This document shows, in pieces, positions 1-36,019 of a stretch of DNA of 36,019 nucleotides. The DNA comes from Alienimonas chondri (GTDB lineage: Bacteria > Planctomycetota > Planctomycetia > Planctomycetales > Planctomycetaceae), in NCBI RefSeq assembly GCF_013036045.1, contig NZ_WTPX01000075.1, positions 1 through 36,019 on the forward strand, written 5' to 3'. Made by a program: the position numbers and the translations under genes. The notes under the pieces were generated by a model. That model saw nothing but the letters and a program-made list of their open reading frames with translations. It did no database searches and was not told where the DNA came from. Every line of letters starts with the position of its first letter. Positions within the stretch are counted from its first letter, which is position 1.

Positions 1-59
1 GCCCGGGCGTCCGCTGCTTCGCCGTTCGCCGCGGCCGGCGCGTCGGCCCGGGCGTCCGC
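1..59. repeat. 14-bp direct repeat at the left window edge
   Basis: GCCCGGGCGTCCGC occurs at 1-14 and again, identical, at 46-59. Both copies lie inside the Ala/Asp-rich C-terminal coding region of the AI-2E transporter and encode the repeated peptide ADARA. Repeats at a contig edge often mark where assembly stopped. Confidence 0.6.
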
Positions 60-1310
60 GGCGGCCCGGGGCAGGAATTCTTCGACCAGATCGTCCACCT
101 CGTCGCGGTCCAACGAGAGCAGCCGTTGGTACAACCGCGACGGCGGGTCCAGCACCGGCTCGTCGCCGAGCATCACCTGCAGGAACGCCAACTGCGGCAC
201 GTGCCGACCGATGACGGTCAGACAGACGGTCAGCGGCATGGCCAGGATCAAGCCCACCGGACCCCACAGCCACAGCCAGAACGTCGCGGCGGCGAGCACG
301 CCCATCGTCGACACGCCGGTTCCCGATCCGTACAGCCACGGCTCGATGACGTTGTTGCTGATCAGTTCCAGCAGGACGAACATCCCGACGACCAGCAGCG
401 GTTGGCTCCAGCCCTCGGACACCACGACCGACAGGGCGATCGGAAAGAGCGCCGCGATCCACGGGCCGACGTACGGCACGTACCGCAGCGCCGCGGCCAA
501 CAACCCCCACAGAATCGCATTGGGCACGCCGATCAGGAGCAGGCCCGCGGCCACCGCGACGCCGTAGGAGGCGTTCACGATCAACTGCATGAGCAGGTAC
601 CGGCTGACCCGTTCCCCGGCCTCCTGCAGCACGCGGGAGGTCGTCCCCAGCCGCTCGACCCCGCTGAGTCGGAAGAGTCGGTCCCGCAGATCCTCCCGGT
701 CGATCAGCATGAACACCGCGAAGACCAGCACGACCGCGGCCACGCCGACCGGCGCCAGCAGGGACCCGAGATAGCCGGATACGAACTCCAGCGGGCCGGT
801 CGCGGTCTCGCCGGCGTCGACCTCCACCACCTCGACCGGCACCGGGCGATCGGGCCCGTCGTCGCTCGGGACGGCGGGGCCGTCTTCCCCGCCGACGCGT
901 TCCGCCAGACGGTCGTACATCCCCCTGAGCCGGGCGACGGTGCCGTTTTCGGTCCCGGCCTCCATGGCGTCGATCTTGGCGGTCAGGTTTCGCTCGTACT
1001 TCGGCAGGTCGCCGGCGAGGTTCGCCAACTGCCAGACGATCAGCCCCGCGAGTCCGGCCGTCACGACGGCGGCCGCGCCGGTGACGGCGATCACCGCGGG
1101 GATGCGTCCCAGCCCCCACCGCCGCAATCGCCCGACCAGCGGGGCGAGCAGGAAGGTCAGCAGGACCGCGAGGGCGAACGGGAGCAGCACCTCCCGGGCG
1201 AAGTAGAGCACGGCCACCGTGACGGCCACCCACGCGGCCGTTTGAGACGCCGAGCCCTGCGGCGCTCGGGACGCGGGAGCGGCAGGCGGAGACTCGGAGG
1301 GGGGCTTCAT
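1..1310 (-). CDS. AI-2E family transporter (PerM/YdiK type), 3' end cut by window edge
   Basis: The frame opens at ATG 1310 on the minus strand and stays open to base 1, giving at least 436 residues. The N-terminus is a Pro/Ala-rich tail, then two hydrophobic hairpins (about residues 25-60 and 70-95). A long soluble segment (about 100-175) carries an acidic, Pro/Val-rich stretch. More membrane spans follow, including the RYVPYVGPWIAALFP block and ELISNNVIEPWLYGSGTGVS, which are hallmark motifs of the AI-2E/PerM family. These proteins are polytopic inner-membrane exporters or antiporters, and the AI-2 role of the founding member does not transfer automatically. After the last span comes a cytoplasmic extension (DEVDDLVEEFLPRAAADARA) that continues off the window, so the true C-terminus is not seen. 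The family call is secure; the substrate is unknown. Confidence 0.9.
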   Translation of the reverse strand, partial: MKPPSESPPAAPASRAPQGSASQTAAWVAVTVAVLYFAREVLLPFALAVLLTFLLAPLVGRLRRWGLGRIPAVIAVTGAAAVVTAGLAGLIVWQLANLAGDLPKYERNLTAKIDAMEAGTENGTVARLRGMYDRLAERVGGEDGPAVPSDDGPDRPVPVEVVEVDAGETATGPLEFVSGYLGSLLAPVGVAAVVLVFAVFMLIDREDLRDRLFRLSGVERLGTTSRVLQEAGERVSRYLLMQLIVNASYGVAVAAGLLLIGVPNAILWGLLAAALRYVPYVGPWIAALFPIALSVVVSEGWSQPLLVVGMFVLLELISNNVIEPWLYGSGTGVSTMGVLAAATFWLWLWGPVGLILAMPLTVCLTVIGRHVPQLAFLQVMLGDEPVLDPPSRLYQRLLSLDRDEVDDLVEEFLPRAAADARADAPAAANGEAADAR

Positions 1311-1413
1311 CGAGCCATCGTGCGACGAATGACCCGCCGCCGTTAGCGGAACGAGGAGCGTCCGCTGCAGGGGGCGATCCGGCCGGCCGGCCTGAGGCGT
1401 GGTCCGACGGCTA

Positions 1414-1447
1414 TCTCCACGCCGACGGGGTCTCTACGCCGACGGGG
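1414..1447. repeat. Short tandem duplication, 17-bp unit x2
   Basis: TCTCCACGCCGACGGGG (1414-1430) is followed directly by a copy with one mismatch (1431-1447). It lies in non-coding sequence between the AI-2E transporter and the receiver-domain remnant. It looks like replication slippage. Confidence 0.6.
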
Positions 1448-1572
1448 TGCGTCTGCATGACTAACGGCCCGCGCCTGCCCCGGGGAAGCCGCCGATCGCG
1501 ATGGTCCGCGGCGTCGCCGACGACCGCCTCTGCCGGACGGAGCTGACACAAAAAACTGCGGGCCGACGGCGC

Positions 1573-1860
1573 CGTCGGCCTGATGGACGGCGGCGAGGAG
1601 CGTTTCGGAGAGCGCGTCTTTCGTCACGTCATCGCAGGCCCCGCGGACCGCATCCGCGATTCGACCTCGGGGTTCAGACGCATCGACGGCCCGATGATCC
1701 GCGGCGCCGGCGACGCGGCGGAGAGTCGACGCGGCGCTTCGATTTCGTCGAGCCCCGGCATGTGCACGTCCATGAGGGCCGCGGCGGGGGCCAGCCGGCG
1801 GACGATCTCGATCGCTTCGAGGCCGTCCTCCGCCTCCCCGACGACTTCGACGTCCGGGCC
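1573..1860 (-). pseudogene. Response-regulator receiver (REC) domain remnant, frameshifted and truncated
   Basis: Read on the minus strand from about 1857, the sequence gives PDVEVVGEAEDGLEAIEIV, then MDVHMPGLDEIEA, then PRIIGPSM and RMRSAGPA. That frame ends in TGA at 1626-1624. The next frame begins at 1627 and gives VTKDALSETLLAAV. Together they reproduce the order of a CheY-like receiver domain: phospho-acceptor Asp in MDVHMPG, the Thr/Ser-region strand, and the conserved Lys in VTKDA. Several consensus positions have drifted (DEIE for the usual DGIE, GPSM for GLSM). The N-terminal acidic-pocket strand is missing and no output domain follows. A one-base frame change separates the two halves, so this is a decayed gene and not a functional single-domain regulator. 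The parent was probably a NarL/LuxR-type regulator, judging only by the receiver sequence. Confidence 0.75.
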
Positions 1861-2028
1861 GACGCGCGGGGGCGGCGACGGCGGACGGGGGCTACAGTGC
1901 GAGCGAAATGATTCCGGAGCGGCCGGACCCGCTGAAGTCCGCGGGCGGGGCGGGAGCGTCCGCGGGGACGCGTCCCGCCTGTCCGCGATCGGTTCGACGT
2001 TTCCCCCCGCTCCGGGACCGGTTCTCGC

Positions 2029-2931
2029 ATGACGCCGATTTCTCTTGGCCGACGCGCCTTCCTTCAAGGCGGCGCCCTGACCCTGTGGGCCGCGGGGACC
2101 GACCTCGCCGCCGCCCCGCCCCCCGGCCCCGCGTCCTCCGCGGGCGGGCCGGCTCCGGGGCTGCGGATCGGCCTGCTGACGGATCTGCACTACGCCGACA
2201 AGCCGTCCGCCGGCTCCCGGCACTACCGCGGGACGCCCGCCAAGCTCGCCGCGGCGGTCGAACGGTACGCGGCTGAAAAGCCCGATTTCACCGTCCAGTT
2301 GGGCGACCTGATCGACGCGGCCGAAGACGTGGGAACCGAGAAGCGGTGGCTCAAGACGATCCACAAACAGTTCTCGCAGATCCCGGGCCCCCGGCGCCAC
2401 GTGCTGGGGAATCACTGCGTGGACACGCTGACCAAGGCCGAACTCCTGGACGGCGTGGGGCAGGAAAAGAGTTACTTCTCGTTCAACGCCGGGGGCCGGC
2501 ACTTCATCGTGCTCGACTCCTGCTTCCGAGCCGACGGCGTGGCGTACGGCCGGGGCAACTCGCGGTGGGACGACGCCAACGTGCCGCCGGCGGAACTGGA
2601 TTGGCTGCGGTCCGACCTCGCCTCGACGCAGCGCCCCACGGTGGTGTTCGCCCACCAACGGCTCGACGGCGCCGGCCGGCACCACGTGCGGAACGCGGCG
2701 GCGGTGCGGGACGTTCTGGAGGCGTCGGGGCGGGTGTCGGCGGTGTTCCAGGGGCACAGTCACGCCAATGACTACCGGTTCTTGGGCGGGATCCACTACG
2801 CCACGCTCGCGGCGATGGTCGAGGGCGCCGGCGAGGGGGACGGCGGATACGCCGTGGCGGACGTGCAGGCCGACGGCACGATCGTCGTGCGCGGCTTCCG
2901 GCGGCAGACGGACTACGAATGGCAGGCGTAG
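2029..2931 (+). CDS. Tat-exported metallophosphoesterase (calcineurin-like)
   Basis: The 300-residue product begins with a twin-arginine-like leader (GRRAFLQGGALTLWAAG, residues 7-23) and an Ala/Pro-rich linker. The dinuclear-metal phosphoesterase motifs appear in the right order: D52 and H54 (LLTDLHY), D93 (LGDLIDA), N128-H129 (GNHC), H209 (VFAHQ) and the closing GHSH at 242-245. All metal ligands of the fold are present, so the enzyme should be active, probably on a phosphate mono- or diester outside the cytoplasm. The exact substrate cannot be read. The ATG at 2029 is chosen because the leader starts there. It converges with the lyase-like gene on the other strand. Confidence 0.88.
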   Translation: MTPISLGRRAFLQGGALTLWAAGTDLAAAPPPGPASSAGGPAPGLRIGLLTDLHYADKPSAGSRHYRGTPAKLAAAVERYAAEKPDFTVQLGDLIDAAEDVGTEKRWLKTIHKQFSQIPGPRRHVLGNHCVDTLTKAELLDGVGQEKSYFSFNAGGRHFIVLDSCFRADGVAYGRGNSRWDDANVPPAELDWLRSDLASTQRPTVVFAHQRLDGAGRHHVRNAAAVRDVLEASGRVSAVFQGHSHANDYRFLGGIHYATLAAMVEGAGEGDGGYAVADVQADGTIVVRGFRRQTDYEWQA

Positions 2932-2936
2932 CGCCG

Positions 2937-2965
2937 CCGGAGTGCGCTCTACCGGAGTGCGCTCT
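2937..2965. repeat. Tandem 14-bp duplication just after the metallophosphoesterase stop
   Basis: CCGGAGTGCGCTCT occurs at 2937-2950 and again at 2952-2965, separated by one A (15-bp period). It lies in the gap between two convergent genes. A second imperfect pair (CCCTATTCCGGGG / CCCTATTTCGGGG) follows within about 70 bp. No clear hairpin with a T tract is visible, so I do not call a terminator. Confidence 0.55.
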
Positions 2966-3033
2966 GTCGGCGCGAAACGCGGGGCCTTCGTCGGGGCGCC
3001 GTCCGTTGCGGCAGGCGCCCTATTCCGGGGGCC

Positions 3034-4254
3034 CTATTTCGGGGAACGGGTCTCCGGTCCTGTCAGCGTCTGAAAAGGCTGATGCCAGGGGCTCCAGGCC
3101 GACCGCTGGCCGGTCTCGCTTTGCTGCCGAGCGCGGACGAAATACGTCCGGGCTGCGTCGAGCTGATCTTCCCCCGCGAGCGAACCGATGAACCGTCCCG
3201 TGTCCGTCCCGACCCGGACGCGATCGGTTCCCCGCAGCGGGTCGGACGTCCAAACCACCGACGCGCCGGCGGAGTCGGCCGCGATCTCCGCTTCCCAACT
3301 TCGCGGGCCGTTCGAACCGCGATCCGGGGTTTTAATCAGGACCGGGTTTCGCGGACAAAACGCCGGACCGATCGGCTGGGTGGAGACCACGAAATTATCG
3401 ATCCAGCGAGACTGATCGACGGGAGAGCCGTTATTCCAATAGGCCTCCAGGAAGACGGCGTTGATGCCGCGGTCGGCGAAGGTTCCGCGCCAGTCGAGAT
3501 CGCGTCGCTCCGCCTCCAACCGCCCGTCGATCCATAATTGGTTCAGGCCGTCTCGTTGGCCGGGCGTATTGAGCTTCGCCCGCGCCTCGACGCACACCCA
3601 GCGGCCGGATTCCTCGCGGCTGTGGAGCTGGAATTGCGACGCCGGCTTGTTGCCGAGCCAGCGCAGGTTGTCGAAGTCGTTGTATCGGGTCGTCACGACG
3701 CGGGCCCCGCGCACGCCCGAGGCCGGGTCCAACGTGAGCGCCTCGCCGCTGCTCCAGACGTGGGCGATCATGGCCTGCCGCCAGCCCGGCGGAACCAGAC
3801 TCGTGGCGCGGGATAATTTCGCCGGGCCGCCGCCGGTCCAGCCTCGCTGATGGCGCACGTAGATCCGCCAATAGACGTCGGTGAAAGTCTCCTGAGGGCG
3901 GACCGCCTGCGCTCGATGCGTGGGCGTATCGCCGAAGAAGAGTTTCCGCCCCCCGGTTCCGCGTTCGCCCTCGGGATAGTCCATCTGCAGGGCCCTGCCC
4001 TGATCGCCGAACCGCACCTCGGCGGTCGTCTCGCCGCTTCTCTCCGGGTACCGCCGCTGCTGCGCCTCGTCGTCGAAGTCGTCGTACCAGATGACCGCAG
4101 CGTCCGTTTCGTGCGGTTGCGCGTCCGCCATGACGACGCTGTCGATGCGGGGAACGTCCGGCAGATCCGCCGCCGCGGCTCGCGCCCCGACCCCGCCGCT
4201 CACGACGCCGCAACCGATGATCAAAAGCGGGGTCGTCCACCGGAATCGTTTCAT
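3034..4254 (-). CDS. Secreted concanavalin A-like (polysaccharide lyase-like) protein with C-terminal Fn3-like region
   Basis: The start is placed at ATG 4254, where a signal peptide begins (MKRFRWTTPLLIIGCGVVSG); the frame itself is open 51 bases further upstream. IIGC could act as a lipobox, or the leader could be cut after ARAAAA. The central part (about residues 45-300) has the look of a jelly-roll polysaccharide-binding or lyase fold: VYWRIYVRHQRGW, then NQLWIDGRLEAERRDLDW, then the typical closing strand SRWIDNFVVSTQPIG. The last 95 residues resemble an Fn3-type beta sandwich (SWEAEIAADS, then ARTYFVRARQQ, then SAWSPWHQPF). A lyase activity is inferred from fold resemblance only, and no catalytic residues can be assigned. 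The protein lies 124 bp downstream of the transglutaminase-like gene on the same strand and may share its transcript. Confidence 0.6.
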   Translation of the reverse strand: MKRFRWTTPLLIIGCGVVSGGVGARAAAADLPDVPRIDSVVMADAQPHETDAAVIWYDDFDDEAQQRRYPERSGETTAEVRFGDQGRALQMDYPEGERGTGGRKLFFGDTPTHRAQAVRPQETFTDVYWRIYVRHQRGWTGGGPAKLSRATSLVPPGWRQAMIAHVWSSGEALTLDPASGVRGARVVTTRYNDFDNLRWLGNKPASQFQLHSREESGRWVCVEARAKLNTPGQRDGLNQLWIDGRLEAERRDLDWRGTFADRGINAVFLEAYWNNGSPVDQSRWIDNFVVSTQPIGPAFCPRNPVLIKTPDRGSNGPRSWEAEIAADSAGASVVWTSDPLRGTDRVRVGTDTGRFIGSLAGEDQLDAARTYFVRARQQSETGQRSAWSPWHQPFQTLTGPETRSPK

Positions 4255-4378
4255 TATCGTTCGCCTGTCGTCCCGCGTTGAAAGACCGTGGTGAATCTCG
4301 TTCATGATATGCCCTGCCCCGGCGCTTCGTCACGCCGCCGGGAACGGCGGCATCGTTCCCCGACGGTGCAGAGACGTC

Positions 4379-6334
4379 TTAAGGAGACGAAACCGCGCGG
4401 TATTCCACCCAGCGAGTCCGCGTCTTCGAGCCGGTGGGCAGCGTCCACGTCTGCGATTCGCCTGCCGCGCCGGTAAACGCGTGCGAGGCGACGTGATCGC
4501 CGTGGTCGTCCTCCCAGGCGAACGTGACTTCCGTCGCGTCCGAGTGGGGCGCTTCATAAACGAGGTGCATTTCCGCCCGTAGGTATTTTTTGCCCCCGGT
4601 ATTCCGGAAGCGGACTTGGAGCGGTCCCCGCATCGGTTCTTCCAACGAGACGTCGCCCCAGCAGAAACTTTGCGACCAGAAGTCGGCCGGCTCGTCGCCG
4701 CGGCGGGTGATCCGCCAGTCTTTCACCATGGGCCGCCAACTGGCCCCGGCATTGGCGGAGTAGTCGATGCGGTACTCCACCTCGGGACTCGGCGGGTTGG
4801 AGGAGGCGACGTGGGCGGCGGCATAAATCGCGACGGCCGGCCGACCGCGCGGGGCCTCGGCGGCCAGCGTGACCGTCGGCGTGCCGAAGTCCCCCGCGAT
4901 TCGATGGGCGCGGGCTTGAGGCAGCGTCGGTCCGATCGACGCGACGGCGCGGCCGGAGGCGAGGAACTCGATGTCCGTTTCGCCGTCGCGGAGCCGCGGG
5001 ATCGTCGAGGAGTTCGCCTGACAGACGGTGGTGATCTTCAGGCCCGCGTCGGCGAGCGTTTCCGCGACGGCGCCCGACGCCCCCTTCGAGAGCGAGAAAC
5101 GCAGCCGGTATTGCCTGGAGCCTTTGGCCAGGTCGGTCAGATCCAATCGGTCCGTCAGCGGACCGCAGGCGGTCCAGGTCGATCCTCGATCCGTCGAAAT
5201 CGCCACGTCGCAATCGGCCTCGCCCTGAACCAGCAGTCCGTTGCGGCAACCGGCGTCGTAGATGCCCCACGCCGCGTCGTTCGGCGGCGTCGCGGCGACG
5301 ATATAGGGCGTCTGGAAATCAAAGACAATTTGCTCGTCGTCTTCGGCGATCACGCCTTCACGGTAATCGTCGTTATGGAAGTCGGGCTCATAAATGTAAA
5401 CCGCGTTGGCGAACCGGGCCTGCCCCGGTCGATACCCCGCCCCGTCTTCCGACCCGTACATATTCTCGGGCTGATTCACCCAGGTCCGCGAACGCTCCGG
5501 TCCGGGAATCCCCGCCGTATTATCATTGCGTCCCCAGAAGACGAACGTCTTTCCGTCGTCTAATCCTGGTCGGACGTACCGCCGCAGCGACTCGCCGCGT
5601 CGAAGCAGCGCCATGGGCGGCGGCCCGCTATATCCGGGGAAGTATTCGGCCGAGCGGTAATCCGCATAGACGGCTCCGTCCTCCGGGTGAAGACCGCAGA
5701 TCATCCATCCGCGTTGCCCCTCGGCCGAATCCGATCGTTGGGCCAGCCGTCGATAATCCCGCTGCACGTCGGCGATCGACAGCAATCGATCCTGTCGGCG
5801 ATCGAAAATGATGGTGGATATATCGTGATCGAGCAGGGCCCAGCGGCCGGTTCCGTAGGGACCGTCTTTCAGGAAGACCTCGAACGAATTGTGACCGGCC
5901 GTGCCGACGGTTCGGCCGCGGTTATGGCCCAGCAGGGCGTGCAGTTCGGCCGTCCACTGGGCATGGGTCGTGCCGCAGAGGCCGAACCCATGCGCGAACA
6001 GCCCGGTCCAATATTCCCGCGTCGTCGCATCGCCGCCTTGGCCGAATCCTTTCCCCCAAAGATCTTCGGCTCCCTCTTCGCCATGCCAATAATGGGTGTT
6101 CCTCCAGAGCCAGGCGGCGATCGCTTTCTGCTCGTCGGTTTCCGGGCCTTCGCCGACGACGCGTCGGTAAACTTCGGCCTGCGTCGCCTCGAGCCGCTCG
6201 AACGTCGAGCACGACAGTTCCCCGGGGTACCAGGGATGGTCGGTGCGAACCTGCGGATCGCCGACGCCGGCCTCCGCCGAGGTCAGCAGGAGCGGGACCG
6301 TGATGACGGCCCAGAAAATCGCAGAGCGTCGCAT
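4379..6334 (-). CDS. Secreted transglutaminase-like domain protein with beta-sandwich C-terminus
   Basis: ATG 6334 is preferred over the longer frame (to 6475). It begins a clear signal peptide (MRRSAIFWAVITVPLLLTSA) and has GGAACGAG just upstream. The 651-residue product carries a transglutaminase/protease-like core. An AAWLWRNTHYW helix precedes Cys120 in GLCGTTHAQW, His148 in TAGHNSFEVF and Asp169 in WALLDHDIS, which gives the canonical Cys-His-Asp order. The rest (about 200-651) is beta-rich, with a DCDVAISTDRGSTW strand pair like sialidase Asp boxes and a late EVEYRIDYSANAGASW module. The role may be amide bond hydrolysis or cross-linking at the cell surface, or carbohydrate binding with a protease-like core. 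I recognise no precise family. It leads an apparent two-gene unit with the lyase-like gene. Confidence 0.65.
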   Translation of the reverse strand: MRRSAIFWAVITVPLLLTSAEAGVGDPQVRTDHPWYPGELSCSTFERLEATQAEVYRRVVGEGPETDEQKAIAAWLWRNTHYWHGEEGAEDLWGKGFGQGGDATTREYWTGLFAHGFGLCGTTHAQWTAELHALLGHNRGRTVGTAGHNSFEVFLKDGPYGTGRWALLDHDISTIIFDRRQDRLLSIADVQRDYRRLAQRSDSAEGQRGWMICGLHPEDGAVYADYRSAEYFPGYSGPPPMALLRRGESLRRYVRPGLDDGKTFVFWGRNDNTAGIPGPERSRTWVNQPENMYGSEDGAGYRPGQARFANAVYIYEPDFHNDDYREGVIAEDDEQIVFDFQTPYIVAATPPNDAAWGIYDAGCRNGLLVQGEADCDVAISTDRGSTWTACGPLTDRLDLTDLAKGSRQYRLRFSLSKGASGAVAETLADAGLKITTVCQANSSTIPRLRDGETDIEFLASGRAVASIGPTLPQARAHRIAGDFGTPTVTLAAEAPRGRPAVAIYAAAHVASSNPPSPEVEYRIDYSANAGASWRPMVKDWRITRRGDEPADFWSQSFCWGDVSLEEPMRGPLQVRFRNTGGKKYLRAEMHLVYEAPHSDATEVTFAWEDDHGDHVASHAFTGAAGESQTWTLPTGSKTRTRWVEYRAVSSP

Positions 6335-6527
6335 GGTCTCGTTCCAGCGGGGGCGGAGGGGGAAAGATACTTCGGGGCGGCGGCCGCATCGACGAAGTCG
6401 GGTCGTCTCATTTCGCCCCAGCCGACCGCCGAGGCGCCGTTCTCCATGTTCCAAAGCGGTTCGGGATCGCCGCATTGCGCTTGGGCGGCGTTAAAGTCGT
6501 CGGGCGCTTCGGAGGGCCGAGGGCCGC

Positions 6528-7619
6528 TCACGACAGCCACGCGTCCAGATGCTCGGCGACGAAGTCGTCGTCGGTCAGGTGCGGGTAGTCCCGACGGACG
6601 CGGGCGATCCGCTCGGCCTGTCCCGGCGAAAGCCGCTCGCGCGGGTCCAGACAGCGGGCCGATGCGAGCAAGCCCTGCCCGTGCAGCACGTGGTTGATCC
6701 CCGGAACGCAGCCGGCGAACCCGTGGGCGGCGTCGAACAGCGCCGCGTTGCAGTCGGTCACCTGCGCGTCCAAAGCGAACGCATCCGAAGTGATCGGCTC
6801 GGCGCCCGTGCGGAGCGCCTGCACATGGTCGAACAACTCGACCGCCTTGCGGGTCCACACGGCCCAGTGCCCCAGCAGACCGCCGACGATTTGTTGCGTG
6901 ACCGTTTGTTGCGTGACCGCGCCGCCGCCGAGGCGCGTCTGAAACGGCGTGAGCAGATCGGCGACGATGTGGTCGTCGTTGCCGGTGTAGAGCGCAATCT
7001 CGCCGGCCCGGCCGGCCTGCGCGACGCCGCGCACGACGTCGAGCGTCTTGTACCGGTCGAACGGGGCGATTTTGATCGCCACGACGTTGTCGATCTCGGC
7101 GAACCGGCTCCAGAACGACTCGCCCAACGGCCGGCCGCTGATCGCGGTCTGGAGGTAGAACCCGAACAGCGGGATCACGCCGGCGACCGCCCGGCAGTGC
7201 TCGATCAGGGCGTCCTCGTCGACCGTCGATAGCGCGGCGAGCGAGAGCAACCCGGCGTGGTAGCCGAACGCCGTCGCGAGTTCCGCTTCGCGCACCGCCT
7301 GCGTCGTCGGCCCGCACACGCCCGCGATGCGGACCAGCCGGGGACCGTCGTTTCGCTCGACCTCGTCCAAGGTCTGGCACGCGGTGCGCAGCACGGGTTC
7401 GAGCAGGTCGTGCTCGGGGGCGCGGATGGCGAACTGGGTGGTGTGCACGCCGACGGCGACGCCGCCGGCGCCGGCCGCGGCGTAGTAGCGAGTCAGGGCG
7501 CGTTGACGGCGCTCGTCGTACGCGCCGTCCGCCGACAGCGCGAGCGGGTGCGCGGGGATCACCATCCCCGCGTGCAAAGCGTCGCGGACCCAGTCGGGGG
7601 CGTCGGGCATGAGAATCAT
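6528..7619 (-). CDS. Dihydrodipicolinate synthase (DapA)/N-acetylneuraminate lyase family protein
   Basis: The 363-residue product is a class I aldolase-like TIM barrel. AGAGGVAVGVHTTQF matches the early strand with the family's Thr-Thr/Gly substrate loop. LFGFYLQTA sits where the family has its catalytic Tyr strand. VVAIKIAPFDRYKT carries the Schiff-base Lys, followed by YTGNDDH. It is about 60 residues longer than typical DHDPS, which argues against lysine biosynthesis and for a sugar-acid or keto-acid aldolase or dehydratase. ATG 7619 is used; ATG 7610 is equally possible. The epimerase/dehydratase gene lies directly upstream on the same strand, so the pair probably acts on the same sugar-derived substrate. 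A 15-bp duplication adds one VTQQ(T/I) repeat near the middle. Confidence 0.82.
   Translation of the reverse strand: MILMPDAPDWVRDALHAGMVIPAHPLALSADGAYDERRQRALTRYYAAAGAGGVAVGVHTTQFAIRAPEHDLLEPVLRTACQTLDEVERNDGPRLVRIAGVCGPTTQAVREAELATAFGYHAGLLSLAALSTVDEDALIEHCRAVAGVIPLFGFYLQTAISGRPLGESFWSRFAEIDNVVAIKIAPFDRYKTLDVVRGVAQAGRAGEIALYTGNDDHIVADLLTPFQTRLGGGAVTQQTVTQQIVGGLLGHWAVWTRKAVELFDHVQALRTGAEPITSDAFALDAQVTDCNAALFDAAHGFAGCVPGINHVLHGQGLLASARCLDPRERLSPGQAERIARVRRDYPHLTDDDFVAEHLDAWLS
6890..6919. repeat. In-frame 15-bp tandem duplication inside the DapA-family gene
   Basis: TTTGTTGCGTGACCG occurs at 6890-6904 and immediately again at 6905-6919. On the coding strand it doubles the peptide to VTQQTVTQQI. 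Being a multiple of three, it keeps the frame, and it looks recent because the copies are identical. Confidence 0.8.
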
Positions 7620-7754
7620 TCCAGCGTCAAGCGCCGCCCCCGTCAGCCGCGACCGTGCGGGAGCGACCCGGTCGGATCATGGGCGGCCGCGTCATCAGAC
7701 ACGCAATCGCCCTCGACCGCTCCTCCACGGCCGGCGCCCGTGCCGATTGCAAAC

Positions 7755-8948
7755 CTAATACCGTCCGTCGCGGACTTCAAAGTGGGTCGGTTTGCCCAGC
7801 GTCCGTCCGCCGCGGGCGATCCAGTCGGCGACCCAGTCGATCACGCGTTCGATCGGCGTGTCCGGCGCGCCGAGCAACGCCGTCGCTTGGGCGGCGTTGG
7901 CCAGGAGGGCGGCGGGAGCCGGTTCGCCGGTGAAGGCGACGGACGTGTTCATCCTCTCGGCGAGGCGGGTCGCGACGTCGCGGACCGCGAGCGTCTGCGT
8001 GCCGGTGACGTTGATCGCCAGCGGCGGGCTGGCGGCCTGTTCCAGCAGCCGAAGCGCCGCGGCGTTGGCGTCGCCCTGCCAGATGCCGTTGAAGTGTCCC
8101 GTCGAGAGATCGATCGGCTGGCCGGCGGCGATTCGCTGCGCCAGATCCACCAGCACGCCGTACCGGGGCTCCAAGGCGTAGTTCAGCCGCAGGAGGACCA
8201 CGGGCGTGCCTCGTTCGCGCGAGGCGTACTCGAACAGCCGTTCGCGGGCCACGGCCGCGTTCGCGTACTCGCCCCGCGGCTCCAGCGCGTCCGTCTCCAC
8301 GCTCCCGCCTGAGCCGACGGGCACGAAGTCGTACACGCACCCCGTGCTGAACGCCACGATCGCGGCGTCGCGGTACGCCCGCGACGCCTGGATCGGCGCG
8401 ACCGTGTTCGCCGCCCACGTGAGGTCCGGCCGCTCCGACGTGCCGAACTTCAGCCCCGCCATGTAGACCACATGAGCGGCCGGGGGCAGTCGATCCACGG
8501 CGTCCTCCGCGAGCAGGTCGCACGCGACCGTTTCCGCCCCGGCCGCCTCATGTCGCCGGCGGACCGATACGTCGCCGAAACGGCTCACGCTGAACACCTT
8601 CGCCGGACTGCCCGCGGCGTCCCGCGCGCGGCAGGCCATCGTCACCAGCGACGTGCCCATCTTGCCCGCGCTGCCGAGGACGGCGAGGTCGCCTCGCAGC
8701 CGGCGGAAGACGTCGACGACTGCGGGCGCGGGACGACTGAGAAGCTCTTCCAACGCGGTTTCGTCGGCGAGGCGATCGGGAAGGTCCACGACGAATGCGT
8801 CCGAGCGATGACGGAGGTGGAAGGCGGCGGGGGCTGCCGGTCTACTGCCCCGTCTATCCGGTCGCCAAGAACGAATCCCCCCCGCCCGAACCCGAGCGGG
8901 GCGAACGTCCAATCCCTGTTGCGCCGGGATGTCGTAGCCGGCGAACAC
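7755..8948 (-). CDS. NAD-dependent epimerase/dehydratase family protein (SDR)
   Basis: The Rossmann fold is visible in DLAVLGSAGKMGTSLVTMA, an atypical GxxGKMG nucleotide-binding loop. CDLLAEDAVDRLP, VVYMAGLKFGTS and AFSTGCVYDFVP follow. The usual YxxxK is not evident: YANAAVARERLFE occupies its place. Many relatives annotated as epimerases share this degenerate site, so the reaction is uncertain. Recognisable sequence begins at about residue 54 (FVVDLPDRLADETALEELL). The first 50 residues are Arg/Pro/Ala-rich without family likeness, so the true start may be the in-frame GTG at 8789 and not the ATG at 8948. It lies upstream of the DapA-family gene, with a 135-bp gap. Confidence 0.75.
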   Translation of the reverse strand: MFAGYDIPAQQGLDVRPARVRAGGIRSWRPDRRGSRPAAPAAFHLRHRSDAFVVDLPDRLADETALEELLSRPAPAVVDVFRRLRGDLAVLGSAGKMGTSLVTMACRARDAAGSPAKVFSVSRFGDVSVRRRHEAAGAETVACDLLAEDAVDRLPPAAHVVYMAGLKFGTSERPDLTWAANTVAPIQASRAYRDAAIVAFSTGCVYDFVPVGSGGSVETDALEPRGEYANAAVARERLFEYASRERGTPVVLLRLNYALEPRYGVLVDLAQRIAAGQPIDLSTGHFNGIWQGDANAAALRLLEQAASPPLAINVTGTQTLAVRDVATRLAERMNTSVAFTGEPAPAALLANAAQATALLGAPDTPIERVIDWVADWIARGGRTLGKPTHFEVRDGRY

Positions 8949-9389
8949 ACCGACGGGGCGAGGCAGTCCTCAATCCCCTTTCAAAGCCGACGACGTTCCG
9001 CCGTCCAAGGTCGATCAGCCGGGCCTTCGGCCGACCAAACCAAGTACGCGGCGCGGGCCGTCGGCCTCCTCCGCGAAGGCAACCCATTCGGGCGGACGAA
9101 TCCGAGGGGAAGCGTGCTCCCAACGAGAGACGCCGGTACGATCAGCGAAATCTAAGAGGGAATTGACCCATTTCCGCATTCGGTTCGGCTGATGACCGGC
9201 GTCGCGTAAGCGTTCCCGAACAGCTTGCCGAATCCCTCGGTCGTCTGATTTTCGATTCAAACCGGCAGTCATTCCTGATGGGCAATCGCGTCGACATCGC
9301 ATGAGCCGCACCTTCCGAGTCCCCGCCGACGTGGTCCGCCCGTCGAACTTCCCGTCACACGCAGAGCCGAAAGCGTCGGAGGCGCCCCG
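8949..9389. other. Intergenic stretch between divergent genes
   Basis: This 440-bp stretch separates the minus-strand epimerase from the plus-strand cytochrome gene, so it should hold promoters for both. The part from about 9150 to 9300 is more AT-rich than its surroundings. I see no convincing -35/-10 pair, no RNA gene and no protein with family likeness. A minus-strand open frame (9015-9311) is probably accidental. Confidence 0.4.
9378..9382 (+). promoter_or_regulatory. Shine-Dalgarno sequence of the cytochrome c gene
   Basis: GGAGG lies seven bases before ATG 9390 and supports that start. Strong Shine-Dalgarno sites are uncommon elsewhere in this window. Confidence 0.6.
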
Positions 9390-10604
9390 ATGAACGCGTC
9401 TTTCAATCTCAGCCCGGCGAGAGCGTCCGCATGTCTGCTGGCGATATCGCTCGCCCTGTCGCCCGGCGCGGCCGACGCGGCTGAGGACGCCGAGCCGTTC
9501 GCTCTGTTGGTGGAAACGCTCGAATCGTCCGACGATTCAGGGGTCCAGGCCGCGTTGCTCAAGGGCATGCTCCTCGGCCTGGAAGGGCGCCGAAATGTGG
9601 CGGCCCCCGCTGGCTGGACGACGTTGAGCCGCAAGCTGACGACCAGCGAGAACGACGCGGTCCGCCAGCGAACGGTCGCGTTGTCCCAGATCTTCGGCGA
9701 TCAGGCCGCGGCGGCGCGAGCGCTGGCGAGCGTGCAAGATCCCGCGATCGAGGCGGGTCAGCGGCGTTCGGCGTTGAGTTTGCTGCTCAATCAACAGAAC
9801 CGGGACGCGTCCGACCTGCTGAAGTCATTGATCGACGATCCGGCGATGACCCTCGACGCGATCCGCGGCTATGCGGTCGTCGAAAACGAGGAGGCGCCGT
9901 CGGTCCTGCTCACGCGATTCCCCAAGCTGGACGCTCAACAACGACGAGCGGTGATCGAAACGCTGGCGTCGCGCAAGGTCTATGCGGAAGCGTTGCTGGA
10001 AGCGTTAAACAATCAGCAGGTTGCGCGGGACGACGTGCCGGCCCAGGTCGCCCGCTCGCTGAACGCTCTGCTGGGCGAACGCTTCACGGAAACGTTCGGC
10101 GAGGTGCGGGCGGTCTCCGAAGATCGCGCCCGGTTGCTTCAGAAGTACAAGACGCTCTGCAGCCCGACCGCGATCGCTGCCGCGAACGCCTCCCGCGGCA
10201 GGGCCGTGTTTCAGAAGACCTGCGCCGCCTGTCACACGCTCTATGGGGAAGGAGGCGAGGTCGGCCCGGACCTGACCGGATCGAATCGCGCGAACCTCGA
10301 TTACATCCTGCTCAACAGCGTCGACCCCAGCTACGACGTGCCGGATGCGTACAAAACCACTTCGGTGCTGACCGTGGACGGACGGGTGATCAACGGCGTC
10401 CTGGCCGAGGAAGACGCCGTGAGAATCGTCCTCAAAACGGCCGAAGAACCGCGCCTCGTCGTCGCCAAGGAAGACGTTCTCGAGCGATCCGTTTCCCCCA
10501 CCTCCATGATGCCCGACGGACAGTTGGACCAACTGGACGAACAGGCAGTGATCGACCTGATTAAGTATTTACGAACGACCGAGCAGGTGGAGACGGCGAA
10601 ATGA
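9390..10604 (+). CDS. HEAT-repeat protein with PVC-type c-type heme-binding domain
   Basis: The 404-residue product has a signal peptide (to about residue 30, ending ADA-AE). Residues 35-250 are helical HEAT-like repeats. The C-terminal cytochrome c module resembles the Pirellula/Verrucomicrobium heme-binding domain (TIGR02603). It has C278-A-A-C281-H282, then GEGGEVGPDLTGSNRANLDY, a Vx(5)GRVINGVL beta hairpin, and the likely axial Met at 373/374 (TSMMPDGQ). It should carry one covalent heme in the periplasm and accept electrons from the dehydrogenase encoded next. The two genes overlap by ATGA at 10601-10604, implying translational coupling. Start ATG 9390 is supported by its Shine-Dalgarno site and leader. 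Confidence 0.9.
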   Translation: MNASFNLSPARASACLLAISLALSPGAADAAEDAEPFALLVETLESSDDSGVQAALLKGMLLGLEGRRNVAAPAGWTTLSRKLTTSENDAVRQRTVALSQIFGDQAAAARALASVQDPAIEAGQRRSALSLLLNQQNRDASDLLKSLIDDPAMTLDAIRGYAVVENEEAPSVLLTRFPKLDAQQRRAVIETLASRKVYAEALLEALNNQQVARDDVPAQVARSLNALLGERFTETFGEVRAVSEDRARLLQKYKTLCSPTAIAAANASRGRAVFQKTCAACHTLYGEGGEVGPDLTGSNRANLDYILLNSVDPSYDVPDAYKTTSVLTVDGRVINGVLAEEDAVRIVLKTAEEPRLVVAKEDVLERSVSPTSMMPDGQLDQLDEQAVIDLIKYLRTTEQVETAK

Positions 10605-12970
10605 AGATCTTTACGCACGGCGCCAGCGTCTCGCGGGCATTTCTCGCGGCCCCGACGGCGCTGATCAATGCGCTCGCAGTTCTTGCGCTCGTCGCTTCCC
10701 CGACGTTTGCCGACGACGGGGACGACCATCCGCCGATGAAGCAACACAAGGACAGCGACGCTCCGTTTTTAAAGCCTGCGGAAGCCGTCGCGAAGATGTC
10801 GATTCCGGAGGGCTTCGAGGTGTCGGTCTTTGCGTCCGAGCCCGACATCGCCGAGCCGATCGCCTTCTGCTTCGACGACCGCGGGCGACTGTGGGTCGCG
10901 GAGAACTTCAACTATCAGACGCGGCGGCAGCATACCGACGAACCGGTCAGCCGCATTCAGATTCTCGAGGACACGGACGGCGACGGCGTCTTCGACAAGA
11001 AGAAGACGTTCACGGACAGGTTGACGTTTACGTCGGGCCTGGCCTGCGGGTTCGGGGGCGTGTTCGTCGGCTCGCCGCCGAACCTGACGTTCATTCCGGA
11101 TGCGGACGGCGACGACGTGCCGGACGGTCCGCCGGAACCGCTGCTGGACGGCTGGGGCATTCAGGATCGTCACGAGACGCTGAACAGTTTTATCTGGGGT
11201 CCGGACGGTTGGCTCTACGGCTGTCACGGCGTGTTCACCCAGTCCCACGTCGGCAAACCGGGGGACGGGGACGCCGAGCGACAGTTCATCGACGGCGGAA
11301 TCTGGCGGTATCATCCGACCCGGAAGACGTTCGAGATCTTCGCGAGGGGGTTATCGAATCCGTGGGGATTCGACTTCGACGACCACGGCCAAGGCTTCGC
11401 GACCTGCTGCGTGATCCCTCACCTGTTTCATGTCGTGCAGGGCGGCGTCTATCACAAACAAAGCAAGCCGCACGTCAACCCGTACGTCTACGACGACATT
11501 AAGACGATCCGGGACCATACGCACCTGTCCGCCCACGGCGGAGCGCGTTTCTATCTGGCGGACGCATTCCCGGAGCAGTACCGCGATCGGCTGTTCATGT
11601 GCAACATTCACGAACACGCCGTGCTGACGGACGTCATGGTCCCGAAGGGTTCCAGCTTTATCGGACAGCACGGCGACGATTTCCTGCCGACGAACGACCT
11701 CGCGTGGGTCGGGTTCAGCGTGGAAATCGGGCCGGAAGGCGGCGTCTATTTGCTCGACTGGCACGACCAGGACGTGTGCGGGAACGCGGTGAAATTTCCC
11801 AACAGCGGCCGCATTTATCGCGTCATGCCGAAAGGGGCGAAGGCGATCGCGCGGCCGAACCTGAGAGCCCTGTCTGATGCACAACTGGTCGACCTGCAGG
11901 CTCATTCGAACGACTGGTACGTGCGACAGGCGCGAACCCTGCTGCAATTTCGGGCGGCGAGCGGCGAGCTGAACGCCTCGGCCGTTCACGCGCAGCTGAA
12001 CGACCTGTTCCGAACGGCCGCGACCTCTCCGAAGCGACTTCGCGCGCTCTGGGCGCTGCAGGTCACCGGCGGCCTGAACGCCGAGCGACTGCAATCGCTG
12101 CTGGACCATGAAGACGAACACATTCGCAGCTGGGCGATTCAATTCCTCTGCGACGGCAGCTCGGCCAACGCGTTTCAGGATGCAAGCACGGTCGAAACGT
12201 CGCCGGTCGGCAGAGCGGTTCTCGACCGGTTCGCGGCGATGGCGAAGACGGACGACTCGCAGATCGTGCGGCTTTATCTGGCCTCCGCCGTCCAACGATT
12301 GCCGTTCGCGGATCGCTGGCCGATTCTGGCGGGGCTCGCTTCGCACGCCGAGGACGTCGACGACAATAACCTGCCTCGCATGTATTGGTTCGGATTGGAG
12401 CCGATGACGCCCGGCCATCCGCGCGAAGCGCTAAAGTTGGCCGTCGGCGGCAAGATTCCGTTCCTGCAGGAGTCGGTGGCCCGGCGCCTGACCACGGGAA
12501 CCGCCCCCGCGAACACGGTCTCCGCCGTGCAGAGCCAGGCGACGCGGGACCGCCTGATCCAGACGGTGGCGGCGGGTTTCCGGGTGCAAAACCCCGGTTT
12601 AGACGGAGTGGTCCGCCATCAGGCGTTCCGGAACGAGAGTGCCGTGCAGACTCATCCGAAGGACCGCGAGACGCCCTGCGTGCTGCAGACGCGATCCGTC
12701 GACGTTCCGAAGGGAAAGAAGACGACGCTCCGGTTGCGCGTCAGTCATCATCCGCACGGAGACTGGCAACTGCGCGTCCTGGCCGACGGCAAGGTCGTCG
12801 CGGATCAGATCGTCAGTTCCAAGACGGTGGGCGAGGACGAGTGGCTGGACGTCTCCGTCGACCTGTCCGGTTTCGCGGGCCGCCGAATCGACCTCGACGT
12901 CGAAAACCGCGCGAACGGTTGGAGCAACGAATGGGCCTATTGGAACGGAGTCGAGATCGTGAAGGAGTGA
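10601..12970 (+). CDS. PVC-type membrane-bound dehydrogenase (beta-propeller, TIGR02604-like) with C-terminal beta-sandwich
   Basis: The 789-residue product is exported (hydrophobic leader to about residue 37). Residues 65-410 match the putative dehydrogenase N-terminal domain: FEVSVFASEPDIAEPIAFCF, GRLWVAENFNYQ, the Ca-binding-like DTDGDGVFDKKKTF, GWLYGCHGVF, GLSNPWGFDFDDHGQG, and LLDWHDQDVCGN. This resembles soluble glucose/sorbosone dehydrogenase propellers. HEAT-like helices follow (about 425-590). The last 120 residues form a carbohydrate-binding-like jelly roll ending in RANGWSNEWAYWNGVEI. No CxxCH is present, whereas such proteins commonly carry their own heme domain; here heme is supplied by the preceding gene. 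The likely role is periplasmic sugar or polyol oxidation. The exact substrate is unknown. Confidence 0.87.
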   Translation: MKIFTHGASVSRAFLAAPTALINALAVLALVASPTFADDGDDHPPMKQHKDSDAPFLKPAEAVAKMSIPEGFEVSVFASEPDIAEPIAFCFDDRGRLWVAENFNYQTRRQHTDEPVSRIQILEDTDGDGVFDKKKTFTDRLTFTSGLACGFGGVFVGSPPNLTFIPDADGDDVPDGPPEPLLDGWGIQDRHETLNSFIWGPDGWLYGCHGVFTQSHVGKPGDGDAERQFIDGGIWRYHPTRKTFEIFARGLSNPWGFDFDDHGQGFATCCVIPHLFHVVQGGVYHKQSKPHVNPYVYDDIKTIRDHTHLSAHGGARFYLADAFPEQYRDRLFMCNIHEHAVLTDVMVPKGSSFIGQHGDDFLPTNDLAWVGFSVEIGPEGGVYLLDWHDQDVCGNAVKFPNSGRIYRVMPKGAKAIARPNLRALSDAQLVDLQAHSNDWYVRQARTLLQFRAASGELNASAVHAQLNDLFRTAATSPKRLRALWALQVTGGLNAERLQSLLDHEDEHIRSWAIQFLCDGSSANAFQDASTVETSPVGRAVLDRFAAMAKTDDSQIVRLYLASAVQRLPFADRWPILAGLASHAEDVDDNNLPRMYWFGLEPMTPGHPREALKLAVGGKIPFLQESVARRLTTGTAPANTVSAVQSQATRDRLIQTVAAGFRVQNPGLDGVVRHQAFRNESAVQTHPKDRETPCVLQTRSVDVPKGKKTTLRLRVSHHPHGDWQLRVLADGKVVADQIVSSKTVGEDEWLDVSVDLSGFAGRRIDLDVENRANGWSNEWAYWNGVEIVKE

Positions 12971-13143
12971 TCGACCGGGCGGCTCGCGAACCCCTGCCTG
13001 TCGCCGGGCTCGGGCGCTGCGGCATCGCCGCGACCGGACCGAGGAGACGCCTCCATCGCCACAAAGAATAAAAGCGCCCGATCGCCTGTGACGGCTCCGG
13101 GTCGTTCTGCGAACTTCACCTCCGCGAGTCGTACCGTCACCAC

Positions 13144-13149
13144 GAAGGA
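13144..13149 (+). promoter_or_regulatory. Shine-Dalgarno sequence that fixes the ThuA start
   Basis: GAAGGA lies seven bases before ATG 13157. This favours that codon over the in-frame GTG at 13088, because 13157 is also where the signal peptide begins. Confidence 0.6.
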
Positions 13150-13156
13150 CACACCG

Positions 13157-14041
13157 ATGAGATATGCATTACTGACCGTCTTGGGTCTGGTCGCGGTCGA
13201 CGCAGCCGCGTTCGCCGCCGACAAGGCAAAGATCGTTTTTATTTCCGGCAAGCCCAGCCACGGGCCGATGGCCCACGAGCATCGCGCCGGAAACACCATC
13301 CTGGCCGACGCGTTGAACGACTCCGGTTTGGATGTGGAAGCCGTCGTCGTTCCGCATTACGGATACCCCGAGGACGAATCGATTCTGGAGAACGCGGCGA
13401 CCGTCGTCATTTTCTGCTCGGGGCACCAAGCGCACGTGCTCAACCCGCACCTGGATGAGTTCGACGCCCTCATGAAGAAGGGCGTCGGCGTCGTGATGAT
13501 TCACTGGGCGACCGAAGCCGAGAAAGGCGAGCCGGGCGAGAAGTTTCTGGAGTGGATGGGCGGCTTCTGCGATCTCGACTGGTCGGTCAATCCGCACTGG
13601 ACTCCGCATTTTACGGACCTGCCCGTGCACCCGATTACCAACGGAGTGGGCGATTTCAGCGTCCACGACGAATGGTATTACCACATGCGATTCGTCGAGG
13701 ACATGCGGGGGGTGACGCCCATCCTCTCGGACCTGCCGCGGCCGGTCACTCTCGCCCGCCCCGACGGACCGCGCAGCGGAAACCCGGCCGTCCGCAAGGC
13801 CGTTGCGAACGGCGAGGAACAACACGTCGCCTGGGCGTACGAACGTCCCGCCGGCGGACGCGGCTTCGGTTTCACCGGAGCCCACAATCATGCCAGTTGG
13901 CAGAATGAAAACTTCCGCAAGGTCGTCCTGAACGCGATTCTCTGGACCGCGAACGTCGAAGTCCCCGAAGAGGGCTGCCCTTCGCCGGCCGTGAGCGATG
14001 AAGGGCTCAAAGAGAACGTCGACGACAAGTCGCCTCGCTAG
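13157..14041 (+). CDS. Secreted ThuA-domain protein (trehalose-utilization-like)
   Basis: The 294-residue product has a short signal peptide (MRYALLTVLGLVAVDAAAFA). It then has the ThuA/glutamine-amidotransferase-like flavodoxin fold: KIVFISGKPSHGPMAHEH at the first strand, ATVVIFCSGHQAHVL, GVGVVMIHWATEAEKGEPG, NPHWTPHF, HDEWYYHMRF, and the closing GRGFGFTGAHNHASWQNENF. These blocks are typical of the planctomycete ThuA group. Family members accompany sugar dehydrogenases and GH or sulfatase genes, and their reaction is still unsettled. It follows the dehydrogenase gene by 186 bp on the same strand and probably belongs to the same catabolic unit. Confidence 0.88.
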   Translation: MRYALLTVLGLVAVDAAAFAADKAKIVFISGKPSHGPMAHEHRAGNTILADALNDSGLDVEAVVVPHYGYPEDESILENAATVVIFCSGHQAHVLNPHLDEFDALMKKGVGVVMIHWATEAEKGEPGEKFLEWMGGFCDLDWSVNPHWTPHFTDLPVHPITNGVGDFSVHDEWYYHMRFVEDMRGVTPILSDLPRPVTLARPDGPRSGNPAVRKAVANGEEQHVAWAYERPAGGRGFGFTGAHNHASWQNENFRKVVLNAILWTANVEVPEEGCPSPAVSDEGLKENVDDKSPR

Positions 14042-14386
14042 AAGACGACTGCAGCCGAGGCCGCTCGAACGGCGGCCCGGCCCGAACGCGACCGTTCTAC
14101 TCAATGGGAAGCCGTCCCGCGGCGGCGTCGCCAAAGAATCCATTCGCTCTCACGAGATGCCGAACGGCCGAGCGCCGAAAACGCGGCCCAAGACACGTCG
14201 CTCTCCTGGCTCGCCGGCTTCCCGCCGCGAGCGGAACGACCTCACGTCTGATAGGGTCGACAGAGTCTTTCCGCCGCCTCTGCCGCCGCCGGGATATAGT
14301 GGTCGCCGCCGGTCGCGCCTGGATCCCTCGCGCGAATGGGTGATCGACGACTCGCATCGCGTTTAAAGAGACTCGTGACACACCCC
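14042..14386. other. Intergenic stretch before the sulfatase run
   Basis: About 350 bp between the ThuA gene and the first sulfatase. Open frames on both strands are Arg/Pro-rich and without family likeness. I see no terminator with a T tract and no clear promoter. Confidence 0.4.
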
Positions 14387-14398
14387 ATGAGAGCCAGC

Positions 14399-16099
14399 AT
14401 GAAGCGAAACCCCGGCGGTTTTGTATTGTTCGTCGCCGCCGTTCTGCTGGCGGAGACGACCGCCCGCGCGGATCCGCCCCGGCCCAACGTTCTGTTGATC
14501 ATGGCGGACGATCTGGGCTTCTCGGACCTCGGTTGCTACGGCGGGGAGATCGCGACGCCCAACTTGGATTCGATTGCGGCGGACGGGTTGCGATTCAGCC
14601 AGTTCTATAACACGGCCCGATGCTGGCCGTCTCGTAGCGCTTTATTGACCGGCTACTATCCCCAGCAAATCCGGCGCGACGTCTTGCCGAGCGTTCCCGG
14701 AGGCGGCCAGGGCGTTCGGCCCGATTGGGCGGTTCTGCTTCCTGAGCTGCTGGAACCGGTCGGGTACCGGTCGTACCACACCGGCAAGTGGCATATCGAC
14801 GGCATGCCGATCGCGGAAGGCTTCGACCGCTCCTATTACCTGCGGGACCAGGGTCGCTTTTTCAATCCGACTCGAAGCTGGAAAGACGACGTCAAGCTGC
14901 CGCCGGTGGAGAAAGGCGCCGACTACTACGCGACCACGGCGCTCGCGGATCACGCCGTCGAGGTTCTTCGCGAGCATGAACGGGGGCATGCCGACGAGCC
15001 GTTCTTTCATTACCTCGCCTTTACGGCGCCGCATTTCCCGCTGCACGCGCTGCCCGAAGACATCGCCGTCTACGAAGACACGTACGCACCGGGATGGGAC
15101 GTCATTCGCGCACAACGCTGGCGACGCATGCAACAAATGGGGCTGCTGGATGCGACGGCGGTCCGCCAGCCTTCGCGCGTCGAACGCGACCTCGGTCCGC
15201 CCTATCACTTCCCCGCGGCGCTGGACGCCCTCGGCGAGGGCGAAGTCAACAGGCCCGTTCCCTGGCAGAGCCTCAGCGACCGGCAGAAGACGTTTCAGGC
15301 GACCAAGATGGCGATTCACGCGGCGATGATTCACCGCATGGATCTCGAGATCGGCCGCGTCTTCGATCAGATCAAAGAGATGGGACAGTGGGAGAACACC
15401 CTGGTGTTGTTTCTGTCCGACAACGGCGCGAGCGCCGAGATCATGGTTCGCGACGACGGGCATGACCCGTCGGCCGACCCCGGTTCCGCGGAGACGTATT
15501 TGTGCCTCGGGCCGGGATGGTCGACGACGTGCAACACCCCGTTTCGTCGCCACAAGACGTGGACGCACGAAGGGGGCACGTCGACGCCGTTGCTCGCGGC
15601 GTGGCCGAGGGGCATCAAAGCCCGCGGGGAGATCCGCCGCAGCCCGGGGCACATCATCGACATCGCGGCGACGCTGCTGGAACTGACCGGCGCCGAGACG
15701 GCGGCGGAAGCGCCCCCCGCCCCGGGAAAAAGCCTCGTGCCGGCGTTCTCCACAACTGCGGCGTCCTCCGAAGACGCGGCTGCGGAGCCGAGAACGATCT
15801 GGTGGTTTCACGACGGTCATAAAGCCGTCCGCATCGGCGACTGGAAGGCCGTCGCCCCGGTCGGCGAACCGTGGGAACTCTACCACTTGGCGGCGGACCG
15901 CCAGGAAGCACACGACCTCGCCGTACCGCGGGCGGATAAGTTGGAAGAGCTCGTGACGGAGTGGAGTCGCTATGTCGACGAATTCACGGAACTTGCCTCG
16001 CGGGACCTCCCGGCGGACGTGCGGCGGAAGGCCCGGGGCGCCGCGAAAGACTCGATTGAAATGAAGGACAAGCAAGCGGCGGGGAAGCCCCAACGCTAG
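14399..16099 (+). CDS. Secreted arylsulfatase (formylglycine type), sulfatase 1 of 5
   Basis: A signal peptide starts at ATG 14399 (MKRNPGGFVLFVAAVLLAET); ATG 14387 is a close alternative. The 566-residue enzyme shows all alkaline-phosphatase-superfamily sulfatase blocks: VLLIMADDLGFSDLG (metal Asp pair), C75-W-P-S-R with the Cys to be oxidised to formylglycine, TGKWHID, and the C-terminal metal motif FLSDNGAS. The block GPGWSTTCNTPFRRHKTWTH is characteristic of the arylsulfatase group with GPGWS and PFRRHK motifs. All catalytic residues are present. It should remove sulfate esters from a carbohydrate in the periplasm. It heads a run of five sulfatase genes on the same strand. Confidence 0.92.
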   Translation: MKRNPGGFVLFVAAVLLAETTARADPPRPNVLLIMADDLGFSDLGCYGGEIATPNLDSIAADGLRFSQFYNTARCWPSRSALLTGYYPQQIRRDVLPSVPGGGQGVRPDWAVLLPELLEPVGYRSYHTGKWHIDGMPIAEGFDRSYYLRDQGRFFNPTRSWKDDVKLPPVEKGADYYATTALADHAVEVLREHERGHADEPFFHYLAFTAPHFPLHALPEDIAVYEDTYAPGWDVIRAQRWRRMQQMGLLDATAVRQPSRVERDLGPPYHFPAALDALGEGEVNRPVPWQSLSDRQKTFQATKMAIHAAMIHRMDLEIGRVFDQIKEMGQWENTLVLFLSDNGASAEIMVRDDGHDPSADPGSAETYLCLGPGWSTTCNTPFRRHKTWTHEGGTSTPLLAAWPRGIKARGEIRRSPGHIIDIAATLLELTGAETAAEAPPAPGKSLVPAFSTTAASSEDAAAEPRTIWWFHDGHKAVRIGDWKAVAPVGEPWELYHLAADRQEAHDLAVPRADKLEELVTEWSRYVDEFTELASRDLPADVRRKARGAAKDSIEMKDKQAAGKPQR

Positions 16100-16200
16100 C
16101 AAGTCTGACTTGGCGGGAAGCGTTTCGTCCGACCGTACGCCGGCCGTTCTCGACGGCGCCCGCGGAGAATCCCGAAGCCGAGACCGCGGACGCCGGCGGC

Positions 16201-16860
16201 GAAAAACCATGGATCTTTTACGGACCGACGCTGAACGCCTCCCCCGACCGAGCGGAAAGCTGGATGCATCAGAAGTTTCTCGACGCCGGCGTCGCCGTGG
16301 CGGGAATTGACGTGGGGGAGGCGTACGGCAGTCCGCACGCGTTTCCGCATTTCGAGGCCCTCTACCAGAATATGATCGAGGACGGCTACTCGAAGAAACC
16401 CGCGCTGCTGGGGCGCGGTCGCGGCGGTCTCCGGGTCGGCAGCTGGGCGACCGAACATCCAGACCGAGTCGCCGGCATCGGCGGAATCATCCCCTGCTAC
16501 GACTATACGATCGACCCGGGCCTGCGCCGCGCCGCGCCGGCCTATGGCGTGAGCGAACAAGTCCTCGCCGCTGAGCAGCACGCGCTGAACCCGATCAAAC
16601 GGGCCGCCGCGTTGGCTGACGCCGGGATCCCGGTGTCGATCGTTCACGATCAGGACGACGGGACCGCCCCCCTCGCGGAGAGTTCCGCCGCTCTCGAGCG
16701 GGTTCACCGATCGAGGGGCGTCGGCGGATTGATCAAGGTGATCCGGGTCGACGGGAAAGGCGACGGCTCTTGTTCGAGCAGCGTCCGTTGTCGGGAGTTG
16801 GTCCGGTTCCTCATCGACAGGGCGGGCGGCCGGGGGGAGCGGAAATCGATTGATCAATAA
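16201..16860 (+). pseudogene. Degenerate alpha/beta hydrolase (prolyl-oligopeptidase-like), catalytic Ser and His lost
   Basis: The frame runs without a usable upstream start: family likeness begins at EKPWIFYGPTLN (16201) and the only in-frame ATG is 16264. MHQKFLDAGVAVAGIDVGEA, ALYQNMIEDGYSKKPALLG and WATEHPDRVAGIGGIIPCYDY match the planctomycete alpha/beta hydrolases that lie next to sulfatases. The nucleophile elbow, normally GRSRGG, reads GRGRGG: the Ser codon is GGT at 16417-16419. The catalytic His, normally in GxGH, is Asp (GKGDG, GAC at 16762-16764). The Asp region (VHDQDD) is recognisable. The signal peptide and N-terminal strands are also absent. A truncated, double-mutated gene is most likely a pseudogene; a binding pseudoenzyme is possible but lacks a leader. 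Confidence 0.8.
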
Positions 16861-16911
16861 AAAGACCCGCAGCGTTCCCGCCGACTCACGACCTGAAGAG
16901 AAACGACACCG

Positions 16912-18348
16912 ATGAAATTGTTTCGATCGACGCCGATCATTGCGCTAGGGTTTGCCGCGGTCACGTCCGTCTCCGCCGCGGCCGGCGGACAACCCAATCT
17001 CGTCGTGCCGTTCGCCGACGACCTCGGCTACGGGGAACTCGGCTGTCAGGGCAACTCCGAGATTCCCACGCCCCACATCGACTCGATCGCCAGAAACGGC
17101 GTGCGGTTCACCGACGGCTACGTCGCGGGCCCCAATTGCAGTCCCTCGCGGGCGGGATTGCTGACCGGGCGCATTCCGACCCGCTTCGGCTACGAGTTCA
17201 ATCCCATCGGGGCGGTCAACGAACGACCCGGCGCCGGCCTGCCGGCGGCGGAAGTCCCGATCGCGGAGACGTTGCAGGACGCCGGTTATACGACCGGGCT
17301 GGTCGGCAAACGGCATCAGGGCGGCACGGCGGACTATCACCCCTTCCGGCACGGCTTCGACGAGTTCTTCGGGTTCCTGCACGAGGGCCGCGACTTCGTG
17401 CCGCCGCCGTACGAAGGGGTCACGACGATGCTCCGCCGCAAGACGCTCCCGGGCGGGCTCACGGGCCGCTGGGTCGGAAGCAAAGGACTCATCTACGCCG
17501 ATCACATGGGCGGCAACGAGCCGGATTACGACGCCGACAACCCGATCGTCCGGGGAGGTCAGCCCGTCGTCGAGACCGAGTACCTGACCGATGCCCTGAC
17601 CCGCGAAGCGGTCGACTTCATCGACCGCCACGACGACAAGCCGTTTTTCCTCTACCTCGCCTACAACGCGGTGCACAGCCCGCTGCAGGGCGCCGACGCG
17701 TATATGGATCGGTTCTCGCACATCGAGGACGTCCATCGCCGCATCTTCGCCGCCATGCCGGCCAACATGGACGACAGCGTCGGAGCGGTGATGGCGCAGC
17801 TGCGGGAGTCGGGCCTGGAAGAGGACACGATCGTCTTCTTCCTCAGGGACAACGGCGGTCCGACTCGCGAACTGACCTCCAGCAATTTGCCGCTGCGCGG
17901 ATCGAAAGGGGAGATGTCCGAGGGCGCGCTGCGCGTGCCGGTCATGATGCAGTGGAAAGGAACGATCCCCGCGGGCCAAACTTACGAGAAACCGGTCAGC
18001 GCGTTCGACGTTTATGCGACCGCCGCGGCCAACAGCGAAGGCGTCGTCGCGCCCGAGCAGGTCGAGGGCGTCGACTTGGTTCCCTTCGTCACCGGCAAGA
18101 AAACCGGCGCCCCTCACGAAACGTTCTTCTGGCGTCAGGGCGGCAGATCCGGTTTGCGACACGGCGATTGGAAACTCGTCCGGATGGGCGGCTGGAAGGG
18201 TCCGAGCAAAGCGCCGTGGGAACACTATGACCTGTCGAAGGATCTCTCTGAAAAAACGAATTTCGCTAAATCAAAACCCGAACGTCTCGCCGAGCTGGTG
18301 GAACTGTGGGAGCGGATGAACGGCGAAATGGCTGAGCCGCTGTTTTGA
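16912..18348 (+). CDS. Secreted sulfatase, 2 of 5, with several drifted motif positions
   Basis: The 478-residue product has a signal peptide (to about residue 24), the metal-binding ADDLGYGELG block, C76-S-P-S-R for formylglycine, and Lys133 and His135. The family's GKWHLGG reads GKRHQGG here. The second metal motif reads FLRDNGG where SDNGG is usual, and EGAL replaces the common EGGI before RVP. The metal ligands and the Lys/His pair are kept, so activity is possible, but the second-shell changes suggest relaxed selection or a shifted substrate. HEGRDFVPPPYEGVTTMLRR and NAVHSPLQGADAYMDRFSHI place it with GalNAc- and arylsulfatase-like secreted enzymes. It follows the dead hydrolase by 51 bp. 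Confidence 0.87.
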   Translation: MKLFRSTPIIALGFAAVTSVSAAAGGQPNLVVPFADDLGYGELGCQGNSEIPTPHIDSIARNGVRFTDGYVAGPNCSPSRAGLLTGRIPTRFGYEFNPIGAVNERPGAGLPAAEVPIAETLQDAGYTTGLVGKRHQGGTADYHPFRHGFDEFFGFLHEGRDFVPPPYEGVTTMLRRKTLPGGLTGRWVGSKGLIYADHMGGNEPDYDADNPIVRGGQPVVETEYLTDALTREAVDFIDRHDDKPFFLYLAYNAVHSPLQGADAYMDRFSHIEDVHRRIFAAMPANMDDSVGAVMAQLRESGLEEDTIVFFLRDNGGPTRELTSSNLPLRGSKGEMSEGALRVPVMMQWKGTIPAGQTYEKPVSAFDVYATAAANSEGVVAPEQVEGVDLVPFVTGKKTGAPHETFFWRQGGRSGLRHGDWKLVRMGGWKGPSKAPWEHYDLSKDLSEKTNFAKSKPERLAELVELWERMNGEMAEPLF

Positions 18349-18530
18349 ATCGGAAGGAGCAGGAAAACGCGTCAGGAACCAATAACCGGATTGGGTTCCC
18401 GACACGTTCCCGACGCCTTTTCGTTCTCAGTTCCGCGACAAAACGCTTGACGCCGCGGCAAGCCACAATGCCTGTGTCCAATCAGAGCGCTATGTCCAAG
18501 CAGAAAACGATACGAATCGCCGCGACGTCC

Positions 18531-19859
18531 ATGAATACAAATAAACATCTACTCTTAGCTCTGGCCGTCACACTGTGCCCGGGCAGCTTTTCCCTTGCCG
18601 CCGACAAACCCAATATCGTCCTGATCCTCAGTGACGACCAGGCGTGGACGGATTACGGGTTTATGGGGCACCCGACGATTCAGACGCCGAACCTCGACGC
18701 GCTCGCTAAGCGAAGTCTCGTGCTGGATCGTGGCTACGTGGCGTCGCCGCTTTGCAGGCCCTCTCTGGCTTCGATGGTGACCGGTCTCTATCCGTTTGGA
18801 CACGGGATCACGGGAAATGACGTCGATGGCGGTAACGATCGCGCCGCGCTCGACGTCCCCCTGCGTGAGCAGTTTCGCCAGCATCCGAGCTTTATCCGAA
18901 CGCTTACCGCAAACGGTTATCTCGCGCATCAGTCGGGCAAGTGGTGGGAAGGCTCTTTCGCCGATGGCGGGTTCACTCATGGCATGACCCATGGCGACCC
19001 GAAACGTGGGGGTCGGCATGGCGACGCCGGTCTGAAGATCGGGCGTGAAGGAATGAAGCCGGTGACGGAGTTCATCGATCTGGCGGTCCAGCAGCAGAAG
19101 CCGTTCTTTGTCTGGTATGCGCCGTTCCTTCCCCACACGCCGCATAATCCGCCGGAACGTTTGCTCGCCAAATACGCGATCGATGGACGCGCTCAGGATG
19201 TCGCAGAGTACTACGCCATGTGCGAATGGTTCGACGAAACCTGCGGCGAATTGCTTGATCACCTGGATGCAAAAGGCGTCGCCGAAAACACGATCGTGCT
19301 TTACATCTGCGACAACGGCTGGGCAGCCGCCAGTACCAACGCCGACGATCCCAACCAGAAACTGTGGAAAGGATTCGCACAACGATCCAAAGGTTCGCCC
19401 TATGAGAACGGCATCCGAACGCCGATCATGGTCTCGTGGCCGGGTCGCGTAAAGCCGGAGCGGAGCAAAGACCTCGCCCACGCCATCGACCTCTTTCCGA
19501 CCATTGCCGCAGCGACCGGTGCGGAGGCTCCCGCAAATCTTCCCGGGATCGACCTGATGGACGCCGACGCTCGGAACGAACGCACGCAAGTGTTTGGGGT
19601 CGCCCACTCGATCCATAACATGACGGTCGGCGATCCTGACGATACGCAGCAATATCTCTGGTGCGTGGAGGACGAATGGAAGCTGCTCGTGCGCTACGCT
19701 GGCAAGGACACGACGAAGTACCGCAACGTACACGTCTGGGATAAGGCTCCGGCCCGACTGTTCCATCTCAAGAACGACCCGCACGAGAAACACGATCTTG
19801 CCGCGAAGCGCCCAGGGGTCGTCGAACGACTCAAACGAGCGATCGAGAACTGGCGCTGA
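18531..19859 (+). CDS. Secreted sulfatase, 3 of 5, with C-x-P-S-L activation motif
   Basis: ATG 18531 starts a signal peptide (MNTNKHLLLALAVTLCPGSF). The frame extends upstream to 18345, with another ATG at 18492. The 442-residue enzyme shows PNIVLILSDDQAWTDYG, then C75-R-P-S-L where most sulfatases have C-x-P-S-R. GKWWEGSFADGGFTHGMTHG, GRHGDAGLKIGREGM and the metal motif ICDNGW follow. These blocks define a recognisable bacterial sulfatase subgroup in which CRPSL/CRPTL is usual, so the Arg loss is probably native and not damage. Base composition is more AT-rich than in the genes before 9000. The next sulfatase starts 100 bp downstream. Confidence 0.9.
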   Translation: MNTNKHLLLALAVTLCPGSFSLAADKPNIVLILSDDQAWTDYGFMGHPTIQTPNLDALAKRSLVLDRGYVASPLCRPSLASMVTGLYPFGHGITGNDVDGGNDRAALDVPLREQFRQHPSFIRTLTANGYLAHQSGKWWEGSFADGGFTHGMTHGDPKRGGRHGDAGLKIGREGMKPVTEFIDLAVQQQKPFFVWYAPFLPHTPHNPPERLLAKYAIDGRAQDVAEYYAMCEWFDETCGELLDHLDAKGVAENTIVLYICDNGWAAASTNADDPNQKLWKGFAQRSKGSPYENGIRTPIMVSWPGRVKPERSKDLAHAIDLFPTIAAATGAEAPANLPGIDLMDADARNERTQVFGVAHSIHNMTVGDPDDTQQYLWCVEDEWKLLVRYAGKDTTKYRNVHVWDKAPARLFHLKNDPHEKHDLAAKRPGVVERLKRAIENWR

Positions 19860-19959
19860 GGTAAGATCCGCACCGAGCGATGCAACCGGCGACGCGTATG
19901 CGCGAGACAATATTTCCTTCGCTTAAGCTTCGGATTGCCCAAGACGATCAAACCTCATC

Positions 19960-21399
19960 ATGACGACAAACTTCGCTTCGCTGTTGATTCTCGGCCTTGC
20001 TTTCTCGTGCGCTGCGGCTGCCGAGCCGTCGGACGATCCTGGTAGCCGGCCCAATGTCCTTTTCATTGCAATCGACGATCTGAACGACTGGACCGGTTTC
20101 CTCGAAGGCCATCCACAAACGGCGACTCCTCACATGGACGCGCTGGCACTGCGGGGCCGGAGCTTCGCCAACGCCCATTGCGCCGTTCCCGTCTGCTCCG
20201 CGTCCAGAGTCTGCGTGATGTCGGGCGTCGCCGCGACGACGCACGGCAGTTATGAAATCGGCCCCCGTTATGAGGAGCTGCCTGCGCTCGCCGACGTCCC
20301 TACGATTCAGCGTTACTTCAAGGACAACGGCTATTACACATTGTCCGGCGGCAAGGTGCTGCACCATGGCTTCAGCGGAAGACTAACCGCTGACATCGAC
20401 CGGTCTCTTGGCCGCCCGAAAAGCCCCACGCCGAAGAAGCCGCTGAACCGTCCGCCGCACTGGAGCAAAGCTTGGGATTGGGGTGCGTTCCCGGAAGACG
20501 ACGCTGAGACGGCGGATTTCCAATTGGCGAACACGGCCGCCGAAGCGCTGCAGGAGGATTTTGACAAGCCGTTCTTCATGTCGGTCGGTTTCTTTCGCCC
20601 TCACGTTCCGCTCTACGTTCCGCCGAAGTGGTTTGATCTCTACGACGCAGAAAAACTCTCGCTGCCGCCGAACCCTGGGTCCGACCTCGACGACCTTCCG
20701 AAGAGCTTTCTCAGCATCAACGACTACGCGGTCGCTCCCACGCACGCCGAAGTAGTCGAGCACGGCAAGCAGCGAAGCTTGACCCACGCCTACCTGGCAT
20801 CGATCAGCTTCGTCGACCATTGCGTGGGCATCGTATTGGATGCTCTGGAATCCAGCCCCCACGCCGACGACACCCTCATCGTCTTGTGGAGCGATCATGG
20901 ATTTCACCTAAGCGAAAAACGACACTGGGCCAAGCGCACGCTTTGGGAAGAATCCACGCGGGTTCCGCTTCTGTTTGCCGGACCGGATATCCAGGCGGGC
21001 AAACCATGCCTGGAACCCAGCAGCCTGCTGGACATCTACCCGACGCTGGTCGAGCTGTGCGGGCTGCCGGCCAACTCTCATCTCGAAGGCGTTTCTCTCG
21101 TTCCTCAACTCGCCGATCCATTGACGTCCCGGGAACGACCGGCGATCACGTCATCGTACTTTGACAATCACTCCGTCCGGAGCCGGGACTGGCGATTGAT
21201 CGTCTATGACGACGCGTCGGAGGAACTTTACGATCATCGCAGCGACCCAGACGAATTCCACAATCTCGCAGGCGACCCGACCCGCCAAGCGATGCGGGAT
21301 CGGCTCGCCCGCTGGTTGCCGAAAGAAACAGCCCCCGAGTTCAAAAACGAATCCGAGCGGTCCCGGGCGCGTTCTCGATCGCGTGCGGGTCAAGAATGA
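19960..21399 (+). CDS. Secreted iduronate-2-sulfatase-like sulfatase, 4 of 5
   Basis: The 479-residue product has a signal peptide (to about residue 21), RPNVLFIAIDDLNDW, and C79-S-A-S-R as activation site. Ala at the third motif position is tolerated by known formylglycine-generating systems. GGKVLHHG corresponds to the GKVFHxG block of iduronate-2-sulfatases. FFMSVGFFRPHVPLYVPPKW and IVLWSDHGFHLSEKRHWAK (Asp-His metal pair) are also typical of that group. The likely activity is desulfation of uronate or related residues in a sulfated polysaccharide; the exact substrate is unknown. The C-terminal tail (ERSRARSRSRAGQE) is basic and may be extra. Confidence 0.9.
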   Translation: MTTNFASLLILGLAFSCAAAAEPSDDPGSRPNVLFIAIDDLNDWTGFLEGHPQTATPHMDALALRGRSFANAHCAVPVCSASRVCVMSGVAATTHGSYEIGPRYEELPALADVPTIQRYFKDNGYYTLSGGKVLHHGFSGRLTADIDRSLGRPKSPTPKKPLNRPPHWSKAWDWGAFPEDDAETADFQLANTAAEALQEDFDKPFFMSVGFFRPHVPLYVPPKWFDLYDAEKLSLPPNPGSDLDDLPKSFLSINDYAVAPTHAEVVEHGKQRSLTHAYLASISFVDHCVGIVLDALESSPHADDTLIVLWSDHGFHLSEKRHWAKRTLWEESTRVPLLFAGPDIQAGKPCLEPSSLLDIYPTLVELCGLPANSHLEGVSLVPQLADPLTSRERPAITSSYFDNHSVRSRDWRLIVYDDASEELYDHRSDPDEFHNLAGDPTRQAMRDRLARWLPKETAPEFKNESERSRARSRSRAGQE

Positions 21400-21522
21400 A
21401 GCGACGATGCTGACCCACGTATGTTCATAAAGCGGCTTCGCCGCAAATGATAATCGCGAAGCGTTCTCCGACCCCCGCGAAGCGTTTCCCATTCCAGTTC
21501 CCCTTTCATTTTAGCGCGAAAG

Positions 21523-23103
21523 ATGAGAACCCGACGAGCCATCCAGATGCTTGCGCTTTGTGCCGCGCTCTCGCTGATAGACTGCGTTGAACTGCACGCG
21601 CAGCAAAAGCCCAACGTGATCTTCTTTCTCGTGGACGATCTTGGCCAGCGGGATCTGGGTTGCTACGGCAGCCAGTTCTATGAAACCCCGGCGATCGACC
21701 AGTTGGCGAAAGACGGCATGCTGTTCGAGAACGCCTACTCGACGTGCCACGTCTGCTCGCCGAGCCGGGCGAGCGTCCTGATCGGGAAGTATCCGGCGCG
21801 GACCAATTTGACCGAGTGGCTCGGCGGACGCCCCGAGAGGGATTTCGAGCCGCTGCACCACGCCGAAAAGCTCACGGCTCTGCCTGATGAAGAACAAACG
21901 CTGGCGGAGACGTTGCGTCAGCATGGCTACGCCACCGCGAACTACGGCAAGGCTCATCTGAGGAAAGATCCGAAGAGCTACGGCTTCGACGAAGCCGTCA
22001 CGGGATGGGTGCGGTCCTATCATCATCCTTTCGGCGGCGGATATGACGAAACGCTGCCCGCAGAGGAGGGCGATTACTTTACGGATAAGCTGACCGATGC
22101 GGCCGTCGATTTTATTGAGCGAAACAAAGACAAGCCGTTCTTCGTGCATTTGGAGCACTTTTCCGTTCACGATCCGATCCAGGGTCGCAAGGATCTGGTT
22201 CAGAAGTACGAGAAGAAACTGGCGACGATGCGGCATCGGGAGGGCCCGGATTACATCCTCGAACCCAACCCGGACGGCCCCGCGATCTCAGGGGAGAAGC
22301 TCAAAGAGCTCGAAGAAAACGACGACGGCCGATCGCATCAGAACGAGCGAGTGGCGTGGGTGAAGCAGAAACAGGACAACGTCGAATTTGCCGGGATGGT
22401 CGAGGCGACGGATGAAAGCCTCGGTCGAATCCGCGCGACGCTGAAAGAACTCGGACTGGAAAAGAACACGATCATCATCTTTACGTCCGACAACGGAGGC
22501 ATGGCGGCCTCGAATCAGTACGGAGGAATCAGCCGTCCCCGCGAGTTTCTGAACTCGCGCTTCGCAAGCTCCAACCTGCCGCTTCGCGGGGCCAAAGGCT
22601 GGAACTACGAAGGCGGAATTCGAGTGCCGTTGATCGTCCATTGGCCCGGCAAGACGCAACCCGGCTCGACGTCACAGGCGATCGTCACCGGAACGGATTA
22701 CTACCCGACCCTGCTCGAAATGTCGGACCTCCCGGCGTTACCCGATCAACATGTGGACGGCCGAAGTTTCGTCCCCGCTTTGAGATCTGAAGACTACGAC
22801 CGCGGACCGGTCTACTGGCACTTTCCCCACTACAGCAATCACGGTTACCAAAGTCCGGGCGGCGCCGTTCGTTTCGGACGATACAAGCTGCTTGAGTATT
22901 ATGAAAACGGAACCGTTCAGCTCTTCGACCTCGAAAACGATATCGGCGAGCAGAACGACCTCGCGGAGTCCCGACCCGAGATTGCGCAAAAGCTGAAGAG
23001 AATGCTGCACGCATGGCGCGAAGACGTCGACGCCAAAATGCCCTACCCCAAAACTGCGACGTCCGCGCCCGCACCGGGATCGAGGGTCGCCCAGCCGAGA
23101 TAG
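21523..23103 (+). CDS. Secreted sulfatase, 5 of 5
   Basis: The 526-residue enzyme has a leader (MRTRRAIQMLALCAALSLID, cut near HAQ), VIFFLVDDLGQRDLGCYG, C78-S-P-S-R for formylglycine, and the metal motif IFTSDNGGMAA. SNLPLRGAKGWNYEGGIRVP supplies the conserved Lys. The GKWHLG block reads GKAHLRKDP, with the Lys and His kept. A charged insertion (about residues 230-285) separates the two halves of the fold. The ending AWREDVDAKMPYP is the usual C-terminus of this sulfatase group, so the gene is complete. Its substrate is probably a sulfated glycan, as for its four neighbours. Confidence 0.91.
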   Translation: MRTRRAIQMLALCAALSLIDCVELHAQQKPNVIFFLVDDLGQRDLGCYGSQFYETPAIDQLAKDGMLFENAYSTCHVCSPSRASVLIGKYPARTNLTEWLGGRPERDFEPLHHAEKLTALPDEEQTLAETLRQHGYATANYGKAHLRKDPKSYGFDEAVTGWVRSYHHPFGGGYDETLPAEEGDYFTDKLTDAAVDFIERNKDKPFFVHLEHFSVHDPIQGRKDLVQKYEKKLATMRHREGPDYILEPNPDGPAISGEKLKELEENDDGRSHQNERVAWVKQKQDNVEFAGMVEATDESLGRIRATLKELGLEKNTIIIFTSDNGGMAASNQYGGISRPREFLNSRFASSNLPLRGAKGWNYEGGIRVPLIVHWPGKTQPGSTSQAIVTGTDYYPTLLEMSDLPALPDQHVDGRSFVPALRSEDYDRGPVYWHFPHYSNHGYQSPGGAVRFGRYKLLEYYENGTVQLFDLENDIGEQNDLAESRPEIAQKLKRMLHAWREDVDAKMPYPKTATSAPAPGSRVAQPR

Positions 23104-23239
23104 GAACGCGGCGGAGGACGAACCGATACGGTCAGTCGGCGGTCCGGGCGATAGGCCGTCGCTCGACCCGGCGCGCGGCTCCGGGGTTCGACCGGATTTT
23201 CTGCGGACCGTCTCCGGCCGTGGCGGGTCTTGTTCCCGG

Positions 23240-23368
23240 ACTGCCGGGTCGACGGAGTCGGCCGAGTCGCTGGCGTTGCTGAAGCGCCGTGCTCAAGACG
23301 GCGACCCACGCGTCCGCGGCGAGGCGGCTCGGCTGCTGAAGCTCAGGGAGAACGGCGCCGAGAAGTGA
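23240..23368 (+). pseudogene. Possible C-terminal tail of a lost HEAT-repeat gene
   Basis: In the frame that stops at TGA 23366-23368, the peptide SAESLALLKRRAQDGDPRVR continues as GEAARLLKLRENGAEK. It has the helix-DPxVR-helix pattern of a HEAT repeat. No start or upstream domain can be found in the frame, which turns low-complexity before about 23230. It may be the remnant of a cytochrome/HEAT gene or chance. The rest of 23104-23552 shows nothing else I can support. Confidence 0.3.
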
Positions 23369-23552
23369 CGTTCCGACGCCGCACAACGCCCTCACGGGCC
23401 CGGTCCAGCCGGATCGTCGGCGCCGCGGCGTGTGATTGACGGGCGCGGGGACCGACAGTCAAGTGATCGTCGATCCGAACGCCCGGGCGACAGGCCCCCC
23501 GCAACGGGCGGTCGGGGCGGCCGTTCCCGAACTCCAGACCGTCCGAACCCCC

Positions 23553-24644
23553 ATGCGTCCGCTCGCTCATCGCTCCGCCGTACCGCCGGGACTTAGGTTC
23601 CTGACGGCCTGCTTGGCGACGCTGTGCCCGGCCGCCGCCGCGTTCGCCCAACTGCCGGACCCGGACCCCACGCCGGCCGACCCCTCGCAGACCGTGCAGG
23701 TCTTCATCCTGATGGGGCAGTCGAACATGCTCGAAATGGGCAAGGTCGCCGGCGACGAGGACGGCCGGCTGGAGCACGCGGTGAAAACCGAGGGGCTGTA
23801 CCCGTTCCTCGTGGACGAAGACGGGAACTGGACGACGCGGGCGGACGTGCGGAACGTCGCGGTGATGGGCAGCGGCGGGCCGGGGAAGAATCGGGTGCGG
23901 AAGAACGAATGGCTGACCGTCTCCGGCGGCAAGGTCGGCGTGGAGCAGGGCATCGGCCACCGGCTCGGCGCGGCGCTGGAGGAGCCGGTGTTGCTCCTCA
24001 AAAGCGCGATCGGCAACCGCAGCCTCGGCTGGGACCTGCTCCCGCCCGGTTCGCCGTCGTACGAGTTCGTCGATCCCGAGGACGGCAAGACCTACGTCTA
24101 CGCCGGCTACGGCGAGACCCCGCTGCGGTGGGAGAAGGGAGCCGAGCCGGAACCGATCGGCTGGACCGCCGGCGTGCAGTACGCCGGCGACGTCGCCCGC
24201 GCCCAAGCCGTGCTGGCGGACCTCGGCGCGTACTACCCCGGCGCCGCGGACTACGAAGTCGCCGGCTTCTTCTGGTGGCAGGGCGACAAAGACCGCTACG
24301 ACGCCGGCCACGCGGCCATGTACGAGCAGAACCTCGCGAACCTCGCCGCGGCCCTCCGCGCAGAGTTCGACGCCCCGGACGCCAAGTTCGTCGTCGCCAC
24401 CCTTGGCCAGACCGAGAAGGAGTCCGCCGCCGGCAACGAAAAGCTGATCCTCGACGCCCAACTCGCCCTCAGCGACCCGGCGCGGCGCCCCGACCTCGCC
24501 GACTCCGTCGCCACGGTCTACACGCACCCGCTCAGCCAGGGCGGCGCCTCCAACGGCCATTACGGCGGCAACGCCAAGACTTACATGAACGTGGGACTGG
24601 CGATGGGGAAGGCGATGGTCGAACTCCTGAACGACGCGAAGTAG
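23553..24644 (+). CDS. Secreted sialate O-acetylesterase-like SGNH esterase (DUF303/SASA)
   Basis: ATG 23553 begins a leader (MRPLAHRSAVPPGLRFLTAC) cut near AFAQ. The open frame itself reaches back to 23436. The 363-residue product has the block I motif FILMGQSNM with nucleophile Ser57. GHRLGAALEEPVLLLKSAIG, FFWWQGDKD and GHYGGNAKTYMNVGLAMG follow. The first Asp and the His are placed as in carbohydrate acetylesterases of the sialate/xylan type. It should remove O-acetyl groups from a polysaccharide outside the cytoplasm, complementing the upstream sulfatases. Higher GC than the sulfatases suggests it belongs to a different ancestral unit. Confidence 0.85.
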   Translation: MRPLAHRSAVPPGLRFLTACLATLCPAAAAFAQLPDPDPTPADPSQTVQVFILMGQSNMLEMGKVAGDEDGRLEHAVKTEGLYPFLVDEDGNWTTRADVRNVAVMGSGGPGKNRVRKNEWLTVSGGKVGVEQGIGHRLGAALEEPVLLLKSAIGNRSLGWDLLPPGSPSYEFVDPEDGKTYVYAGYGETPLRWEKGAEPEPIGWTAGVQYAGDVARAQAVLADLGAYYPGAADYEVAGFFWWQGDKDRYDAGHAAMYEQNLANLAAALRAEFDAPDAKFVVATLGQTEKESAAGNEKLILDAQLALSDPARRPDLADSVATVYTHPLSQGGASNGHYGGNAKTYMNVGLAMGKAMVELLNDAK

Positions 24645-24662
24645 CCGCCCCCCGGGGTCTTC

Positions 24663-24680
24663 GCCCCGGATCGCCGGGGC
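24663..24680. terminator. GC-rich hairpin after the esterase gene, possible terminator
   Basis: GCCCCGG-ATCG-CCGGGGC forms a perfect 7-bp stem with a 4-nt loop, 19 bp after the esterase stop. No T tract follows, so intrinsic termination is uncertain. Confidence 0.35.
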
Positions 24681-24834
24681 TTGCCGGGACGGGCCGCCTT
24701 CCTGGCAGGTTTTGCGGGCCACGACCCGGCGGACGCGGCGGGTTCCCCCGGGCGTCCGGTTGCGGAAACGGTCGTGACGCACCGACGGCCGCCCTCGCGG
24801 AGACCGCCCGAAACGCCTATCATCGCAGACTCAA

Positions 24835-24895
24835 GGGGCCGTAGCTCAATCGGTTAGAGCAGCCGACTCATAAGTCCGAAAAAATCCCGGCCCGA
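24835..24895 (+). pseudogene. Broken tRNA with CAU anticodon (5' half, Met/Ile2-like)
   Basis: GGGGCCG (24835-24841) is a plausible acceptor 5' strand. TA, the D arm (GCTC, then loop AATCGGTTA, then GAGC), A, GCCGA and the 7-nt anticodon loop CTCATAA (24867-24873) with anticodon CAT all follow with standard spacing. After the loop the match ends: GTCCG does not pair with GCCGA, and no variable loop or GGTTCGA T-arm is present. A CGGCCC at 24889-24894 could pair with six acceptor bases, so an internal deletion is an alternative to a split by integration. Either way it should not give a functional tRNA. Confidence 0.7.
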
Positions 24896-25406
24896 GGGCC
24901 GTTTGACCACTACAGCGATAGGGTTTCGCGGCGACCGCCGATAGACAACGGTTGTAGGCGTAACAACCCCAAACTACCCCGATCAGTTGTAGACTACAAC
25001 CGGCCGAAGAACGCCCGAACAAAGTTGGCGCGATCGTCCGGCCGTTCTGTGAAATCCCACGCCGGACATTCGTCGCGGGACGCCGTCCCCACGCAGTCCC
25101 GCGACGGCGGCGGCCGAACATCCGCGGCATCCCCCGCGAGGGATGAGGATCACCATACCCTCCTCTTCGACCAAGGTCGCGGACCGCTTGGCCGAGCAGG
25201 CACGCCCTCTCTCGCTAAACGGCTCCCGTCCCTACGACATGGGTAACCGCGGGAGTTGGAGGCGTGGATCTCATCTGCTTCTGATCAAAGGCAATTGACA
25301 CCTTGAATCATACAGCGAACACCGGGTGCCGGAATAGATTCTTCGCACATGTATTCGTCGTAGATCTGCGGGGCGTGTATCGACCTTTCGCCGATCGCTG
25401 GTTACG
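24896..25406. other. Non-coding stretch between broken tRNA and polysaccharide cluster
   Basis: About 510 bp with the palindromes above and no open frame of recognisable family on either strand. TTGACA occurs at 25295-25300, but no matching -10 box lies 16-18 bp downstream. The stretch likely includes the promoter of the epimerase gene and the left edge of whatever was inserted at the tRNA. Confidence 0.45.
24945..25000. repeat. Cluster of GTTGTAG/CTACAAC palindromes after the broken tRNA
   Basis: Three overlapping inverted repeats lie within 56 bp: ACAAC-G-GTTGT (24945-24955), GGTTGT-7 nt-ACAACC (24950-24968) and GTTGTAG-A-CTACAAC (24986-25000). The heptamer GTTGTAG also recurs directly at 24951 and 24986. 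This resembles core- and arm-type sites for a tyrosine recombinase, or operator half-sites. No integrase gene is in the window. Confidence 0.6.
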
Positions 25407-26543
25407 GTGCCCCTTCAAGCATTCAAGCCTACCGATCGCGGATCTCCCCCTTTGTCTGTACCGGCTCGGCCAAGCGAAACCGGACCCGTTCGGGCGGAGA
25501 AGCGCTCCCAACCCGTGCTGCTGACCGGGGCGGCGGGGTTCATCGGCGCAGCGGTAGCAGAGCGGTTGCTCGCCGGCGGGATGCGCGTGATCGGAGTGGA
25601 CAATCTGGACCCATATTACTCGCCAGCGTTGAAGCGGGCGCGGTTGGATCGAGTATCGGCTGCTGCGGAGCGGACGCGTGGACGATTCGACTTTCTCGAA
25701 CTCGACCTCGGCGATCGCTCGGCGGCGGCAAGGGTCTTCGAGGCCGGGCCGTTCGAATGCGTGATCCACCTCGCTGCCCAAGCGGGGGTGCGGTACAGCA
25801 TCGACAACCCACACGCCTACGCCGCGGCGAACCTGACCGGATTCCTACACGTGCTGGAGGCCTGCCGCCGGCAGGCCGAGTCCGGCGCCGGCGCCCCACC
25901 GCACTTGGTGTACGCCTCCAGCAGCAGCGTGTACGGGGCGAGCGCCGAGCCTGTCCTCGCGGCCGATCAGCCGGCAGACCACCCGATCAGTCTGTACGCG
26001 GCGACGAAGCGGGCGAACGAACTGATGGCCCACAGCTACACCCATCTATACGGGCTGCCGTGTAGCGGGGTACGGTTCTTCACCGTCTACGGCCCTTGGG
26101 GACGGCCCGACATGGCCGTCTGGAAGTTTACGGAGCGGATTCTGCGAGGTGAGCCGATCGACGTGTACGGCGGAGGCAAGATGCAGCGGGGGTTCACCTA
26201 TATCGATGACGCCGCGGAGGGCGTCGTCCGCCTCGCTGCCCGGCCGCCGGCCCCGGACGCGGTGCCGCCGCGTTCGCCGGACCGGGGGACCGGCCCGTTC
26301 CGAACTTACAATCTGGGCAGCCGGGAGCCGGTCGAGTTGATGCGTCTGATCAAGGCGATCGAAGCCGCATGCGGCCGCCCAGCGAACAAGCGATTCCTGC
26401 CGATGCAGCCGGGAGATGTCGTCTCGACCGCAGCGGAAACCTCATCGTTGGAAGAGGTGACGGATCTCGTCCCCGTCACGCCGATCGAGGAAGGCGTCGC
26501 CGCGTTCGTGGACTGGTACCGCGACTACAATGATGTCCGCTGA
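25407..26543 (+). CDS. UDP-glucuronate 4-epimerase-like NAD-dependent epimerase
   Basis: The 378-residue SDR epimerase has PVLLTGAAGFIG (residues 36-47) for NAD. GVDNLDPYYSPALKRARL follows, the typical second strand of UDP-GlcA/CapI-type epimerases. YASSSSVYG comes next, and Y197/K201 in LYAATKRANELMAHSY are catalytic. LPCSGVRFFTVYGPWGRPDM and the ending TPIEEGVAAFVDWYRDY complete the group pattern. One usually invariant position differs: KMQRGFTYIDD where RDFTYIDD is common. It should supply UDP-galacturonate from UDP-glucuronate for the exopolysaccharide. The first 35 residues have no family counterpart, so GTG 25407 is uncertain and a later TTG is possible. It converges on the acetyltransferase gene with a 50-bp gap. 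Confidence 0.88.
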   Translation: MPLQAFKPTDRGSPPLSVPARPSETGPVRAEKRSQPVLLTGAAGFIGAAVAERLLAGGMRVIGVDNLDPYYSPALKRARLDRVSAAAERTRGRFDFLELDLGDRSAAARVFEAGPFECVIHLAAQAGVRYSIDNPHAYAAANLTGFLHVLEACRRQAESGAGAPPHLVYASSSSVYGASAEPVLAADQPADHPISLYAATKRANELMAHSYTHLYGLPCSGVRFFTVYGPWGRPDMAVWKFTERILRGEPIDVYGGGKMQRGFTYIDDAAEGVVRLAARPPAPDAVPPRSPDRGTGPFRTYNLGSREPVELMRLIKAIEAACGRPANKRFLPMQPGDVVSTAAETSSLEEVTDLVPVTPIEEGVAAFVDWYRDYNDVR

Positions 26544-26593
26544 ACCGACGACGCGATCGCCCGAGCATTCGACCGATCGAGACCGGCGACAGG

Positions 26594-27217
26594 TCAGACC
26601 GGCGCCCGCGACGCGTCCGCGACCGGCTGCTCTTGCAAATTCCGTCGGCGGAGGAACCGAGCGGGATTACCGACGACGATCGCCCAGGGTTCGACATTCT
26701 TCACCGCGACCGCCCGGGCTCCGACCACCGCCCCCTCCCCCACGGCGATCCCCGGCCCGACGAACGCCTCCGCACAGACCCACGCCGATGCTTCGATCAT
26801 AATCGGCCGGGCGACCAGTCGCATGTGCGGGTCCGAGATGTCATGCGTCGCCGCACACAAAAACGCCCGCTGCGACACGGTCGCGTGAGCGCCCACGGAG
26901 ATCGGGGCGACGCAGTAACAGTCGACCTCCGCCCCGAGACAAGCGTACTCCCCCAGCGTCAGGTTCGCCGGCAGCCAGACCTTCGCCGACGGCAGCACCT
27001 TGGCTCCCCGCCCGACGTTCGCCCCGAAGAGCCGCAGCAGGAACCGCCGCCACCCCCACATGGGCCGAGGCGAACGTGCAAACAACGTCGGCCGCACCGC
27101 CCCCCAAGCGACACGGGCGAGTTTATTGCCCAGCGAGTGCGGGCTAGGACAGTCGTCGGGGGTGACGGCGACAGCGGAGGGCCGGGCCGGGCCGCCAGCA
27201 GGCTGGGCGGAGGTCAC
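26594..27217 (-). CDS. WcaF-like hexapeptide-repeat acetyltransferase
   Basis: The start is placed at GTG 27217, which overlaps the preceding stop as GTGA. The frame is open further upstream, with an ATG at 27259, but that would lie well inside the neighbour. The 207-residue product has the short N-terminal helix of colanic-acid acetyltransferases (NKLARVAWGAVRPTLFARSP, then MWGWRRFLLRLFGANVG). A left-handed beta helix follows: AKVWLPANLTLGEYACLGAE, then HATVSQRAFLCAATHDISDP with the catalytic His, then AWVCAEAFVGPGIAVGEGAV and GNPARFLRRR. It probably O-acetylates a sugar of the polysaccharide using acetyl-CoA. It is the last gene of the minus-strand operon. Confidence 0.87.
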   Translation of the reverse strand: MTSAQPAGGPARPSAVAVTPDDCPSPHSLGNKLARVAWGAVRPTLFARSPRPMWGWRRFLLRLFGANVGRGAKVLPSAKVWLPANLTLGEYACLGAEVDCYCVAPISVGAHATVSQRAFLCAATHDISDPHMRLVARPIMIEASAWVCAEAFVGPGIAVGEGAVVGARAVAVKNVEPWAIVVGNPARFLRRRNLQEQPVADASRAPV

Positions 27218-27770
27218 GCCGGCTTGCGGGCGGACAGGATCATGGATTTCCACAGCCATGGCAGGCGGCCGCCCCCGCGAAACCGAACGTCCTCGAACCC
27301 GGCTTCGGTCAAAAGGACGGACAGCGTCCGCCGCAACCAGAACTTGATGTGCCCGCCGTCCCACAGAACGGTGAAGTGGTCGTCAAGCTGACCAGCCGCG
27401 GCGAGGGCGGGGTTTGTAAGATAACCGTGATAGGGGGTCGTCATGATGACCGTACCGCCCGGTTCCAGCACGTCGAACAGGGCCGCAACATACGCTCGCG
27501 GGTCGTAAAGGTGCTCCACAACCTCCAGCGACGTCACGGCGTCGAACCGCCGCTCGAATAAGCTGGTGAGGTTATCGGTGACGGACGCCACCTCGAACCC
27601 CACGCCCGGATGCGTTCTTCGCGCCAACGCGATGCCACTCTCCGACAGATCGACCCCGGCCACGTCGACGCCGGCCGCGGGATCAGCGCACGGACCGGAT
27701 CCCGCAGATACGCACATGTATGGGCCGCCCCGGCGTTTGCATAACTATATTCATTATAGATCTCGGCACC
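27214..27770 (-). pseudogene. Class I SAM methyltransferase disrupted by deletion of motif I
   Basis: Two frames carry one methyltransferase. The upstream frame reads EIYNEYSYANAGAAHTCAYL, then RDPVRALIP, the usual N-terminus. The downstream frame (open to 27214) resumes at AAGVDVAGVDLSESGIALA and continues through FDAVTSLEVVEHLYDPRAYV, GGTVIMTTPYHGYL, HFTVLWDGGHIKFW and LLTEAGFEDVRFRGGGRLP. Between them, near 27680, the roughly 15-20 residues with the glycine-rich SAM loop (normally VLDLGCGNG) are missing and the frame changes. Without motif I the enzyme cannot bind SAM normally. The start lay inside the end of the FkbM gene. The remaining ORF still overlaps the acetyltransferase start, so its translation may be kept for coupling. 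Confidence 0.75.
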
Positions 27771-28566
27771 GTATATCTCCGACGGGGGCGTCCCGCACGC
27801 ACCACAGGACGTTAGCCGCGTCGTCGGCAGGGGCCGAGACTGGGCGCCCGTCCAGCGTTTCGATCCGGTAGCCGCGGGAGATTAGTTCGTCCTGCACGCC
27901 GGCCCGTTCCTCCGGGCCGTGCAATTCGATGTAGACCGCCGGAGCATGCCGTTCCAAAATCTGCTGAGCGCCCCGCAGGACCGCAGCGCCGGCGCCCTCC
28001 ACGTCGATTTTCAGCAGGTCTGGCGGCCGCTCGCCGGCGGCGACCACGCTGTCGAGGGTCACCGTTTTCACCTGCAGCACCGACGCGCCGTCGTGCCGGT
28101 ACGTAGGCTCCACATCCCGCAGTTTGCCCTGCGTCGCTCGGTCCTCTGGAAAATCGAAGGTCATGGCGCCTTCCCGGTCGGCCGCGGCGGCCCGCACCAC
28201 GCGGACCTCGCCGAATTCGTTGAGGGCGAGGTTCCGCTCCAAATCATCCGCAAGGCCGGGCACCGGCTCGAAACACACGACCCGCCCGCCCGGTCCGACG
28301 GCCCCGGCGAACAGCAGAGCGACTTGCCCGCGGTTGCCGCCCACGTCATAGACGGTCTGCCCGGTCCGCACCCGTCCCGCCAGGGCTCGCAGCTGTTGGC
28401 CGTCCATCCCGCAGGCGTAGGCCACGCCCATCGCGTCACGGACGACGAAACGAACCCCGCGCAGCGGCCCTACGAGGACACGCCGCACGTGGCCACGTGG
28501 GTAGAAGAGCTTGAGGAACTTGCCGATTGCTCGGACGGAGCGTCGGTGGGGGTCGGGCGGCGTCAC
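27754..28566 (-). CDS. FkbM family methyltransferase
   Basis: The 270-residue product has SAM motif I TVYDVGGNRGQVALLFAGAV, then GGRVVCFEPVPGLADDLERN (post-I acidic residue), and the FkbM signature PPDLLKIDVEGAGAAVLRGA. YIELHGPEE follows. Such enzymes O-methylate sugars in exopolysaccharides and glycopeptidolipids. GTG 28566 overlaps the preceding glycosyltransferase stop as GTGA. The sugar position is unknown. Confidence 0.9.
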   Translation of the reverse strand: MTPPDPHRRSVRAIGKFLKLFYPRGHVRRVLVGPLRGVRFVVRDAMGVAYACGMDGQQLRALAGRVRTGQTVYDVGGNRGQVALLFAGAVGPGGRVVCFEPVPGLADDLERNLALNEFGEVRVVRAAAADREGAMTFDFPEDRATQGKLRDVEPTYRHDGASVLQVKTVTLDSVVAAGERPPDLLKIDVEGAGAAVLRGAQQILERHAPAVYIELHGPEERAGVQDELISRGYRIETLDGRPVSAPADDAANVLWCVRDAPVGDIRCRDL

Positions 28567-29810
28567 GAGAGGGCCGGATCGCGGGACGAAACGGAGCGTC
28601 CGGAAAAGCAGACGGACTCCAGGGCGGAGACGCCGGCTGTTCGATCAAAGCCCTCGGCGATCCCACGAAGCTTCGCGGGGTCGCCGGCGAGGCGACCGGC
28701 CAAGAACGCTTGCATTCGGTCAGCCAGCGCCTCGGCGGAGGCGGTCTCCGTCAGCCATCCGTCACCGGCTAGCGTGACCAATTCCGGGATCGCCGCGACC
28801 GGCGTGGCGATCACCGGTACGCCCGCCGCGTAGGACTCCAAAATGATTAGTCCAAAGCACTCCAAGTCGCGGGTCGGCAGCACGAAGCAGTCCGCCGCCG
28901 CATAGCAGTCCGGCAAGTCTTCGTCCGGCACGAACCCCAGCAGCGTCACGCGCTCCGACAGCCCGAGAGAGTCGATTCGGGCCTGCAGCTCGCCTCGGAG
29001 CGGGCCGCCGCCGCCGATGAGCAGCCGGAACCGCTTCCCGGACCGGTCTAACGCCGCGGCAGCGTCGATCAGCAGGTCCAACCCCATCCGCCGGTGCAGG
29101 CGACGCAGCGTGAAGAACGTCGGTTCCTCCGCCGCGTTCGCCCAAGCCCCGCCGAGCCGGGCTCGCAGTGCGGGACGATCCTCGACCGGCTGGAAACGTT
29201 CGATATCGATCCACCCGTGGCAGACCGAAGCTCCCCCGACCGGGGCGTCCCGAAGCGTTGATATGTCGGGGCACAACGCTCGCAGGCGATGCAGAGTGAA
29301 TGCCGAGAGGCCGACGATCGCGTCAGCACGGCGGCAGTTTCGCCCTTCCAATTCTGCCGCCACGCGGGTCGACCAAGCTTGCGGTCCGCGGCGGCCCTCC
29401 GCGGCGAACTCGTCCGCAAACGGGGAATGCACCGTATACACCGTCCGGCCCCCCTCGCGGGCCCGCGACTTCGCTCCCCGGAGTCCCCTCAGCGCCCCGG
29501 TAAACTGCAACGGCGTGTGCCCGTTCAGGCAGTCCGGCGGTCCGGCCTCGGCAAGGACTCTCTGCACGGCGGCGGCTGTCCCGCGCACATGACCCCACAA
29601 AGCGAAGGGGCCTCGCCCCCGCGGACGCGGATAGCGCCACACCGTCACCCCCCGCTCAACCGTCCGCGGCGGGGGGGTTCGTTCGTGTCCACAACAAACA
29701 TAGTGCACCCGGCGCCCACGGTCCGCGAGACTCTCGGCGAACTCGGTCGCCAGTTTGAACGACCCACCGGCCAGATCGTCCACCCACGCGTGTGCTGTGA
29801 TCAGAATCAT
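28563..29810 (-). CDS. Glycosyltransferase family 4
   Basis: ATG 29810 begins directly at the first Rossmann strand (MILITAHAWVDDLAGGSFKL); a GTG at 29861 is the upstream limit and would overlap the previous gene. The 415-residue GT-B enzyme has VYTVHSPFADEF, ADAIVGLSAFTLHRL, FFTLRRLHRRMGLDLLIDA, LIGGGGPL, and the C-terminal sugar-nucleotide motif ECFGLIILESYAAGVPVIAT. It is a retaining transferase for the polysaccharide repeat; donor and acceptor cannot be read. The last 30 residues are family-unlike. Confidence 0.9.
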   Translation of the reverse strand: MILITAHAWVDDLAGGSFKLATEFAESLADRGRRVHYVCCGHERTPPPRTVERGVTVWRYPRPRGRGPFALWGHVRGTAAAVQRVLAEAGPPDCLNGHTPLQFTGALRGLRGAKSRAREGGRTVYTVHSPFADEFAAEGRRGPQAWSTRVAAELEGRNCRRADAIVGLSAFTLHRLRALCPDISTLRDAPVGGASVCHGWIDIERFQPVEDRPALRARLGGAWANAAEEPTFFTLRRLHRRMGLDLLIDAAAALDRSGKRFRLLIGGGGPLRGELQARIDSLGLSERVTLLGFVPDEDLPDCYAAADCFVLPTRDLECFGLIILESYAAGVPVIATPVAAIPELVTLAGDGWLTETASAEALADRMQAFLAGRLAGDPAKLRGIAEGFDRTAGVSALESVCFSGRSVSSRDPALS

Positions 29811-29854
29811 TTGGGAAGGAGCGTCTCCGAGCGTCGGCGGCGGGATTGAAGGCG

Positions 29855-30970
29855 TCAGCACAGGTCGAACATCGCTTCCAGCGGCGGGGTGACCCGTTCC
29901 CAGCGAAACCGTTCCGCATTCTCGCGCGCCGCGGCGGACAGTTCCGCGTGATGGTTTCGATCTGTCAACAGTCGATCGAGGTGATCAGCGACTGCAGTCA
30001 CGTCGTCAGGATCGCAAAATCGCCCGCCGGCGCCGCCGATCTCCGGCATTGCGCATGCCGTCGAGCCGATGACCGGCACGCCGAACGTCTGGGCCTCCAC
30101 CGCGGGGATGCCGAATGATTCGCACCTGCTCATCAGGCAGAAGACGGTCGCCTCCGCGTAATGCCGATACAGTTCGTCCCGGGAAACACGCCCGACGATT
30201 CGAATATAATCTTGCAGGCCCGAAGCGGCAATTTCCGCCTCGATCTCGGCGCGATAATCGGGGTGCGACCACGGGCCGACGAACCTTATTTCAAACCGCC
30301 GTCCACGGTTACGGAGCGCCGTGCCCGCACGTATGAGGGTCTCCGCATTCTTCCACCGGGCCATCACCGATACGCTAAGAATCAGATCGTCTCGCCGCGG
30401 TACACCGCTTGCCGCGGCAGCCTTCCGCGCAGATTCATCAACGGCCTGATAGAGGATCAACTCGCGGGTTGCGGCGGGGGCGCCGGCGTCTCGGTAGAGC
30501 TGACGCAGATGGTTCGAGTTATAGATCATCAGATCGGCCTCGGCGGTCGCCGCCCGGTACGCTCGACGTTGGACAGCTGCTCGAATCCTGTCGAGTCCCT
30601 TCTTCGGGACCGCCTCCGTCAGGCACCAAGGGTTTTGGGCGAAACAGACCTGCGGGACCGGCAGACGGACGGGCGGCAGGGAGCCAGCAGGCGTGAAAAT
30701 GAGGTCGGCTCCGGCCCGACGCACCTCTTTGGAGAGCTGAGTTTTCTGCCACACCGCACGACGGAGCGGCGATGTAAGGTCGATGCCCAACCGAATCGCC
30801 GAGATGTTCTCCGGAAGATCCTTCCCCAATGCATCTTGCGTGAGGTCGTGCAGCAAGACGAAACGGTGCCGCCCCGCGGTACGGCGGGCTAACTCCCGAA
30901 GATGGCCGCCAAGCACGTGGTAGCCGCTGGGGGCGCGAGCGGAGAGGCCGTCGATCAACGCGATGGCCAT
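29855..30970 (-). CDS. Glycosyltransferase family 4
   Basis: ATG 30970 is chosen because it shares its A with the previous stop (TGATG) and opens the fold (MAIALIDGLSARAPSGYHVL). The frame itself is open to 31399, but that part overlaps the membrane protein gene. The 371-residue product has ADLIFTPAGSLPPV, ADLMIYNSNHLRQLY, ILSVSVMARWKNAETLIRA, FVGPWSHPDY, and the motif SRCESFGIPAVEAQTFGVPV. It resembles mannosyltransferase-like GT4 enzymes. Confidence 0.9.
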   Translation of the reverse strand: MAIALIDGLSARAPSGYHVLGGHLRELARRTAGRHRFVLLHDLTQDALGKDLPENISAIRLGIDLTSPLRRAVWQKTQLSKEVRRAGADLIFTPAGSLPPVRLPVPQVCFAQNPWCLTEAVPKKGLDRIRAAVQRRAYRAATAEADLMIYNSNHLRQLYRDAGAPAATRELILYQAVDESARKAAAASGVPRRDDLILSVSVMARWKNAETLIRAGTALRNRGRRFEIRFVGPWSHPDYRAEIEAEIAASGLQDYIRIVGRVSRDELYRHYAEATVFCLMSRCESFGIPAVEAQTFGVPVIGSTACAMPEIGGAGGRFCDPDDVTAVADHLDRLLTDRNHHAELSAAARENAERFRWERVTPPLEAMFDLC

Positions 30971-32448
30971 CAGCCGTTCCCCGTCAGTTTCGTTTCGGGA
31001 TAAGCACGGATGCGATCCCGGCCGCGACGAGAGGGCGGAGCGTCGTGAACGCCCCTCGAATTCGCCCTGCGCCACTGGGCAGGACCGGGCGGTCGATTGC
31101 CCCAACTTCTTGCACCACTTCCCATTCCCAGTCGCAGCACGAACCCTGCGATTGCTAACAGCAGGAGCATTTCCATCGGATCCCCGCTGAAAGACTGATG
31201 GGAGATCGTCATGCAGGCCGCCGCCGCCGCGAGCATCGCCAGCAGGCAGGTTTGCAGACGGGCGTGCGGAGCAAACTCCCCGCGGCGAGGCACGGCGGCG
31301 GCGAATGTTCCCAACAGTGCCAGCAGTGCGCAGACAAGCAGAACAGTACCCGGTAGCCCCAGTTCGGTAAGCACCCTCGCGCCCATACTCTCGGGCCACG
31401 CCAAGTTCCGACCGGCGACGTAGTGGTGTCCCTGCGTGGCGGACCCCAGCCCGTTGCCAAGTAACCCGTACTGTCGCAGCACGGGGTCGATTGAAGACAC
31501 GGTTTCAGTTCCCAGCCGCTCCGTGCTGTCGCCCAACGTCGACGCTAAGTAGTCCTCGTTCCCGAGTCCTAATCCGGTCTCGCCCGCGGTCAATACGATG
31601 CCCACCGCGGCGATGCCCGCTCCCGCGGCGGCCATGCCCACCGCCTTCACCCAACCCTCCCGCAGCGCCTGGAGGGCGGCGAAGACGCCGACGAATACGA
31701 CCGGGACGCCGATCATCTTCCGTCGCCCGCAGAGGACCAAACACGCTCCGCCCCACACGACCAGCAGTAGCCATCCCCACCAAGGAATTCGACGGCCCGT
31801 TTCCGGTCGATGAACGGCAAGCGTCGCCGCAAACATCATTAGGTGGGCCGCCCGCAGGCCCATGGTGTCCGGGCTACGATACCAACCGGAGATCAGTGGA
31901 ATAACTTCTTGACCGTGGTACCGAACCCACTCCATCTCGATCCCCCCCAGCCCCTGCCACCCCCACCCAAATCGTTCAGCCGGTACTGAGATTAACATCG
32001 CAGCGTTCACTGCACAGTACCATCCCGCTATTCGACGAACGTCCGCAGCCGAGTGCGCGAACGCGAAGCCAATCGCGAGTCCAAGGAGGGGAGCCAAGTA
32101 AGACACCGCGCCGAACGCGGCGACCAACGGTCCGCGGGGTAACGTCGCGGCCGCCACGGCCGCCCCGGGCAACAGGGCTGCAACAAGAAGCGCCACGAAC
32201 CTTTTCGTCCCCGGTTGCGCCCGGAATATCGCCTTGGCCCCCCCGCGTCTCTCCAACAGCAATCCCGCGAAAACCGCGGCCCACACCGCCGCCGGAGCCA
32301 GCGTCATTAGCAGCGGGAAGTCGGGCGTGAGTTTTCGAGCCGGATCCCGGACTGCGTCGAACAGCACGGCCGCGTAGATGCCCCACCGCCACCGGATGAG
32401 GGAGATCCCGCAGCAAGCCGCCACGGCCATATAAAATAAGCCGGCCAT
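30970..32448 (-). CDS. O-antigen ligase/polymerase-like polytopic membrane protein
   Basis: The 492-residue product has about ten hydrophobic segments, including MAGLFYMAVAACCGISLIRW, AAVWAAVFAGLLLE, WGWLLLVVWGGACLVLCGRR and GTVLLVCALLALLGTFAAAV. A long extracytoplasmic loop (about 305-365) carries GLLGNGLGSATQGHHYVAG, the polar loop of Wzy_C-type proteins. It likely polymerises or ligates the polysaccharide at the membrane. The last 55 residues are Arg/Pro-rich and probably cytoplasmic. It is coupled on both sides by TGATG overlaps. Confidence 0.78.
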   Translation of the reverse strand: MAGLFYMAVAACCGISLIRWRWGIYAAVLFDAVRDPARKLTPDFPLLMTLAPAAVWAAVFAGLLLERRGGAKAIFRAQPGTKRFVALLVAALLPGAAVAAATLPRGPLVAAFGAVSYLAPLLGLAIGFAFAHSAADVRRIAGWYCAVNAAMLISVPAERFGWGWQGLGGIEMEWVRYHGQEVIPLISGWYRSPDTMGLRAAHLMMFAATLAVHRPETGRRIPWWGWLLLVVWGGACLVLCGRRKMIGVPVVFVGVFAALQALREGWVKAVGMAAAGAGIAAVGIVLTAGETGLGLGNEDYLASTLGDSTERLGTETVSSIDPVLRQYGLLGNGLGSATQGHHYVAGRNLAWPESMGARVLTELGLPGTVLLVCALLALLGTFAAAVPRRGEFAPHARLQTCLLAMLAAAAACMTISHQSFSGDPMEMLLLLAIAGFVLRLGMGSGARSWGNRPPGPAQWRRANSRGVHDAPPSRRGRDRIRAYPETKLTGNG

Positions 32449-33671
32449 CAGCCGGACCGCCTTGGAGCGGTCGGCCGCTTTTTCACGGTTCGGTCGCTGA
32501 CAGATTGGACGGCCGCGGCAAGCCCTTCCGCGGCCGTCGCGGGGGAGTATCTCGCCACCCGTTCCCGAGCCGCCGCCCCCATCCGCCGCAGTCGATCCCG
32601 GTCTTGTTCCAGGTCGCTCAAGAGTTGCGCCAACCGCGGAACGTCTCCGAGGGGGAAGATCGCTCCTGTCGCATGAGCCCCTTCCGCTTCAATCAAGTCC
32701 GGCCCGCAGCCGACCCGGTCGCTGACGATCGCCGGCCGACCGCACGCCATCGCCTCGTTGACCACCAATCCCCACGTCTCTCCAGCGTCGGACGGCAGGA
32801 CCAGGACATCGGCTGCTCGATATGCCAAAGGGATTTCCGACTGATTGACGAATCCCGCGAACGTCGCGGGCAAAGCGCGGGCGTGGGCGAACGCCTCGCA
32901 CTCCCCACGTAGCGGCCCGTCCCCTACGAGCAGGGCGTGCGGCGCCGCCGCGCCGGCGTCCGCGACCGCCGCAAGCGCTTTTAGAAAGTCTAGCGGCCGC
33001 TTTTTCGTCTCAAATTTCCCGCTGAACAGCGCCACCATCCGGTCCTCGGGGAGACCGAATCGAGCCCGCGCCTCGCCCACCGTCGAGGCCGCCGCCGCAC
33101 CCGCGAATCGGTCGTTCTCAACGCAATACGGAGCATTAAACAGCCGACGGTCGGGTACCCCGCGGGCTTGGTAGAACGCCCGGCTGGCCGTTCCGATCGG
33201 GCAGCATGCGGCGTAGCGGTTCACCAGCAGAGACTGAATCCGCCGTACCCACCATGGCCGGATCCTCAGATCGTTCGCCTCGCCGCGGACGACGCACGGA
33301 ATCCCCAGCCGGTGACAGGCGAATCGTGTTTGCAGCATCGCTTTCACATTCCACCCGTTCACGACCACCGCATCATACCCGCCCCGGCGGAGTACGTCCC
33401 GTACGCCCGGCGTGTCGCACCCGGCAAACCGCGTCACCGACGGCTCGGAGGCCACGTTCTCCAGTACTTCGTAGCGATACCCCTCCAGGAGCGGCAAATC
33501 CCACTCGAACGCGACCCCGAACCCGTCGCCTTGGGCGGCCGCGTTCGGCAGGTGGCAGAACAGAACCGTCAAATCGATCCCGGAGTCGGCGAACAATTCC
33601 CGAAAGACGGGGATCTGGTATTGAATGGGATGGGATGTGACGAACGCCGTCTTGACGGGGGGGCCGCTCAT
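32448..33671 (-). CDS. Glycosyltransferase family 4
   Basis: ATG 33671 overlaps the preceding stop as ATGA; an upstream extension to 33812 lies inside the GT2 gene. The 407-residue product begins VKTAFVTSHPIQYQIPVFRE, a start typical of GT4 enzymes. It continues with YDAVVVNGWNVKAMLQTRFA, VRGEANDL, VALFSGKFETKKRPLDFLKA, LLVGDGPL, and the motif GETWGLVVNEAMACGRPAIV. The donor is unknown. Confidence 0.9.
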   Translation of the reverse strand: MSGPPVKTAFVTSHPIQYQIPVFRELFADSGIDLTVLFCHLPNAAAQGDGFGVAFEWDLPLLEGYRYEVLENVASEPSVTRFAGCDTPGVRDVLRRGGYDAVVVNGWNVKAMLQTRFACHRLGIPCVVRGEANDLRIRPWWVRRIQSLLVNRYAACCPIGTASRAFYQARGVPDRRLFNAPYCVENDRFAGAAAASTVGEARARFGLPEDRMVALFSGKFETKKRPLDFLKALAAVADAGAAAPHALLVGDGPLRGECEAFAHARALPATFAGFVNQSEIPLAYRAADVLVLPSDAGETWGLVVNEAMACGRPAIVSDRVGCGPDLIEAEGAHATGAIFPLGDVPRLAQLLSDLEQDRDRLRRMGAAARERVARYSPATAAEGLAAAVQSVSDRTVKKRPTAPRRSG

Positions 33672-34645
33672 GCCTTCCCCCGGACGGAAGCCGCAGGCGA
33701 CGGATCTGCCGGAGACGCACTGCAGTTCATCAGGAGAGGGGCTTCTCGAACGGCTTTGCGGGCGGCCGAAAACGCTCGGGCCTCGCCGAGCAGTTTCACC
33801 GGGATCCACCACGGCCGAGCGAGGTGAAATTTCGTCCTCACCTCCCGGAAGGCCCGGCCCGAGCAGTAAGCCGCCTTCTCTCCTGAACCTCGCCCGTGCC
33901 GGAGAGCGTAGTAATAGTCCCCGAACCCGTGCTTGGGATCGGCGCTGGTCAGGTGGGAACCGGTGTCTCGGGTTCCGCCGGAGGGAACCCGCAGGTGGTC
34001 GATGGAGGCGTCGGGGGCGAAGCGAATCGTCCCCCCCGCGGTCATTAGCCGACGGGCGAAGTCCGTCTCGAACCGGTACGCCGCTCCGTAGAAGCGTTCA
34101 TCGAACCCGCCGACCCTCAACGCTCGATCCCGCTTCACGGAAAGGTTGCCGGCCATCACGTTTCCCACCTCCGCCGGCCGCACGGAGTGAAACGGGAAAT
34201 CACGGTCTTCCCGTAGCCCGGTCCGCCGTGGCGGCCGGGGCAGGTCCGTCGGCGTCTGCCATGGCTGGATCACCTGCCCCACGACAGCCCACGCCTCCGG
34301 AAACTCCGCGTGGGCCCGCCGGTGCGCGGCGACCAACCCGGCATGCAGCCGGACGTCGTCATCCAAAAACAGGACCAGCGGGGTCGTCGCAAGTTTCAGC
34401 CCGCGGTTCATCGCCTTAGGAATCGATGCCTCGGTTAGCCGCTCCCACACAATCCGCCCGACCGAATGCCATTCCGCGAGGCGGCGTTCGGTCTCCGGTT
34501 CGTGTGCGGGCGACTGATCGATAACGATTATCGCGTCCGGCCGGCCTGAAGCGGCCACTACCTGCGCTACCACCTCAATCAAAACCTGCTCACGGCCAAG
34601 CGTAGGAATGACAACAGTGAGTGCATCGTTCGCCACACTCGACAT
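33668..34645 (-). CDS. Glycosyltransferase family 2
   Basis: ATG 34645 lies two bases after the previous stop; a TTG at 34651 is the upstream limit. The 325-residue GT-A enzyme has LTVVIPTLGREQVLIEVVAQ, IPKAMNRGLKLATTPLVLFL, and the metal-binding DDD directly after (FLDDDVR). GNVMAGNLSVKRDRALRVGG and FDERFYGAAYRFETDFARRL (acceptor-side ED-like region) follow. The C-terminal 60 residues contain an amphipathic helix. It is a probable inverting transferase for the polysaccharide. Confidence 0.9.
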   Translation of the reverse strand: MSSVANDALTVVIPTLGREQVLIEVVAQVVAASGRPDAIIVIDQSPAHEPETERRLAEWHSVGRIVWERLTEASIPKAMNRGLKLATTPLVLFLDDDVRLHAGLVAAHRRAHAEFPEAWAVVGQVIQPWQTPTDLPRPPRRTGLREDRDFPFHSVRPAEVGNVMAGNLSVKRDRALRVGGFDERFYGAAYRFETDFARRLMTAGGTIRFAPDASIDHLRVPSGGTRDTGSHLTSADPKHGFGDYYYALRHGRGSGEKAAYCSGRAFREVRTKFHLARPWWIPVKLLGEARAFSAARKAVREAPLLMNCSASPADPSPAASVRGKA

Positions 34646-34647
34646 AT

Positions 34648-35823
34648 TCAACCTGCTTGTAGACCGGAGTGAGAGACTGCTGCAACAATCTCATTAACCG
34701 ACCGAACGCTTGCTGCATGTACTTCGGCGAGTCGGTCACGATGAAATACAATGGGTTCGCAACCCACCAGTTCCTCAGCCATCTTTAGAGGTTCCCCATC
34801 CAGAATTCGACGACGGTCGACGGATGGACCAGGCACTGTGACCCCCAAGTCACTAAGCAGGTTGACGCACTTCGCCGAGTACAGCACTGGTCGAAACGGT
34901 ACACCAGCGATCATCGCGGACACTAACGCATGAAATCGCGTGGGAATAAACAGTTCACATGCCGACACCTCTGACAAGAGTTGGTCAAGGCTGGACGGGG
35001 GGGAAAGGATCTTAATCTGGCTGCCCGCAAAGAAACTTCGAGAGAAAACGAAGTCGCCGACGGAAAAAGGAATTATCCGAACCTCCCTATATTGTCGAGC
35101 TAGCAAGTCAAGGACCCCCTTCATCATCGCCATGTACTGGCGATGCGCGATGTCGAGTCGGGAGGCAAAATCCGGGTCGCTTCGAGCAAGCGTCTCCCGG
35201 AGATGAACGCTCGGCCTCAAGCACCCATCTCGATGAATTTCGCAGTAGAACGGGAGAATATTGACTCCGCATACCCCTTTCTGAGAGACACCGCCCATTG
35301 ACTGAAGCCCGCCGCTAAATACAAGATCCGGCGCGTAGCATACTTGTTCGACTCCGATCTCGTTTCTCATGTAGGACTCCGCCCAACGACTTCGAACGCA
35401 GAAGAATGGAATTCGTCGGATTTTCTGGAGCAGTGGACCGGGCGCCTCATGCAAAGCGCAGTGTGGCGAAGTGCCGATCACGAAAACCTTCTCCGGCGAC
35501 GCGACCGAAAACATACGTCTAAAGTAGCTCTCGTCGCCGAGCTCGCCTCCTCCCATAATAACGGCCGGGCGTGGACCCACTGCCTCCACAGATCCGTGCG
35601 AGACTCTGAGGCAGTCAATTCCAGACTTCTGAAAGGCTCCGTAGAGAACATCGCCCATAAAACGATCGCCGATGTTTGATGAAAAGTACGCCCCCGAGAG
35701 AGCAATGGACTGTCGATCGATGCGAGTCCGAACCCATTGATGCCGCAGGGCTATCTTAGAAACAAAGCGGTCTTGTAAGTACCTCCAGCGATCTCGAGTG
35801 CTGAGCTTGAGGAGATCAGACAT
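34648..35823 (-). CDS. Polysaccharide pyruvyl transferase family protein
   Basis: The 391-residue product shows ALSGAYFSSNIGDRFMGDVL near the N-terminus, the NxGD motif of the CsaB/WcaK pyruvyltransferase family. VIMGGGELGDESYF, FCVRSRWAESYM, FSVGDFVFSRSF, and the late motif IPTRFHALVSAMIAGVPFRP complete the GT-B-like pattern. It probably transfers pyruvate from phosphoenolpyruvate as a ketal on a sugar, adding negative charge to the polysaccharide. The DNA is visibly more AT-rich, with less GC at third codon positions than its neighbours, suggesting recent acquisition. Its start overlaps the preceding stop by 8 bases. Confidence 0.87.
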   Translation of the reverse strand: MSDLLKLSTRDRWRYLQDRFVSKIALRHQWVRTRIDRQSIALSGAYFSSNIGDRFMGDVLYGAFQKSGIDCLRVSHGSVEAVGPRPAVIMGGGELGDESYFRRMFSVASPEKVFVIGTSPHCALHEAPGPLLQKIRRIPFFCVRSRWAESYMRNEIGVEQVCYAPDLVFSGGLQSMGGVSQKGVCGVNILPFYCEIHRDGCLRPSVHLRETLARSDPDFASRLDIAHRQYMAMMKGVLDLLARQYREVRIIPFSVGDFVFSRSFFAGSQIKILSPPSSLDQLLSEVSACELFIPTRFHALVSAMIAGVPFRPVLYSAKCVNLLSDLGVTVPGPSVDRRRILDGEPLKMAEELVGCEPIVFHRDRLAEVHAASVRSVNEIVAAVSHSGLQAG

Positions 35824-36019
35824 CTGGCGAACCTTCCATCTTCATAATCGATTGAGCGATCAAGCACTTTCCCCACGCGCGGAGCCTCCAGGGCTCTAAA
35901 AGAGCTGCTGTTTTCAGGTAGCGACTCGCGCGAGGGTTACGGCGGATCAGAAGGCCGCTGCCGACGTGGTACGCCGCCGCCGCCGCCGCTCGTCGGCGGC
36001 GGCGGCGGCGTACCACGTC
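35816..36019 (-). CDS. C-terminal fragment of a glycosyltransferase-like protein, cut by window edge
   Basis: The frame ends at TGA 35818-35816 and reads YHVGSGLLIRRNPRASRYLK, then TAALLEPWRLRAWGKCLIA and QSIMKMEGSPDV. The helical, Arg/Leu-rich tail resembles the C-terminus of GT2-type transferases, but without the catalytic part the family is only a guess. Upstream of the YHVGSG peptide the frame passes through a perfect inverted repeat and gives an Arg-run/Ala-run peptide. That part is probably not native protein. Confidence 0.45.
   Translation of the reverse strand, partial: DVVRRRRRRRAAAAAAYHVGSGLLIRRNPRASRYLKTAALLEPWRLRAWGKCLIAQSIMKMEGSPDV
35963..36019. repeat. Perfect 26-bp inverted repeat at the right window edge
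   Basis: The left arm is 35963-35988, the loop CTCGT is 35989-35993, and the right arm is 35994-36019, ending exactly at the last base. Each arm begins or ends with GACGTGGTAC and carries a GCC/GGC triplet run. It may be an assembly or amplification fold-back or a true hairpin. Confidence 0.85.

Follow-up and report, generated by a model that had tools for sequence, protein, structure and literature searches.

A displaced tRNA-Met 5′ half in Alienimonas chondri and a planctomycete integrase family that probably swaps the 5′ half and upstream DNA of many tRNA genes, including tRNA-Sec

In Islander (Hudson et al., 2015; PMC4383910), a 5′ fragment of the target tRNA gene was recorded in 159 of 3,919 islands, and anticodon-centred sites are among its classes; its main text contains no occurrence of 'Planctomycet-'. 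The 5′ geometry has elsewhere been described as considerably less frequent, with citation of Zhao and Williams (2002) (PMC6563490). The pTN3-like integrases of archaea use the tRNA 5′ half, part the tRNA from its promoter and disrupt the integrase gene (PMC8371274; PMC5495485), a situation whose like is stated to be seldom met in bacteria (PMC8371274). Integration-derived tRNA fragments have been treated as pervasive (PMC9897764), and a whole tRNA borne by the phage is another solution (PMC10865867). With regard to the active site, the first Arg is displaced and the first His is changed to Tyr in IntDes, and the CTnDOT integrase has a relocated Arg (PMC8138268). In a literature search that left subscription journals mostly uncovered, no description of tRNA 5′-half replacement in Planctomycetes was found.

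The window analysed here, a stretch of 36,019 nucleotides, is the entire contig C329 of the A. chondri draft genome (5.3 Mb, 355 contigs). At 24835–24873 on the plus strand it carries a displaced 39-nt tRNA 5′ half, GGGGCC...GACTCATAA, which extends from the acceptor 5′ strand to the last base of the anticodon loop, the crossover region. An intact tRNA-Met(CAU) gene is present on another contig of the same genome (C319:9077–9150, minus strand). Its first 39 nt are identical to the window half, which confirms the reading of half a CAU tRNA given in the initial annotation, and the breakpoint is the same in relatives. ARAGORN reported no tRNA in the window, and the Rfam tRNA model matched the half only weakly, at 20.2 bits (gathering score 29) with the T-arm positions skipped. 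We interpret window positions 24835–25002 as an attachment site at which an integrative element has inserted by means of a lambda-type tyrosine recombinase, with the crossover in the anticodon loop of tRNA-Met(CAU), and put the probability of this reading at about 0.86.

A tyrosine-recombinase gene (Pfam Phage_integrase) was found on C319 approximately 98–100 bp upstream of the intact tRNA gene and divergent from it. Its frame, which we read as starting at C319 9249, contains one in-frame TGA, and a search of this genome with its protein gave no match besides this gene. The initial annotation had placed the intact tRNA copy at the far end of the inserted DNA. Such a copy does exist beside an integrase, but a far end on the same contig could not be shown for the window element: the half is on the window, the intact tRNA and the integrase are on C319, no contig spans both, and the full length is not shown. 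It had also been held that most elements restore the tRNA and that keeping only the 5′ half is unusual; the 5′ half is indeed what is kept, yet these elements restore the tRNA as well, contributing another 5′ half together with other upstream DNA instead of another 3′ half. The DNA beyond the 3′ end of the intact tRNA (C319 1–9 kb) has its counterpart, in the same order and orientation, in G001, which belongs to the same genus, is assembled as a single contig and has tRNA-Met at 1,695,613–1,695,686; about 2.4 kb are extra in G001. Because this match runs up to the tRNA-Met of G001, C319 seems to carry the tRNA gene native to the site, but with another 5′ side in place of the original one, although this is an inference.

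Both sites carry copies of one short motif. In the window, CGGTTGTAG is located at 24949–24957 (plus strand) and is followed at 24984–25002 by an inverted pair, CAGTTGTAG (24984–24992, plus strand) and CTACAACCG (24994–25002), which together form one palindrome; we refer to these as the P arms. On C319, beside the integrase and upstream of the tRNA, the same 9-bp motif forms a direct pair, CGGTTGTAG and CGGTTGTAA, 12 bp apart. The pattern CGGTTGTA[AG] occurs five times in approximately 104 kb (the window, C319 and C328 only), and four of the five copies are at the two att sites, which makes it unlikely that they are there by chance. The initial annotation had counted three palindromes next to the half: the three GTTGTAG-type repeats are real, but they are copies of one motif and only the last two are palindromic, together. 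It had proposed to look for a tyrosine recombinase near a second copy of the palindromes, and the C319 integrase has the direct pair of the motif beside it. Judged by sequence and in the absence of binding data, the palindromes resemble arm sites of an integrase. A lambda-like integrase would be expected to use an anticodon-loop core flanked by two direct arm sites and two others.

In the mechanism that we propose, the circular form of the element would contain, in this order, the integrase, two direct arm sites, an upstream region with a tRNA 5′ half, the anticodon-loop core, further arm sites (mostly inverted) and the cargo. Integration would join the 5′ half of the element to the 3′ half of the host, giving a whole tRNA that is read from element DNA, and the 5′ half of the host would be displaced to the far end, where it would be the fragment seen in the window. 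The circular form, the strand exchange, the promoter replacement and present mobility are all inferred. The sequence just upstream of the window half (24802–24834, plus strand), the presumed promoter, is similar to that of the intact C319 and G001 genes, and a consensus promoter scan of it found nothing.

Further upstream, window 24690–24873 is 86% identical to C319 9295–9112, a stretch that covers the integrase start and the intergenic region between integrase and tRNA. It includes an integrase stub on the minus strand (24690–24736), of which about 47 bp are homologous to the start of the C319 integrase, and the decayed remains of a direct arm pair, CGGTTGCGG and CGGTCGTGA with a spacing of 12 bp (24757–24777, plus strand), which align to the direct pair on C319. 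The decayed integrase start and decayed arms suggest that this is a junction between stacked elements and not a plain chromosomal flank; the site looks like a second element inserted at the tRNA end of an older, decayed one, as far as can be inferred.

The region upstream of the half also recurs at the end of C319. Window 24640–24869 is 96% identical to that end, and its first 127 bases (24640–24766) are identical in a run of exactly 127, where two alternative continuations meet. An exact overlap of 127 bases is expected when an assembly graph of 127-base words reaches a sequence with two continuations, and by this inference the graph seems to branch at the window site. A second tRNA-Met half lies here (C319:24871–24910, minus strand); it is 4 bases shorter than the window half and ends inside the anticodon loop. 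Since it shares the 127 upstream bases with the window, there are either two copies or a mixture of strains, and this is unresolved. No other overlap was found between any two of the window, C319 and C328. An exact overlap of this kind in a draft of 355 contigs could also point to a chimera, the half being a false join made in assembly. We regard a chimera as very unlikely: the repeated half is, at 39 nt, much shorter than the overlap, it is followed by the arm sites proper to such an end, and the same layout is found in the single-contig genomes G013, G018, G040, G042 and G048 and in the three-contig genome G086.

Downstream of the palindromes, a polysaccharide cluster with epimerase, FkbM methyltransferase, glycosyltransferase and pyruvyltransferase genes occupies 25407–35823, in agreement with the initial annotation. 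From its position and the adjoining arms, the cluster is likely to be cargo of the element, but this is not shown because the contig ends before a second boundary. A near-perfect hairpin at the very end of the window (35963–36019, arms of about 28 bp, 91% inverse self-match) is probably why the assembly stops. A join at this right end was sought with the last 1.5 kb as the query of a genome search and was abandoned, no other contig closely sharing the sequence. Two terminator-like hairpins are present in the window (0.8 expected); both belong to the minus strand, and one of them adjoins the half. A terminator after the half was rejected as a family feature, with z below −1.5 in only 4 of 18 elements. 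Between the integrase and the second half, C319 encodes a fucosyltransferase, a 2006-aa RHS-repeat protein and two glycosyltransferases (Pfam). Apart from the integrase, no phage genes were recognised among the proteins of the window and C319 that were scanned, against Pfam only.

On the other side of the half, a cluster of cytochrome c, DUF7133, ThuA, sulfatase and SASA esterase genes (9390–24644, plus strand) has no close counterpart in G001 and is possibly cargo of an older element; its gene scan was partial, and elsewhere its matches were scattered and mostly short. The left flank of the window at 3.1–8.8 kb matches G001 426–431 kb, which is 1.26 Mb from the tRNA-Met of that genome (at 1,695 kb), so that the chromosome has also been rearranged or the flank relocated. 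Synteny with G001 ends at 8827, and window 8828–9390, left of the sulfatase cluster, marks a further edge of DNA that was inserted or rearranged. What comes after the 8.8-kb point in G001 is carried here by the end of C328, in which the tRNA-half and arm patterns had no match, and the genes upstream of tRNA-Met in G001 are here on contigs C54, C135, C175 and C84. Synteny was considered as proof of the window flank and set aside as not decisive, the genome being rearranged relative to G001.

These flanks leave room for a reading in which a genuine attachment site adjoins a polysaccharide cluster that is no cargo of its integrase: rearrangement would have shifted the half or left it in place as a relic, and the cluster would be resident or would have arrived otherwise. 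The distant match of the left flank, the broken synteny upstream of tRNA-Met and the lack of a second boundary before the contig end would all be compatible with such a history. However, the P arms beside the half retain the motif and match the arms of the C319 integrase, so that the window end gives the impression of being recent; no more than 405 bp separate these arms from the start of the cluster's first gene; and the C319 element, which has the same kinds of ends, also carries glycosyltransferases. We consider a relic next to an unrelated cluster unlikely, without being negligible, and retain the cluster as presumed cargo.

Halves of this kind were then sought in relatives. The tRNA 5′-half pattern matched in 31 of 99 relatives, and a looser pattern in at least 116 of 170 family genomes. 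Among the loci fetched, 13 CAU genes, from 12 genomes, break off at the anticodon loop although the contig continues well beyond; this count includes the window and a decayed copy in G040 (CATGA) and leaves out three genes cut by contig ends. We read the 13 as tRNA-Met or as a second CAU tRNA, probably Ile2. The second CAU tRNA is also targeted at loci L131, L132 and L123, an integrase adjoins it in G015, and in G057 a half lies 1.5 kb from its intact copy. At L042 (G004), L120 (G102) and L123 (G057) the half and the intact gene are only 1.5–2.2 kb apart, as in remnants or minimal elements, and no integrase of this family was found within 1.2 kb upstream of the intact copy at these three loci.

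In the single-contig genome G013, both ends can be seen: the half is at 4,968,377, and the intact tRNA-Met, which has the integrase next to it, is 42 kb away at 5,010,611. The 42 kb are a prophage, with portal, terminase, tape-measure and replication genes among the 32 larger ORFs scanned. The initial annotation had held that relatives carrying the same broken tRNA without the downstream cluster would refute integration. Such halves do exist in part, as those in other genera adjoin other DNA, for example the G013 prophage, but their being beside other DNA favours integration over deletion. When the G013 integrase was used as the query, a match was obtained in 49 of the 99 genomes, and 25 of the 30 loci listed had at least one tRNA (ARAGORN). 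Nineteen integrase sites with 4 to 80 kb of the element side were studied, 13 of them picked for a tRNA and for contig beyond it, and six taken regardless from complete or near-complete genomes. A tRNA was present at 17 of the 19 (four of the six taken regardless), and a 5′ half was present at the far end, on the same strand, at 11 of these 17 (two of the six). The 11 tRNAs are Arg-TCT (three), Arg-CCT (three), Thr-CGT, Leu-TAG, Ser-GCT, Asp-GTC and Sec-TCA, and the elements measure 9.8 to 72 kb. No half was found at the other six of the 17: G032, G037 and G039, all three of which offered little sequence to search, G043, one site in G086 and the second of those in G042. A whole-tRNA search at the 19 sites gave nothing that could be read as a displaced 3′ half, only 3′-part matches of 12–24 nt, mostly within arrays of other tRNA-like genes. 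The selenocysteine tRNA is the integration site at L077 and L192 (G042), where 72 kb separate a tRNA-Sec with the integrase from a tRNA-Sec 5′ half. At L174 (G086:7699872–7700068) and L075, integrases adjoin arrays of tRNA-like genes that are odd and divergent (Ala-tgc, Arg-tcg, Arg-tct, gcg).

An independent set was obtained by scanning GTDB species genomes with alignment A2, and the best 80 of 122 relatives were analysed. Their titles are nearly all planctomycete; two Nealsonbacteria and one Proteobacteria title are probably misbinned or misnamed. A tRNA was located no more than 502 bp upstream of the integrase match (88–502 bp) in 64 of these 80, in divergent orientation in 61 of the 64 and not so in three; in 16 of the 80 no tRNA was within reach (three with less than 300 bp of flank), and in one of the 80 a tRNA was within 1 kb downstream. 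Sixteen anticodon types are represented among the 80, and five further 5′ halves of 38–39 nt were found within flanks of no more than 10 kb. Integrase relatives at L228, L270 and L277 face the 3′ end of the tRNA, not the 5′ end. The total of two-ended elements is thus 17 (11, these five and G013), with displaced 5′ halves of 38–44 nt. The half, the intact copy with its adjoining integrase, the common arm motifs and the layout in 17 two-ended elements are observed, and this planctomycete integrase family most likely swaps the tRNA 5′ half and upstream DNA at many tRNAs, including tRNA-Sec.

The recurrence of the layout also bears on whether the half could be an ordinary tRNA copy truncated by internal deletion, which the initial annotation had named as the competing explanation, or by insertion-sequence damage. 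An IS-like unit on C319 (40-bp terminal repeats, 70% complementary) does end about 26 bp from the second half, which itself stops 4 bases early, inside the anticodon loop, as such damage might leave it. In contrast, the break falls at the end of the anticodon loop in the 17 two-ended elements and in the 13 CAU half-genes from 12 genomes (with G013 counted among both), and the arms lie at similar distances, a pattern that deletion would not be expected to produce. We give truncation by either route next to no chance; an integration boundary in the anticodon loop with the 5′ half kept, as first annotated, is supported, since the geometry recurs in relatives with both ends on one contig.

The architecture of the ends was compared over 18 end pairs, the 17 elements and the pair formed by the window and C319. 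Cognate ends shared a mean of 4.8 9-mers compared with 1.06 for non-cognate ends, and at least one 9-mer was shared by 17 of the 18 cognate pairs compared with 47% of 306 non-cognate pairs. In the independent set, 56 of the 61 divergent regions contained a direct repeat of at least 8/9 within 140 bp, whereas shuffled sequences gave a mean of 4.6 and a maximum of 11 (20 shuffles). The offset was 12 bp in 47 of the 56 repeats, and 35 of the 56 started 72–83 bp upstream of the tRNA; about six of the 56 are, in our reading, other repeats and not the arm motif. At the other end, an inverted pair of at least 7/8 was found in 17 of 18, against a mean of 4.2 and a maximum of 9 in 50 shuffles, although the best pair found is not always the arm motif. 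By eye, the motif forms an inverted pair in 14 of 18 and a direct pair in four (G047, both the Arg-CCT and Asp elements of G086, and L238). Typically, two direct arms precede the restored tRNA by about 77 bp, and an inverted pair usually lies some 96–130 bp in from the other end, in most other two-ended elements at a distance similar to that in the window. The arm consensus is C[GA]GGTGTC[AG]; the copies behind it were picked for their likeness to the consensus, whereas the repeat-versus-shuffle tests were not so picked. Upstream of the restored tRNAs, a TATAAT-like −10 signal (at least 5/6) occurred in 10 of 61 regions compared with 12.2 in shuffles. With no −10 enrichment, promoter replacement rests on position only.

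The integrase protein was analysed in 31 aligned relatives, all of which matched Phage_integrase with E ≤ 0.01. In alignment A3, K246, R324 and Y355 are fully conserved and H346 almost fully; by alignment, we read these as the putative catalytic Lys, Arg II, Tyr nucleophile and second His, respectively. G221, invariant in 31 of 31, aligns with the Arg of the XerA TGVR motif, so that Arg I of the RKHRH set is absent, and Y321 of a YxLR motif (31 of 31) stands in place of the first pentad His (HxLRH). The change of Arg I to Gly holds throughout the aligned relatives (alignments A1 and A3), and the substitute residue is not known. Similar Arg I changes in IntDes and the CTnDOT integrase imply that function of this integrase is possible. 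An AlphaFold2 model of the member from Bythopirellula polymerisocia had a mean pLDDT of 90.5, and its top PDB match was full-length lambda Int (TM-score 0.57 by query). The predicted N-terminus comprises strands 26–31 and 34–40 and a helix at 44–59, for which no Pfam model was recognised; a β-hairpin followed by a helix would fit an arm-binding domain in the model, for which there are no binding data.

Beyond the G013 prophage, 12 smaller elements encode primases, DnaB-like helicases, HTH_17 proteins and, in a few cases, capsid, protease and terminase genes, and are satellite-like, as judged from 92 larger ORFs and from the families listed (25 of 40 and 25 of 78). Defence genes were considered as cargo and rejected: ten PADLOC families were found, each in one of the 92 cargo ORFs. 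We advance a broader proposal tentatively, at slightly worse than even odds: Planctomycetota possess a distinct, undescribed lambda-type integrase subfamily without canonical Arg I, specialised in exchanging the 5′ half of many tRNA genes together with the region upstream of it and common to prophages, small phage-satellite-like elements and surface-polysaccharide islands; each integration would place an essential tRNA under element control, and different sugar-coat islands would accumulate at a single tRNA as one element followed another. If this is true, what has been a rare integrase curiosity, in which a tRNA is replaced from the side of its promoter, is how an entire bacterial integrase clade normally works, with an active site seemingly lacking the usual first arginine. 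The signature of a 39-nt 5′ half, CRGGTGTCA arms and an integrase beside an intact tRNA would give exact element ends in planctomycete genomes, prophages and satellites could be mapped wholesale in a little-known phylum, and element control of the host tRNA supply would become a testable question.

Among described systems, lambda-type recombinases share with this integrase the fold and the direct and inverted arm-like repeats around a core, but in the planctomycete protein Arg I is Gly, the first His is Tyr and the N-terminal domain has no Pfam model. IntDes shows an Arg I and first-His change resembling that of this clade, but has been reported only from Desulfovibrio, and its function is unknown. 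The pTN3-like integrases likewise leave a restored tRNA parted from its original promoter; there, however, the integrase gene is split, whereas here it is whole and beside the tRNA (about 98 bp on C319). The reversed geometry is the same as that of Zhao and Williams (2002), as judged from the title and from its citation in PMC6563490. The 5′-fragment islands of Islander are the same in having a restored tRNA, a displaced 5′ fragment in direct orientation and the element with its tyrosine integrase between them, and the 17 elements in relatives meet this Islander-type layout, with an intact tRNA, a direct 5′ fragment and an integrase element between. In Islander the 5′ fragment is rare (159 of 3,919 islands), whereas here one integrase clade has it as a rule. 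Replacement of the tRNA 5′ half is thus a geometry already known but rare, and it is the usual one for this planctomycete integrase clade.
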